This document shows positions 1 to 64,000 of a DNA stretch of 64,000 bases, piece after piece; within the stretch, counting starts at the first letter, position 1; each line of letters opens with the position of its first letter. Made by a program: the position numbers and the translations under genes. The notes beneath the pieces are model-generated. The model made no database searches. It saw nothing but the letters and a program-made list of their open reading frames with translations, and was not told the origin of the DNA. Source of the stretch: an uncultured Acidobacteriota bacterium. Lineage in GTDB: Bacteria; Acidobacteriota; Thermoanaerobaculia; Gp7-AA8. The stretch is taken from NCBI GenBank assembly GCA_937870635.1, contig CALMZP010000031.1, positions 62,001 through 126,000 on the forward strand, given 5' to 3'.

Positions 1-35
1 GGCAGAAGAGCGCTCGCGCTCGGGCGCGGAATCTA

Positions 36-968
36 TCACAGGGGTTGCGATGCGATCCGCCGCCTCACCGATCGCCGGATGAAACGAAGCGCGGCGTCCA
101 CCCACTCTTCGGTTCGCGGCGCCTTCTCCAGAGGAATCTCGCGCGTGTTGCGGGGCAGCCCGGTCGCGAACTGATTGATCGTCCACACCAGCGAATCGCG
201 GTCCCGGACGTAGAGATCCTTGTGCATGCCGTCATTGACGATGTGGATGGCTTTCTTCTCGGCCACGCAGTGATCGTGAAGCTCGTGCGCCATCCAGGCG
301 GGCGCGACCTCATCGTCGGCGCCGTGGATCACGAGCAGGGGAACCGTCAGGCGTTTGACGACCGACCGGGTGTTGAACAGGTTGCCCGCGAGGAGGTGCA
401 TCGGGATCGTCGGAAAGAGCACACGGGTGATGTCGGGAAGACTGGTGAACGTCGACTGCAGAATGAGTCCGTCGAACGGGTGACGCTTGATGACCTGTGC
501 CGCCACCGCGCCGCCGAGAGAGAAGCCGTAAAGGATGGACGGAACGTTCTTGGGGCGGATCTTGTGATGGAACCGCGCGGCGGTGATGCCGTCTGAGACG
601 ACGCCATGGATCGAAGCCGTTCCCGTGCTCTTGCCGAACCCCCGGTAATCGAAGAACAGCACGTTGATCCCCGCGTCGAGGAGGTGCGGGATGATGTCCG
701 CGCTCACCGTGAGATTTCCGGTGTTGCCGTGGCAGAAGAGCGCCGAGGCGATCGGCTTCTTCGCCCGGCAGTACCACCCATAGAGCTCCTCGCCGTCCGG
801 TGTCTCGAACCACTGTTCTTCGACGGCGCCACGCTGGATCCCATAGTCGGCCGGATTCCACGACTTGACCGGCTCCGGCGACGGCAGGAAGAGCTGCGTG
901 TGCCGATAGACACGCCGCGCGATTTCCGCCGCGGTGAGCAGCGCGCCGCCCACCGCGATGAGCGGCAT
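36..968 (-). CDS. alpha/beta hydrolase (BAAT/Bem46-like)
   Basis: HGNTGN, GFSLGG nucleophile elbow and a late HGADDEV/H motif. Start trimmed to MPLIAVGG because the longer ORF reads through the 7-mer hairpin at 1057-1124. Confidence 0.85.
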   Translation of the reverse strand: MPLIAVGGALLTAAEIARRVYRHTQLFLPSPEPVKSWNPADYGIQRGAVEEQWFETPDGEELYGWYCRAKKPIASALFCHGNTGNLTVSADIIPHLLDAGINVLFFDYRGFGKSTGTASIHGVVSDGITAARFHHKIRPKNVPSILYGFSLGGAVAAQVIKRHPFDGLILQSTFTSLPDITRVLFPTIPMHLLAGNLFNTRSVVKRLTVPLLVIHGADDEVAPAWMAHELHDHCVAEKKAIHIVNDGMHKDLYVRDRDSLVWTINQFATGLPRNTREIPLEKAPRTEEWVDAALRFIRRSVRRRIASQPL

Positions 969-1056
969 GACCAGATCGCGTTCCTTGCGTTTACGGCTCT
1001 TGCGGCGACGAGTGGCCACTTGTTGATACTTTAACCGACCGGGCCAAGGGGTGTGA

Positions 1057-1124
1057 ATTTTGGATTTTGGATTTTGGATTTTGGATTCACGCCGATCCAA
1101 AATCCAAAATCCAAAATCCAAAAT
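1057..1124. repeat. Inverted pair of TTTTGGA heptamer tandem arrays (hairpin)
   Basis: ATTTTGGATTTTGGATTTTGGATTTTGGATT - cacgccg - ATCCAAAATCCAAAATCCAAAATCCAAAAT. Confidence 0.95.
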
Positions 1125-1146
1125 GCATCTATGGTGAAATCCACCC

Positions 1147-1560
1147 ATGAGAACCGTCGAGAGCCGCGTCCGCGTCCGCTACAAAGAGACCGACCAGATG
1201 GGCATCGCCCATCACTCCAACTACATCGTCTGGTTCGAGATCGGCCGGACGGATCTCTGCCGCGCGACGGGTTTCTCCTACTCGATGATCGAGGAGCGTG
1301 GGTTCATCCTCGTCGTGACCGAAGTGGTCTGCCGCTTCCGTGTTCCTTATCGCTACGACGACGAGGTGGTGATCAAAACCTCGGTTGGCGAAGCGGCCAG
1401 CCGTTCGATGAAATTCGCCTACGAGCTGCGCGACGCCTCGGGCGAGACCCTGCACGCCGCCGGCTCGAGCAGCCACCTCTGGCTGGACAAGGAGACCAGG
1501 CGCCCGGTGCGCGCGGACGAAGAAGTGATGCGCGCCTTCGCGCCCTTCCTGGCAGGGTAG
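1147..1560 (+). CDS. acyl-CoA thioesterase, YbgC/FadM 4HBT family
   Basis: RVRYKETDQMGIAHHSNYIVWFE hot-dog thioesterase motif. Confidence 0.9.
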   Translation: MRTVESRVRVRYKETDQMGIAHHSNYIVWFEIGRTDLCRATGFSYSMIEERGFILVVTEVVCRFRVPYRYDDEVVIKTSVGEAASRSMKFAYELRDASGETLHAAGSSSHLWLDKETRRPVRADEEVMRAFAPFLAG

Positions 1561-1635
1561 GTGGAGCCGCGGGCGATCCCGCCCGCGGGTGAATGAGGGA
1601 ACCGCAGAAGCGGGCGGGATCGCCCGCGGCTCCAC
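1561..1635. repeat. Paired GTGGAGCC-type palindromic element between convergent genes
   Basis: gtggagccgcgggcgatcccgcccgcgg ... cgggcgggatcgcccgcggctccac; starts directly after the TAG of the upstream gene. Confidence 0.9.
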
Positions 1636-1645
1636 TCGGTGCGCC

Positions 1646-2074
1646 TTACAGATTCGTAAACCGGCCCGTCAGGTACTGCTGCGGGCTGGCTGCGAAGGCC
1701 GACTTGTTCGCCTCGGACGAGAAGTAGTAGATCCGTCCCTTGTACTCGAAGGTCGGCGTCGTCGCTCTCATCGAGATCTTGCTGCCGTCGACCGGGTCCA
1801 TGGCGATCGCGGGGGAGAAGGGGAGCGAGGCCCGCAGCTTCTCGTCCTCCGGCGAGAGGACGATCGGCGTGGGCGTCTCCCACGGCTGGACCTTCGGCTT
1901 CGGCGGCGGCGCCTCGTCGGACAGCATCGGCGGAGGGTCGATTACCTTCGGCCGCGGGTCCACGGACTCGATGGTCTGCATTTGGGAGACCTGCGGCCCG
2001 GCAGTCCGGGCAGCCGGCGTGGAGGCGCGCGAACAGGCCAGGGAGAGAAGAATCAGCGCGAGGAAGTGCCGCAT
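1646..2074 (-). CDS. lipoprotein with YHS-like domain
   Basis: Lipoprotein signal MRHFLALILLSLACSR; DPVDGSKI...YKGRIYYFSSEANKSAFAASPQQYL resembles YHS. Confidence 0.7.
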   Translation of the reverse strand: MRHFLALILLSLACSRASTPAARTAGPQVSQMQTIESVDPRPKVIDPPPMLSDEAPPPKPKVQPWETPTPIVLSPEDEKLRASLPFSPAIAMDPVDGSKISMRATTPTFEYKGRIYYFSSEANKSAFAASPQQYLTGRFTNL

Positions 2075-2117
2075 CGGAAGACCTTGCTGCGAATGGCGTT
2101 CCAGAAAAGGGAGTTGG

Positions 2118-2201
2118 TGCGAAAGGGGGGACTCGAACCCCCATGATCTAGTGATCACAGGCTTCTGAGACCTGCGCGTCTACCAGTTCCGCCACTTTCG
2201 C
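2118..2201 (-). tRNA. tRNA-Leu (CAG)
   Basis: GCGAAAGTGGCGGAACTGGTAGACGCGCAGGTCTCAGAAGCCTG...GGGGGTTCGAGTCCCCCCTTTCGCA; paired acceptor stem, long variable arm, CTCAGAA loop. Confidence 0.93.
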
Positions 2202-2340
2202 ACACTGCATCGGTGGGAAGGTGATTCTAGATGCAAGGGGAGGAATGTCAATTGCTCAGGTGATATTCCAGCGAGCGATGCTTCCCACGCCTCAACGAAA
2301 CGATTATTCTGGACAGGCCACGCCTGACCTGAAATCGTCG

Positions 2341-2964
2341 ATGTCCTCCCCACCAGAAACGGCCCCGAAGGTGCTCATCGAGGCACCGCCGCGCTCGCCG
2401 ACCCTGTCGGCCGAGGTGTGGAATCTGCCGAATGCGCTGACGCTGCTGCGGATCTTCCTCGTGCCGTTCCTCGTGGTCGTTCTCCTGACCCGTTTCTCGG
2501 GCCGCGAGTATGCCGGACTGGCCATCTTCCTGGTTGCCGCGATCACCGATTTCTTCGACGGATACATCGCCCGGAAGCGCAACCAGATGACGCGGCTCGG
2601 GGCGCTGCTCGATCCGATCGCGGACAAGCTCCTCATGTCCGCCGCCTTCATCTCGCTCGTCGAGATGGACCCGACGCACGTCCCGGCGTGGATGGTGGTG
2701 ATCATCATCGGCCGCGAGTTCGCCGTCTCCGGCCTGCGCTCGATCGCCGCTCAGCAGGGTGTGACGATCTCGGCGTCACCGCTGGGAAAGAGCAAGATGA
2801 TCTCGCAGGTCGTCGCCATCTCCCTCCTCATCCTCGGCCACGAGCTGGGAGAGTTCCGGCTGATCGGCACGGTTGCGCTGTGGGTGGTGATGCTTTTCGC
2901 GCTGATCTCGGCGATCGACTACTTCGGAAAATTCACGCGCGCGGTCATTCTTCCGCGGCGGTGA
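2341..2964 (+). CDS. pgsA: CDP-diacylglycerol--glycerol-3-phosphate 3-phosphatidyltransferase
   Basis: NLPNALTLLRIFLVP and D(ITDFFDGYIARKRNQMTRLGALLDPIADKLL) CDP-alcohol phosphatidyltransferase motif; start chosen at MSSPPET. Confidence 0.92.
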   Translation: MSSPPETAPKVLIEAPPRSPTLSAEVWNLPNALTLLRIFLVPFLVVVLLTRFSGREYAGLAIFLVAAITDFFDGYIARKRNQMTRLGALLDPIADKLLMSAAFISLVEMDPTHVPAWMVVIIIGREFAVSGLRSIAAQQGVTISASPLGKSKMISQVVAISLLILGHELGEFRLIGTVALWVVMLFALISAIDYFGKFTRAVILPRR

Positions 2965-3784
2965 CCAGCAGCCGGTAAACGTCGTTCTTCCGCAGGCCAA
3001 ATTTCTCCGCAACCATTTTCACCGCGTCATTCCGCCTCATGCCCGATGCGCGCAGGCGCTCGAACTCGGCGTTCATGTCCGCGGCCGAAACTTCGGCCTT
3101 CGCTTTGGGAGCGCGGCCGATCACGAGCGTGATCTCCCCATGCACGCGGTCTCTGGACGCCAGCTGCGGAAGAACCGAGGTAATCGGGCCGCTGATGATC
3201 TCTTCGTGCAACTTGGTCAGTTCTCGCGCAACGGCGACCTCCGCGTCGCCGAAAACGCCCAGCGCATCTTCGAGCGAGGCGACCACCCGCTCCGGCGATT
3301 CGTAGACCACGACCGTGTGTCCCAGCTCCGCCGCGTGACGATAGAAGTCGAGGCGTTCCCCCTGGCGGTGCGGCGAGAAACCGAGGAACGTGAACGGAAG
3401 GGGAGCGATGCCGCTGGCGACGAGCGCGAGGACGGCCGCCATCGGTCCCGGAATCGGCTCGATCTCGATCCCGCGTTCCCTTGCGATCCTGACGATGCGG
3501 TACCCAGGGTCGGAGACGAGAGGCATTCCCGCGTCGCTCACGAGCGCGAAGGATTGCCCGGCCTCGATCCGCTCCACCAGCTGTGGCGCCTTCTCGTCTT
3601 CGTTGTGCTCGTGATAGCTCTCGGCCGGCGTCTCGATTCCGAAATGTGTGAGCAGCTTGCGTGTGTGCCGCGTGTCTTCACACAGGATCAGATCGACGCC
3701 GCGGAGCGCGTCGATCGCGCGCGGGCTCATGTCGGACAGATTGCCGATCGGCGTGCCAACGATGACGAGCCTGCCCGCCATCAC
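2945..3784 (-). CDS. rsmI: 16S rRNA (cytidine(1402)-2'-O)-methyltransferase
   Basis: LVIVGTPIGNLSDMSPRAIDALRGVDLILCEDTRHT; tetrapyrrole methylase family. Confidence 0.95.
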   Translation of the reverse strand: MMAGRLVIVGTPIGNLSDMSPRAIDALRGVDLILCEDTRHTRKLLTHFGIETPAESYHEHNEDEKAPQLVERIEAGQSFALVSDAGMPLVSDPGYRIVRIARERGIEIEPIPGPMAAVLALVASGIAPLPFTFLGFSPHRQGERLDFYRHAAELGHTVVVYESPERVVASLEDALGVFGDAEVAVARELTKLHEEIISGPITSVLPQLASRDRVHGEITLVIGRAPKAKAEVSAADMNAEFERLRASGMRRNDAVKMVAEKFGLRKNDVYRLLVTAAEE

Positions 3785-4461
3785 TTACCTCGAAGAACGT
3801 AGCTGCGCGCGAGCAGGATCGCCGCGGAGGCGGCCACGTTCAGCGATTCGACGCGCTTCGACATCGGGATGGCGATGAGCTTCGCGCGGCGACGGATCTC
3901 GTCGGAGACGCCGCTCCCTTCGTTGCCGAAGACGATCATCGCGTCCTTCGTCGGAGGGTCGATCGTCTGTCCAGCTGCGTCGGCGGCGAAGATCGGGAGG
4001 CCGTCCAGATCGGCGAGTGTGCCCTGCACGACGGGCACGCGCAGGACCGCCCCGACCGAGGCGCGGATGGCTTTGGGCGCGAAAGGGTCGGCGCAACCGG
4101 GTAGAAGGATGACGCCGCCGCAATCAAAGGCCGCCGCCAGGCGGATGATCGTCCCGACATTTCCGGGATCCTGCACCGCGTCGAGCACGACCACGGGGCC
4201 GTTGTTCGCGACGATTTTCTGTCCCTTCGGCCGGGCGAACAGGCCCAGGACGTCCTGCGGCGTTCGGGTATCGGCCAGGGCGTCGAAGAGCTCGTCGGTG
4301 AACGTTTCGCCGCGCGTGACGAGGAGCAGCGGCTGCCATCCGGCGGCCATGGCGTCGTCGACCTGCTTGTGTCCCTCGAGAACGAATTCGTCCTCCGGAT
4401 CGCGCATGGCGTCCCGCACTCGCTGGAACAGGGGGTTGTGCCTGCTGGAAATCGTCTTCAT
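3781..4461 (-). CDS. TrmH/SpoU-family RNA methyltransferase
   Basis: MKTISSRHNPLFQRVRDAM...VVLDAVQDPGNVGTIIRLAAAF...IVFGNEGSGVSDEI...IPMSKRVESLNVAASAAILL. Confidence 0.92.
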   Translation of the reverse strand: MKTISSRHNPLFQRVRDAMRDPEDEFVLEGHKQVDDAMAAGWQPLLLVTRGETFTDELFDALADTRTPQDVLGLFARPKGQKIVANNGPVVVLDAVQDPGNVGTIIRLAAAFDCGGVILLPGCADPFAPKAIRASVGAVLRVPVVQGTLADLDGLPIFAADAAGQTIDPPTKDAMIVFGNEGSGVSDEIRRRAKLIAIPMSKRVESLNVAASAAILLARSYVLRGK

Positions 4462-4491
4462 CCGGAGCGGATGACATGATAAAACGCGTTC

Positions 4492-5691
4492 ATGTCCACC
4501 GCTGCCCGATCCGGCATCCGGTTCGCCGACCGAATCCACGCGATCCAGGAATCGCCGACGCTGGCGGTCATGAACCGCGCCGCGGCCCTCACGGCGAGCG
4601 CCGTCGCCGTCGCCGATTTCGGCCCCGGCGAGCCCGATTTCGCCACGCCGCGGCACGTGGGTGAGGCCGGGAAACGCGCCATCGACCAGGGATTCACCAA
4701 ATACACGAACGCCAGCGGCACGAAAGCTCTGCGCGACGCGATCGCCGCCCGGTACAACCGGCGGTACGACACGCGTCTGGCCACCGAGAACGTGATCACC
4801 GGCAGTGGAGGGAAGCAGGAACTCTTCAACCTGATGCTGGCGCTCATTCAAGAGGGGGATGAGGTCATCATCCCGGTCCCTTACTGGGTGAGCTTCCCCG
4901 ACCAGGTGGCCTTCGCCGGCGGCAAGCCCGTTTTCGCGCAGACGGATCCCGAGAACCAGTACCGGCCGCGGTTCGAGGACATCGCCGCGGTGGCAACGGA
5001 CCGCACCCGCGCGGTCATCATCAATTCACCGAACAATCCGACCGGCGCAGTCATCGCCGAGAGCGACCTCGCGCGCATTGTCGAGTGGTGCGTCGCGCGC
5101 GACATCTTCCTCATCTACGACGAGACCTACGAGCTGTTCGTCTACGAGGGCCGGCACGCTTCGGCGATCGCGTGGTTCAACCAGCATCCCGAGAACGTGA
5201 TCGTCGTGAACTCGATGTCCAAGACCTTTGCCATGACCGGCTGGCGCCTCGGCTACGCCATCGCGCACAAGGACATCATCTCGATGCTCGGGAAGATCCA
5301 GAGCCATTCGACTTCGAATCCCAGCACGATCTCGCAGGCTGCGGCGGTGGAAGCGCTCAACGGAGACGATACCGAGGTCCAGCGGATGTTCAACGCATAC
5401 AGCGAGCGCCGCGCATGGCTGGTTCCCGCGCTGAATCGCATCGCCGGGTTCTGTTGCGCCGATCCCGACGGCGCGTTCTACGTGTTCCCGGACATCAATG
5501 CTTTCTTCGGCCGCGGGCCGGTCCGCGACTCGACCACGTTCGCGTCATTCCTGCTCGACGAGGCCCGCGTCGCGGTCGTCCCCGGCGCCGCCTTCGGGCA
5601 GGAACAGGGCGTGAGAATCAGCTACGCCACCTCGATGGAGAGGATCCGCGAGGGTGTCTCACGGATCGAGGCGGCGGTCAGGAAGCTTTGA
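4492..5691 (+). CDS. pyridoxal-phosphate-dependent aminotransferase (aspartate aminotransferase-like)
   Basis: FGPGEPDFATPRHV, NSPNNPTG, NSMSKTFAMTGWRLGY motifs. Confidence 0.92.
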   Translation: MSTAARSGIRFADRIHAIQESPTLAVMNRAAALTASAVAVADFGPGEPDFATPRHVGEAGKRAIDQGFTKYTNASGTKALRDAIAARYNRRYDTRLATENVITGSGGKQELFNLMLALIQEGDEVIIPVPYWVSFPDQVAFAGGKPVFAQTDPENQYRPRFEDIAAVATDRTRAVIINSPNNPTGAVIAESDLARIVEWCVARDIFLIYDETYELFVYEGRHASAIAWFNQHPENVIVVNSMSKTFAMTGWRLGYAIAHKDIISMLGKIQSHSTSNPSTISQAAAVEALNGDDTEVQRMFNAYSERRAWLVPALNRIAGFCCADPDGAFYVFPDINAFFGRGPVRDSTTFASFLLDEARVAVVPGAAFGQEQGVRISYATSMERIREGVSRIEAAVRKL

Positions 5692-5692
5692 C

Positions 5693-5716
5693 CGTTAACG
5701 GTTAACGGTTAACGGA
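5693..5716. repeat. GTTAACG heptamer tandem repeat
   Basis: ccgttaacggttaacggttaacgg immediately downstream of the aminotransferase stop. Confidence 0.85.
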
Positions 5717-5782
5717 CGGAATGCCCCTCGCGTCCGCTCCGTTTCGCCTTCCAGTTTCCAGCCGTTTCATAAGGAGAAATTT

Positions 5783-6706
5783 GTGAAGAAAACCATCACC
5801 ATGCTCATGGTGTTTGCGTTCGCCACCGTGGCGTTCGCGCAGACAAAGCCTGCTGCGACCCCCGCGCAGCAGCAGGCCAACACGGACCCGATCGTGATCG
5901 CCGCCGGCGACCTGTCGATCCGCCAGTCGGAATTTGAAGCCGCGATCAAGACCCTTCCTCAGGAGTACCAGCAGTTTGCCTCCGGCCCCGGCAAGAAGCA
6001 GTTCGCCGAGGACTTTCTCAGGATGAAGATGCTGGCCGCCGAGGGGACGAAGAACGGCCTGGACAAGGATCCGGACGTCGTTCGCCAGCTCAACCTGATG
6101 CGCGAGAACCTGATCGCCAACGCCCAGCTCGGCCGTATCGAGAAGAGCATCACCATCACCGAAGCCGATCTTCAGAAAGCCTACGAGGCCAACAAAGGCC
6201 AGTACGAGCAGGTCAAGGCCCGCCACATCCTGATCGCTTTCAAGGGCAGCCCCGCAGCCGACCCGGAGAAGACGGAGCTGACCGAAGAGCAGGCCAAAGC
6301 GAAGGCTGAGGCGCTGCGGAAACAGCTCGTTGCAGGTGCCAACTTCGACGAGCTCGCGAAGAAGGAATCCGACGACAAGGGTTCCGGCGCCCGCGGCGGC
6401 GACCTCGGTCCCTTTACTCGCGGTCAGATGGTCGACGAGTTCGAGAAAGCCGCTTTCTCCGCCAAGGTCGGCGAGATCGCACCCGTAGTCCGGACCCAGT
6501 TCGGATACCACATCATCAAGGTCGACGAGCACACGACCACGCCCTTCGTGGAAGTGAAGGAGCAGCTCGAGCGCACCGAGCGCCAGAAGAAGATGCAGGA
6601 AACGCTCGAAGCGATGAAGACGAGCTCGAAGGCAACCTTCAACGAGGCGTACTTTGCGCCGGCCACTCCCGCCACGCCGCCGGCTCCACCGGCCCCCAAG
6701 CAGTAG
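5783..6706 (+). CDS. PpiC-type (parvulin/SurA-like) peptidylprolyl isomerase
   Basis: Signal peptide; ARHILIAFKGS...FDELAKKESDDKGSGARGGDLGPFTRGQMVDEFEKAAFSAKVGEIAPVVRTQFGYHIIKV. Confidence 0.93.
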   Translation: MKKTITMLMVFAFATVAFAQTKPAATPAQQQANTDPIVIAAGDLSIRQSEFEAAIKTLPQEYQQFASGPGKKQFAEDFLRMKMLAAEGTKNGLDKDPDVVRQLNLMRENLIANAQLGRIEKSITITEADLQKAYEANKGQYEQVKARHILIAFKGSPAADPEKTELTEEQAKAKAEALRKQLVAGANFDELAKKESDDKGSGARGGDLGPFTRGQMVDEFEKAAFSAKVGEIAPVVRTQFGYHIIKVDEHTTTPFVEVKEQLERTERQKKMQETLEAMKTSSKATFNEAYFAPATPATPPAPPAPKQ

Positions 6707-6768
6707 AACCGTTGAGAGGCGGGGTCGACAGTTGACTCCGCCTCTCCCTCCCCGTATCGTTTCCGCAC

Positions 6769-6981
6769 ATGGAAATTCCGTCGAAGGTCTCGGTTTTCAA
6801 CCGCACGCTCGAAGTAAAGGGCAAGCTCGGCATGCTCATCGCCGTCAGCGAGGGCTTTTACGAGATCGTGCTCGAGGTGCAGAGCCGGAACCACACGGTG
6901 CTGTTTCCGATCGCCGAGACGGTCGTGATTTTCAACGAGGCCGTCCCGAACATCTCCGCCGACTTCGAAATCGAGCGGTAG
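6769..6981 (+). CDS. small conserved-looking protein of unknown function
   Basis: 70-aa ORF MEIPSKVSVFNRTLEVKGKLGMLIAVSEG..., between coding neighbours. Confidence 0.55.
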   Translation: MEIPSKVSVFNRTLEVKGKLGMLIAVSEGFYEIVLEVQSRNHTVLFPIAETVVIFNEAVPNISADFEIER

Positions 6982-6985
6982 AAAA

Positions 6986-7046
6986 GTGGAGCGCGGGCGA
7001 TCTCGCCCGCGGGGTTCTCAGCGGGCGGGATCGCCCGCGGCTCCAT
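6986..7046. repeat. Paired GTGGAGC-type palindromic element between convergent genes
   Basis: gtggagcgcgggcgatctcgcccgcgg ... gcgggcgggatcgcccgcggctccat. Confidence 0.9.
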
Positions 7047-7819
7047 CACGCTTCGATCGGCTTCGCGAACAGGAACGCCACTCCCACCCCAATCAGGTAG
7101 AGGACGATCATCGGAATCGCCAGCGCGAGTTGCGTGACCATGTCCGGGGTCGGCGTGATCACCGCGGCGAAGATGAATGCAAGCAGCACCGCGTACTTGA
7201 ACTTCTGTAGCAGGAACGCCGGCGTCACGATCCCGATCCGCGCCAGGAAGAACACGAAGATCGGGGTCTCGAAGACGATTCCCGCCGCAAGGATGATCAG
7301 GCTGGCGAACGAGAAGTAATCGTCGACCGTGACCATCTGCTTGAAGTTCTTGCCGGTCTCGACGAAGAAGGCGCACGTCGAAGGAAGGAGAAACCGGTAG
7401 CCGAAATATCCTCCGGCCACGAAGAAGAGCGCCCCGAAAAAGATGAACGGAAGCGCGTAACGGCGTTCCTTCCTGTAAAGACCGGGCGAGATGAACTGCC
7501 AGATCTGCCAGAGGATCACAGGCGCCGCCAGGAACAGCCCCGCAAAGAACGCCACCTTCATGTAGAGGAAAAACGGGGCGGTCAGTCGCGTGTAGGCCAG
7601 GGAGTCGCCGGGAGGCAGGTACCGCGCCAACGGCTCCTGCAGCTTCTCGAAGATCTGGGGCGCAAAGTTCCAGCACACCAGGAACGAGACGAATACCGCG
7701 ATGAAGGAGTAGAGGAGGCGCTTTCGAAGCTCCTCGAGGTGGTCGAGGAACGACATCTTCTCCAGCTCGTGGTCGGGTTCCTGTTCCGTCGCCGACTCGG
7801 TCGTGTCGGCGGTCATCAC
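7046..7819 (-). CDS. tatC: twin-arginine translocase subunit TatC
   Basis: MSFLDHLEELRKRLLYSF and six hydrophobic helices. Confidence 0.95.
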   Translation of the reverse strand: MMTADTTESATEQEPDHELEKMSFLDHLEELRKRLLYSFIAVFVSFLVCWNFAPQIFEKLQEPLARYLPPGDSLAYTRLTAPFFLYMKVAFFAGLFLAAPVILWQIWQFISPGLYRKERRYALPFIFFGALFFVAGGYFGYRFLLPSTCAFFVETGKNFKQMVTVDDYFSFASLIILAAGIVFETPIFVFFLARIGIVTPAFLLQKFKYAVLLAFIFAAVITPTPDMVTQLALAIPMIVLYLIGVGVAFLFAKPIEA

Positions 7820-8148
7820 GATTCGGTCATCGGAGGCGGAGCGTTCGGATTCGCGTTCGGCTTCTTCTCCTCGGCCGGCATGGAGAAGGGACCCGGGGTC
7901 GGTTCCAGGGGAGGCAGTGGCTCGCTCCTTGATACCGTTTCCAGCGGCATGATGGACGGTCCGATCTGTTTCAGCTCCTCGATCCGGACTTCGCGCTCGA
8001 TCGTGTTCTTGAGGTCGTCAGTGGCCTTCCGGAACTCGCCAAGGGCTTTTCCGAGGGTCTTGCCGATTTCAGGGAGCTTCCGCGGCCCGAAGACGATCAG
8101 GGCGACCGCCAGGATGATCAGGATCTCTGGAACCCCCATGTTGAACAT
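7816..8148 (-). CDS. tatA: twin-arginine translocase TatA/TatE-type subunit
   Basis: MGVPEILIILAVALIVFGPRKLPEIGKTLGKALGEF. Confidence 0.92.
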   Translation of the reverse strand: MFNMGVPEILIILAVALIVFGPRKLPEIGKTLGKALGEFRKATDDLKNTIEREVRIEELKQIGPSIMPLETVSRSEPLPPLEPTPGPFSMPAEEKKPNANPNAPPPMTES

Positions 8149-8253
8149 CGAAAATTTCCCCGAAACGTGACGGGAGCGTGAACACCCCCGTCCCGGCGAA
8201 TACTCCACCTTTATAATCGCGTTGAAGTTCCTACTGAGGCGGTGCCTGTCATC

Positions 8254-9918
8254 ATGGCCAAAATCAATAAGACTGAGAAGTGGACCTTTTCACTGACCCT
8301 CGTGGTCGCTCTCGCCGGTGCGACGCTTCTCGGCGGATTCTATGGCAACCACCTGTCCGGCGCTCCCACGCCAACCGAGCTGCATAAACGGCTGAAGGAG
8401 TACACGGATCTGCTCAGCGCCGTTTCCACCTGGGCTCCCGAAGACATCACCTCCGACAAGTTCGTCTATTCGTCGATCGACGGAATGCTCCGTACGCTCG
8501 ACCCCCACACCTCCTTCCTCGAGCCGAAGGAGTACACCGACATGCAGGACCGTCAGAAGGGTACCTTCTACGGCCTGGGAATCCTTGTGACGAAGCGGAA
8601 CGATCAGGTGACGGTCATCACGCCGCTCGAGGGGACTCCTGCTGCACGGCTCGGCATCCGGGCGGGCGACGTCATCTCCGAGGTCGAAGGTGTCGCCACT
8701 GAAGACATGCCGCTCGACGACGTCGTCAAGCGCCTGAAAGGGCCGAAGGGCAGCACCGTCAACATCAAGATTCTCCGCGTCGGCATCGAAGAACCGATTC
8801 CGCTGACCATCACCCGCGCCGCGATTCCGACGAACTCGATCTCCAATGTCCTGATGATTCGTCCCGGCGTCGGCTACGTGCGCATCAAGGACTTCACGTC
8901 GACCACGGTCCGCGAGCTCGGCGACGCCATCGAGAAGCTTCAGTCCGAGGGCATGCAGCGCCTCGTTCTCGATCTGCGCCAGAATCCGGGCGGTCTCCTC
9001 GACGCCGCGGTGGGCGTCGCCGATCATTTCCTCGAGAAGGGGCAGATGATCGTCTACACGAAGGGCCGTACGCCCGATGCCGCGCAGGATTACTTCGCGC
9101 CGGGCAAGCATGACCGTGTGGAAGTGCCGCTCGTCGTTCTCGTCAATCGCGGCAGCGCTTCGGCATCGGAGATCGTCGCCGGAGCGATCCAGGATCACGA
9201 CCGCGGGCTGGTCGTCGGCGAGACCAGCTGGGGCAAGGGCCTCGTGCAGAGTGTCTACTCGCTGCAGTACGGCGCAGGCCTGGCGCTGACGACCTCGAAG
9301 TACTACACGCCGGCAGGACGCAACATTCAGCGCGACTACAGCTCGTTCTACGACTACTACGTGGCCGATGAAGGCGCCGACATCGCCGAAGTTCCGCTGA
9401 GCCAGCGCGAGCAGTTCAAGACGGATACGGGCCGCGTCGTTTACGGCGGCGGCGGGATCACGCCCGACGTGATCGTCAAGCAGCCCGAGCTCTCGCGGAC
9501 CACCCAGGTTCTCGAGGTGCGCAGCGCGATCTTCAATTACGCGGTCGAATATGCGGCGAAGCATCCCGACCTCACCGCGGAGATCGAGATCACGCCGGCG
9601 ATCGTCGACGACTTCGCGACGTTCGCGGCGGCGAAGGATTTCGCACCGATTGCCGACATTCGCGATGCTCTGGCCAAGGCTGAGGATCGCCGGTACATCG
9701 AACGGGCGCTGAAGGCGGAGATCGTTGCCGCGAAATTCGGCTTCGACGCGTCGTATCGTTTCAGGCTGCAGGGCGACGCACAGGTGGAAAAGGCACTCGA
9801 GCTTTTCCCGGAAGCGCAGAAACTGGCGACGCTGGCAGCGAACGTCCGCGCCCGCGGCGGCGAGACGTCGCCCGACGCGTCCGCACAGGCCGCACAGGCA
9901 GCGCCGAAGACGAGATAG
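8254..9918 (+). CDS. S41-family C-terminal processing peptidase (CtpA/Prc-like)
   Basis: PDZ domain; LDLRQNPGGLLDAAVGVADHFL; NRGSASASEIVAGAIQDHDR and GETSWGKGLVQ catalytic Ser/Lys. Confidence 0.95.
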   Translation: MAKINKTEKWTFSLTLVVALAGATLLGGFYGNHLSGAPTPTELHKRLKEYTDLLSAVSTWAPEDITSDKFVYSSIDGMLRTLDPHTSFLEPKEYTDMQDRQKGTFYGLGILVTKRNDQVTVITPLEGTPAARLGIRAGDVISEVEGVATEDMPLDDVVKRLKGPKGSTVNIKILRVGIEEPIPLTITRAAIPTNSISNVLMIRPGVGYVRIKDFTSTTVRELGDAIEKLQSEGMQRLVLDLRQNPGGLLDAAVGVADHFLEKGQMIVYTKGRTPDAAQDYFAPGKHDRVEVPLVVLVNRGSASASEIVAGAIQDHDRGLVVGETSWGKGLVQSVYSLQYGAGLALTTSKYYTPAGRNIQRDYSSFYDYYVADEGADIAEVPLSQREQFKTDTGRVVYGGGGITPDVIVKQPELSRTTQVLEVRSAIFNYAVEYAAKHPDLTAEIEITPAIVDDFATFAAAKDFAPIADIRDALAKAEDRRYIERALKAEIVAAKFGFDASYRFRLQGDAQVEKALELFPEAQKLATLAANVRARGGETSPDASAQAAQAAPKTR

Positions 9919-9944
9919 GTGGAGCGCGGGCGACCTCGCCCGCG
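9919..9944 (+). repeat. GTGGAGC-type palindromic element
   Basis: gtggagcgcgggcgacctcgcccgcg directly after the TAG stop. Confidence 0.9.
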
Positions 9945-10053
9945 TTCCCCGTTTCCCCGGCGGATCGGACCCTCACTCCCGGCCCCCGACTTGCAGACCT
10001 CCACGCACGGGTGCTATACGTGTCGCCGCTTTTCCGGGAGGAGCACTCCGCAC

Positions 10054-10353
10054 ATGCCAGAGTTGGGTAAGAAGTACACCTGCTACAGCTGCCACACCAA
10101 GTTCTACGATCTTGGGAAGCCCGTCCCACTTTGCCCCAAGTGTGGAGCGGACCAGCGTGACGCTGAAGACACGCCGATCGTTCCGACGAGGGCGAGCAGG
10201 CGCGCGGCGGTCGTCGTCGAAGAGCCGGCCGAAGAGCCGGAGTTCGCGGCCGAAGCCGAAACCCCTGCAGTCGAAGGTGACGAGGACGAGGAAATCGCTC
10301 CGGTCCGCGAAGAAGAAGCGGACGAAGACGACGAAGAAGAAGAGGAGTACTGA
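10054..10353 (+). CDS. FYDLN-like acidic zinc-ribbon protein
   Basis: MPELGKKYTCYSCHTKFYDLGKPVPLCPKCGADQ plus strongly acidic C-terminus. Confidence 0.75.
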   Translation: MPELGKKYTCYSCHTKFYDLGKPVPLCPKCGADQRDAEDTPIVPTRASRRAAVVVEEPAEEPEFAAEAETPAVEGDEDEEIAPVREEEADEDDEEEEEY

Positions 10354-11009
10354 TGGGCCGCTTCGGACTGCTTGGTTGTGCAGGTGCTCTGATTCTCGCC
10401 GTGATCGTGTTCGGCGGCTACTTCGTGAGCGTGCGAAACAACCTGGTCGGTCTCGACGAGCAGGTGAATCAGCAGTGGGCCCAGGTCGAGAGCCAGTACC
10501 AGCGCCGTTACGACCTGATCCCGAACCTCGTGCGCACCGTGCAGGGCGCGGCGGACTTCGAGAAGTCCACACTGGAAGCCGTGGTCAATGCCCGCGCGCG
10601 CGTCGGCCAGGTCGCTTCACCGGCGGGCGGACCGCCGACCGCGTCGGGTCTTCCGGACAATCAGGCGGCGATGGAACAGTTCGCGAACGCGCAGGCGAGC
10701 CTGAGCGGAGCGCTGTCGCGACTTCTCGTCGTCGTCGAGCGCTACCCCGAATTGAAATCGAACCAGAACTTCCTCGAGCTGCAGTCGCAGCTGGAAGGGA
10801 CGGAGAACCGCATCGCCGTCGAGCGGGGCCGCTACAACGAATCCGCCCAGGCCTTCAATACGGCCGTCCGCCGTTTCCCGGCGAACCTCGTCGCGAACAT
10901 GAGCGGCTTCAAACAGAAGGCGTATTTCCGCGGCACACCGGGCTCCGAGCAGGCTCCCGACGTGAACTTCAACTTCGGTACGAGCACCGCCGCCACGGCG
11001 ACGCGCTGA
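10353..11009 (+). CDS. LemA family protein
   Basis: VNQQWAQVESQYQRRYDLIPNLVRTVQGAADFEKSTLEAVVNARA. Confidence 0.93.
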   Translation: MGRFGLLGCAGALILAVIVFGGYFVSVRNNLVGLDEQVNQQWAQVESQYQRRYDLIPNLVRTVQGAADFEKSTLEAVVNARARVGQVASPAGGPPTASGLPDNQAAMEQFANAQASLSGALSRLLVVVERYPELKSNQNFLELQSQLEGTENRIAVERGRYNESAQAFNTAVRRFPANLVANMSGFKQKAYFRGTPGSEQAPDVNFNFGTSTAATATR

Positions 11010-11013
11010 AGAC

Positions 11014-11089
11014 AAGGATGAAGGATGAAGGATGAAGGATGAAGGATCTCAGGGCGCCCTTCATCCTTCATCCTTCATCCTTCATCCTT
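11014..11089. repeat. Inverted pair of GGATGAA heptamer arrays (hairpin)
   Basis: aaggatgaaggatgaaggatgaaggatgaaggat ... ccttcatccttcatccttcatccttcatcctt. Confidence 0.95.
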
Positions 11090-11866
11090 AAGACCGCGCT
11101 GACGGCGGCGCTCCTGCTGATTGCAGGCCTCGCGTTCGCGCTGGAGGTCCCTCCCGCCCCCACGGAGTGGTTCACCGACCGGGCGAACCTCATCAGCAGC
11201 AGCGACGCGGCCGCTCTCAATCAGAAACTCGCCGCGTTCGAGCAGGAAAGCGGCGCGCAGTTCATCGTCTACATCCTCCCCTCGCTCGAAGGCGATTCGG
11301 TCGAAGACTTCACCATTCGCGCGGTGGAGAAGTGGAAGGTCGGCCAGGCGAAGTACGACAACGGCCTCGTGCTGTTCGTGTTCGTGCAGGATCGAAAGAT
11401 CCGCGTCGAGGTCGGCTACGGACTCGAAGGAACGATCACCGATGCTTTTTCGTCACGGGTGATCCGGCAGCACATCGCGCCGCGCTTCCAGAGCGGGGAC
11501 TGGGCCGGCGGAATCAACGCGGGCGCCGACGCGCTCATGGCGCAGATCCGCAAGGGCGAGGCGCCGGTCGAGCCGATGGAGCGCGCCCGGTCGGGAGAGG
11601 GTGAGCCGGCGGGAGTCGGATCCGTCCTCTTCATGATCATTCTGTTCGTGGTTATCTTCTTCATCCTCCCGGCGATGCTGCGGGGAGGCCGAGGAGGATG
11701 CGGGGGCTGCCTGCCGCTGTTCTTCTTCCCGGGCGGTGGTGGCGGTATCACCTTCGGCGGCCATCGCGGAGGCTTCGGCGGAGGCGGGTTCGGCGGAGGT
11801 GGCTTCGGCGGGTTCAGCGGCGGCGGCGGGGGATTCGGTGGCGGCGGCGCTACTGGAGGCTGGTGA
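11039..11866 (+). CDS. TPM-domain (YgcG-like) membrane protein, Gly-rich C-terminus
   Basis: WFTDRANLISSSDAAALNQKL...GNDNGLVLFVF-like core; C-terminal GGGGFGGGGFGG; start codon lies in the hairpin repeat. Confidence 0.88.
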   Translation: MKDLRAPFILHPSSFILKTALTAALLLIAGLAFALEVPPAPTEWFTDRANLISSSDAAALNQKLAAFEQESGAQFIVYILPSLEGDSVEDFTIRAVEKWKVGQAKYDNGLVLFVFVQDRKIRVEVGYGLEGTITDAFSSRVIRQHIAPRFQSGDWAGGINAGADALMAQIRKGEAPVEPMERARSGEGEPAGVGSVLFMIILFVVIFFILPAMLRGGRGGCGGCLPLFFFPGGGGGITFGGHRGGFGGGGFGGGGFGGFSGGGGGFGGGGATGGW

Positions 11867-12309
11867 TGAATCAGATGGAGTTTCTGAAGAGCCTTGACCA
11901 GGACCGCATCATTGCCGCGATCGACACCGCCGAACGACAGACTTCAGGCGAGATCCGCGTTCATATCCAGCCGGCGACGCGCGGAGCCGAAATCCGCACA
12001 CTCGCGGAGCGCACCTTCGAGCGCCTCGGCATGACGAAGACCGTCCTGCGCAATGGCGTCCTTCTCTTCATCGCCTGCGAGGAACAACGCTTCGTCATCC
12101 TCGGCGACAAGGGAATCGACGAGAAGGTTCCAGCCGGCTTCTGGGACGACATCGCCGCGCGGCTCACCGCACGGTTCAAGTCGGGCGAGTTCACCGACGG
12201 CATTGTCGACGCGATCCACAGCGCCGGCGAAGAGCTCAAGGCGTTCTTCCCAAGGGCGCATGGCGATGTCAACGAGCTCACGAACGAAATCAGCATCGAG
12301 CACCACTGA
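11866..12309 (+). CDS. TPM-domain protein, second paralogue
   Basis: AIDTAERQTSGEIRVHIQPATRG...RFVILGDKGIDEKVPAGFWDDIAARL. Confidence 0.85.
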   Translation: MNQMEFLKSLDQDRIIAAIDTAERQTSGEIRVHIQPATRGAEIRTLAERTFERLGMTKTVLRNGVLLFIACEEQRFVILGDKGIDEKVPAGFWDDIAARLTARFKSGEFTDGIVDAIHSAGEELKAFFPRAHGDVNELTNEISIEHH

Positions 12310-12721
12310 CACGGTCGTCATCGCCCTCGGGTCCAACCTGGGCGATCGCGCGTGGCATCTCCGCCGCGCGATCCGTGAGCTGAGCCGCCTCGTGCGCATC
12401 GTTCGAGTGAGCTCCATGCACGAGACCGAGCCGGTCGACACGCCGCGAGGGTCGCCAGATTTCCTGAACATGGTCCTCGTGGCGCGAACCTCACTCCCGC
12501 CGCATACGCTGCTGCGCGAGATGCTGGCGATCGAAACGCGCCTGGGACGCCGGCGGTCGATCCGCAATGCGCCGCGCGTCATCGATCTCGACCTGATCTT
12601 CTACGGCGCACGCCACATCCGCACGCCGGATCTCATCGTGCCGCACCCGCGGTGGATGGAACGGGATTTCGTGATCGCGCCGCTGCGGGAAGTGATGCGG
12701 CTGTCATCATCCCGAGCGTAG
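12266..12721 (+). CDS. folK: 2-amino-4-hydroxy-6-hydroxymethyldihydropteridine pyrophosphokinase
   Basis: VIALGSNLGDR...HETEPV...FLNMVL...PRVIDLDLIFYG...PHPRWMERDFVIAPL; start uncertain. Confidence 0.9.
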   Translation: MSTSSRTKSASSTTDTVVIALGSNLGDRAWHLRRAIRELSRLVRIVRVSSMHETEPVDTPRGSPDFLNMVLVARTSLPPHTLLREMLAIETRLGRRRSIRNAPRVIDLDLIFYGARHIRTPDLIVPHPRWMERDFVIAPLREVMRLSSSRA

Positions 12722-12769
12722 GCATCTCCCGCTTGCGGCCGACCGCCGTAGCGAAGGTGGACGACGCTC

Positions 12770-12844
12770 ACCGCAGAGACGCCGAGAACGCAGAGGAACG
12801 CAGAGACTGCAGCAGGACTCTGCGTCCCTCTGCGTTCTCTGCGG
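12770..12844. repeat. CGCAGAG-type inverted repeat
   Basis: ccgcagagacgccgagaacgcagagg ... ccctctgcgttctctgcgg. Confidence 0.85.
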
Positions 12845-12915
12845 TTGCTTTTCGATCTGCCGGGCAGCGAGGGAGCTGGGCGTGAAGGGGGCGCGAAGCT
12901 TCGTGCCTCGGGTTA

Positions 12916-13686
12916 CTACCGCGTGCCGTAGCCGCCGCTGAGGGAGGCCGGGCGCGACGCCTGCTTGACCACCGCGGCGCGGGCGAGAACGGGATACGGA
13001 TTCACCATCTCGTCGTTCTGGCTGATGCCAAAGTGCAGGTGAGGCGGGGTGGTGAGGGCGTTGCCGGTGTTGCCGACGAATCCGAGAAGATCACCGCTCG
13101 ACACTTCCATGCCTTCGTAGAGGCCGGGCGCCCAGCGGTCGAGGTGTGCGTAATAGAACGACGTGCCGCTCTCGGTCGTCAGCCACAGGCAGAAACCGCC
13201 CTTGGGCTGCTCGCCGATGTAGCTGATGATTCCGTCCGCCACGGCGACGACGCTCGTTCCCTTGCGGGCGAAGATGTCGATGCCACGGTGTGGACGGCGG
13301 CCGCCGTCGCGCGGTGCGCCCCAGCTGTCGTCGATGTCCATCGGCCGGACCCCGACCACAGGCATGTGCAGCGAATTGCCGGAGAGGGGAGCGAAGAGCG
13401 CCCGAGCCTTTTCGGCGAACTCGTTGTCGCGGGCGCGGGCCGAGCGCGGCGCGGGAACCGTCGGCTGGCGTTCGGCTTCCCTCTTGTTGTTACGGTTGAG
13501 GTCGGAACGCAGCTGCGCGATCAACTGCGAAAAATCGTCGTCTTCGGAGGCCCGGACTTCCGTGGCGGGCTGGGGAGCGGCCACAGCCGTAGTGGTCGCG
13601 CCGCCAGTGAGGATCAAGAGACAAGAGATCAGCGCCAGCAGACCGGCTCTGCTGACCCACCCACTGCGACCGAAAGTTGGACTCAT
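12916..13686 (-). CDS. M23-family metallopeptidase
   Basis: HRGIDIFARKGTSVVAVADG...FYYAHLDRWAPGLYEGMEVSSGDLLGFVGNTGNALTTPPHLHFGI. Confidence 0.92.
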   Translation of the reverse strand: MSPTFGRSGWVSRAGLLALISCLLILTGGATTTAVAAPQPATEVRASEDDDFSQLIAQLRSDLNRNNKREAERQPTVPAPRSARARDNEFAEKARALFAPLSGNSLHMPVVGVRPMDIDDSWGAPRDGGRRPHRGIDIFARKGTSVVAVADGIISYIGEQPKGGFCLWLTTESGTSFYYAHLDRWAPGLYEGMEVSSGDLLGFVGNTGNALTTPPHLHFGISQNDEMVNPYPVLARAAVVKQASRPASLSGGYGTR

Positions 13687-13742
13687 AGCTACCGGGGACG
13701 GACGGCGATGAGTTTAAAAGGGGCAGCTGAGCTTGTAAAGGA

Positions 13743-15089
13743 TCATCTGAAGAACCGGCCCACGAACTCGTCCACCCGGCGGATGGGGATGACCTCCAGG
13801 TCGGCCCGGATCTCGGCGGCGTTCGCCTGCGGCACCGCCAGCTTCGTGAACCCGAGGGTGGCTGCCTCCCTCGCGCGGACATCCGGCTGGGAGACGCTCC
13901 TGACCTCCCCGAGCAGGCCTACCTCGCCAAAAATAGCCAGATCGTGGGGGAGGGGGGCGTTCCGGTGTGAGGAGACGAGCGCCCCCACGATCCCGAGGTC
14001 CAGCGCCGGCTCGTCGATCTGCAGACCACCGGCGACGTTGACGTAGACGTCCTGGGTGACGAAACTGCCGCCGCCCTTCCGCTCCAGGACGGCCAGGAGG
14101 AGCGCCACGCGGTTCGAGTCGATGCCCATGGCCATCCGGCGCGGCGAAGGGAAGTGAGTGGCCGAGACGAGCGCCTGAACCTCCACGAGGAGCGGCCGGG
14201 TACCCTCGAGGGCTGCCAGTACAGCTGAGCCCGCTGAGCTGCTCCTCTGAGCCAGAAGAGCAGCGGACGGGTTCATCACCTCGTCCAGCCCGCTGTCATG
14301 CATCTCGTAGATGGCGACCTCGTTCACCGGGCCGAATCGATTCTTGCAGGCGCGAATGACCCGGTAGTTCTGAAACTTGTCGCCTTCGAAGTAGAGCACC
14401 GTATCGACGATGTGCTCGAGCGCTTTCGGACCGGCGATGGTCCCTTCCTTCGTGATGTGTCCGATGAGGAACATCGGAACCGAGAGCCGCTTGGCCGCCG
14501 CCATGAGCACTCCGGCACAGTCGCGCACCTGGCCGACCGACCCCGGCGTCGAGGAGTTCAGCGACGTATGGACCGTCTGAATCGAATCGATGATGACCGC
14601 CGCCGGATTCAGCTTCTCGATCTCCGCGATGATGCGTTCGACAGAGGTCTCGCTGTAGAGACGGATGTTGCTGTTGGTGGTGCCGAGCCGCCGCGCCCGC
14701 AGCGCGATCTGTCGCGGTGACTCTTCGCCGGAGACGTAGAGGACGGGCCGTTCTGCGGCGAGCTTTTCCGCGGCCTGCAGCAGCAGCGTCGATTTGCCGA
14801 TGCCCGGCTCACCGCCGACGAGGATCACCGCGCCGGCGACGAGGCCGCCGCCGAGGACTCTGTCGAGATTGGGGAGCTTCGTCGAAGTGCGGGGCGCGAG
14901 ATCCGCTTCGATCTCATCGATCGGCACGGGCGCCTGTGAAGCGCTGAGGGCCATGCGTGGCTGCGGCGTCGCCTGCTGCTCTTCGGCAAACGAGTTCCAC
15001 GCGTTGCAGTCGGGACAGCGGCCGAGCCACTTCGATGCCTGGCAGCCGCATTCGGTACACGAGAAAATGACGGCTGGTTTCTTGGCCAC
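13743..15089 (-). CDS. radA: DNA repair protein RadA
   Basis: N-terminal C4 zinc motif, GGEPGIGKST Walker A, KNRFG motif, Lon-like C-terminus; GTG start inferred. Confidence 0.95.
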   Translation of the reverse strand: MAKKPAVIFSCTECGCQASKWLGRCPDCNAWNSFAEEQQATPQPRMALSASQAPVPIDEIEADLAPRTSTKLPNLDRVLGGGLVAGAVILVGGEPGIGKSTLLLQAAEKLAAERPVLYVSGEESPRQIALRARRLGTTNSNIRLYSETSVERIIAEIEKLNPAAVIIDSIQTVHTSLNSSTPGSVGQVRDCAGVLMAAAKRLSVPMFLIGHITKEGTIAGPKALEHIVDTVLYFEGDKFQNYRVIRACKNRFGPVNEVAIYEMHDSGLDEVMNPSAALLAQRSSSAGSAVLAALEGTRPLLVEVQALVSATHFPSPRRMAMGIDSNRVALLLAVLERKGGGSFVTQDVYVNVAGGLQIDEPALDLGIVGALVSSHRNAPLPHDLAIFGEVGLLGEVRSVSQPDVRAREAATLGFTKLAVPQANAAEIRADLEVIPIRRVDEFVGRFFR

Positions 15090-15166
15090 GATGCGATTGT
15101 ACGTGTGTCTACTGCGCGTGGATTTTCTCGCATCCTTCATGACCGTCTACGACAAGCGGTGAAACA

Positions 15167-15277
15167 GTGGAGCCGCGGGCGATCCCGCCCGCGGTGGCGA
15201 CATGCCACACGCCGGACGCGCTCCAGCATGCGTCGCGCACACGAAAGCACCGCGGGCGGGATCGCCCGCGGCTCCAC
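15167..15277. repeat. Paired GTGGAGCC-type palindromic element
   Basis: gtggagccgcgggcgatcccgcccgcgg ... cgcgggcgggatcgcccgcggctccac. Confidence 0.9.
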
Positions 15278-15305
15278 GGAGTCGGGCGACTGATGCAGAG
15301 GTTCC

Positions 15306-16331
15306 CTAACGGTGAACGGTCAACGTCACTTCGCCGCGGAGATCCTGCTGCATCTCTTTCTTGACTCGCGCCGGCGAATGTCCCTGGCTGAAGAGATAGA
15401 ACAGCTTCGCCAGGGCCGCTTCGGCCGTCATGTCGTATCCGCTCACGACCCCGGCGCGCGCGAGCGCCGAGCCCGTGGCGTATTCATGGAGATCGACGGT
15501 GCCCTCGAGGCATTGCGTGCAATCGACGATCACCACTCCTCGCGCCGTAGCCTCGGCCAGTGCCTCGATGAATTCGCGGTTCTTGTCCGGACCGTTCCCG
15601 ACGCCGTAGGCCTCGAGCACGAGACCCTGCAGCGGCGGACGCAGGATGTTGCGGACGAGATCGGATGAGATTCCCGGAAAGAGGCGCAGCGCGCTGACGA
15701 CCGGCGCCGCGAGCTCGTGCACCTGAAGCTTCCTGCGGCGCTTGTCGCGGCGGACTAGATCCCAGTTCACCTCGATGTCGATCCCGACAGTGCCGAGGGG
15801 CGGGAAGTTCGGCGAGTCGAAGGCGGCGAAGCCATCGGCGCTGACTTTCGTCGAACGGCATCCTCTCAGCAGCTTTCCTCCGAAGTACAGGCACACCTCG
15901 GGGATGTCGTAGTTGGCGGCCAGCATCAGCGACGTGATGAGGTTCTCGCGCGCGTCGTTGCGGATCTCGCACAGCGGGATCTGCGAGCCTGTGATGATCA
16001 CCGGCTTCCCCAGGCCCTGCAGCATGAACGGAAGGGCCGAGGCGGTGTAGGCCATCGTGTCGGTCCCGTGCAGCACGGCGAAGCCGTCGTATTCGCGATA
16101 GTGGTCGGCGATGTCGTTCGCGATGCGCACCCACTCGACCGGCGTCATGTTCGACGAATCGAGGAGCGGATCGTAGTCGTGCACCGTGTACGAAGGCATG
16201 GAGGAGTGCGCGAGCTCCGGCATGGCCTTCATCTGTTTCTGGAGATTGCCGCGCGCCGGGCGATAGCCCTCCCGCGCCTTGGTCATTCCGATCGTGCCGC
16301 CGGTGTGAGCGATGTAGACGCGCTTACGCAT
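15306..16331 (-). CDS. ansA: type I L-asparaginase
   Basis: VYIAHTGGTIGM, LHGTDTMAYTASALPFML, GSQIPL motifs. Confidence 0.93.
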   Translation of the reverse strand: MRKRVYIAHTGGTIGMTKAREGYRPARGNLQKQMKAMPELAHSSMPSYTVHDYDPLLDSSNMTPVEWVRIANDIADHYREYDGFAVLHGTDTMAYTASALPFMLQGLGKPVIITGSQIPLCEIRNDARENLITSLMLAANYDIPEVCLYFGGKLLRGCRSTKVSADGFAAFDSPNFPPLGTVGIDIEVNWDLVRRDKRRRKLQVHELAAPVVSALRLFPGISSDLVRNILRPPLQGLVLEAYGVGNGPDKNREFIEALAEATARGVVIVDCTQCLEGTVDLHEYATGSALARAGVVSGYDMTAEAALAKLFYLFSQGHSPARVKKEMQQDLRGEVTLTVHR

Positions 16332-16382
16332 GAGCGGACGGGATGATAACGGGAATGGAGTGTGGCAGCTTGCGCGGTCCAC

Positions 16383-16694
16383 TCAGCCTCGCGCCGCCGC
16401 GATCGCGTTTCGCGCGGCCCGGATCCACGACTGCGGGAAGCGCTTTTTGTCGTACGCCCACTCTTCCATGCTGAGGACGGCGCGCTCGATGCCGTTGCGC
16501 TCGTCCGACCGCGGCCACGAGCAGCGAGCCCATCTCCGGAATGCGATCCCGCCACAGACTCGGCGCCGCCTTCTTGAATAGGGAAACTCTGCGCGGGTGC
16601 GCTCGGATGCCCGCAGGGACGCAGCGAGCTCACGAGGATCGCTGGTGATCGCGTGATGACCGGCTTCGGGGTTGAGACCGCTGGCGGGCTGCAA
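16383..16694 (-). pseudogene. possible decayed coding region between ftsH and ansA
   Basis: Protein-like stretches (SLFKKAAPSLWRDRIPEMGSLLVAAV and ERNGIERAVLSMEEWAYDKKRFPQSWIRAARNAIAAARG) lie in different frames. Confidence 0.3.
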
Positions 16695-16717
16695 GCTGGC
16701 GGTCTCCCCCCGATGCC

Positions 16718-18694
16718 TCAGGCTTTGCGTTCGGGTGCGGGAGCAGGAACCGGCGACGGCTGAGGAACGCTGACGTCCGTCGACGGGCCGGAGCCGGGCG
16801 CGATCGTCAGCTGCTCACCGGGGCTCGCCTCCGGGTAATACTCTTTCTGCTTGATGTAGTCGATGCCGGTTTCCTCGCGGAGGATCTCGTTGACTTCCCA
16901 TCCCTCGAGCGTCTCGCGCTCGAGGAGCTTGCGCGCGATCTTGTCGAGCGCGCCTTTGTTCTCGGTGATGATCTTCTGTGAGACCTTGTAGGCCTTGTCG
17001 AGGATCTGGCGTACCTGCTTGTCGATCTCGACGGCCGTGGCCTCCGAGAAATCGCCGTGCTGCGCGAACTCGCGGCCGAGGAAGATCTCCTGTTCCTTCT
17101 TGCCGAAGGTCACGGGGCCGAGATCGGACATGCCCCACTCGCAGACCATCTTGCGGGCCATGCCGGTGGCGCGCTCGATGTCGTTGCCGGCACCGGTCGT
17201 GATTTCGCCGAGGAACACTTCTTCGGCGATCCGGCCGCCCATCAGGACGGCGAGCATCGCTTCGAGATAGCGCTTGGAGTACGAATACTTGTCCTCGACC
17301 GGCAGCTGCTGCGTGAGGCCGAGCGCGCGGCCGCGAGGGATGATGGTGACTTTGTGAAGCGGATCGGCCGCGGGGAGCATCGCCGCGACGATCGTGTGTC
17401 CCGACTCGTGATAGGCGGTGTTCCGCTTCTCGCGATCGGACATCATCATCGACTTCCGCTCGACGCCCATGATGACCTTGTCCTTCGCGAATTCGAAGTC
17501 GACCATCTGGACTTTCTTCTTGTCGTAACGCGCCGCGTTGAGTGCAGCCTCGTTGACGAGGTTGGCGAGATCGGCGCCGGAGAATCCGGGAGTGCCGCGG
17601 GCGATCACTGCCAGATCGACGTCTTCCGACAGTGGAATCGCGCGGGTGTGAACACGAAGGATTCCTTCGCGCCCCTTGAGATCGGGAAGGTCGACGACGA
17701 CGCGACGATCGAAACGGCCCGGACGGAGCAGGGCAGGGTCGAGGACGTCGGGACGGTTCGTGCCGGCGATGAGGATCACGCCGTCGTTCGATTCGAAGCC
17801 GTCCATTTCCACGAGCAGCTGGTTAAGGGTCTGCTCGCGCTCGTCGTGACCACCGCCGAGGCCGGCGCCGCGATGGCGGCCGACGGCATCGATCTCGTCG
17901 ATGAAGATGATGCAGGGCGCGTTCTTCTTCCCCTGCTCGAAAAGATCGCGGACGCGCGAGGCGCCCACGCCGACGAACATCTCCACGAAATCCGAGCCGG
18001 AGATCGAGAAGAAGGGAACGTTGGCTTCGCCGGCGATGGCGCGGGCCAGGAGGGTCTTGCCGGTTCCCGGGGGTCCCATGAGCAGGACACCCTTGGGGAT
18101 CTTGCCGCCGAGCTTGGTGAACTTCTGCGGCTCCTTGAGAAACTCGATGATCTCGTGAAGCTCGAGCTTGGCCTCGTCGACGCCGGCCACGTCCTTGAAC
18201 GTGACCTTCTTCGCGCTGCCGGAGAGGAGCTTCGCCTTCGACTTGCCGAAGGAGAGAGCCTTGTTTCCGCCGGCCTGCATCTGGCGCATGAAGAAGATCC
18301 AGAGGCCGATCAGGAAGAGCACCGGGGCCCAGGTGATGAGCGCGGTGATGAAGGGGGCGTCCTTGACTGGCTCGAAATCGGTCTTGACACCCTTCTCGTC
18401 GAGAAGGTCGATCATGGTCGGGTAGTCGCTGGGGGCATTGAGATGGAACTCTTTCTGCCCGGCGGCGGCAGCGGCCTTGAACACACCGCGGATTTCATCG
18501 CCGCGGATGGTCACACTCTCGACCTCGCCCTTGCGGACGTGGTTCATGAAATCGCTGAAACGAATCGGGTCGCTCGCTCCCTTGGTCGTCTGGAACAGGC
18601 TCCAAAGGAGGAAGACCAGCACAATGATGACGACCCATAGAAGGGCGGTTTTAACGGTGGAATTCAACGAAAGGCCTCCACGTGTACGGGGCAT
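16718..18694 (-). CDS. ftsH: ATP-dependent zinc metalloprotease FtsH
   Basis: [51 protein letters not shown] zinc site. Confidence 0.97.
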
Positions 18695-18775
18695 GCTGCG
18701 GGCATGCCATCACCTACACTATCGCGCTTTGGAACGGATCGGGTAGGCCGGAAATTCTTAGGAACGGGGGCGACG

Positions 18776-18799
18776 ACGCGGGATCGCCCGCGGCTCCAC
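18776..18799 (-). repeat. GTGGAGCC-type palindromic element
   Basis: Reverse strand reads TAG-GTGGAGCCGCGGGCGATCCCGCG directly after the hpt stop. Confidence 0.85.
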
Positions 18800-19327
18800 C
18801 TACAGGCGGCCGATGTAGGGGAGATTGCCGAACCGGGTGTCCTGCTCGAGGCCATATCCGACAAACGTGCCGTCGCCCACTTCGAACGCCCTGTGGTCGG
18901 TCACGACGTCCACCGTCCGGAGGTTGGGGCGGTCGAGCAGCGCCACGAGCCGGAGAGAAGCCGGATCGTGCATGCGAAGCTGGCTGAGGAGGTAGTTCTC
19001 GATGACCCCCGTCGTGACGACGTCCTTGAGGACGTAGACGTCGCGCCCGGCGAGCTCGGTATGGCTCAGGAAGTCGATCTCGAGCGCCGTGGCGATCTCG
19101 GTGTCGGCGATATCCCGCACGACGTCGATGAAGCCGTATCCAACCTGGCCGGGGATCGATCGCATCAGGTCCGCGCAGAAAACCGCAGCACCCTTGAGGA
19201 TACAGAGGAGGAACACTTCTCCGTCGCCGGCTTCGGCGCGGATCTCTGCGGCGAGCCTCTTGATGCGTTCGTCGATCGCCGCGGCATCGAACGCCGGCTT
19301 CACCTTCGGGATCGTGGCTTTAGGCAT
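18800..19327 (-). CDS. hpt: hypoxanthine phosphoribosyltransferase
   Basis: LLCILKGAAVFCADLMR...VYVLKDVVTTG...FVGYGLEQDTRFGNLPYIG. Confidence 0.93.
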   Translation of the reverse strand: MPKATIPKVKPAFDAAAIDERIKRLAAEIRAEAGDGEVFLLCILKGAAVFCADLMRSIPGQVGYGFIDVVRDIADTEIATALEIDFLSHTELAGRDVYVLKDVVTTGVIENYLLSQLRMHDPASLRLVALLDRPNLRTVDVVTDHRAFEVGDGTFVGYGLEQDTRFGNLPYIGRL

Positions 19328-20696
19328 CTTCCAGCTTCACCTCGTACACAGTTCCTGCGGGGCTGGTCACCTTGAACCGTTCCGCGATCTCGACTCCGGC
19401 GACCCAGACGATCTCTCCATTCCAGATCAAGAGCGGAATCCGATCCCGGACCTCGGCCTCGATTTTACGATCAATCAGAAAATCCTTCAGTTTTTTGTCG
19501 TGCGGCAATCCGAGCGGTTGGAAGCGATCGCCGCGGCGGCGGTTACGGACCGTGAAGTGTGCTGCCGCGTTTTCTGGCAGCTGGAAAAGTTGTGCTGCTC
19601 GTCCGGATGGACCTTGGACCTTGGACCCTGGACCTTGACGTCCTCCCAAGGTCCAAGGTCCAGGGTCCAAGGTCCTTCGCTCGACGGAGATCGTTGCGCC
19701 GATCTCGGAGATGAAGGCGCTCGAGCCGGCGTCGAGCTCGACTTCGAACGGGATGGCCGGTTCGGGCGTCCGGCGAAGCACCAGCGCGCCGCGCTGATGG
19801 ACGAGCTCGAGCTCCCGCGTGACGCTCACGCGTCGGATATCGCCGACGGCCGACGCGAGCCGCTGCAGATCGTCCGACGAGATCTCGCGCGACCCTCCGA
19901 GTCTTCTGATGTGCCTGTTGAGGAGCGCCTGGCGCAGCCACGCATCCTGCGGCCACTGCACGAACCGCGTCTCATCCTCGGTAATGAACGTGCAGCTGCG
20001 TTCGACGGCGTCGATCGATTTCTCGACGGCGGGCCAGAACTGCTGCGCCTGCGTTGCGATCGAGGCGAGGTTCTCGACGACGGCCGGACCGAAATCGCGC
20101 AGGACGACGCGAACGCGATTGCGCAGGAACCGCGCATCGGTGTTCGTCTGGTCGGTCCGCGCCCTGACGTCGCGTGCCGCGAGGAACTCCTCGATCCCGG
20201 CGCGCGTCGCCTCGAGCAGGGGACGGATCCACCCGTCATCGCGGCGGGGGTGGATGCCGCGAAGGCCGGCCAGCCCGGTGCCGGTCAGAAGACGCATCAG
20301 GACGGTCTCGGCCTGGTCATCCTTCTGGTGGGCGGTGGCGACGTACCGCGCGCCGACTTCGCTGGCGATCGCGGCGAGTTTTTCGTGGCGAACGTCGCGA
20401 GCGGCGGCTTCGAGGCCCGACGCGCGAATCGCCTCGGGGTCGAGGGTCCCATCGGCAACGTGGATCTCGACGCCGAGGCGTTTGCAGAGATCGCGGACGA
20501 ACGCCTCGTCGCCGTCGGACTCCTCGCCGCGGAGGTGATGGTTGACGTGGCCGGCGGTCACCGTGAACCCGTCTTCCCGCAACTCGGCGAGCAGGAGGAG
20601 CAGCGCCGTCGAATCAGGGCCGCCCGAAACCGCGGCAAGAACGTGGCACGGCTCGATTCCCTGAGCCGCAAAAAAGCGCCGAACCAGATCGATCAC
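19320..20696 (-). CDS. tilS: tRNA(Ile)-lysidine synthase
   Basis: AVSGGPDSTALLLLL PP-loop; GHVNHHLRGEESDGDEAFV; RRRGDRFQPLG...KKLKDFLIDRKI C-terminal domain. Confidence 0.94.
   Translation of the reverse strand: MIDLVRRFFAAQGIEPCHVLAAVSGGPDSTALLLLLAELREDGFTVTAGHVNHHLRGEESDGDEAFVRDLCKRLGVEIHVADGTLDPEAIRASGLEAAARDVRHEKLAAIASEVGARYVATAHQKDDQAETVLMRLLTGTGLAGLRGIHPRRDDGWIRPLLEATRAGIEEFLAARDVRARTDQTNTDARFLRNRVRVVLRDFGPAVVENLASIATQAQQFWPAVEKSIDAVERSCTFITEDETRFVQWPQDAWLRQALLNRHIRRLGGSREISSDDLQRLASAVGDIRRVSVTRELELVHQRGALVLRRTPEPAIPFEVELDAGSSAFISEIGATISVERRTLDPGPWTLGGRQGPGSKVQGPSGRAAQLFQLPENAAAHFTVRNRRRGDRFQPLGLPHDKKLKDFLIDRKIEAEVRDRIPLLIWNGEIVWVAGVEIAERFKVTSPAGTVYEVKLEDA
19609..19675. repeat. Inverted pair of GGACCTT heptamer arrays inside tilS
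   Basis: ggaccttggaccttggaccctggacctt ... aaggtccaaggtccagggtccaaggtcc. Confidence 0.95.
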
Positions 20697-20773
20697 CCGC
20701 CCCTAGTGTACGGGTGATCACTGTCACCGCGCCGTGTTTGCGCAACAGCCGACCATGGCATTCGCTGTAGGGA

Positions 20774-20800
20774 CGCGGGCGAGGTCGCCCGCGCTCCACC
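20774..20800 (-). repeat. GTGGAGC-type palindromic element
   Basis: cgcgggcgaggtcgcccgcgctccac. Confidence 0.85.
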
Positions 20801-20964
20801 GGATCTGCCGAGGAACCCCTTTCGCGCAGATGCTGCCTTGTAGTCGCGAAAAGCGCCTTTCTTCTGAGAGCGGTGCAGATGCGAGGCGGAGCGGAGCTAC
20901 GTCGAGCCCGCCCGACGAAGCGACAACGAAGCAGATGCGCCGCTATCAGAAGAAAGGAATTTGG

Positions 20965-21038
20965 TGGCGGTGACTGGAGTCGAACCAGTGACCTAGCGCT
21001 TATGAGACGCCCGCTCTAACCATCTGAGCTACACCGCC
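20965..21038 (-). tRNA. tRNA with CAT anticodon (elongator Met most likely; Ile2 not excluded)
   Basis: GGCGGTGTAGCTCAGATGGTTAGAGCGGGCGTCTCATAAGCGCTAGGTCACTGGTTCGAGTCCAGTCACCGCCA. Confidence 0.92.
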
Positions 21039-21140
21039 ACGGCAAAAGGGAGGGGGATTATAGCCGGAGTCGCCCGAAGGCGGCCCGGGGGTATAGTGAA
21101 ACAGTTCGCTTAGGCGGATATTTCGCCACGGGAGCAGGAG

Positions 21141-21353
21141 ATGTCATCGCTCGAACGGGTGTGTGTGACGTGCGGAGATACCGAAGAGATGGCCCGGCTG
21201 GAACGCTGCGGCATTTGCGCCCGGTACTTCTGTCCCGACCATTCATTCCGCGCCCTGGGCGGCCGTAAATGCTGTTCAGCCGAATGCGCGAGGAGTTACT
21301 ACTTCCACGGAGAAATCGATGACGACGACCAAGACACTGGAGAAACCGATTGA
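21141..21353 (+). CDS. small Cys-rich zinc-finger-like protein
   Basis: VCVTCGDTEEMARLERCGICARYFCPDHSFRALGGRKCCSAECARSYY; overlaps the hemB start. Confidence 0.6.
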   Translation: MSSLERVCVTCGDTEEMARLERCGICARYFCPDHSFRALGGRKCCSAECARSYYFHGEIDDDDQDTGETD

Positions 21354-22350
21354 GACAGGAGCGAAGAGCGAGCTGACCGTCCGACCGCGCCGCCTGCGAC
21401 GGTCGGAAGGAATCCGCTCGCTGGTGCGCGAGACCATCGTGCGCCCCGAGGATCTGATTTATCCGCTGTTCGTGGTTCCCAACAGCCGGCAGAAGGCCGA
21501 GATCGGGGCGATGCCGGGCGTGTGGCAGATGCGGGTGCGCGAAGTCGTCGAGGAAGCCGCGCGCGCGTTCGACAGCGGGATTCGCGCGGTGCTGCTCTTC
21601 GGGTTGCCCGAATACAAGGACGCCACGGGGTCTTCGTCGTGGGATCCGTCCGGTCCGGTGCAGCTCGCGATCGAAGGGATCAAACGCCAGGTGCCACAGA
21701 TGACGGTCATGGCGGACGTATGCCTCTGCGAGTACACGGATCACGGTCACTGCGGCGTCATCGTCGATCGCAACGGCACGAAGGACGTCGACAACGACGA
21801 GACGCTGCCGCTTCTCGTCAAGCAGGCGGTTTCGTTCGCGCAGGCCGGCGCTGACTTCGTGGCCCCTTCGGACATGATGGACGGCCGGATCGGATCGATC
21901 CGGTCGGGGCTGGATGGCCGCGGCCTGTCGGACGTGGGGATCATGGCCTATTCCGCGAAGTTCGCCTCGGGCTTCTACGGCCCGTTCCGCGAAGCGGCCG
22001 AATCGACGCCGCAGTTCGGCGATCGGCGCACGTATCAGATGGATCCTGCCAACGGACGCGAGGCGCTGCGTGAGATCGAGCTCGACTTCGAAGAGGGCGC
22101 GGACATCCTGATGGTGAAGCCGGCGCTGTCGTATCTCGACATCATCCGCGGCGCGCGGGACAACTTCCCTCTGCCGATCGCTGCGTACAACGTGAGCGGC
22201 GAGTACTCGATGGTGAAAGCGGCCGCCGAGCGGGGATGGATCGACGGGCCGCGAGTGACGAACGAGATCCTGACCTCGATCAAGCGCGCGGGCGCCGATC
22301 TGATCATCACCTATCACGCGACGGAGTTCGCGAAGACGTACAGGGGCTGA
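21319..22350 (+). CDS. hemB: delta-aminolevulinic acid dehydratase (porphobilinogen synthase)
   Basis: RPRRLRRSEGIRSLVRET, VMADVCLCEYTDHGHCG, APSDMMDGRI, YSAKFASGFYGPFREAA. Confidence 0.96.
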   Translation: MTTTKTLEKPIETGAKSELTVRPRRLRRSEGIRSLVRETIVRPEDLIYPLFVVPNSRQKAEIGAMPGVWQMRVREVVEEAARAFDSGIRAVLLFGLPEYKDATGSSSWDPSGPVQLAIEGIKRQVPQMTVMADVCLCEYTDHGHCGVIVDRNGTKDVDNDETLPLLVKQAVSFAQAGADFVAPSDMMDGRIGSIRSGLDGRGLSDVGIMAYSAKFASGFYGPFREAAESTPQFGDRRTYQMDPANGREALREIELDFEEGADILMVKPALSYLDIIRGARDNFPLPIAAYNVSGEYSMVKAAAERGWIDGPRVTNEILTSIKRAGADLIITYHATEFAKTYRG

Positions 22351-22373
22351 GCCGCTGCGCTGAGGTGAGTGGG

Positions 22374-22550
22374 CTAGCCCATGCCCTTCGGCTTGTAGTC
22401 AGCCGAGGTGTATTTCTTCGGGTCGGCGTCGAACTTCTCCTCGCAGCCGCGGGAGCAGAAGTAGTACTTCTTCCCTTCGTGCATCGAGGAGCCGACCGCT
22501 TTGCCGGGGTCGACTTTCATTCCGCAGACGGGATCGGTCACGGTATTCAT
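22374..22550 (-). CDS. YHS-domain metal-binding protein
   Basis: TDPVCGMKVDPGKAVGSSMHEGKKYYFCSRGCEEKFDADPKKY. Confidence 0.9.
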   Translation of the reverse strand: MNTVTDPVCGMKVDPGKAVGSSMHEGKKYYFCSRGCEEKFDADPKKYTSADYKPKGMG

Positions 22551-22626
22551 GGCCCCAGAGGGTACACAACATATACCACTTGACAGCGTCCAGCCTGCGA
22601 CGCAGCCTTGTGCGAGACACCCCGCG

Positions 22627-23022
22627 ATGAAACATGACGTCGTACAGCTGCTGACCGGGCGCGCCATCCAGCCATCGGCCCATCGCGTGGCCGTCGCCCA
22701 GTACGTCCTCTCGACCGAAGACCACCCATCGGCCGAGCGGGTCTGGGAGTCGGTCAAGGCGAGGTTCCCGATGATCTCACGCGCCACCGTCTACAACACG
22801 CTGAACCTGTTCGTGGAGAAGGGGCTGTTGCGCGAGCTGCACCTCTCTCCGGACTCAGTCGTCTTCGATCCGAACACCGATCCTCACCACCACCTCATCG
22901 ATGAAGAGACCGGGAGCATTCACGACATTTCCTGGGACCGCGTGAAGGTGGCCGCCATCGCCAACGTCGATGGTTACGAGATCCACGACTATCAGGTGGT
23001 GATGAGAGGCACAAAGAAGTAG
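22627..23022 (+). CDS. Fur/PerR-family transcriptional regulator
   Basis: HRVAVAQYVLSTEDHPSAERVW...ISRATVYNTLNLFVEKGLLREL...DPHHHLIDEETGSIHD; lacks the C-terminal CxxC pairs. Confidence 0.9.
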   Translation: MKHDVVQLLTGRAIQPSAHRVAVAQYVLSTEDHPSAERVWESVKARFPMISRATVYNTLNLFVEKGLLRELHLSPDSVVFDPNTDPHHHLIDEETGSIHDISWDRVKVAAIANVDGYEIHDYQVVMRGTKK

Positions 23023-23033
23023 CTGGGATCCGG

Positions 23034-23135
23034 TGTCATCCCGAGCGTGAGCGAGGGATCGGGGTGATGGGCGGCACGAACACCATGCCTCCTGCCGCCC
23101 AACCCCCAGGTCCCTCGCTCACGCTCGGGATGACA
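23034..23135. repeat. TCATCCCGAGCG-family inverted repeat
   Basis: tgtcatcccgagcgtgagcgaggga ... tccctcgctcacgctcgggatgaca. Confidence 0.93.
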
Positions 23136-23140
23136 TGATG

Positions 23141-23336
23141 CTAATGATGCCCCGTCTGCGCGTTTTTGCCTGACCCATATCCTCGGGCCGCGTCGTACTT
23201 TTTGACCTGTTGCGGCGTCAGCGCGGCGCGGGTCGTGAGGTGCGCTGCCAGGTGCGCGTAGCGCAGCCGGCCCTGGCGTTTCCCAATGAGAGAGCCTGAA
23301 AAAGGAGCAGGGCAACCGTCAGAATCGAATGCATGC
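23141..23336 (-). pseudogene. remnant of a Spy-like/periplasmic metal-resistance protein
   Basis: Signal peptide MHSILTVALLLFQALSLG in one frame; C-terminal block GKRQGRLRYAHLAAHLTTRAALTPQQVKKYDAARGYGSGKNAQTGHH in another. Confidence 0.55.
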
Positions 23337-23351
23337 GTATTTCTCCGTCTC

Positions 23352-23765
23352 TTATTGAACGACGATCTTGCCCTTCATCATGTTCATGCCGCAGGTGAAC
23401 TCGAGGTCGCCCGCGTTCTGAGGGGTGAATTCGATCGTCGTCACCTGGTTGACGGGGATGGGCTTCGAGATGTTCTGCGACGGAATGGTCAACACGTCGC
23501 CGCAGGTTGGTTTCTCGTCGCGGGTCACATTCAGGCGCACAGGTTTTCCGGCCTGGACGTTGAACGATGCCGGCTGATATTCGCCGCCGCTGACCTTGAG
23601 GTCGATGGTTTGAACGTCGGCGGTGGTGGTGGCCGGAGCGGGCGTGGGCTCGGTGGTCGCCGGTGTAGTTTCGGCGGCCGCGGGCGAGGTCGCCCGCGCT
23701 CCATCGGTTTCCTGATGGCACCCGATGGTCAGGAAGAGTGCTGCAACTGCAATGAGTGATTTCAA
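23352..23765 (-). CDS. cupredoxin-domain lipoprotein
   Basis: TTG start; lipoprotein signal LKSLIAVAALFLTIGC; GGEYQPASFNVQAGKPVRL...FTCGMNMMKGKIVVQ. Confidence 0.8.
   Translation of the reverse strand: MKSLIAVAALFLTIGCHQETDGARATSPAAAETTPATTEPTPAPATTTADVQTIDLKVSGGEYQPASFNVQAGKPVRLNVTRDEKPTCGDVLTIPSQNISKPIPVNQVTTIEFTPQNAGDLEFTCGMNMMKGKIVVQ
23678..23703 (-). repeat. GTGGAGC-type element in frame inside the cupredoxin lipoprotein gene
   Basis: Encodes GARATSPA. Confidence 0.88.
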
Positions 23766-26700
23766 GAGATTTCTCCTTCGATTTGTTCTTCGCCGCGGAG
23801 GCCCGAGGGTTTGAGCCGGCCGAGGCGTAAGTCTCGTTGTTTCATGATGAGAAAAATGATCGGCGTCACGAGCAGAACGTGAATCGTCGATGTGACCATC
23901 CCGCCGATGAGCGGAACCGCGATCGGCTTCATGACGTCCGAACCGGTGCCCGTCGCCCAGAGCAGCGGCAGCAGGCCGATGACGGTGGTCGCTACGGTCA
24001 TGATCTTGGGCCTCACACGAAGCAAGGCCCCTTCCACGGTGGCGTTGAAGACAGTCTCTCCCGTGAGAGGGCCCTTCATCATCTCCCGGTCGAGGGCTTC
24101 GTGAAGGTAGAGGACCATGACCACGCCTGTCTGAACGGCCACGCCGTAAAGGGCGATGAAGCCTACCCAGACCGCGACCGACCAGTTGAAGCCGTAGATC
24201 CACATCAGGTACACGCCGCCGATGAGGGCGAACGGAACCGACAGCATGACCAGCGACGCTTCCACGGCCGAGTGGAACGTGAAGTAGAGGATGACGAAAA
24301 TGATGACGAAGACGAGCGGCAGCACGATCTGCAGCCGCTGGCGGGCGTGAATCTGGTCTTCGTACTGTCCCGAGAACTGGAGTGAATAACCAGGCGGCAG
24401 CGTGAGCTGCCGATCGAGGGCGCGCCGCGCCTCGGTCACGAACGTTCCCATGTCGCGGCCGCGGACGTTGAGCTGCACCAGTGAGCGGATCTGGCCGTTC
24501 TCGGAGTTGATCATCGCCGGGCCGGGCGCGGACTCGATCTTCGCCAGCTGGCCGAGGGGAAGCTGAATGGCGGCCTCGCCGCGGGGGATCGTGATCAGAA
24601 GGTTCTGGAGAGCCGCCAGGTCGTCACGGTAATCGGCGAGGTAGCGAACCTGCACCGGATAGCGCGCGCGACCCTCGACCGTCCACGTGACATTGCTGCC
24701 GCCGATTGCCGTCTCGATTGCATCGAGCACGACACCGACCGGAATGCCCTGGCGGGCGATGGCGTCGCGATCGACCTCGATGTTCAGGTACTGGCCGCCG
24801 GTCGTGCGCTCGGTGTAGAGGTCGACCGCGCCGGGGATGGTCCGGAGGATGGATTCGGCCTTCAGCGCCAGTGTCTCGAGCGTCTTCAGATCCGATCCGT
24901 AAATCTTCACCCCCAGCGTCGTGCGAACACCGGTGTTGAGCATGTCGATGCGGTTGATGATCGGCTGCGTCCACGCGTTCGTGACGCCCGGGATCTGCAG
25001 CTTCTCGTTGAGATCCTGGATGATCGAGTCTTTCGTCGTGCCGGCCGGCCACTGGCTCTTTGGCTTCAGCTCGATGATCGTTTCGAACATCGAGATCGGC
25101 GCCGGATCCGTGGCCGTCTCGGCACGCCCGACTTTTCCAAGGACGTAAGCGACGGCCGGATGGCTGGCAATGACCTTGTCCTGCACCTGGATGATCCGCC
25201 GCGCTTCGGTGATGTTGATCGCCGGCAGCGTCACCGGCATGTACAACAGCATCCCCTCGTCCAGCGGCGGCATGAACTCCGTGCCGAGGCTCATCATCAT
25301 GGGGATGGTGATGAGGAGGGCGATGACGTTGATGGCGATCATCGTCTTCCTGTTGCGAAGCGACCAGCGCAGGAATGGCTCGTATGCACGGGCGAAGAAG
25401 CGGCTGATGGGATTCTCGCTCTCCGGGCGCATCCGTCCGCGCATGAAGAACGTCATGAGCACGGGCACGAGCGTAATTGCCAGGAGTGAGGCGCCGATCA
25501 TCGCGAACGTCTTCGTGTAGGCGAGGGGAGTGAAGAGCTTTCCTTCACGACCCGTCAGGAGAAACACCGGAAGGAACGAGGCGATCATGACCAGAAGCGA
25601 TCCGAAGATGGCCGGACCGACCTGCTGCGAGGCGCGGATGATCGTATTGACGCGCATGTCCTCGTCGGGTTTTGCGCCCGAGGCGAGCACTTTCCCGTAC
25701 GTGCCCTCCGCGAGGTGACGGTATGCGTTCTCGACCATGACGATCGAGGCGTCGACGATCTCGCCGATCGCGAGCGCCACGCCGCCAAGGGACATGATGT
25801 TGGACGTGATGCCGAAGCGGTACATCAGCACGAAACTGATGAGCGCCGACAGAGGAAGTCCGACGAGCACCGTGACGGCGGATCCGAAGTGGAAGAGGAA
25901 AACGACGACGACGAGAGAGACGATGATCCCTTCCTCGATCAGCGCTTCCTTGAGCGTGTCGACCGCTCGTTCGATGAGCTCGGAGCGGTCGTAAGCCGTC
26001 CGGACGGTGACGCCGGCCGGGAGACCACTCTTCAGTTCTTCGAGGCGCGCCTTCACGCGGTCGATGACCGCCTTTGCGTTCTCGCCGTATCGCGCCACGA
26101 TGATGCCGCCGACGGCCTCACCGTTGCCGTTCTCTTCGAGGAGACCGCGTCGGATGTCGGTGCCGAGGCTGATCGTGCCGAGGGAGGAGAGGTAGATGGG
26201 AGTGCCACCGGGAGCGGCGACGACGATCGTCTCGAGGTCGGCGACATCCTTCACGTAGCCGATGCCGCGCACGATGTACTCGCTCTGTCCGACCTGGATG
26301 AGGCGGCCGCCGACGTCGTTGTTCGATCGCCGAACGGCATCGATGACCTGGTCGAGCGAGATTCCGCGCGCCGCCATCCGGATCGGGTCGAGGTTGACCT
26401 GGTACTGCTTGACGAACCCGCCGACCGATGCCACTTCGGCCACGCCGTCGACCGACTGCAGGCCGAGCTTCAGATACCAGTCCTGAATCGATCGAAGCTG
26501 CCCGAGGTCGTGTGTCTTCGACTGCAGCGTGTACCAGAAGACGTGGCCTACGCCGGTGCCTTCGGGCCCGAGACGGGGAGTGGCGCCTTCGGGGAGGAGG
26601 CCGCTGATGTAGTTGAGGCGTTCCAAGACGCGCGTGCGAGCCCAGTAGATGTCGACGTCGTCGCGGAAGATGACGTAGACGAGTGAGAAACCGAACATCG

Positions 26701-26956
26701 ACTGCGCGCGGACCGCTTTCAGATTCGGGAGTCCCTGCAGGTTCGAGGCGAGGGGGTAGGTGATCTGATCCTCGACCAGCTGAGGTGCCCGGCCCGGCCA
26801 GTCAACGTAGACGATGACCTGGTTATCGGAGATGTCGGGAATGGCGTCGAGCGGCGTGCGCAGCGTGGCGATCGCGCCGGCGACGATGAGCACCGCGTAC
26901 GCCACGAGGACGATGAACCGGTTTCGAGCGGAGAGCTCGATGAGTTTGCGGATCAT
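23762..26956 (-). CDS. heavy-metal efflux RND permease (CusA/CzcA family)
   Basis: RNRFIVLVAYAVLIVAG, PLDAIPDISDNQVIVYVDWPGRAPQLVEDQITYPL; start trimmed to MIRKLIEL. Confidence 0.95.
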   Translation of the reverse strand: MIRKLIELSARNRFIVLVAYAVLIVAGAIATLRTPLDAIPDISDNQVIVYVDWPGRAPQLVEDQITYPLASNLQGLPNLKAVRAQSMFGFSLVYVIFRDDVDIYWARTRVLERLNYISGLLPEGATPRLGPEGTGVGHVFWYTLQSKTHDLGQLRSIQDWYLKLGLQSVDGVAEVASVGGFVKQYQVNLDPIRMAARGISLDQVIDAVRRSNNDVGGRLIQVGQSEYIVRGIGYVKDVADLETIVVAAPGGTPIYLSSLGTISLGTDIRRGLLEENGNGEAVGGIIVARYGENAKAVIDRVKARLEELKSGLPAGVTVRTAYDRSELIERAVDTLKEALIEEGIIVSLVVVVFLFHFGSAVTVLVGLPLSALISFVLMYRFGITSNIMSLGGVALAIGEIVDASIVMVENAYRHLAEGTYGKVLASGAKPDEDMRVNTIIRASQQVGPAIFGSLLVMIASFLPVFLLTGREGKLFTPLAYTKTFAMIGASLLAITLVPVLMTFFMRGRMRPESENPISRFFARAYEPFLRWSLRNRKTMIAINVIALLITIPMMMSLGTEFMPPLDEGMLLYMPVTLPAINITEARRIIQVQDKVIASHPAVAYVLGKVGRAETATDPAPISMFETIIELKPKSQWPAGTTKDSIIQDLNEKLQIPGVTNAWTQPIINRIDMLNTGVRTTLGVKIYGSDLKTLETLALKAESILRTIPGAVDLYTERTTGGQYLNIEVDRDAIARQGIPVGVVLDAIETAIGGSNVTWTVEGRARYPVQVRYLADYRDDLAALQNLLITIPRGEAAIQLPLGQLAKIESAPGPAMINSENGQIRSLVQLNVRGRDMGTFVTEARRALDRQLTLPPGYSLQFSGQYEDQIHARQRLQIVLPLVFVIIFVILYFTFHSAVEASLVMLSVPFALIGGVYLMWIYGFNWSVAVWVGFIALYGVAVQTGVVMVLYLHEALDREMMKGPLTGETVFNATVEGALLRVRPKIMTVATTVIGLLPLLWATGTGSDVMKPIAVPLIGGMVTSTIHVLLVTPIIFLIMKQRDLRLGRLKPSGLRGEEQIEGEIS

Positions 26957-26957
26957 G

Positions 26958-28280
26958 TCAGTGTCCCCGGTGCGGATCGGCGGTAGTGGTCGCGGTCGCG
27001 GGCGAGGTCGCCCGCGCTCCACCGGACGTCGCACCCCTCAGCTGTGCTTCTGAATCGAGGAGGAAGCCGCCTTCGGCGACGACCTTCTCGCCTCCCGTCA
27101 GGCCGGCCTGGATCACGATCGATTCGCCATGGCGCTCGCCTACCGTGACTTCGCGAGGCTGATACGTGCCGGGCGCGGTCTCGATCCAGACAAACTGCCG
27201 CTGCCCGCGGTCGACCACGACGGATTTCGGGACCATGATGTGCGCCGGCGCGGCGGGACCGACGATCCTGGCGCTGACGTACATGTCCGGCTTGAGGAGC
27301 ATGTTCGGATTCGCAAGCTCGACTCGGACGCGGGCCGTGCGGGTCTCCCCGGCGAGGAACGGTTGGATGAACGACACGACGCCGGGGAATGCGATGCCCG
27401 GAACGGCCGGCGTCGTGATCGTCACCTGCTGGCCGATCGTGATGCCGGGAAGCTGCTGTTCGTAGACATCGGCTTCGACCCATACGACGGAAAGGTCGAC
27501 GATCTCGAGGAGCGGCTGTCCCTGCGTGACGTACTGCTGCGGGACGACGAGTTTCTGCGTGACCACGCCCGCTACGGGCGACGTCACCGTCGTCGTGTAG
27601 AGAGGCTTGCCGCCCTGCTCGAGCTGACGGATCTGCGCGTTGGTCATGCCAAAGAGCAGGAGGCGCCGGCGCGTGGATTCGACGAGATCGTCGGAGGCAC
27701 TGCGTGCGTCGGCGAAGCCGGCTTTGCGCATGCGCTCGCGGTTTGCCAGGGACAGCAGATACTCCTGCTGCGTCGAGAACAGATCGGGCGAATAGATCGC
27801 GGCCACGGCCTGGCCGCGCCGCACGGTGTCGCCGGTGAAATTGACGTAGAGGCGTTCGATGCGGCCCGCCGCGTAGGCGGTCACCTGCGCCACGCGCCGT
27901 TCATCGATGGTGACCCGGCCGGTCGTCACCAGCTCGCCGGTGTGCGTTGACGGCGACACGAGAATGGTCTTCACGTTCGCCGTGACCCGCTGCTCGGGCG
28001 AGAGCGAGATCGCGGCGACCGACGGATCGAGTGACCCCGATCCCGCAAGTTGCGCCGCAGAGGGATCGACCGCCGTTGCGGGCGGGCGTTTGACGAGTGC
28101 CATGCCGCAGATCGGGCAGCTGCCCGGCTGGTCGGAGGTGACCGTCGGATGCATCGGACAGAAATAGACGTCGCCGTGAGCGTGATCGTCCGATGCGGAC
28201 CGGTAGTAGAAGATTCCTGCGGCGGCGATGGCCACGATAGCGATCGCCGCGACTGCGATTTTCATTCTGGGATTCATCAC
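26958..28280 (-). CDS. efflux RND periplasmic adaptor (CusB family) with heavy-metal-binding domain
   Basis: YFCPMHPTVTSDQPGSCPICGMALVKR; membrane-fusion protein core. Confidence 0.93.
   Translation of the reverse strand: MMNPRMKIAVAAIAIVAIAAAGIFYYRSASDDHAHGDVYFCPMHPTVTSDQPGSCPICGMALVKRPPATAVDPSAAQLAGSGSLDPSVAAISLSPEQRVTANVKTILVSPSTHTGELVTTGRVTIDERRVAQVTAYAAGRIERLYVNFTGDTVRRGQAVAAIYSPDLFSTQQEYLLSLANRERMRKAGFADARSASDDLVESTRRRLLLFGMTNAQIRQLEQGGKPLYTTTVTSPVAGVVTQKLVVPQQYVTQGQPLLEIVDLSVVWVEADVYEQQLPGITIGQQVTITTPAVPGIAFPGVVSFIQPFLAGETRTARVRVELANPNMLLKPDMYVSARIVGPAAPAHIMVPKSVVVDRGQRQFVWIETAPGTYQPREVTVGERHGESIVIQAGLTGGEKVVAEGGFLLDSEAQLRGATSGGARATSPATATTTADPHRGH
26996..27022 (-). repeat. GTGGAGC-type element in frame inside the CusB-like gene
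   Basis: Encodes GGARATSPA near the C-terminus. Confidence 0.88.
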
Positions 28281-29572
28281 ATGCCCCCTGTCCGGGCGGC
28301 CGAAGAGGAACGCGGTGCGGATCCTCCGGCGGCACTCGAGCCGGCACCCTTGAGGATCGCCTCGTAATCGACGATCGCCTTGATGTGCTCGGCGAGGTAC
28401 TGGTAGTAGTCGAGCTGCAGGCGGAGATAGGTCGTCTCCGCGTTGAGAATCGAATCGAACATCGTCTTGCCTGTCTGGTACGACGACAGTGTCGACTCGA
28501 ACGCCAGCCGGGCCTGCGGCACGAGCACTTCTTCGTGCAGGCCGAGCTGTTCATTGGCCTGCTCGTGCGCGGCGGCCGCTGCGCCGAGACCGGCCGCGAG
28601 CTGGCGGCGGAGCTCATCGAGGCGACGCGCGGTCACCTCACGGTCGGCGATCGCGGAGCGAATCTGCGGTTCGATGATGGAGTTGCGCCGGAACGGAATC
28701 TCGACGGTGGCCACGACGCTGAACATGTCGGTCTGCGTGCGGCGATATCCATAGGATGCCTCGACCCCGATGTCGGGTCGTCGCTGAAGACGAGCTAGCT
28801 GAACGAGCGCGTTCTGGCGTTCGATATCGAGCTCGAGAGCTTTGATTGCCGGATGGCTCTCCGGCACTGCGCCCACCACATCGATCTCGCGGCGCTCGGT
28901 CGTATGCGGAAGGTGCAGACGCGGCACCTCCGTTGCCGTGGACAGACCGACAAGCGGGAGGAGGCGCGCCAGGGCGATGTTGCGCGCGCCGCGAAGCGTC
29001 AGGATCTGGTGCTCCAGATTGCTCTTCTCCAGCTGGGCCCGGATCACTTCGGCCTGAATCGCATTCCCGACTTCGTAACGCACGCGCGCCGAGTCGATGA
29101 TTGCGTCGATCAGGCTTCGCACTTCTTCCGCAGCCGAGATCTGGCTGTCGGCGGCGGCGGCGTCGTACCACGCCATGAGGGTGTCGCGTTCGATCTCCGC
29201 GCGCGCCGCGATGATCTGCTGCTCGAGCGCCCGCGCTTCAAGGTCAGCGACGGACCTTCGCGTGCGGCGCTTTTCGCCGCTCGTAAACGTCTGCTGGGCG
29301 CCGAGCATGTACATCGTCATCATCTCGTCGTCGGAGAGGTCGACCTGCTTGTTCTGCACGCCGGCCATCGCCATCGGGTTCGGCAGCGCGCCAGCCGGCC
29401 CAATCCGTTCGCGAGCCGCCGAGACTTCGGTCTGAAGGCGGAGGATGGTGGGGTTGTTGTCGAGCGCCGCTGCGACGACGGACTGCGGGTCAGCCCAGTC
29501 GACGGCATAGGCCGGCGCGGTCACCGCGCACGCGGCAACGAAGAGCAAAGCTCCGGGGAATCTCATGAACAC
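28277..29572 (-). CDS. TolC/CusC-family outer-membrane efflux protein
   Basis: Signal peptide; ALDNNPTILRLQTEV..., ARVRYEVGNAIQAEVIRAQLEKSNLEHQILTL; coupled to the adaptor gene. Confidence 0.88.
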   Translation of the reverse strand: MFMRFPGALLFVAACAVTAPAYAVDWADPQSVVAAALDNNPTILRLQTEVSAARERIGPAGALPNPMAMAGVQNKQVDLSDDEMMTMYMLGAQQTFTSGEKRRTRRSVADLEARALEQQIIAARAEIERDTLMAWYDAAAADSQISAAEEVRSLIDAIIDSARVRYEVGNAIQAEVIRAQLEKSNLEHQILTLRGARNIALARLLPLVGLSTATEVPRLHLPHTTERREIDVVGAVPESHPAIKALELDIERQNALVQLARLQRRPDIGVEASYGYRRTQTDMFSVVATVEIPFRRNSIIEPQIRSAIADREVTARRLDELRRQLAAGLGAAAAAHEQANEQLGLHEEVLVPQARLAFESTLSSYQTGKTMFDSILNAETTYLRLQLDYYQYLAEHIKAIVDYEAILKGAGSSAAGGSAPRSSSAARTGGM

Positions 29573-29611
29573 TCCTTGGACGTCTGAAGGAAAGGGCGGG
29601 GAGCCCGGTGA

Positions 29612-29950
29612 TCAGATCAGGAGCGTGGCAATCAGGGCGAGGCGGACGCGGGTGGGGGGAGGGGCTGATTCTTCGGCGGTGAAGGGGAGCACTGCGGCGT
29701 CGGCTACGTCGTCCGAAGCGATCTCGAGGTCGGCCGCGACGACAGTCGGGGCCGGAACGGGGTCAGCGCTCTTCGGCTGCCGCGCGGGTGACGGTGCCGC
29801 GCAGATCGTCGGCGCGCAGCAGTTCATCGGCGCGGCGAACCGGTCGTCTCCGCCGGCGCAGCAGGGCGAGGTCGCGCAGGCGCTGGCAATGAGCGCAGCC
29901 GGCGGCGCAAACACCGCAAGCAGCAACGCGAACGCAAGAGCGCGCTTCAT
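29612..29950 (-). CDS. small secreted Cys-rich protein
   Basis: MKRALAFALLLAVFAPPAALIASACATSPCCAGGDDRFAAPMNCCAPTICAAP. Confidence 0.5.
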   Translation of the reverse strand: MKRALAFALLLAVFAPPAALIASACATSPCCAGGDDRFAAPMNCCAPTICAAPSPARQPKSADPVPAPTVVAADLEIASDDVADAAVLPFTAEESAPPPTRVRLALIATLLI

Positions 29951-29990
29951 CAGTGATGCAGATGTCGAAAGCGGCCTCATTTGTTCCCGG

Positions 29991-30030
29991 TACGTCATGG
30001 TGTCAGGTCTGGATATAGGACGTTTCTTCC
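29991..30030. repeat. Partial copy of the arm of the 53.4-kb long palindrome
   Basis: tacgtcatggtgtcaggtctggatatag... shares acgtcatggtgtcaggtctgga with 53382-53434. Confidence 0.75.
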
Positions 30031-30076
30031 AGAAGAGATGTGTCGGTTGACACAGGATCTGCCCGTGGCGGGATAG

Positions 30077-30098
30077 GACGCGGGCGAGGTCGCCCGCC
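30077..30098. repeat. GTGGAGC-type palindromic element, core only
   Basis: gacgcgggcgaggtcgcccgcc. Confidence 0.75.
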
Positions 30099-30110
30099 GA
30101 ACGGCGTCAC

Positions 30111-30398
30111 CTATCCGCACCAGACCGCGGTCACCGCATCGGGGTGGTCGAGCACATAGCCATCCTCGGCGGGGTCGTACTCGATCACCGCCCCGTCGAG
30201 TCGCGACGCGGCCATGTTGTCGAGGGCCACATGGACCGCGCCGACGTCCACCACCTGGTCACCGTCGTTCGGAGCGTCGGCGTAGCTCAGCCGGTAGCCG
30301 CTGCCGCCGCATCCGGTCGTGAAAGCGATGCGCAGAATCCGGCCATCGAGATTGGACTGCAGATGCTGCGCGGCTTCCGGGGAAAGGGACAGGTTCAT
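30111..30398 (-). CDS. HesB/IscA-like iron-sulfur protein
   Basis: LSPEAAQHLQ...LRIAFTTGCGGSGYRLSYADAP. Confidence 0.72.
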   Translation of the reverse strand: MNLSLSPEAAQHLQSNLDGRILRIAFTTGCGGSGYRLSYADAPNDGDQVVDVGAVHVALDNMAASRLDGAVIEYDPAEDGYVLDHPDAVTAVWCG

Positions 30399-30910
30399 GC
30401 CGTTGGAGAACCATGCACAATCCGGTCCTCGGCGTCTTCACGCTTGAACCAGTCCCCATCCAGCTTGATCAACTCCAGCTCGCGCTCCAGCTCGACGACA
30501 TGGGCGCGCTTCGAAGACATGAGATAGACGAGGAAGTGACGGTCACGGGGGCCGGCCGCGCGGCTCCACTCGCCAAGTTTTTTCTCCATCGTCCGCTCGC
30601 GGGCGATGAGGAACTCAGTGGTCTCGCGGTACGACATGCTGCCTTCGAGGATGTCCTGGAAAAGGAGATCGCCGCCTAGGGTCACGCGCACGCGCGACTC
30701 ACCGATGGCGGCAATCTTCTTCTCGATGAGGTCACGCGTTCCGCGCTCGTCCTCCGCGAACTGCTTGAACATCGTCGCGACCATGGGATTCGGCAGATTC
30801 TCAGCGAGTTTCTGAAAGGTCTTGTACGCCTCGATGGTGTATTGCATGAGGAGGCCGAGGTGCTGCTGGCTCAGGGTGGCATTCGGTGTTTCGACTGTTG
30901 TCATCTTCAA
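30395..30910 (-). CDS. ferritin-like four-helix protein, putative
   Basis: YTIEAYKTFQKLAENLPNPMVATMFKQFAEDERGTRDLIEKKI; ExxxxE/DExR pattern. Confidence 0.5.
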   Translation of the reverse strand: MKMTTVETPNATLSQQHLGLLMQYTIEAYKTFQKLAENLPNPMVATMFKQFAEDERGTRDLIEKKIAAIGESRVRVTLGGDLLFQDILEGSMSYRETTEFLIARERTMEKKLGEWSRAAGPRDRHFLVYLMSSKRAHVVELERELELIKLDGDWFKREDAEDRIVHGSPTA

Positions 30911-30929
30911 GTCACTTTCGGGTCGCGTT

Positions 30930-31208
30930 CTACTCGATCTTCGCTACTTTCACAACCACATCCCCCACCAGTTTCGCCTGACAGGAGAGGCGGTAGGGGG
31001 GCTCGAGCTCCTTGTAGGTTTCGTCCGGGGTAGGCGGCGTCAGGTTCTGCCAGCCCTGGCAGACCTCGATCCTGCAGGTCCCGCACGCGCCGTCACCTCC
31101 GCAAACCTGGCTGACCTTGACGCCGAGGGCTCCGGCGATGGAAAGCACCGTTTTGCCGGCGGGGAACTCACCGCTTTTCGACTCGTCTTCGAAGGTCACC
31201 CGGGGCAT
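30930..31208 (-). CDS. 2Fe-2S ferredoxin
   Basis: VCGGDGACGTCRIEVCQG ... RLSCQAKLVGDVVVKV. Confidence 0.92.
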   Translation of the reverse strand: MPRVTFEDESKSGEFPAGKTVLSIAGALGVKVSQVCGGDGACGTCRIEVCQGWQNLTPPTPDETYKELEPPYRLSCQAKLVGDVVVKVAKIE

Positions 31209-31227
31209 GCGCGCGGCGATTCTATTC

Positions 31228-31332
31228 GAGGGTCAGAGCTTCGGTTCTCGGTTTCTCGACAAGCGGGAGAACGGATGTCGTTTCCCAGATTCTCCGCTTG
31301 TAGAGAAACCGAGAACCGAAGCTCTGACCCTC
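31228..31332. repeat. Long palindrome between lipA and ferredoxin
   Basis: gagggtcagagcttcggttctcggtttctc ... gagaaaccgagaaccgaagctctgaccctc. Confidence 0.95.
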
Positions 31333-32215
31333 AACGGAGTGCGCGATGGGCCATATAGGAGCTGCGGACGAGCGGCGCGGACTCGACGTGGTGAAAGCCG
31401 AGCGCTCTGGCTTCCCGGCCCAGCTCGGCGAACTCCTCAGGGGTGTAGTAGCGGCGCACCGGGTGATGATTCCCGGTGGGTGCGAGGTACTGGCCGAGCG
31501 TGAAGATGTCGACCCCACACTCCCGCAGGTCCCTCGCCGCCGCGATCACTTCATCCTCGGTTTCTCCGAGGCCGAGCATGATGCTCGATTTGGTGAGCAT
31601 GCCGTCGAACCGTTCCTCGCTTGCCCAGCGGAGGATGTCGAGCGACTGGCGGTACTTCGCCACCGGCCTCACCTGCGGATAGAGACGCGGAACCGTCTCG
31701 ACGTTGTGCGCGAGTACTTCGGGGCGCGACGCGATCACGGTGCGGAGGGCCTCACGGCTTCCTTCGAAGTCGGAGACCAGCACCTCGACGGCCGCGCCGG
31801 TGCGCGAACGCACCGCTTCGACCGTGCGCGCGACGTGGTCCGCGCCGCCATCGGGCATGTCGTCGCGATTGACCATCGTGATCACGGCGTGCTGAACCTG
31901 CATCTTCTCGACGGCCTCGGCCACACGACGCGGCTCATCGGGGTCGGCCAGCAGCGGTTTGCCTTTGCCGACCGCGCAGAACGTGCAGCGCCGCGTGCAG
32001 ATCTCGCCGAGGATCATGAAGGTGGCCGTGCCTGCGTTCCAGCATTCGAAGATGTTGGGGCAGCGCGCTTCCTGACAGACGGTGTTGAGGGCGAGATCGT
32101 TCATCAGCTTCGAGACGGGAAGCTGATCGAGGTCGCCGGGGACGCGGATCTTCAGCCAGTCCGGACGGTGTCCGGCCCGGCGGTTGATTGGCTTGCTGTC
32201 AGGTTGGGAGCTCAT
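31331..32215 (-). CDS. lipA: lipoyl synthase
   Basis: C-x3-C-x5-C EARCPNIFECWNAGTATFMILGEICTRRCTFCAV. Confidence 0.96.
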   Translation of the reverse strand: MSSQPDSKPINRRAGHRPDWLKIRVPGDLDQLPVSKLMNDLALNTVCQEARCPNIFECWNAGTATFMILGEICTRRCTFCAVGKGKPLLADPDEPRRVAEAVEKMQVQHAVITMVNRDDMPDGGADHVARTVEAVRSRTGAAVEVLVSDFEGSREALRTVIASRPEVLAHNVETVPRLYPQVRPVAKYRQSLDILRWASEERFDGMLTKSSIMLGLGETEDEVIAAARDLRECGVDIFTLGQYLAPTGNHHPVRRYYTPEEFAELGREARALGFHHVESAPLVRSSYMAHRALR

Positions 32216-33285
32216 GCGATGCGGGACTCCAGGAGCTCGAGCGCCTCCCGATCGTCGGTCCACCTGATCTTTTCATACGCCTCGGCAAAGGTGAACCAAC
32301 CGTATTCATCATGCTCGCCGCGGTCCATCTGGATGGGCATGCGCGAGTCGATGGCCACGGAAAAGGCCACCTCGCTGGCGATGATCGGACCGGGGTGTTT
32401 CGCCGAGAGGAACTGCGATTCGATCATGAATGACTGTTTGAGGCCGACCTCGCTCGGTGTGACCGGGATGCCGGTCTCTTCGATCATCTCGCGTTTCGCA
32501 GTCTGCGCCGGCGTCTCGCCTTCCTCGATCGAGCCGGTGATGGGCTGCCAGAAGTTCCCACGTTCGGCTCTGCGATGGAGGAGAAGAACACGGTCGCGAT
32601 CGTGAACGACGACTTTGACGAGGCGGATGGTCTCTTCGCGCGTAACGAGATCGCGTTCGAAGATCTCCGAAAACTTTCTGGCGAGAACGGCGCGAACCTC
32701 GTCGATGGGGACGCTGCGCCCGATCTGCTTCTCGATCGAGGTCACGCCGGTTCCCTGAAGGCCGCACGGGGTGATCAGCCGGAAGTGATCGAGATTCGTG
32801 TTCACGTTGAGCGCCCAGCCGTGCGAGGTCACCCATCGCGCGATGCGGACGCCAATCGCCGCGATTTTCTCGTTGCCGACCCAAATGCCGCGCCTGCCGT
32901 CGAGACGCGCGGCGGTGATCCCGTACTCGGCGACGGTCTGGATCAGAATCTCCTCGAGCATCGTCACGTACCTGCGGACGTCGCGGTTGCCTTCGCCGAG
33001 GTGGACGATGGGATAGCCGACGATCTGGCCGGGGCCGTGGTAGGTGATGTCGCCGCCGCGAGTCGTCTCGAAGAAGCGGACCCGGTTCTGGCGGAGAACG
33101 TCGGGGGAGGCGAGGAGATTCTTCGTATCGCCGCCGCGCCCGAGGGTGATCACAGGAGGATGCTCGAGGAGCAGGAGCTGGTCCTGGATCTCGTCGCGCT
33201 GCCGCATCTCGGCGAGCTTCTGCTGCAGCTTCATCCCGTTCTCGTAGGTCACGGTATGAAGCTGCCGGAGGTCACAGGTACGCAT
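32212..33285 (-). CDS. lipB: fusion: octanoyltransferase LipB - Nudix hydrolase
   Basis: LEHPPVITLGRGG, TRGGDITYHGPGQIVGYPIV, GVRIARWVTSHGWALNV (LipB); GSIEEGETPAQTAKREMIEETGI (Nudix box GX5EX7REUXEEXGU). Confidence 0.92.
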   Translation of the reverse strand: MRTCDLRQLHTVTYENGMKLQQKLAEMRQRDEIQDQLLLLEHPPVITLGRGGDTKNLLASPDVLRQNRVRFFETTRGGDITYHGPGQIVGYPIVHLGEGNRDVRRYVTMLEEILIQTVAEYGITAARLDGRRGIWVGNEKIAAIGVRIARWVTSHGWALNVNTNLDHFRLITPCGLQGTGVTSIEKQIGRSVPIDEVRAVLARKFSEIFERDLVTREETIRLVKVVVHDRDRVLLLHRRAERGNFWQPITGSIEEGETPAQTAKREMIEETGIPVTPSEVGLKQSFMIESQFLSAKHPGPIIASEVAFSVAIDSRMPIQMDRGEHDEYGWFTFAEAYEKIRWTDDREALELLESRIA

Positions 33286-33297
33286 GCTGGGTTGTGA

Positions 33298-33409
33298 GAG
33301 GGTCACGTCTGCACTTCGCACTTTCTCCACGAACGGTAGATCTGATGGTACGCCTCAGGCGGTCGATCTACCGTTCGTGGAGAAAGTGCGAAGTGCAGAC
33401 GTGACCCTC
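33298..33409. repeat. Long palindrome with 45-bp arms
   Basis: gagggtcacgtctgcacttcgcactttctccacgaacggtagatc and its reverse complement. Confidence 0.97.
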
Positions 33410-33412
33410 CTG

Positions 33413-34771
33413 TTACATCGTGAACTGGCCTGCCTCGAGCGACTCCTTCACCCTGGCCATGAACTGGTCGGCGACGGCGCCGTCGATCAGGCGGTGGTCG
33501 AAGGTGAGAGAGATGTAGGCCATCTTGCGGATGGCGATCGAGTCGCCCTCTTCCGACTCGACGACGACCGGGCGCTTCTGCACGCCGCCGACGCCGAGAA
33601 TCGCCACCTGGGGCTGGTTGATGATGGGGAGGCCGAACAGACCGCCGAACACGCCCGGATTCGTGATGGTGAACGTGCCGCCCTGGACGTCATCGGGGGA
33701 GAGTTTCTTCGTCCGCGCTCGCTCGCCGAGGTCGTTGATGCCGCGGGCGAGTCCCAGGATGTTCAGTTCATCGGCGTTCTTGAGGACGGGGACGATGAGT
33801 CCCCATTCGAGCGCGACGGCGATGCCGATGTTGAGGTCGCGGTGATAGATCACGCTGTTCTCGTCCATCGATGCATTGAGGATCGGGAACTCCTTGAGTC
33901 CCTCGATCACCGCCTGGACGATGAACGGCATGTACGTCAGCTTCACGCCGCGCTCCGCGTAGGCGTCCTTCTGCCCACGGCGCAGGCGATCGATCGCGGT
34001 GAAGTCGACCTCGAAGACGGTCTGCACATGCGCGGAAGTCTGCTTCGACAGCACCATGTGCTGGGCGATCTTCTTGCGCATGACCGAGAGAGGCTCGACC
34101 TTCGTGTTCTGGCCGGAGGGGAACTGCATGGCCGGACGCGGGGCGGGAGGTGCCGGCTTCGAGGGGGCCGCAGTTTTCGCTTCCGCGGGCGAGGTCGCCC
34201 GCGCTCCACCTTCCGGCTGCTGCAGAAAATCGAGGATGTCGTTCTTCGTGACGCGGCCGGAGACGCCCGACCCCTGGATCAGCTGGATGTCGATGTTGTT
34301 CTCTTTGGCGATCTTGCGGACGAGAGGGGAGGATTTGCTGCGGCGCCGTTCATCGAGCGAGGCGACGTTCTTGTCGTCGTTCTGTGGAGCCGGGGCGGCC
34401 TCGGCTTGTGGGGCGCTCGGGACGCTCTGTGGAGCGTGGGCGACCTCGCCCGGCGGGGGTTCCTGATTCTGCTCCACCTTTGCTTCGGGCGCAGGCGAAG
34501 GCGCGGGCGAGGTCGCCCGCGCTCCACTTTCTCCCTCGCCGCCGATGCGGGCCACGATCGAGTTGACGGCCACGGTCTGGCCTTCCTGAGCCAGGATCTC
34601 CGTCAGCGTTCCCGCCGCGGGGGACGGGATCTCGGCGTCGACCTTGTCGGTCGAGATCTCGAGCAGCGGCTCGTCACGGTCCACCTTGTCGCCGACTTTT
34701 TTCAGCCATTTGGAAACCGTTCCCTCGGCGATCGACTCGCCCATCTGCGGCATCAGTACATCGGTGGCCAT
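33413..34771 (-). CDS. 2-oxoacid dehydrogenase E2 (dihydrolipoamide acyltransferase)
   Basis: Lipoyl domain (EISTDKVDAEIPSPAAG), PSBD (SSPLVRKIAKENNIDIQLIQGSGVSGRVTKNDI), catalytic DHRLIDGA. Confidence 0.95.
   Translation of the reverse strand: MATDVLMPQMGESIAEGTVSKWLKKVGDKVDRDEPLLEISTDKVDAEIPSPAAGTLTEILAQEGQTVAVNSIVARIGGEGESGARATSPAPSPAPEAKVEQNQEPPPGEVAHAPQSVPSAPQAEAAPAPQNDDKNVASLDERRRSKSSPLVRKIAKENNIDIQLIQGSGVSGRVTKNDILDFLQQPEGGARATSPAEAKTAAPSKPAPPAPRPAMQFPSGQNTKVEPLSVMRKKIAQHMVLSKQTSAHVQTVFEVDFTAIDRLRRGQKDAYAERGVKLTYMPFIVQAVIEGLKEFPILNASMDENSVIYHRDLNIGIAVALEWGLIVPVLKNADELNILGLARGINDLGERARTKKLSPDDVQGGTFTITNPGVFGGLFGLPIINQPQVAILGVGGVQKRPVVVESEEGDSIAIRKMAYISLTFDHRLIDGAVADQFMARVKESLEAGQFTM
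34183..34209 (-). repeat. GTGGAGC-type element in frame in E2 (PSBD-catalytic linker)
   Basis: Encodes GGARATSPAEA. Confidence 0.88.
34429..34455 (+). repeat. Diverged GTGGAGC-type element in E2 linker, opposite orientation
   Basis: gtggagcgtgggcgacctcgcccggcgg; encodes PPGEVAHAPQ on the minus strand. Confidence 0.7.
34501..34527 (-). repeat. GTGGAGC-type element in frame in E2 (lipoyl-PSBD linker)
   Basis: Encodes SGARATSPAP. Confidence 0.88.
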
Positions 34772-34807
34772 GATTCGTTCCCTCGCTCCTGTATCTGAAG
34801 TGCAACT

Positions 34808-35782
34808 TTAATACGCCAGCAATTCCCGCGCAGCCGCAACGACCTTGTCCTTGTTCGGCAGCCAGGCGGCTTCGAGCGGCGGCGAATAGGGGGTCGGAGT
34901 ATCGAGCGACGCCACGCGTTTGATCGGAGCGTCGAGATAATCGAATGCCTTCTCGGCGATCCGCGCTGCGAACTCCGCGCCCGCGCCACCGGTCAGCGGC
35001 GCCTCGTGGAGGATGATGACACGATTGGTCCGGGCGACCGACTCCAGCACCGCCTCTTCATCAAAGGGAATGATGGAGCGCAGGTCGATGATCTCCACAC
35101 TCACGCCGTCGGCCGCCAGCGCGTCGGCCGCCTCATCCGCGACGTAGATCATCGCCCCCCAGGTGATGATGGTCAGGTCCTTGCCTCGTCGCCTCAACTT
35201 CGCCTTTCCGATCGGCACGATGTAATCCTCGGCCGGCAGCTCTTCCTTCACGCGGCGGTAGAGGTACTTGTGCTCGATGAAGAGCACCGGGTCGTCGTCG
35301 CGAATGGCGGCCTTGAGCAGTCCCTTTGCGTCGTACGCCGTTCCCGGCGACACGATCTTCAGCCCGGGCCTGTTCATGAACATCGCCTCGGGACTCAGGG
35401 AATGGAACGGTCCGCCGTGAGTGCCGGCGCCGGCCGGTCCGCGGACGACGATGGGGCATGCCCGACCATAGAGATAGCGATTCGTGGCCGTGAAGTTCAC
35501 CAGCATGTCGTAGCCGCAGGTGATGAAGTCGATGAACTGCATCTCGGCGATGGGACGCATTCCCATCAACGCTGCGCCGGATGCGGCGCCGATGATGGCG
35601 ATCTCCGAGATCGGCGTGTCGACGACGCGCTCCGGTCCGAACTTTTCGAGCAGCCCTGCGCTCGTCTTGAACGCGCCACCGTAAAGGCCGACGTCTTCAC
35701 CAATGAGGAAGACCGAGAGATCGCGCTCCATCTCCTCGAACATCGCCTGTCGAATCGCTTCGAGATAGGTCGTCTCAGCCAC
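34808..35782 (-). CDS. 2-oxoacid dehydrogenase E1 beta subunit
   Basis: AETTYLEAIRQAMFEEMERDLSVFLIGEDVGLYGGAFKTS; GTG start coupled to E1 alpha. Confidence 0.94.
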   Translation of the reverse strand: MAETTYLEAIRQAMFEEMERDLSVFLIGEDVGLYGGAFKTSAGLLEKFGPERVVDTPISEIAIIGAASGAALMGMRPIAEMQFIDFITCGYDMLVNFTATNRYLYGRACPIVVRGPAGAGTHGGPFHSLSPEAMFMNRPGLKIVSPGTAYDAKGLLKAAIRDDDPVLFIEHKYLYRRVKEELPAEDYIVPIGKAKLRRRGKDLTIITWGAMIYVADEAADALAADGVSVEIIDLRSIIPFDEEAVLESVARTNRVIILHEAPLTGGAGAEFAARIAEKAFDYLDAPIKRVASLDTPTPYSPPLEAAWLPNKDKVVAAARELLAY

Positions 35783-36800
35783 CGTTCGTCTCCCAGTACC
35801 CGTCGCCGCCGAACAATCCCTTGCCGGCATCGGCGGGATCGGGCATCGGCGACCGTTCCGCCTCGTCCACCGCGGCGTCGATCTCGGCACGGACGCGTGC
35901 CTGGATCGCGTCGAAATCTGAAGTCGCCGCCATCCCCAGCTGGAGGAGCACCCGCTCATACCGCAGCAACGGGTCCTTCTCCTTCCACTCCTCGATCACC
36001 TCGGGCGGCACGTAAGCCTGATTATCGTGCTCCGCGTGGCCTTTCATGCGGAAGGTCTTCACTTCGATGAGCGTGACGCCGCCGCCGGTGCGCGCGTGAT
36101 CGACGGCGCGGCTTGCTGCGCCATAGACGGCGAGCACGTCGTTGCCATCCACGGTCTCGCTCATGCAACCGACCGCAACAGCTTTGTCGGCGAGAGTACG
36201 GGCCGCCGTCTGCTTGTAGCTCGGCGTGGAATAGGCGTAGCCGTTGTCCTCGACCACGATCACGAGCGGCAGCCGCTGCACCGCGGCGAAATTGAACCCT
36301 TCCCAGAACGCGCCGGTGGACGACCCGCCGTCGCCGATGAAGGCCAGGCCGACGAGATCGCGGCCCTGCATCCGTCCGGCCAGCGTGATGCCGGCCATGA
36401 CCGGGATCATGTCTCCGAGCATGGAGATCTGGCCGATGAACCCATCCGTGGCTGGATTGCCGAAGTGAATGTTCAGCTCGCGGCCGCGCGTCGGGCCGTC
36501 GCCCTTCGCCATGTACTGGCGGATGATCTCCACCGGCTTCGCGCCGGCAACGAGGATCGATCCGATGTTGCGGATGAGCGGCTGGACGACGTCGCCCATC
36601 GAGTAATCGAGCGCGTATGCGGCAGCGACCGATTCCCCTTCCTGCCCGAGCGATCGATAGAGGCCGCCGATCACTTTCGATTGCCGGAAGAGCGCGACGA
36701 GCTTCTCCTCGAGCGAGCGCGTGAGGCGAAGGTAATACGCGATCTCGAGCAGCTGCTCGCGATCGAGGCCGTGCGTGTTGGTGGTTGTGAGGGCTGTCAT
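35775..36800 (-). CDS. 2-oxoacid dehydrogenase E1 alpha subunit
   Basis: GLYRSLGQEGESVAAAYALD; TPP motif GDGGSSTGAFWEGFNFAAVQRLPLVIVVEDN. Confidence 0.94.
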   Translation of the reverse strand: MTALTTTNTHGLDREQLLEIAYYLRLTRSLEEKLVALFRQSKVIGGLYRSLGQEGESVAAAYALDYSMGDVVQPLIRNIGSILVAGAKPVEIIRQYMAKGDGPTRGRELNIHFGNPATDGFIGQISMLGDMIPVMAGITLAGRMQGRDLVGLAFIGDGGSSTGAFWEGFNFAAVQRLPLVIVVEDNGYAYSTPSYKQTAARTLADKAVAVGCMSETVDGNDVLAVYGAASRAVDHARTGGGVTLIEVKTFRMKGHAEHDNQAYVPPEVIEEWKEKDPLLRYERVLLQLGMAATSDFDAIQARVRAEIDAAVDEAERSPMPDPADAGKGLFGGDGYWETNGG

Positions 36801-36840
36801 GAGTGGGCTTTTCAGCGTGGTAGAGCGAGTACGAACTGCC

Positions 36841-36939
36841 GTCATCCCGAGCGTAGCGAGGGACCTGGGTGGAAGGGCGGCTCGAAGATCGAGCGGCGCG
36901 CCCCCGTTCCCCCAGGTCCCTCGCTACGCTCGGGATGAC
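36841..36939. repeat. TCATCCCGAGCG-family inverted repeat
   Basis: gtcatcccgagcgtagcgagggacctgg ... ccaggtccctcgctacgctcgggatgac. Confidence 0.93.
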
Positions 36940-36954
36940 AGCGTCGCGGGTGTG

Positions 36955-38361
36955 TCAAGGCTTGTGAATCGAATGTCCGGCCACGTCTTCGGCGGCTTCC
37001 ATGAGTGCCTCGGAAAGCGTGGGGTGGGCGTGGATCGTTTTGGCGATGGACTCGCTCGTCGCTTCGAGCGCGAGCGCGACGCCCGCTTCGGCGATCAGCT
37101 CGGTGGCCTTCGGTCCGACGATGTGGACGCCAAGGAGTTCGTCGTACTTGGCGTCGGTAACGTATTTCACGAGACCGCCGTCCGCGCCCATGATCTTGTT
37201 CTTCGCGTTCGCCGTCAGGGGGAACTTGCCGGTCTTGACGTCGTATCCGCGCTCTTTCGCTTTCTTCTCGGTGAGGCCGACCGACGCGACCTCCGGCTCG
37301 GTGTACGTCGCGTTCGGCACGTGGTCATAGTTGATGGGACGGACTTCGAGTCCCTTGATGTGCTCGACCGCGAGGATGCCTTCCGCCGACGCGCAGTGCG
37401 CGAGGGCGGGCGTAGGGACGATGTCCCCAATCGCGTAGATGCCCGGTTCCGCCGTTCGCATGAACTCGTCGATCTGCACGAAACCGCGCTGGTCGAGTTT
37501 CACCTTCGTCTTGTCGAGTCCGCAGTTCTCGGTCAGCGGCCGCCTGCCCGTCGCCGAAAGAACCACCTCGGTCTCGATGACTTGCTGCTTCCCCTTCGTT
37601 TCGACGGTCGACTTCACGCCGTTCTCAGTCACTTCGCACGACAGCACCTTGGCGTCCGTGTACACGTCGATGCCCTTCTTCTTGAAGATGCGCGTGAACT
37701 CCTTAGCGATCTCCTCGTCTTCGATCGGGAGAAGCTGCGGCATCACTTCGACGATCGTCGTGTTCGTGCCGAAGCGCGAGAAGATCGATGCGAACTCGCT
37801 CCCCACCGCGCCCGCGCCGATGACGAGCATCGACCGCGGCACGTGATCGATCTGCAGGATGTGATCGGAGTTGATGATGCGCTTGCCGTCCGACTTGATG
37901 TGGGGGAGATCCTTCGGAACGGAACCCATCGCCAGGATGATGTTCTTCGTCTTCAGCGTCTTCGGCTGGCCACCTTCGGAGCTGACCTCGACGGTTTTCG
38001 CGTCGACGACCTTGCCCCATCCGGTGATCGAGTCGACCTTGTATTTCTTGAAGTAGAACTCGATGCCCTTCGAGTTGGAGTCGACGACTCCCTGCTTGCG
38101 CTTCTGGACGACGCTCCAATCGAGCTTGATGTCGCCGACGGTGATCCCGAACTCTTTCGATTTCTGAATCTTCGACCACACCTCGGCGTTCTCGAGAAGC
38201 GACTTGGTGGGGATGCAGCCGCGATGAAGACACGTGCCGCCGAGGAATGGGTCCTTCTCGATGACCGCGGTTTTGAGGCCGAGCTGCCCGGCGCGGATGG
38301 CCGCCACGTACCCGCCCGGCCCGCTCCCGATGATCACTACGTCATATTGCTGTTCTGCCAA
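36955..38361 (-). CDS. lpdA: dihydrolipoyl dehydrogenase
   Basis: YDVVIIGSGPGGYVAAIRAGQLG; GGTCLHRGCIPTK redox disulfide. Confidence 0.95.
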   Translation of the reverse strand: MAEQQYDVVIIGSGPGGYVAAIRAGQLGLKTAVIEKDPFLGGTCLHRGCIPTKSLLENAEVWSKIQKSKEFGITVGDIKLDWSVVQKRKQGVVDSNSKGIEFYFKKYKVDSITGWGKVVDAKTVEVSSEGGQPKTLKTKNIILAMGSVPKDLPHIKSDGKRIINSDHILQIDHVPRSMLVIGAGAVGSEFASIFSRFGTNTTIVEVMPQLLPIEDEEIAKEFTRIFKKKGIDVYTDAKVLSCEVTENGVKSTVETKGKQQVIETEVVLSATGRRPLTENCGLDKTKVKLDQRGFVQIDEFMRTAEPGIYAIGDIVPTPALAHCASAEGILAVEHIKGLEVRPINYDHVPNATYTEPEVASVGLTEKKAKERGYDVKTGKFPLTANAKNKIMGADGGLVKYVTDAKYDELLGVHIVGPKATELIAEAGVALALEATSESIAKTIHAHPTLSEALMEAAEDVAGHSIHKP

Positions 38362-38436
38362 ACAAACCTCCCAGAGATGAGGGGCGGCATTATACGTATC
38401 GTGGAAGGGAAGGGCGCTCGAGCGACGAAATTTTCC

Positions 38437-41400
38437 CTACTGTGAGGGCACGTACGTCGAGTCGTTGGTGCGGTTGTCGATGACCGATCCGTACGCCGAA
38501 ACGCGGCCGGATCCGGAGATCACCTTGACCGCGATGCGGGCGTTGTAGACGGCGCTCCCGACACCGAAGCCGGACAGAGGGAACTGGAGGAAGCCGTTCG
38601 CGGCCAAATCGATTTTCAGTTTCGGCGTCACTTTCGAATCGGGCAGCACCAGCGATACTTCGACGCTGGCCGCGTTGCCGCTCGTCTCGACGAGGCCGAT
38701 GTTCGTCCGGTACTCGGACGAGTTTTCGAGCTGCAGCAGGTGAGCTGATTTCTCTCCAATGCCGATCGACTCTTCCGGCGTCACGCCGGGAGCGAAGAGC
38801 CCGAAGGTGCCATTGTCGGTCTCCGCGTAAGTCCGCGCCGTCGCAACGAGGCTGCTCGAAGATGTGGTCGATATGAGCAGTGATCCGCCGGCATTCGATT
38901 CATTGATGCCGAAGAAATTGTGGAGCACGTTGTCGAACGCCAGTACCTGGCCGCCCGCGAGGGTGACTTCCTTCGTCATTGCGCCCGCTGTGTTCCCCTG
39001 GGGGAAGTAGGTGATCTTCGCGGTCGTGGTGGCCGTGCCGGCATTGAACACCCGCACGTCGCTGCGCCACTTGGCGAGTCCATCGATGTATGCGACGCCC
39101 GGCACGACGTAGCGAGTGCCGTGCACCGCCGATTTCACGACGGGCTGTACCAGAAGCGGGTCGTTCGTCTTGTTGTCCACCATCGACGCGTAGGCGGTGA
39201 CCTTTCCGGTAGCCGAAGTCACTTCGACTTCGATTCGTCCGTCATCAAGCTGCAATCCTGCGTTCGCCAGGAACGCATTGAGCTGCTTGTGCTCGAACGC
39301 CTTCAGCGTCTCGGGAACCTCGGCGAGCGGGCGTCCTGCCGCATCGAACACGCGGATCATCACGACAGCAGGCTGGCCCGATCCTTCAACGAGGCCGAGG
39401 TTGGTGCGGTAAAGAGTGTTCTGGGCGATCTGCTGCATCGACAGCACCGACGGGACGGAACTCGGGGACTTCCCGATGAATCTCGAGAAAGGCACGGCCG
39501 GAATGTACTGGCCCAGCGTTCCAGATTCAGTCACGTTGTAAGTGCGGCTGGAGGCGATCGTGGCGGTCGCAAGCGATGAAGTCAGCGACGACGATGTGGT
39601 GGAAGTCGTGAGCGGGCGAACCTCCAGGACGCCGAGGGCAGCGCCGCCCGGCCCTGTCCCGAAGAAGCTCGCCAGGATGTCATTCAGGGCGGCCGTTCCG
39701 CCCGGCTGGATCTGAATCGTGGTGGAGCTGCCCGATACAGTGCCGTCGCTGCCCGTCGGTGTGAAGTTCAATTGATAGGTCACCGACTGCGTCGAGGTAT
39801 TCGCAAGTCGGACGTCCGACTGAAACAGCGAGTTGTTGGCACCCGGCGAATGGCCCACGGCGGGAATGATGAGCGCCTCCGCGGGGGGTGTATTCTTGCC
39901 TGTCGGCGAAACAGGTGTCACGAGGCTGATCGACACCGGCACATTCGTCGTCTGCGCTCCCCCCTTCGCGCCCTTGCCGGCCGCTCCATAGGTGAGCAGA
40001 AGCGTACCGGTGTTCGCACCGAGTGAGAGAGTGCCCGGCTCCGCGGTGATCGTGAATGTCATTCCATCGGGTCCGAGGACGCCGCTCTCGGGCGAGACAT
40101 GGAGCCACGAACGATCCATGCGCGCGGTGAAGGGGACGGGAGTCGCGGAACCGCGGACGAACATCGTCTGGACGACGCTCTGCTGCACACCGATCTCCGC
40201 GGTGCCGGGCAGCCGCTGTTCGATGGCGTTTACCGGGACGATGTGCACGCCGACGACATCTGAGAACCGGCCGCGATCATCGCTGCACGCGGAGATGCCG
40301 CGGACTCGATAGAACTTCTGAATCGGCTCGGTGGCCGGGTATACGAACGTCCTGTATGTCGCATCCAGCACCAGGTGCGTCGCGGCAGCGCTGAAGTCGC
40401 TGCGGGAATCTGATTCCTGCAGCTCGTAGCCTGTGACGGCAGCGATCGGTGCCCATCGTACGCCGTAAGGCGTATCGGCGAGGGCTTGGCCGATGACGCT
40501 GATCGCCGGACGTTCCGGCGCGTGGCACACCGCAGCCGGCGCCATCACGTCGAAGACCCCTGCGCCGGATCGAACGGGCGGGCACAGATCGAACGTCGCC
40601 TCGACGTACCACTCCACGCGTCCGGTCGGAAGCGTTGCGACGACTTCTGTCCGGGTGGGATTCGCGATGAGCACAGGCCGGTCATTACCGAGGACCGCCC
40701 ATACGCGATAAGCACTCGCGCCGGCAACGGCGGTCCACGAAAGTTGCACGGGATTGGTGACGAGCGCGCGCTCGGGCGGCGCCTGCAGAACAGGCGGCCG
40801 CGCATCGCATGAAGGAGGCAGTTCGACTGAGAACGTCCTGTGATTCGATTCGACGGGGCTGCAACCGCCGCGGAAGGCGATTACCCACCACTCGATCGTC
40901 GCCCCGGCGGGCATGTGGCGGGTCAATGCCGTCTCCGCGGTCGTTTCGCCGACGGGCGCCGGCTCACCGGTCGCGGTCTTCGCGACCACGACGTACTTCA
41001 CCGCGCCTGTCACCGGACTCCATGACAGTTCAACGGGCGACTTCATGTCCTGCGCGCCGTCGGGCGGCGTGATCAACTCCGGTTTTTCATCGCGGCAATT
41101 CGTCGATTCGGGAATCGTGAACCTGAAGCGGGCCGAGTTCGTCGAGGGACACGCCTTGAACACCGCTTCCACGAACCACGTCACCCGGGAGGGCGGAATC
41201 GCGCGCGCGAGCGAGGTTTCACGCGTTTCACCGATGAGGATGAAGTCCGTGATCTTCCCTTCGCTCTCGAACGACGCATAAACGCGGTACCCGGCCGCCT
41301 CGGACACTTCACTCCAGAGGAACGTGATCGCCGAAGAGAGTCCGGTGGCGCCGTCCACGGGAGTGATCAGAGAAGGCGCGTCCGTGCTGCAACGCGGTTC

Positions 41401-44400
41401 GGTTTGCGCGATGCGGAAGAATCCACGGGTTGAAAGCAGCGGACGGCAGCCGGCGAACACCGCTTCGACGAACCATGCGTACACCCCCGGATCGCCAGTC
41501 ATCGTTACGGCCGTTTCCTTCGTCTCGGCGAAGTCTTCGGGTGCAGAACCGTTGAACGAGCGCCAGACGCGGTAGCCGATCGCGCCGGGAGCCGGCGACC
41601 ACCGCAGCTCGACGGATGGATTCACGTCAACCGGAGCCGATTCGGAACCAACAGGGGAAACGAGCGCGGGCGGCCGGTTCGATCCGCACGTGTCCGCCGC
41701 CTGCACGGTGAATGCGCCGTCGGGAGAGATGATCGAGCGGCAGTCCGGACCGAAGAGAGCTTCGACGCTCCATTTCACGGCGCCGCTCGTGATAGCGGCA
41801 GTTGCCGTGGTGGACGTCGATTTTGCAACGACGGAAGGCGTCGCGCCATCGATCGACGCCCATACGCGATAGTCGGTGGCCCCGCTGATACCACTCCACG
41901 AAAACGTCACCGGGCTCGTGACGATCGCATTCGCAGCGGGTGCGTTGAGCGTGATTGAACCTGCGGGGCAAGTCTTCGCTTCGATGAGGACGAATGAAGA
42001 GACGGACGATCGCGCCGGGTCGCAGCCAAGGAAGAGGGCTTCGACCTGCCAAGCCACCTTCGCCGGGGCGTTCAGGATTTGCGTGTGCGTCGTACCAGTC
42101 GTCTTCGCCGCGGCTTCGAAAGCGCTGCCGTCGATCGAGAGATAGAGGATGTACGCAACAGCTCCCTTCGCCGCGTTCCAGGTGAACGTGACCGGGGAGA
42201 GCACGGCGCTCGCACCATTGGCCGGGCTGATCAGTGTCGGCGCCGTCGTCGAACAGGTGGTGCCTGCCGAAACGGTGAATGTTCTGCGCGCGGAGAACGT
42301 CGATGCGCACCCCTCGAAGAGCGCTTCGACCTGCCACACCACCGAGCTGCCACTTGCGAACGTCGCTTCATGACGGGTAGCCGTCGTGGTCGTCAGGACC
42401 GCGGTACTTCCACCGTTGACGGATGCCAGCACCCGGTATCCACTTGCCCCGCTCACCAGACTCCATGAGAAGGTCACCGGCGAATTGAGGCCCGTGGCTC
42501 CGTCGGGCGGAATCTCCAGCGAAGGCGCCGGCGGATTCGAGGGACAGAGTGTGGACTTGGCCGTGCTGAACCGGAAGCTGGCCGATACGGTTGCGGGACA
42601 GTCGGCAAAGCTCGTCAGCACCGACCACGAGATCGCTCCCTGCGGGACCTCGATCTTGACCGTCGTGTTCGTCGTGCTGGCAACTTTCGCCGGCGGCGCG
42701 CCGTCGATCGACAACAGAAGCGTGTAGCCGATCGCGCCCGGAACCGCTCTCCACTCGAAGACGACGATTGTGCCGAGACCTGTCGCTCCGTCCGCGGGCG
42801 AGACGAGAACCGCCATCGCGGTCGGGCAGCTCGTGGCGGCCACGACCGAGAACTTCGACGGCGATGAGACGGTCGACCTGCAGGCGGGCCCGAAGTTGCT
42901 GCGGACTGTCCAGACGTACTCTCCGGCCGAAAGACTCGCGCTGGCGTTCGTCTCACTCGTCGACGCCGCGATCGAGAATGTTGCACCACCGTCTTTCGAG
43001 ACCAGAACGTCATAGCTCACGCTGCCGCTCACCGCTGTCCATGAGAATGCGATGGGCCGTGTTCCATCGAAGGTGGCTCCCGCGGCGGGACCGAGAACGG
43101 TCGCGATGCCGGTCGGGCACGGCGCCGCAATTTCCAGGCTGATCGTGCTCGAACCGGAGCAGCGGTTCGCGTCGGTGGCGGTGATGATGAATTTGAACGA
43201 GCCGGCGGTCTTCGGAGTGCCGGAGATCGTGCCGTCGGTTGCGAGCAACAGACCGTCGGGAAGAACGGTGCCGCCGTCGAGGGCGAAGGTATGAGGCGCG
43301 GCGCCGCCGCTGGCCGTGAGGGCCTGCTTGTAACCGACGCCGGCGGTACCGGCCGGGAGAGTGAGGGGGCCGACGGTGATCGTGGGGCAGCGGGGCGGTG
43401 CGATGTCGAGCGTGATCGTGCTCGAACCGGAGCAGCGGTTCGCGTCGGTGGCGGTGACGATGAATTTGAACGAGCCGGCGGTCTTCGGAGTGCCGGAGAT
43501 GGTGCCGTCGGTTGCGAGCAACAGACCGTCGGGAAGAACGGTGCCGCCGTCGAGAGCGAATGTATGAGGGGCGGCGCCGCCGCTGGCGGCGAGGGCCTGC
43601 TTGTAACCGACACCGACGGTGCCGCCGGGGAGAGCCGGCGGCCCGACCGTGATGGCGGGACAGATGTCGATCCGGATGGTGCTCGAACCGGAGCAGGCGG
43701 TGTTGGTGTCCGTGGCTGTGACGATGAAACTGAACGAGCCGGCAGTCTTCGGTGTGCCGGAGATCGTGCCGTCGGTCGACAGAAGAAGACCGTCGGGAAG
43801 CACGGTGCCGCCGCCGAGGGCGAACGTATGAGGCCCGGCGCTGCCGCTGGCCGAGAGTGCCTCCTTGTAACTGACGCCGACGGTGCCGCGGGGGAGAGCC
43901 GGCGGCCCGACGGTGATGGCCGGGCAGATGTCGAGGGTGATCGTGCTCGAACCAAAGCAGCCGTTCGCGTCGGTGGCGGTGATGATGAATTTGAACGAGC
44001 CGGCGGTTCTCGGAGTGCCGGAGATCGTGCCGTCGGTCGCGAGCAACAGACCGTCGGGAAGCACGGTGCCGCCGCCGAGGGCGAATGTATGAGGGGCGGC
44101 GCCGCCGCTGGCGGCGAGGGCCTGCTTGTAGGCAACACCGACGGTGCCGCCGGGGAGAGCCGGCGGCCCGACCGTGATCGCCGGGCACGCCGTGAAGGTA
44201 AAAGTGGCGGAGTCCTGCGGCGGGCACCTCAGATTGATGAAGTTTGTCCGGACCAGCCATGAAAACTTCCCGACGCCCAGTTTTTCAACGTGCGAGGTGG
44301 AGGTCGTGTTGAATGTAGTGGTCCTGCCGCCGTCCGGCGTGAGCAGCAGGTCATAACTTGCCGCATCCGTCATGGCTGCCCATGAAAATGTGATGGCGCC

Positions 44401-44541
44401 TGCTGCTGGACGGGAGTCCTGGCGCGGTTCGAGGAGCTTCGTTCCCGTGGTCGCGCACTGCGCATGCGAATCGAGTGCGAACGCTGAGAGCAGAACGGCG
44501 GCCGCCAGCAGTGTCCGCACACTGTTCTTCATGATGCTCAT
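38437..44541 (-). CDS. 2034-aa secreted multi-repeat protein (He_PIG-like and fibronectin-III/Ig-like repeats)
   Basis: Signal peptide; four CPAITVGPPALPGGTVGVxYKxALxASG... units; many VTFSWS.VSGA.GYRV.ASIDG units; C-terminal FQSDVRLANTS-type blocks. Confidence 0.8.
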   Translation of the reverse strand: MSIMKNSVRTLLAAAVLLSAFALDSHAQCATTGTKLLEPRQDSRPAAGAITFSWAAMTDAASYDLLLTPDGGRTTTFNTTSTSHVEKLGVGKFSWLVRTNFINLRCPPQDSATFTFTACPAITVGPPALPGGTVGVAYKQALAASGGAAPHTFALGGGTVLPDGLLLATDGTISGTPRTAGSFKFIITATDANGCFGSSTITLDICPAITVGPPALPRGTVGVSYKEALSASGSAGPHTFALGGGTVLPDGLLLSTDGTISGTPKTAGSFSFIVTATDTNTACSGSSTIRIDICPAITVGPPALPGGTVGVGYKQALAASGGAAPHTFALDGGTVLPDGLLLATDGTISGTPKTAGSFKFIVTATDANRCSGSSTITLDIAPPRCPTITVGPLTLPAGTAGVGYKQALTASGGAAPHTFALDGGTVLPDGLLLATDGTISGTPKTAGSFKFIITATDANRCSGSSTISLEIAAPCPTGIATVLGPAAGATFDGTRPIAFSWTAVSGSVSYDVLVSKDGGATFSIAASTSETNASASLSAGEYVWTVRSNFGPACRSTVSSPSKFSVVAATSCPTAMAVLVSPADGATGLGTIVVFEWRAVPGAIGYTLLLSIDGAPPAKVASTTNTTVKIEVPQGAISWSVLTSFADCPATVSASFRFSTAKSTLCPSNPPAPSLEIPPDGATGLNSPVTFSWSLVSGASGYRVLASVNGGSTAVLTTTTATRHEATFASGSSVVWQVEALFEGCASTFSARRTFTVSAGTTCSTTAPTLISPANGASAVLSPVTFTWNAAKGAVAYILYLSIDGSAFEAAAKTTGTTHTQILNAPAKVAWQVEALFLGCDPARSSVSSFVLIEAKTCPAGSITLNAPAANAIVTSPVTFSWSGISGATDYRVWASIDGATPSVVAKSTSTTATAAITSGAVKWSVEALFGPDCRSIISPDGAFTVQAADTCGSNRPPALVSPVGSESAPVDVNPSVELRWSPAPGAIGYRVWRSFNGSAPEDFAETKETAVTMTGDPGVYAWFVEAVFAGCRPLLSTRGFFRIAQTEPRCSTDAPSLITPVDGATGLSSAITFLWSEVSEAAGYRVYASFESEGKITDFILIGETRETSLARAIPPSRVTWFVEAVFKACPSTNSARFRFTIPESTNCRDEKPELITPPDGAQDMKSPVELSWSPVTGAVKYVVVAKTATGEPAPVGETTAETALTRHMPAGATIEWWVIAFRGGCSPVESNHRTFSVELPPSCDARPPVLQAPPERALVTNPVQLSWTAVAGASAYRVWAVLGNDRPVLIANPTRTEVVATLPTGRVEWYVEATFDLCPPVRSGAGVFDVMAPAAVCHAPERPAISVIGQALADTPYGVRWAPIAAVTGYELQESDSRSDFSAAATHLVLDATYRTFVYPATEPIQKFYRVRGISACSDDRGRFSDVVGVHIVPVNAIEQRLPGTAEIGVQQSVVQTMFVRGSATPVPFTARMDRSWLHVSPESGVLGPDGMTFTITAEPGTLSLGANTGTLLLTYGAAGKGAKGGAQTTNVPVSISLVTPVSPTGKNTPPAEALIIPAVGHSPGANNSLFQSDVRLANTSTQSVTYQLNFTPTGSDGTVSGSSTTIQIQPGGTAALNDILASFFGTGPGGAALGVLEVRPLTTSTTSSSLTSSLATATIASSRTYNVTESGTLGQYIPAVPFSRFIGKSPSSVPSVLSMQQIAQNTLYRTNLGLVEGSGQPAVVMIRVFDAAGRPLAEVPETLKAFEHKQLNAFLANAGLQLDDGRIEVEVTSATGKVTAYASMVDNKTNDPLLVQPVVKSAVHGTRYVVPGVAYIDGLAKWRSDVRVFNAGTATTTAKITYFPQGNTAGAMTKEVTLAGGQVLAFDNVLHNFFGINESNAGGSLLISTTSSSSLVATARTYAETDNGTFGLFAPGVTPEESIGIGEKSAHLLQLENSSEYRTNIGLVETSGNAASVEVSLVLPDSKVTPKLKIDLAANGFLQFPLSGFGVGSAVYNARIAVKVISGSGRVSAYGSVIDNRTNDSTYVPSQ
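43133..44187 (-). repeat. Four ~264-bp tandem coding repeats inside the giant protein gene
   Basis: Four near-identical 85-88-aa units beginning CPxITVGP. Confidence 0.9.
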
Positions 44542-44700
44542 GCGTTCTCCGGCCGTTTTTCTGCGGCTCGCCTGGACCGATCTTCAGGAACTGGGGAAAG
44601 GCCGCGTGCAAGACGGCCCGTGGACACCTTTTCAATGTAGGTATCTCAAGGAACTCTTGGCGTGACCGGTATCACGAGATTTTAGAGCAAATAACCGATT

Positions 44701-45825
<1,125 letters not shown>

Positions 45826-45864
45826 GGGAGAGAGATCGTGACACAGAAGGCGCATTCGAGCCTC

Positions 45865-45965
45865 TGTCATCCGAGCGTGAGCGAGGGACCTGGGGGCCGG
45901 GTGGCTCGAAGATCGTGCCTCGTGCCCCCCATCCCCCAGGTCCCTCGCTCACGCTCGGGATGACA
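45865..45965. repeat. TCATCCCGAGCG-family inverted repeat
   Basis: tgtcatccgagcgtgagcgagggacctggggg ... cccccaggtccctcgctcacgctcgggatgaca. Confidence 0.92.
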
Positions 45966-45982
45966 AGTTTCCCCGAAACAAA

Positions 45983-46006
45983 AACGCGGGCCTTGCGGCC
46001 CGCGTT
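45983..46006 (-). terminator. intrinsic terminator of the lipoprotein gene
   Basis: Minus strand AACGCGGGCC-GCAA-GGCCCGCGTT followed by TTTGTTT. Confidence 0.8.
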
Positions 46007-46028
46007 CGGAGGATTCAACGGGGACGAA

Positions 46029-46811
46029 CTATTGTTGCTTCCTCGCGTCCTGGACGGCCTTGTCGACCTGCTTCGACCAGTCTTCCACGCTCTTCTGTGC
46101 GTCGGTTTCGTTGTCGGTGTACTTGGCCAGCTCGGACGCATAAGCGTTCAGCTCGTTCTCGTACTTGGCGACGATCTGCCGGTTGTGCGCGAGGGCCGGG
46201 TCGGCCGCTTCGTTGCTCTTCATCTCGTTCTTGTTCGTCTCGTACGCGGCGAGCATGTCGGCGTACATTTTCTTCGTCGTCTCGTCCGTCGCTTCGTCGT
46301 GGGCTTTCTTCGCCTGAGCGATGGCGGCGTTCATCTGCGCGCTGATGGCCTCGTTCATCTTGTCGGCCATCGCTGCGCCGCTGACCGCCAGCACCTGCTC
46401 CTTGACCCAGAGGTATTCCTGGGTGTTGTAACCGAGCTGCTTCGCGGCGCGGATATCGGCGGTGAGGAGATCGGCGACCGATCCGAGGGTCTTGAAACCC
46501 TCCATCATGCCCGCGATCGACTTCTCGCCCGACGCCTTGGCCTTGTCGGCGTGCTGCTTCGCTTCTTCCTTCGCCACGCGCGCGATCTTCTTCTCTTCTT
46601 CGCGGACCTTCAGATACATCTGCATCTGAGCGTCCGTCAGCTTGCCGTCTTCGGGAGCTTCATAGGTGTCGTCGGCGACCTCTTTCATGAGATCGGTGGT
46701 GCCCTTTTTCTCGAGGTCCCTGGAGATACCCGCGGCATCGAGGGCTTCTTTGGCCTTGCAGCCGCCGAGGAGAACGGATAGGCAGACGAGGATTGTGAGT
46801 GTGCGACGCAT
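46029..46811 (-). CDS. alpha-helical lipoprotein of unknown function
   Basis: MRRTLTILVCLSVLLGGCKAKEALDAAG; Lys/Glu-rich helical body. Confidence 0.65.
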   Translation of the reverse strand: MRRTLTILVCLSVLLGGCKAKEALDAAGISRDLEKKGTTDLMKEVADDTYEAPEDGKLTDAQMQMYLKVREEEKKIARVAKEEAKQHADKAKASGEKSIAGMMEGFKTLGSVADLLTADIRAAKQLGYNTQEYLWVKEQVLAVSGAAMADKMNEAISAQMNAAIAQAKKAHDEATDETTKKMYADMLAAYETNKNEMKSNEAADPALAHNRQIVAKYENELNAYASELAKYTDNETDAQKSVEDWSKQVDKAVQDARKQQ

Positions 46812-46887
46812 GGGGATCGGCCTCCAAATAAGATTGTGGCTGAATTTTACACGATTTCGGAAACCAGGCCAGCGCTCGCCAGCATGA

Positions 46888-47973
<1,086 letters not shown>

Positions 47974-48025
47974 CGAAGACTCCGTATCCGATTTAGAACA
48001 GGGAGTATCGCATAGAATCCGGGAG

Positions 48026-48307
48026 GTGACGGACGAGCCGTTCGAGGTGCCGATCGAAGACGTTCTCGACCTCCATGCGTTTCGCCCGGCCGACGTGAAA
48101 GACGTCGCGCACGAGTATCTGATGGAAGCGCGGAAGCGCGGTCTTCGCCAGGTCCGGCTGATTCACGGCCGGGGGATGGGGGTGCAGCGCGAACGGGTGC
48201 AGAGCCTCCTGCGGACCCTCGACTGGGTCGAAGCGTTTCACGATGCCGATCACACCGGGGGAGGGTGGGGAGCTACCGTCGTGTTGTTGAAACCAATTGA
48301 GAATTGA
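48026..48307 (+). CDS. Smr-domain protein
   Basis: LDLHAFRPADVKDVAHEYLMEARKRGLRQVRLIHGRGMGVQRERV. Confidence 0.88.
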   Translation: MTDEPFEVPIEDVLDLHAFRPADVKDVAHEYLMEARKRGLRQVRLIHGRGMGVQRERVQSLLRTLDWVEAFHDADHTGGGWGATVVLLKPIEN

Positions 48308-48353
48308 GGATTGAGGATTGAGAAATGAGTTAATCGTTAAGCGTTCTCAATTC
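48296..48353. repeat. GGATTGA heptamer tandem repeat with short inverted partner
   Basis: attgagaattgaggattgaggattgag ... ttctcaattc. Confidence 0.75.
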
Positions 48354-48389
48354 CAGAATGGCGCCGATCTCGCTACTGTTACGTCTGAC

Positions 48390-49376
48390 ATGAGTACCCT
48401 GTTCGAAGAGCTGAGCCGCGTCACCACCTACGACTACTCGCCTGAAGAGGTGCGTGAGTTCGAGGTGCTGCACGAGGAGATCCGGGCGCTGAAGAAGCAG
48501 CGCAACGCGGTCATCGTCGCGCACAACTACTATCGTCCGGAGATCCTGAAGGTCGCCGATTTCGTCGGCGATTCGCTCGAGCTTGCTCTGATGGCATCGA
48601 AGGTCAAGGATGCCGACGTCATTGAATTCGCCGGCGTTCACTTCATGGCCGAGACGGCGAAGATCGTCAATCCGACGCGCACCGTTCTGCTGCCGAACCT
48701 CCTGGCCGGCTGTCAGCTCGCCGACGCCGCCCCCGCCGAAGACTTGGCCGTGCGCATCGCGGAGCTCCGCGCGAAGCACCCCGATCTCGCCGTGGTCAGC
48801 TACGTCAACACCACCGCCGCCGTCAAAGCCCTCTCCGATATCATCGTCACCTCGGCCAACGCGGCGAAGGTCGTCCGCACGCTGTCGAGCAAGAACATCC
48901 TCTTCGTCCCCGACCGCAATCTCGCGAACCATGTCGCCGAGCAGGTGCCGGAGAAGAACATCATCCCGTGGGACGGGTACTGCTACGTGCACCAGCAGAT
49001 CACGCCGGAAGAAATCTCGCGCATCCGCAAGGCCGACCCGGAGCTGCAGATCATGGTTCACCCTGAATGCCGCCCCGACGTCGCCGATCTCGCCGACGCG
49101 GTGCTCTCCACGTCGGGCATGGTCCGGTTCGCGAAAGAGCGCCCCGAGTTGCGGTTCCTCGTGGTCACCGAATGCGGCCTTTCCGATCGCCTGGCGATGG
49201 AGGTTCCCGACAAGACCTTCGTCAAGGGTTGCAAGCTCTGCACGTTCATGAAGGTCACCCGGCTCGAAGACGTTCGCGATTCCCTTCGCGACATGAAGTA
49301 CGAGATCGTCGTGCCGGAAGAAATCCGCGTCCCCGCGGAACGGGCGCTGCGTCGCATGTTCGAAGCGACAGAATGA
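48390..49376 (+). CDS. nadA: quinolinate synthase
   Basis: NAVIVAHNYYRPEILKVADFVGDSLELALMA; VHPECRPDVADLADAVLSTSGM; FVKGCKLCTFMK. Confidence 0.95.
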   Translation: MSTLFEELSRVTTYDYSPEEVREFEVLHEEIRALKKQRNAVIVAHNYYRPEILKVADFVGDSLELALMASKVKDADVIEFAGVHFMAETAKIVNPTRTVLLPNLLAGCQLADAAPAEDLAVRIAELRAKHPDLAVVSYVNTTAAVKALSDIIVTSANAAKVVRTLSSKNILFVPDRNLANHVAEQVPEKNIIPWDGYCYVHQQITPEEISRIRKADPELQIMVHPECRPDVADLADAVLSTSGMVRFAKERPELRFLVVTECGLSDRLAMEVPDKTFVKGCKLCTFMKVTRLEDVRDSLRDMKYEIVVPEEIRVPAERALRRMFEATE

Positions 49377-49386
49377 CCCTTCCCTG

Positions 49387-50283
49387 ATGGCCGCGAAGGG
49401 AGGCATCCTCTTTCTCAACCCGATGGCCGGGTCGTTCATCGGTGCGGATGAATCCGAGCTTCGGGCGAAGGCGGCGGAGGAAGGGTTCCGGGTCGTCGAG
49501 ATCACTCCGAAGGTGGATGTCCCCGCGACCGTTCGCTCGGCGCTCGACGCGGGTTACCGGTCATTCATCGTCGCCGGCGGCGACGGCAGCATCCACCACG
49601 TCGTCCAGGCCCTCGCCGGCACCGAAGGCGTCCTGGGGATCGTCCCGATCGGCACCGTGAATCACGCAGCGCGAGATCTCGAGCTGCCGCTCACATGGAG
49701 AGAGGCGTTCGACGTGGCGATTCACGGAGAAGTGCGTCAGATCGACACCGGCCGCGTGAACGGCATCCACTTTCTGAACAGCGTGATGGTGGGTATCTAT
49801 CCGACGATCACCGAGTACCGCGAGCGGTTCCGCAGCACCCACAGCAAGTGGCGCGCGTACATGCTCGCGCTGCGGCTGGCGATGCGCCAGTTCCGCCACG
49901 TCACCCTCGTGCTCGAGCTGGGAGGGCGGGTGGAGACGCTGCGCACGCAGCTGTTCGTCGTGTCGATCAACGCGTACGACCTGACCCAGGCCGGCATCGC
50001 CGCCCCGAAGATCGCCCTCGACGACGGCCACCTGACGATCTACTCGTTCGGCTTCATGAGCCGCATGCAGTTCATCCGCGCGGCGGCGAAATTCTTCCGC
50101 GGAAAGATCGAAGAGGTGGAAGGCTTTCGGCGGATCCGCACACCGAAGCTGAGGATCGACGTCGCGCGCCCGAAGCTGCGCGTCAGCATCGACGGTGAGG
50201 TGCGCGATCTCGCTCCGCCGCTGCAGATCGCGGCGGCACCGGCGTCCTTGCTCGTGCGGGCCTCGCGGCCCGCAGGAGCGTGA
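49387..50283 (+). CDS. diacylglycerol kinase-family lipid kinase
   Basis: LNPMAGS...VAGGDGSIHHVVQALAGTEGVLGIVPIGTVNHAARDLELP. Confidence 0.9.
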   Translation: MAAKGGILFLNPMAGSFIGADESELRAKAAEEGFRVVEITPKVDVPATVRSALDAGYRSFIVAGGDGSIHHVVQALAGTEGVLGIVPIGTVNHAARDLELPLTWREAFDVAIHGEVRQIDTGRVNGIHFLNSVMVGIYPTITEYRERFRSTHSKWRAYMLALRLAMRQFRHVTLVLELGGRVETLRTQLFVVSINAYDLTQAGIAAPKIALDDGHLTIYSFGFMSRMQFIRAAAKFFRGKIEEVEGFRRIRTPKLRIDVARPKLRVSIDGEVRDLAPPLQIAAAPASLLVRASRPAGA

Positions 50284-50427
50284 CGCCCCCACCCTCCACC
50301 GTGACGCCGACCGCCCTTCCGCCCGTGACGCCGCCCGCACAACCACCGTACGGGGGACAGGGTGGCGGGCGTCACGGCAGGGCGGGCGGTCGGCGTCACG
50401 GTGGACGGGCGGGTGGCGTCACGACGG
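50280..50427. repeat. GTGACGCC-containing direct and inverted repeat cluster
   Basis: gtgacgccccc..ccaccgtgacgccgaccgccc..gtgacgccgcccgc ... gcgggcgtcacggcagggcgggcggtcggcgtcacggtgg..ggcgtcac. Confidence 0.85.
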
Positions 50428-52866
50428 GCAAATCAATGAATAAACCCCCACCATGTCGTCCCGCACGTCGTCGAGGTCGCCCTTGATCTGCGAGAGCATT
50501 TCCTGGAACCGAGGGTCGGCCTGCAGCGGCTCGAACCATGGGTGCTTCACCATCGCATACCAGTTGTGATGTCCCAGGCTGATGGCGTGCCGGACCCACT
50601 CGATGGCGTGGTCGGTGTCACCGAGCTTCGCGTAGACGTGAGCGGTGCGGATGGCGGCCCAGTGAGTGGCGCGCGCATCGGATTCGAACGATCGGAGGAA
50701 CGTCTCGGCGCGCACACGATCTCCACGCGCGGCGGCGATCATCGCCTGCAGGCTTTTCCCGCGGTAATGATCGCTGTCAATGCGCTTGGCTGCATCCGCC
50801 TCGTGCTCCGCCTGGGCCAGATTGCCCTGGAGAATCAGGGCGAGAGCCCGGATATCGTGACCGGCCAGTTCAGAACCCTTCGATTCCAGCGCCCACTTCG
50901 CATTCGCGAACGCTCCCTCTGGATCGACGGAGTTGATGTACCAGTAGCCACGGCTGACACCTTCCGTCGATAGCGGATCGATCTGAAGGATGCGATTGCC
51001 GACGCATTCGGCTTTTCGCATGTCGCCGCTCGACACGAAGTAGGTGACCACCGAGTGCAGGGCCTGCGTATCGCTGGCGTTGAGGCGCAGCGCCGCGAGG
51101 ATCTCTCGCGCGGATTCGCGATAGCGATTCGGATAGCGGACGAAGACGCGCCCCAGCGCGAGGTGAGCCTGGGCGAGGTTGGGATCGAGGCGGACAGCCT
51201 GCCGCGCATGCCACTCGGCCTGCTGGATCGCGCGCCGGTCAGAAAGTCCGCGCGTGTTCCCCAGCGACATCGCGATCGCGATCTCGGCGTGAGCCGCTGC
51301 GAATCCCGGATCGATCTCGATTGCGCGGCGGAGAGCAGCAAGCTGTCGCTCGTACTGTTCGCTGTCGTAGCTTCCGCTCAGCGAGCGCGAGCGGAGGTAC
51401 TGTTCGTAAGCAGCAGGATTGGACGAGCGCGCCTCCGACCCGTTCGAGGCGACCTGCTCGACGCCGAGGCGCTGATTCAGCGCCGCGACAGTCGTCGAGG
51501 AGACGTCGTCGATCAGCTTGAGCAGGTTGTCGCGATTCCCATCGACGGTGGCGGCCCAGACGTTGTAGCCGGTGCGCGCATCGGTCAGCTGCAGGTTGAC
51601 GCGGACGAGGTCACCCGCCGAGAGGAAGTTCCCGTCGAGGATTCCTTCGACCTGCAGCCTTCTGCTGGCGGTTTGTGAATCCTGATCCTTCGCGAACTCG
51701 AGCACGGCCGAGGTGGGGCGGACCTGCAGAGAAGGGATCTGCTGGAGCTTCGTCACGAGCGCGTCCGCCAGACCGATCGAAAGAAACTCGTCGCCCTCGG
51801 ACTTTGCGAGATTGTTGAGCGGAAGGACGGCCATCGAGCGGATGGGGGTCGCAGGGGCGGCCGCTGCGACGGGAGCAGCGGGCGCGGCCGACTGGCGCTG
51901 AACGTAGTACGCGCCGACGATGACCATCGCCAGCGCCGCAATGGCGATGGCGATCCGTCCGCGCCCGGGCCGCGGCATAGTCCGCCCGAGCGACGCGGTC
52001 TGGTGGCGGCCGCGCTGTGTCGGCACATCGATGTCCTGCAGGTCGCGGAGCAGCTCATGAGCTTTCTGGTAGCGGTTCGCCGGATTCTTCTGGAGGAGGC
52101 GCGAGATGATCTTCACGACTCCCTGCGGCAGCGACGGGTCGAGCGCAGTGAACGGCGTCGGCTCGGCGTCTCGGATTTTCTCGAGCACGAGCAGGGGAGC
52201 GTCGCCATCGAATGGAAGGCGGCCCGAAGCCATCTGATACATGACGACGCCGGCGGAAAAGAGGTCTGTGCGTTCGTCCGCCGCGCCGCCGCGCACCTGT
52301 TCGGGCGCGAGATAGTGGAGCGTTCCGAAGAACTGCCCGTTCGTCGATACGAAGGAGAGTGCCTCGCGCGCAGGCTCCATCTCGCGCGGCAGGAGCTTGG
52401 CGAGCCCGAAATCGAGGATCTTCACGACGCCGGTCGGCTCGATGATGATGTTCGCGCTCTTGATGTCGCGATGCACGACGCCTTTCTCGTGCGCCGCCGC
52501 GAGCCCGGCTGCGATCTGCGTCGATACGGAGAGGACCTCCATGCTCGTCAAAGGGCGCGTGCGCAGCCGCTGGGCAAGCGTTTCTCCCTCGCAGTACTCC
52601 ATCACCAGGAAGGGCTGATGGTCCGCCGTCTCGCCGACCTCGTAGATGGTGGCGATGTTCTGGTGGCGAATGGCAGCCGCGGAACGGGCCTCGCGCTGAA
52701 AACGCGCCCGCCCTTCGTCTCCGAGATCATCGGCGTTGAGGACCTTGAGCGCGACCTCCCGATCGAGGCGCTGATCGCGTGCGAGGTAGACGGTCCCCAT
52801 GCCTCCTTTTCCGAGGATGCGGACGATCGCGAACCGGTCGAGGGACATCTGGGACACTGGCCGCAT
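50419..52866 (-). CDS. serine/threonine protein kinase with TolB-like/TPR C-terminus
   Basis: ILGKGGMGTVYLARDQ; VVHRDIKSANIIIEPTGVVKILDFGLAK; TM; AVLPLNNLAKSEGDEFLSIGLADALVTKL; TPRs. Confidence 0.92.
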   Translation of the reverse strand: MRPVSQMSLDRFAIVRILGKGGMGTVYLARDQRLDREVALKVLNADDLGDEGRARFQREARSAAAIRHQNIATIYEVGETADHQPFLVMEYCEGETLAQRLRTRPLTSMEVLSVSTQIAAGLAAAHEKGVVHRDIKSANIIIEPTGVVKILDFGLAKLLPREMEPAREALSFVSTNGQFFGTLHYLAPEQVRGGAADERTDLFSAGVVMYQMASGRLPFDGDAPLLVLEKIRDAEPTPFTALDPSLPQGVVKIISRLLQKNPANRYQKAHELLRDLQDIDVPTQRGRHQTASLGRTMPRPGRGRIAIAIAALAMVIVGAYYVQRQSAAPAAPVAAAAPATPIRSMAVLPLNNLAKSEGDEFLSIGLADALVTKLQQIPSLQVRPTSAVLEFAKDQDSQTASRRLQVEGILDGNFLSAGDLVRVNLQLTDARTGYNVWAATVDGNRDNLLKLIDDVSSTTVAALNQRLGVEQVASNGSEARSSNPAAYEQYLRSRSLSGSYDSEQYERQLAALRRAIEIDPGFAAAHAEIAIAMSLGNTRGLSDRRAIQQAEWHARQAVRLDPNLAQAHLALGRVFVRYPNRYRESAREILAALRLNASDTQALHSVVTYFVSSGDMRKAECVGNRILQIDPLSTEGVSRGYWYINSVDPEGAFANAKWALESKGSELAGHDIRALALILQGNLAQAEHEADAAKRIDSDHYRGKSLQAMIAAARGDRVRAETFLRSFESDARATHWAAIRTAHVYAKLGDTDHAIEWVRHAISLGHHNWYAMVKHPWFEPLQADPRFQEMLSQIKGDLDDVRDDMVGVYSLICPS

Positions 52867-52913
52867 TCTACAGTTAGCCGCAGGCCCTCACTCAGTGCTA
52901 CAACTCGCATTCG

Positions 52914-53381
52914 ATGACAAGCGCCGCCGTGGATTTCACCGAGGACCGGGTTCCCTACGAAGGGATCGAAGAGGCCATCGACGAGCTCGTCGAGTTGTAT
53001 GGCGGCGAAGTGACGCGCGGCGGAGAGCGGGAGCGCGAGATCGTCCTGCCCTTGCGCCGCGGCGTGGCGACGGCGGGGGGAATTCAGTGCACGCTGACGT
53101 GGCAGCCCGACGACGCGACGGAAGGAACGATCCGCATGGTGTGCGATCGCGATGTCGACGCCCCGAAAGCGCAGCGCGTGGCGATGCTCATCGCCGGCGT
53201 GATCGGCTCACTGCTCTTCATGATCTGGCCGTTCGTCGAGGCGCGCCGCGGCTTCGGTGCGCTGGCCTGGGTGGGGGGAGCGGTCGCGATCGCCGTCTAC
53301 TTCCTCACGCTGCGCCGCACGAGCGGCGGCATCGCGTTCGACTTCCTGCAGCGCCTGGCCCGCCGCCAGCGTGGCATGTAA
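52914..53381 (+). CDS. hypothetical membrane protein
   Basis: 155-aa ORF with two hydrophobic segments (VAMLIAGVIGSLLFMIWPFV, GALAWVGGAVAIAVYFLTL). Confidence 0.55.
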   Translation: MTSAAVDFTEDRVPYEGIEEAIDELVELYGGEVTRGGEREREIVLPLRRGVATAGGIQCTLTWQPDDATEGTIRMVCDRDVDAPKAQRVAMLIAGVIGSLLFMIWPFVEARRGFGALAWVGGAVAIAVYFLTLRRTSGGIAFDFLQRLARRQRGM

Positions 53382-53490
53382 AACGTCATGGTGTCAGGTC
53401 TGGAAAAACAACTTTTCTTCCAATAGTGAAGTGCCGAGCACTTCACTATTGGAAGAAAAGTTGTTTTTCCAGACCTGACACCATGACGTT
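53382..53490. repeat. Long perfect palindrome, 53-bp arms, 3-nt loop
   Basis: aacgtcatggtgtcaggtctggaaaaacaacttttcttccaatagtgaagtgc-cga-reverse complement. Confidence 0.97.
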
Positions 53491-53500
53491 CATCGTTCGT

Positions 53501-54682
53501 TCAGAGCCTCTCCGTCAGGATCGCCTTCGCGATCGTCTGCAGCTGCATGTTGGACGTTCCCTCGTAAATCTGGCCGACTTTCGAATCGCGCCAGAACTTC
53601 TCGACGGGGTACTCCTTCGTGTAGCCGTTGCCCCCGAAGAGCTGCACGGCGAGCGACGTGACCTTTTCACAGACCTGTGAGGAGAAGAGCTTGGCCATCG
53701 CCGCCTCGCGGACGAACGGCGCTCCGGCGTCCTTCAGCCGCGCCGCGTTGTAGACCATGAGACGCGCGGCCTCGAGGTCGGTCGCCGCCTGCGCGATCTG
53801 GAACTGGACCCCCTGGAACTCAGCCACCGGGCGGCCGAACTGCTTCCGCTCCTTGACGTAGGCGATGGCGTGCTCCAGCGCGCCGCGGGCGACGCCGATC
53901 ATCTGCGCGCCGATTCCGATCCGCCCTTCGTTGAGGGTCTCGATGGCGATCTTGTAGCCCTTGCCCGGCTCGCCGAGGACGTTTTCTTTCGGGACGTGGC
54001 AGTCCTCGAAGATCAGCTCGCACGTGGAGGAGGCCCGGATTCCGGTCTTGTCCTCTTTCTTTCCGACCTGGAAGCCGGGGAAGTCGCGCTCGACGAGGAA
54101 CGCCGTGATCCCCTTGTAACCGGCGTCCGGATTCGCATTCGCGAACACGATGAAGACCCCCGCCTCGGCAGCATTGGTGATCCAGAGCTTCCGGCCGTTG
54201 AGGACGAAGTGGTCGCCCTTGTCTTCCGCCCGCGCCGACAGCGCGAACGCATCCGATCCCGATCCCCCCTCGGACAGCGCGTAGGCGCCGACCGTATCGC
54301 GGGACAGCATGGCCAGGTATTTCGATTTCTGATCGTCGTTGCCCCAGCGGAGGATGGCGTTGTTGACCAGGGTGTTCTGGACATCGACCAGGACGCCGCA
54401 GGAGGCGTCGACGTGGGAGAGCTCCTCGACGATCAGCACCGCGGTGAAGAACGACGACCCGGCACCGCCCCACTGTTCCGGAACCTCGATCCCCATGATC
54501 CCAAGCTCGAAGAAGCTCCGGATGAGGCCTTTGTCCATCGTGGCGTCGTGGTCCATCTTCGGGACGAGGGGACGGATCTTCTCGACGGCGAAATCGCGGA
54601 CGCTCTGCTGGAACATCTGCTCTTCTTCGGAGAGGCTGGTGAGGGGGACACCGGGAGTCTGTTCGGCGGTCTGGGTGGTCAT
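53501..54682 (-). CDS. acyl-CoA dehydrogenase
   Basis: GAYALSEGGSGSDAFALSARAE; VAVQLFGGNGYTKEYPVEKFWRDSKVGQIYEGTSNMQL. Confidence 0.95.
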   Translation of the reverse strand: MTTQTAEQTPGVPLTSLSEEEQMFQQSVRDFAVEKIRPLVPKMDHDATMDKGLIRSFFELGIMGIEVPEQWGGAGSSFFTAVLIVEELSHVDASCGVLVDVQNTLVNNAILRWGNDDQKSKYLAMLSRDTVGAYALSEGGSGSDAFALSARAEDKGDHFVLNGRKLWITNAAEAGVFIVFANANPDAGYKGITAFLVERDFPGFQVGKKEDKTGIRASSTCELIFEDCHVPKENVLGEPGKGYKIAIETLNEGRIGIGAQMIGVARGALEHAIAYVKERKQFGRPVAEFQGVQFQIAQAATDLEAARLMVYNAARLKDAGAPFVREAAMAKLFSSQVCEKVTSLAVQLFGGNGYTKEYPVEKFWRDSKVGQIYEGTSNMQLQTIAKAILTERL

Positions 54683-54749
54683 GTGGATCCTCCGGAGGGC
54701 GAAATCGCGCGAATCATAACTGATCCATCCTCGTTATCATCGGCGAGGC

Positions 54750-54838
54750 GCCCCGGTGGCGAAATTGGTATACGCAGGAGACTTAAAATCTCCAGCCGCG
54801 AAAGCGGCGTGCCGGTTCGAGTCCGGCCCGGGGCACCA
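54750..54838 (+). tRNA. tRNA-Leu (TAA), CCA encoded
   Basis: GCCCCGGTGGCGAAATTGGTATACGCAGGAGACTTAAAATCTCC...GCCGGTTCGAGTCCGGCCCGGGGCACCA. Confidence 0.95.
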
Positions 54839-54839
54839 C

Positions 54840-54946
54840 CTCGACCTTCGACACTCGACCTTCGACCTTCGGAAAGGTAGCCGCGCGAGGTGGTGCGATA
54901 AGCCAAGGTTCAAACAAGGTCGAAGGTCGAAGGTCGAACGTCGAAT
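54840..54946. repeat. Inverted pair of CGACCTT heptamer arrays directly 3' of tRNA-Leu
   Basis: ctcgaccttcgacactcgaccttcgaccttcgg ... aaggtcgaaggtcgaaggtcgaacgtcgaat. Confidence 0.92.
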
Positions 54947-55070
54947 CGAACCGATGCCGTTAATCAACCATCCCGGCGCCGGACGTGTTCGAGCGTGTGG
55001 GGGGCGGGCGGGTCGAGTACAATCTGCACAGATTCAGTTGCATGACGGAAAACCGGGCGGGGGAGGCGAG

Positions 55071-55337
55071 ATGGGCACCTGCGATTACTGCGGCAGCCAG
55101 TTTCAGAAAACACGCGCGACGAGGAAGTACTGCACCAATCGCTGCAAGACGAACGCGTGTCTCGACCGCAAGCCGTGCCGGATCAGGGCCGCCGAAGTCC
55201 AGGAGCTCTACCGGCTTCTGGATATGGAGTTCGAGTCGGCCGATGAGCTCCGCGAGCGCCTCCGTCTGATCCTGGCGCCGGAGCTGCCGCCAATCCCGTA
55301 CGAGACCGGCCGCGTCGTGATTCCCAGGATGGACTAG
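55071..55337 (+). CDS. small zinc-ribbon protein
   Basis: MGTCDYCGSQFQKTRATRKYCTNRCKTNACLDRKPCRI. Confidence 0.65.
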   Translation: MGTCDYCGSQFQKTRATRKYCTNRCKTNACLDRKPCRIRAAEVQELYRLLDMEFESADELRERLRLILAPELPPIPYETGRVVIPRMD

Positions 55338-55362
55338 TGGAGCGCGGGCGACCTCGCCCGCG
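55337..55362 (+). repeat. GTGGAGC-type palindromic element
   Basis: gtggagcgcgggcgacctcgcccgcg, overlapping the TAG stop by 1 nt. Confidence 0.9.
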
Positions 55363-55376
55363 TCTGGAAAACAAAA

Positions 55377-55402
55377 AAAGGGCGCCTTTTCTGGCGCCCT
55401 TT
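55377..55402 (-). terminator. intrinsic terminator (minus-strand orientation)
   Basis: Minus strand AAAGGGCGCC-AGAAAA-GGCGCCCTTT followed by TTTTGTTTT. Confidence 0.75.
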
Positions 55403-55422
55403 CTCTTTGTCGGAAAATCAAA

Positions 55423-55448
55423 AAGGGCGCCGTTGGACCGGCGCCCTT
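55423..55448 (-). terminator. second intrinsic terminator (minus-strand orientation)
   Basis: Minus strand AAGGGCGCCG-GTCCAA-CGGCGCCCTT followed by TTTGATTTT. Confidence 0.75.
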
Positions 55449-55458
55449 GGGGTGGGTG

Positions 55459-55560
55459 CTACGAACTAGCCCCCTCAGGTGTATTGGAACAATCCATATC
55501 GAACTTAGTACCTCCTCCCCCAAGAATTTCCGGCGGACCCGCAACAAGCGCTACGTCCAT
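55459..55560 (-). CDS. candidate 33-aa small ORF of unknown function
   Basis: MDVALVAGPPEILGGGGTKFDMDCSNTPEGASS*, immediately upstream of the tandem minus-strand terminators. Confidence 0.3.
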   Translation of the reverse strand: MDVALVAGPPEILGGGGTKFDMDCSNTPEGASS

Positions 55561-55762
55561 GGTCGTAACCCACCTCGCCGTTGTCGCGGACCGGATCGGC
55601 CGCTCCTACTCGCCCTGTGGTGGAAGGGAGGAGCGGGATCTCGTTGAATCGTTCAAAGAATCATGCGGACATGTGCCGCACGGGATGTATCAGAGTAAAC
55701 AGAGTCCATCGGGTTTTATTGCGACCCGCCGACCCTCCCTCTCTCTGTGCTGCATGGTTAAT

Positions 55763-55790
55763 AGAATACGATTTTTAGTCGTAATCGCAA
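55763..55790 (-). promoter_or_regulatory. candidate sigma70-like promoter for the minus-strand unit
   Basis: TTGCGA-16 nt-TATTCT on the minus strand; the spacer holds the palindrome TACGA/TCGTA. Confidence 0.2.
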
Positions 55791-55880
55791 TACAAAAAAT
55801 CAGTCACCATTCCGAGTTCAAACGACGTGCCGCTCTCGAGATCGCTGTGTTACACTTTTCGCTCTTCGGAGCCGATTGAT

Positions 55881-56552
55881 ATGAAACGACTTCTGGCCGC
55901 GATTGGGTGCGTGGTGATCGTCGCGGCAGGAGAGGCTGCCGCTGTCACGGTGACGGGAAAGGTCGCCTTCGTGACCAAGCGGGGGCAGCGGCCGGTCGTC
56001 AGCGAGACCGTGATCTGGCTCGAGCCCGCCAACTCCCGCGCTCCCCGGCCGGCTCCCACGTCCACCGAAGTCGTCACCCGGAACAAAACGCTGCTGCCGC
56101 ACGTGCTGGCTGTCCCGGAAGGGTCGACGGTCACCTTTCCGAACGACGATCCGATCTCACACAATCTGTTCTCGTTGTCGCCCGGTAACTCCTTCGATCT
56201 CGGGCTCTATCGAAAGGGCGCAGGAAAGTCGCGGAAGTTCGACGAGCCGGGCATCGTCAACATCTACTGCAACGTCCATCCGAACATGTCGGCCGTCGTC
56301 CACGTGATGCCGACGCCGTACTACGGGTTTGCCCGTGAGTCCGGACAGTACTCGGTCGACGTGCCTCCGGGCCGCTACCGGCTGGTCGCGTGGAATGAGC
56401 AGGGCGGAACGACGGAGTCGATGATCGAGGTGCGGGAGAGCGGTGTCACGGGCAATGTCCTGCTGACGATCGACAGCCGGAAGTTCCGCGCTGTCCAGCA
56501 CAAGAACAAGCAGGGGCGGCCGTACCGGGCGCCCAGCTCGCGCGAGTACTGA
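55881..56552 (+). CDS. secreted cupredoxin (methylamine-utilization-like) protein
   Basis: Signal peptide; VPEGSTVTFPNDDPISHNLFSLS...GIVNIYCNVHPNMSAVVHVM with His, Cys, His, Met ligands. Confidence 0.82.
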   Translation: MKRLLAAIGCVVIVAAGEAAAVTVTGKVAFVTKRGQRPVVSETVIWLEPANSRAPRPAPTSTEVVTRNKTLLPHVLAVPEGSTVTFPNDDPISHNLFSLSPGNSFDLGLYRKGAGKSRKFDEPGIVNIYCNVHPNMSAVVHVMPTPYYGFARESGQYSVDVPPGRYRLVAWNEQGGTTESMIEVRESGVTGNVLLTIDSRKFRAVQHKNKQGRPYRAPSSREY

Positions 56553-56553
56553 G

Positions 56554-59277
56554 GTGGGAGTGGCCGCACCGGCAGAACCGACGACGGGACCCATCATCGC
56601 GAGGCCGCCGATCGAGCGGCCGCGAGTGCCGCTGGTCTGGAAACTTTTCGTCGCCACCGCGATGGTCATCGTTGTGGTAGTCGGCATCGCCATCGCCATC
56701 ACGATCGATCGCAAGAACAAAGTGGCGTCTGCGACGGTGAATCAATCGATCGCCGGCGCCGCCGAGCTCTTCAAGGAGCTCGAGCAGCAGCGCCTCGCCC
56801 GCCTCGGCCTTCCCATCCAGCTCCTCGGATACGACTCGACGTTCCACGCCTACGTTCAGGATTCGGTTCTGCTGGTCGTCGAGCAGGGCGGTTCGATCGA
56901 TCTGGTCAGCCTGAACGATCAGCTGTCGCAGCGGCGCCAGACGTTCGGCAGCGATGTCCTCATGCTCCTCGATGAAGAGGGACGTCTCATCACCCGGACC
57001 GATCAGCCGAGCGTGACCGCTCCGTCCGGCGAGGATCTCTACGAACGCTTTCCCCTGATTCGAAGGATCGTCGACGAGCCTGAGCTCGAGAAGACCGAGG
57101 GAGTGATGTCGCTCGGCGACCGGCTGTATCACGCGGCGGTCGCGCCGGTCGGGGTCGGGGAGCCGCGGCAGCGCATCGCCTACCTCGTGAACGCGTCGGC
57201 CATCGATCAGAAGTTCGCCAATCGCATTGCCGATTCCACGAATGCGGACGTCATGTTCGTCCCTGCCGGCTCGCCCGATACGATCGCGCGCTCGTCGCAG
57301 GCGCCGAGCATCGGCATGCGCCAGATGAGCGGTGTCGAGCAGATCATGAAGAGCGGGAAGGCCCTGCCTCCGCAGACGCAGATGATCGGAGGGAGCTCCT
57401 ATCTGCTCACGGGGCTGCCGCTGATTGCCGAAAAGCAGGTGACGGGGGCGGCCGTGTTTCTCCGGTCCCTCGACCGCGAGCTCGCGCCGTTCCGCGAGAT
57501 CGAGCGCGCGCTGCTGTATGGCGGCGGCGCAGCGCTTCTCTTTGCGTTCATCCTGTCCTTCCTCATCGCCAAGACGATGACGCGCCCGATCGAGCAGCTC
57601 GCGCGGATGACGCAGGACGTCACCGCCGGCGATTACGACGTGCATCCTGACGTCGAGAGGAACGACGAGGTGGGCATCCTCAGCCGCTCGTTCGCCCAGA
57701 TGATCTCCTCACTGCGCGACAAGGCGGAGCTCGAGTCGCTCTATGGACAGATGTCGGCGCGCATGGCCGAGCGCGAGGCAGCACCGCGCGCGACTCGCGC
57801 GGCGATGAGCGACGAGGGAACGATTCTCGTCACCGACGTCCGCGGTCTCTCCGTCGGAGAGAGCGATGCATCGACGGTGATGGCCGCTCTCGTCCGCATC
57901 ATGAAGCTGCAGGAAGCGGAAGTCTTGCGCCAGGACGGCGAGGTGCGCGAGATCGTCGGCCACCGTCTCCTCAGCATTTTCCGAGGGAGCCGCGGGATCA
58001 TTCATGCGATCCGGGCGGCGCGGACGATCAATGAAGAGCTTGCGCTGCAGGCCGAGCCCGGCGCGCCCATCAGCATCGGCGCCGGCATTGCCACGGGCGA
58101 CTTCGTCAGCGGAACGGTCGAGCTCACACACGAGAGCGGCGTGGCCATCGTTGGCAACGCTCCGCTGCTGGCGATGCTCTTCGCCTGGCATGCGCCGTCC
58201 GGCCACGCCTACATTTCGTATGAAACTGCGCAGGCAGCGGGAACCGAGGTTTCGGCATCGGCCACCCGTGAAGAAGTGAAGTTGAAGTGGCTGCCCAACG
58301 CGCTGCCGGTCGCGTCGCTTCCGCTCGTCGGCGTCACGACGGGCACGCTCCGCCGCGATCTCACCACCGGCGGCATGGCCACGATGCGTCTTGGTGACAC
58401 GGTCGGAACTGCGGCCGGAGCGTCGGGTCTCGACCTCTCGCAAGGTCAGGTCTTCGCCGGCCGCTACCGCATCGAACAAGTCCTCGGCCGCGGCGGGATG
58501 GGCATCGTGTACAAAGCGATCGACACGCAGCTCGACGAAACGGTAGCCATCAAGACGCTGCCGGGCGACGTCATGCAGAAGTCGCCGGAAGATCTCGAGC
58601 GGTTCAAGAGAGAGATCCGCCTGGCCAGGAAGATCACGCACCGGAACGTCCTGCGCACGTACGACTACGGCGAGGCCGACGGGGTCTATTTCATCAGCAT
58701 GGAGTTCGTGCGCGGGTACACCCTCTCCGAGCTCGAGCAGGAGACGAGGGAGCTCGCGCCGCGCGCGGCCATGGGCATCGCGCGGCAGATCTGCCGCGGC
58801 CTGCATGCCGCGCATGAGCAGGGGATCATCCACCGCGACATCAAGCCGCAGAACGTCCTCATCGACTCCAAGGGCGAGGTCAAGCTGATGGACTTCGGCA
58901 TCGCCCGCGTCGCGGAATCGACCGAGGCGATGACGCAGGCGGGCCTCATCGTCGGCACGCCGCATTACATGAGCCCGGAGCAGGTGCAGGGTAAGCCGCT
59001 CGATCCGCGGAGCGACGTCTATTCGATGGGCATCCTCATCTACGAGATGCTCGCCGGCCATCGCCCGTTCGAGTCGTCGTCACTAACCGGCGTGCTCGCC
59101 GCGCACATCACCGAGAAGCCCGCGCCGCTGCTCCAGATGCGCCCGGAGGTGGGTGCGCAGATCAACGACATCGTGATGAAGTGCCTGGCGAAGGATCCGA
59201 AGCAGCGCTACCCCGACGCCGGCGCGCTGCTCAACGACCTCGACCGCGTGCAGGCGCCGGCCGCCGCCGCGGCGTAA
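56554..59277 (+). CDS. membrane sensor - HAMP - cyclase-like domain - Ser/Thr protein kinase
   Basis: Two TMs flanking an extracytoplasmic domain; HAMP (AKTMTRPIEQLARMTQDVTAGDYDV); ILVTDVRGLSVGE cyclase-like; VLGRGGMGIVYKA...HRDIKPQNVLIDSKGEVKLMDFGIA. Confidence 0.92.
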   Translation: MGVAAPAEPTTGPIIARPPIERPRVPLVWKLFVATAMVIVVVVGIAIAITIDRKNKVASATVNQSIAGAAELFKELEQQRLARLGLPIQLLGYDSTFHAYVQDSVLLVVEQGGSIDLVSLNDQLSQRRQTFGSDVLMLLDEEGRLITRTDQPSVTAPSGEDLYERFPLIRRIVDEPELEKTEGVMSLGDRLYHAAVAPVGVGEPRQRIAYLVNASAIDQKFANRIADSTNADVMFVPAGSPDTIARSSQAPSIGMRQMSGVEQIMKSGKALPPQTQMIGGSSYLLTGLPLIAEKQVTGAAVFLRSLDRELAPFREIERALLYGGGAALLFAFILSFLIAKTMTRPIEQLARMTQDVTAGDYDVHPDVERNDEVGILSRSFAQMISSLRDKAELESLYGQMSARMAEREAAPRATRAAMSDEGTILVTDVRGLSVGESDASTVMAALVRIMKLQEAEVLRQDGEVREIVGHRLLSIFRGSRGIIHAIRAARTINEELALQAEPGAPISIGAGIATGDFVSGTVELTHESGVAIVGNAPLLAMLFAWHAPSGHAYISYETAQAAGTEVSASATREEVKLKWLPNALPVASLPLVGVTTGTLRRDLTTGGMATMRLGDTVGTAAGASGLDLSQGQVFAGRYRIEQVLGRGGMGIVYKAIDTQLDETVAIKTLPGDVMQKSPEDLERFKREIRLARKITHRNVLRTYDYGEADGVYFISMEFVRGYTLSELEQETRELAPRAAMGIARQICRGLHAAHEQGIIHRDIKPQNVLIDSKGEVKLMDFGIARVAESTEAMTQAGLIVGTPHYMSPEQVQGKPLDPRSDVYSMGILIYEMLAGHRPFESSSLTGVLAAHITEKPAPLLQMRPEVGAQINDIVMKCLAKDPKQRYPDAGALLNDLDRVQAPAAAAA

Positions 59278-59283
59278 GGGCGT

Positions 59284-59646
59284 TCACCCCAGAGCGAAGC
59301 GAGGGATCAGCGCAGCATCCGCGGCGGCTGTCGAAGTGGTCGGTCTCGAAGAGATCAATGCGCCAATCAGTCGCTGGTTAGGAAGAACGTCCTGACACGC
59401 AACAGTTAGGCCGGCACGCCGCTTTCGGGATTTCTCGGGCATTGCTTGGATAGCCGAGCGCAAGAATTGATTCACAGAGTCCGACGAGCCAAAAACGCTC
59501 GCGACATCTGGTTCGAGGACGACTGCGACCGTGCCCTCTGACATGCGTTTGGCGAACCGATTCGGGCGCGACTTTGAGTAATCAAAGTCGTACTCCGGCC
59601 GAAGCTCGGGCGAACTACGTTTGCTTGATCGCTTTTTCGTACTCAT
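59284..59646 (-). CDS. BrnA-like antitoxin, C-terminus probably extended
   Basis: LRPEYDFDYSKSRPNRFAKRMSEGTVAVVLEPDVASVFGSSDSVNQFLRSAIQ. Confidence 0.55.
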   Translation of the reverse strand: MSTKKRSSKRSSPELRPEYDFDYSKSRPNRFAKRMSEGTVAVVLEPDVASVFGSSDSVNQFLRSAIQAMPEKSRKRRAGLTVACQDVLPNQRLIGALISSRPTTSTAAADAALIPRFALG

Positions 59647-59689
59647 GGCGTTCACGTCGTGTTGCGCGTCTTGCGCTGATCAACCGCAC
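59615..59689 (-). pseudogene. 3'-terminal remnant of a BrnT-like toxin gene
   Basis: VRLISARRATRRERHEYEKAIKQT*, overlapping the antitoxin start; no recognisable BrnT sequence upstream. Confidence 0.55.
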
Positions 59690-59827
59690 CGAGAACGGCT
59701 CAGCACTCAGCCGCGCCAAGCCGCGTTGTCTGCCGCGACAACGCGTTGTGACACGCGACGCCGCCGGGCCGGCAGGTGCCGCAATGCGCGCGATGGACTC
59801 ACAACGCCGGACTACTTGGCCTCCCGC

Positions 59828-60525
59828 CTACTTCCAGATCGCGTCCACGAACGGTGCCTTCATGTACCACGATCCCACGGCCAGCGCCTCCGCTTCGTCT
59901 TCGCGGTTCGGGGTCAGCCTCTTCATCCGCATCATCACCACCTTCTTGAAGCGGCGGAAGTTCAGCTCGACGTACACCGGCGTGCCGGGGATCTTCTTCG
60001 TCATCGCGGCGGTGCCGGGTGAGACGCCAGCAACGAGCTCCGTGACGATCCGGCGCAGCTGCGGATTCTCGGGGATCGCTTTCGTGGTCCAGTAGTCGAT
60101 GTAGGCCTCGCCGAAGAGGAGCCGGTAACGCGTGGCGGCGAGCTTGCCGACCTTGCCGTGCATGGTGGGACCGAGGGTGGCCACGGCGGTGCGTTCGACT
60201 TCGTTGTCGTCGCCGAGCTTGCCGATCATCGACGCCAGCTCCGCGATGGGAATGTCGCCGTACATGCGCGCCAGCGGGTTGATGACGGTGACAGACGAAG
60301 CGCCGTTGCGGCTGAAGGCGTCCAGCCACATCGTGTCCGCGCGCACGCCGCCCGGATAGACGTGCAGATCCACCGCCCCGAACTTCTTGAAGTAGGGGAA
60401 CACCGCGGCGGGGTAAGCCTCGAGCTCGAGGTGATAGGCCGATGCGGGAGCGGCGGCGAGGCCGAGGGAAAAGCAAAGGGCGGCTGTTACGCCGCCCTTT
60501 GCAAGTCGATTCGTGATGTTGCGCA

Positions 60526-60526
<1 letters not shown>
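59828..60526 (-). CDS. secreted protein of unknown function
   Basis: Signal peptide ...GGVTAALCFSLGLAAAPASA; start overlaps the rpoD stop (TAATG). Confidence 0.65.
60473..60502 (-). terminator. 12-bp perfect hairpin after rpoD, inside the downstream ORF start
   Basis: Minus strand GCAAAGGGCGGC-GTAACA-GCCGCCCTTTGC followed by TTTTCCC. Confidence 0.5.
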
Positions 60527-62367
<1,841 letters not shown>

Positions 62368-62511
62368 GGTCGTTTGGCTCCTCAGCGGGCAGCTCTTACG
62401 GGGGCCCTTCGTCCAGTACGAGACCTCGGCGCACCAGTCGAAAAGCAGAGGTCGGCGGGTGCGCCAAAGTATCGTCCAGAGGACACTGACGTAATCTGGC
62501 GTGGACGATAA

Positions 62512-64000
62512 TTATTTCAGGGAACTTGACATACGAGCCTTCTCGGCCAGCAGTTCAGCCACGCGGCTTTCGTCGCCGTTTCTCTCCGCCTCCACGATGT
62601 CCCGCTGGATTTGCTGCTTTCGCCGCTCGAGATAGTTCCTCTCCAAAGGCCGCAGGTTTTCGTCGATCCGCTGGAGAGTCGCCTCGTCGACATCCGCACT
62701 CAGGGTCAGTTCCGAGAGCAGGGTGAGCTCGGCCTCGCCCCTAAGATGGGTCGCTACCTGAGCAAAATCAATAGGTTCCCCTGCCTCGAGGTCGGTTTTT
62801 ATGATAGAAAACAGGGTTTTGCACGCCGGATCCTCGAAAAGCTCCTCATGGATCCGCCCGGCCGCCTCCGGCGGCACCCTTCCCTGAAGCAGTGCGATCA
62901 GAAGCATCTTCTCCGCGCTCGCGCCCGGCGCCGAGGCCTGTTTTTCCCTCGGCGCGGCCTGCGCTTTCCCGCGGACGCGCGACCAGACCACCTCGAACTC
63001 GAGATGGAAAGCGTCGGCGATCCGCTGCGCCGCGTCGTTCCTGACGACCGGGTCGACGACCGCACTCAATAGAGGGATGAAGCGCTCGACGCGCTCCGAT
63101 TTCTCCCGGCCGCTCATCTGAGCGACACCCACCGCCCACTCCTTCAGGCCGAAGTCGAAGATGTCGCCGGCGTGGCCGAGGACGTCGAGGAAACCGTCGA
63201 CGCCGCGGGACTGGACGAGGGAGTCGGGATCTTTTTCGCCCTGGAGGTCGAGAGCCTCGACGTTGATGCCCGCCGAGAGAAGGACCGGCGCGGCGCGCAA
63301 CGTGGCGTTTCGTCCCGCTTCGTCGCCGTCGTAGGCGATCACCACGCGCCGTGTGAAACGGCGGAGGAGCGAGGCCTGTCCCGCGGTGAGGGAGGTGCCC
63401 ATCGAGGCGACGACGCCCGGCACGCCGGCATGGTCGATGGCGATCGCGTCGAAGTAACCCTCCACCAGGATCGCGCGGTCGATCTTGCGCATCGCGTCCT
63501 TCGACCGGTGAAGGTTGTAGAGAAGCCGCGACTTGTTGAAGACCTCCGATTCGGGTGAGTTGAGGTACTTCGGATCGCTGCCGTCGAGGGACCGCCCGCC
63601 AAATCCGACAAGGGCGCCGGTCTCCGAGTGGATCGGAATGATGAGGCGGTTCCGGAATCGGTCGTAGTAACCGCTGCCGCCTTTGCGCGGCATGATCAGC
63701 CCGGCCAGTTCCAGCTTCTTCTCACCATGTTTGCCGGATAGCCGCCGCAGGATGTAGTCCCACGAATCGGGGGCGTAACCGAAACCGTACTTCGTGATGA
63801 TGTCTTTCGACACATGGCGTCCGGCGAGGTACCGCGACGCCGGATTATCCGGAAAGCCGAGCGCCTGATGAAACGCCTCCGAAGCATCGTCGATGACTTC
63901 GAAGAGATCGTCCCTGTCGTTCTCGCGCGATGTGCGCCGGCGCTTCGGCAGCTCGATGCCGACGCGCGCCGCGACGTGCTCGACCGCTTCGGGGAACGTG
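62512..64000 (-). CDS. dnaG: DNA primase, 5' end beyond the window
   Basis: LIIPIHSETGALVGFGGRSLDGSDPKYLNSPES...ILVEGYFDAIAIDHAGV...VIAYDGDEAGRNATLRA; frame stays open to 64000. Confidence 0.94.
   Translation of the reverse strand, partial: TFPEAVEHVAARVGIELPKRRRTSRENDRDDLFEVIDDASEAFHQALGFPDNPASRYLAGRHVSKDIITKYGFGYAPDSWDYILRRLSGKHGEKKLELAGLIMPRKGGSGYYDRFRNRLIIPIHSETGALVGFGGRSLDGSDPKYLNSPESEVFNKSRLLYNLHRSKDAMRKIDRAILVEGYFDAIAIDHAGVPGVVASMGTSLTAGQASLLRRFTRRVVIAYDGDEAGRNATLRAAPVLLSAGINVEALDLQGEKDPDSLVQSRGVDGFLDVLGHAGDIFDFGLKEWAVGVAQMSGREKSERVERFIPLLSAVVDPVVRNDAAQRIADAFHLEFEVVWSRVRGKAQAAPREKQASAPGASAEKMLLIALLQGRVPPEAAGRIHEELFEDPACKTLFSIIKTDLEAGEPIDFAQVATHLRGEAELTLLSELTLSADVDEATLQRIDENLRPLERNYLERRKQQIQRDIVEAERNGDESRVAELLAEKARMSSSLK

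Follow-up and report, generated by a model that had tools for sequence, protein, structure and literature searches.

REPs were named, and have been studied, as extragenic elements, and a RAYT is a REP-associated tyrosine transposase, a HUH/Y1 relative of the IS200/IS605 transposases. In the layout described for them, two inverted REPs enclose the RAYT gene, and GTGG starts occur among the REPs of Pseudomonas (PMC2817692). Some GTAG REPs lie inside ORFs, most of them in Opitutus terrae, often in replication or repair genes and in some cases in genes of tRNA synthetases; for CGTC repeats, including the Rickettsia palindromic elements (RPEs), no dedicated transposase is known (PMC3733652). In this study, we examined a palindrome found in a stretch of 64,000 nucleotides of an uncultured Acidobacteriota bacterium (the window), which a sequence-only reading had described as inserted in frame in protein genes.

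The unit, GTGGAGCGCGGGCGACCTCGCCCGCG, is 26-27 nt long, within the 20-40 nt of RAYT-associated REPs, and mostly has A or G just 5' of it. It is composed of GT, the head GGAG and an 8-bp stem with the loop ACCT, and terminates in CGCG. When folded as single-stranded DNA, it formed the 8-bp stem with the 4-nt loop and left AGTGGAG unpaired (z -3.8 for the DNA hairpin). Alignment of the copies showed sharp edges, with conservation dropping off abruptly at both ends, and most copies were preceded by an RGT triplet (AGT or GGT). None of the six reading frames of the unit contains a stop codon. Allowing up to two mismatches, 384 copies were spread over many contigs of the genome (179 forward and 205 reverse), as expected of a high-copy RAYT-associated REP, whereas the reversed pattern gave 0 copies in the same genome. 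Close pairs were inverted (+/-) in 21 of 34 cases. The unit was absent from the genomes of 60 relatives, from every other genome of a 297-genome sample of the phylum and from the viral contigs searched. The copies in the window and their host genes are as follows.

6986-7011, plus strand: intergenic REP, 1 mismatch.
9919-9944, plus strand: intergenic REP just after the gene at 8242-9918, 0 mismatches.
20774-20799, minus strand: intergenic REP, 0 mismatches.
23352-23765, minus strand: host gene of a cupredoxin lipoprotein (Cupredoxin_1, E 3.9e-17).
23679-23704, minus strand: REP with GARATSPA in frame, TDGARATSPAAA at 23702, 0 mismatches over 24 nt, between lipobox and cupredoxin domain.
26958-28265, minus strand: host gene of a CusB-like efflux adaptor (HlyD_D23, E 5.6e-73; HMBD).
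26997-27022, minus strand: REP with GARATSPA in frame, SGGARATSPATA at 27020, 0 mismatches, in the C-terminal tail of the adaptor.
30079-30097, minus strand: intergenic truncated REP without head, recognised by sequence.
33413-34771, minus strand: host gene of a 2-oxoacid dehydrogenase E2 acyltransferase (Biotin_lipoyl, E3_binding, 2-oxoacid_dh), containing three REP copies and with orthologues in relatives.
34184-34209, minus strand: REP with GARATSPA in frame, EGGARATSPAEA at 34207, 0 mismatches, in the E2 linker between the E3-binding and catalytic domains.
34429-34454, plus strand: diverged REP, reversed relative to the E2 gene, reading PPGEVAHAPQ, GTGGAGCGTGGGCGACCTCGCCCGGC, 3 mismatches.
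34502-34527, minus strand: REP with GARATSPA in frame, ESGARATSPAPS at 34525, 0 mismatches, in the linker that follows the lipoyl domain of E2.
55337-55362, plus strand: REP just after the gene at 55071-55337, 0 mismatches.
1561-1588, plus strand: second REP subtype, GTGGAGCCGCGGGCGATCCCGCCCGCGG, intergenic.
15167-15277, no single strand: second REP subtype, GTGGAGCCGCGGGCGATCCCGCCCGCGG, as an intergenic inverted pair.

The four forward copies in genes were identical to each other over 24 nt. As had been claimed, GARATSPA stands in frame in the cupredoxin lipoprotein, in the CusB-like adaptor and twice in E2, all four copies being located on the minus strand, and the diverged reverse copy in E2 proved real; the identities given to the three hosts were upheld by their Pfam domains. 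Two further claims held in the window but not genome-wide. In the window, the Pfam boundaries place all in-gene copies in linkers or tails, but elsewhere in the genome they also occupy loops of folded enzymes; likewise, the single reading frame is that of the four window copies, whereas about a quarter of the internal copies in the genome use other frames. Ala/Pro compositional bias as the source of the peptide was ruled out by the identity of the DNA, by the contrast of 384 copies with 0 for the reversed control and by the result of 0/60 in the relatives.

The second subtype was also seen at 1608-1635 and 7019-7046 of the window and was counted 36 times in the 841 kb sample described below, 9 of these copies being genic and mostly reading GAAGDPAR. 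Both subtypes are clustered (GAPGDPARGARATPPVERGRPRPR) in a fused PTS protein, EIIA-HPr-EI-EIIC-EIIB (L085:2379-6722 = C32:22379-26722), exactly within the interdomain linker of EI and EIIC. Several other repeats were observed in the window: a perfect inverted repeat of 53 bp around a 3-nt loop at 53382-53490 (AACGTCATGGTGTCAGGTCTGG...), with a related arm at 29992-30042; a separate palindromic family around CCGAGCGTGAGCGAGGGACCTGGG at 23034-23135, 36838-36942 and 45871-45965; long near-perfect inverted repeats at 33298-33409 and 31228-31332, both beginning GAGGGTCA (45 bp at 100% and 39 bp at 97%); short tandem repeats arranged as inverted pairs (TGGATTTT, AAGGATG, TGGACCT) at 1054-1127, 11014-11089 and 19606-19678, some of whose units occur many times over in the sampled genome; and four 270-bp direct repeats, 77-92% alike, at 43120-44187 in the gene at 38437-44541.

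Three Y1_Tnp genes were found in the genome. One of them (L103:6620-7162, minus strand, contig C139), encoding a protein of 180 aa, passed the curated RAYT model NF047646 with 104 bits against a cut-off of 80, and has homologues of up to about 50% identity in named genomes (WOR-3, Acidobacteria and others). Its best solved relative was the TnpA-REP structure 4er8, at a weak E of 8e-4, with the HVH motif and the Tyr region aligned. Two inverted REP copies bracket this gene, at L103 6635 (-) and 7216 (+), and the former lies in frame within it and forms the C-terminus of the RAYT itself (GARATSPAPSRR / LSGARATSPAPSRR). The other two Y1 proteins (C170 and C157) scored below the RAYT cut-off, and no REP copies were found immediately adjacent to them. 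Judged from this arrangement, the RAYT is probably what spreads the hairpin. With a GGAG head that is homologous to the GTAG found in REPs of relatives, and with a curated RAYT between its copies, the unit is classed as a REP of the RAYT-associated type and not as an RPE.

Copies in genes were surveyed in 841 kb from nine contigs (19% of the genome), comprising stretches around the window and copy-rich contigs, a choice that may bias the copy density and affects the registers less. Genes were called with a home-made trained Markov model with repeats masked, and the genic fractions depend on this caller. With up to three mismatches, 91 copies were present, 44 within called genes (two of them doubtful) and 47 between genes; the densities were 5.9 (genic) and 47.8 (intergenic) per 100 kb, an 8-fold difference. 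A place between genes is a usual but not a defining trait of RAYT-associated REPs, since members inside ORFs are listed in PMC3733652. Mismatch counts were alike in the genic and the intergenic copies, so it was the DNA rather than the peptide that got copied. According to Pfam, the host proteins include GluRS, PheT, Rho, DnaX, UvrD, PyrD, Ddl, aconitase, a GDSL lipase and an M16 peptidase; LeuRS, identified by sequence and orthologues, is the host of two copies. Essential enzymes are among the hosts of in-frame copies. The tail of dnaX (L096:2618-4219) holds three intact reversed copies in about 130 bp, reading GEVARAP three times, and the neighbouring genes of GluRS, the peptidase and PyrD (C53 13085-16940) carry one copy each.

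Compared with three members of its family and with the solved PyrD 1f76, PyrD is longer by exactly nine residues around SAARATSPA, in agreement with the clean insertion of about 8-10 residues predicted from the sequence alone. Aconitase is longer at the element by 8 residues and GluRS by 7, each against a single nearest relative; these were dropped as exact insert lengths because the loops vary among relatives, and PyrD is the one source of an unambiguous length. A reading of clean insertion in E2 and LeuRS was likewise dropped, since their linkers and loops are too variable between relatives. GARATSPA was present at the host sites in no orthologue examined, including the E2 orthologues in the 60 relatives; orthologues sharing the peptide at the same sites, named beforehand as the finding that would speak against an insertion, were therefore not encountered. 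A search for empty sites within the genome by joined flanks gave none that were informative, the matches being mostly the element's own sites. A DNA uptake sequence, a short non-mobile motif arising by substitution, was ruled out by the 26-nt palindrome, the extra PyrD residues and the linked transposase.

The reading register was strongly biased. Among 38 internal copies, 18 read GARATSPA, 11 read GEVARAP in the reversed orientation, and 9 were distributed over the remaining four registers; the two preferred registers accounted for 29/38 (p=7e-8), or 19/27 when one copy per gene was counted (p=9e-5). Two copies in C170:24890-27889 were left out of this test, as the gene call seems to have been extended falsely over its first 400 residues. 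Most of the rare registers are rich in Arg, the avoided VERGRPRP and RGRGRPRS having three or four. At protein ends, disfavoured registers made up 6/13 copies versus 5/29 elsewhere, which is a trend only (p=0.07). We infer that the bias arose by purifying selection on the peptide, which is our preferred reading; the inserted peptide itself probably has no function.

RAYT genes in other genera of the family are flanked by homologous hairpins of their own, with compensatory changes in the stems: GTGGGGCGCCGGCGCCCTCGCCGGCG in G007, GTGTAGGACAGGCGCCCTCGCCTGTC in G011, and likewise for further RAYTs of the family. In an alignment of seven hairpins, 92.7% of the stem cells pair, 12 cells are changed on both sides, and the stem covariation is 0.58 compared with at most 0.11 for slid structures. 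At the aligned position of the head, the window genome has GGAG, G007 has GGGG and G011 has GTAG. G007 has 32 copies, of which 30 were seen and 20 (67%) are genic; 16 of these 20 use the registers preferred in the window genome (11 GAPAPSPA and 5 AGEGAGAP), and Arg-rich registers are rare there as well. G011 has 170 copies; 10 of the 44 sites seen are genic, 9/10 in the VGQAPSPV register, which again matches that of the window genome. The G011 unit shares both site and register with the unit of the window genome in E2 and in aconitase, and in PheT it has the same site in a different register. Since each copy is close to the consensus of its own genome, we interpret the shared sites as permissive ones that were probably hit independently, although an older copy may have been converted instead. 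Separately, LeuRS of G006 (L112) and a PD-(D/E)XK protein of G008 (L293) carry the palindrome-like peptides LTPSLSPQAGRGW and LAPLAGRGWRVAPGEG at or near corresponding sites, which suggests that a further repeat family gets into genes too.

Taken together, we consider it highly probable that the palindrome is a REP spread by the RAYT, that frame-keeping insertions survive, and that selection purges the Arg-rich registers. The RAYT would recognise the head and hairpin on single-stranded DNA and paste copies elsewhere without respecting gene borders. Insertions into conserved genes would persist only with the frame intact, most survivors being in the two registers whose peptides (GARATSPA, GEVARAP) are small, nearly uncharged and linker-like, and purifying selection would clear most Arg-rich registers. 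The unusual tolerance in genes is attributed to the six stop-free frames and to a net insert that can be a multiple of three, as with the nine residues of PyrD. It is also conceivable, although we would not bet on it, that the bias was produced by the same RAYT and REP in another way, the register being set at insertion by a short target (RGT, for example) in a fixed codon phase, with little selection on the peptide. AGT or GGT does precede most copies, and one forward register is common to four differing hairpins, including the second subtype (GAAGDPAR) and that of G011. However, RGT may be just part of the element, and the preferred reversed register, whose codon phase differs when counted from the head, gives a low-charge peptide as well; furthermore, Arg-rich registers are scarce in both the window genome and G007.

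Very improbable, in our judgement, is a lineage-independent relative of the RPEs whose mechanism of spread is left unspecified. RPEs and intragenic REPs are reported to have entered many unrelated proteins in frame, among them tRNA synthetases and proteins of DNA repair (PMC3733652), and in-frame entry was seen here as well (44/91 copies in called genes and the clean PyrD insert). The unit, however, ends in CGCG instead of CGTC, has a GGAG head and is linked to a RAYT gene, whereas a CGTC end without a known associated transposase marks RPEs. The initial likening to RPEs is accordingly kept for a mobile palindrome in frame in genes and given up for its kind. We give slightly less credence still to a binding or uptake site or a terminator that arose in place by mutation or selection without any insertion. 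The density 8 times higher between genes, the two window copies directly 3' of genes and the inverted pairs, which could serve as terminators, would suit such a motif, but the sharp-edged 26-nt identity, the extra PyrD residues and the copies flanking the RAYT fit insertion and not drift, and any such role would be secondary. Returning to the RAYT-spread REP, we put forward as a rather unlikely extension that RAYT and REP in this bacterial family have adapted to living in coding DNA. If so, stop-free, low-charge readings would be kept in the preferred registers while the stems diverge by compensatory changes, and the element would be a recurrent source of in-frame linker peptides, hitting the same protein sites repeatedly in different genera.

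As to known systems, the kind of element is not new, since GTAG REPs in ORFs and in-frame RPEs have been published (PMC3733652). Within the limits of a search of the open-access literature, we regard as new the high genic fraction, the register common to genera with diverged REPs and the copy inside the RAYT. In three genera whose REPs differ, core enzymes contain them in frame with one preferred register, which amounts to a natural experiment on the 9-residue insertions that proteins tolerate and makes target choice by the RAYT versus selection directly testable. The palindromes inside protein-coding genes of the mitochondria of Nematomorpha, which are animals, are perfect inverted repeats that reach 284 bp (PMC6649704) and are another kind of element. 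The REPs of Pseudomonas fluorescens, such as GTGGGAGGGGGCTTGCCCCCGAT, share the GTGG start, a hairpin of similar size and the link to a RAYT, but differ in stem and loop and are treated as extragenic (PMC2817692). Closest are the GTAG-superfamily REPs and REPINs, with their hairpin of 20-40 nt, unpaired G-rich head, more than 100 copies and frequent inverted pairs (PMC2817692, PMC3733652), a RAYT gene between inverted copies and some copies in ORFs. In contrast to them, the head here is GGAG (GT GGAG) rather than GTAG, about half of the sampled copies are genic (in G007, 67% of those seen), three genera with differing REPs have one peptide register in common, and one copy lies in frame within the RAYT gene. 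The RPEs of Rickettsia, in the account given of them in PMC3733652, are likewise palindromes in frame in ORFs of functionally unrelated, likely functional proteins, but they belong to another lineage, have a CGTC end and no known transposase; the coding palindromes described here are tied to a known one.
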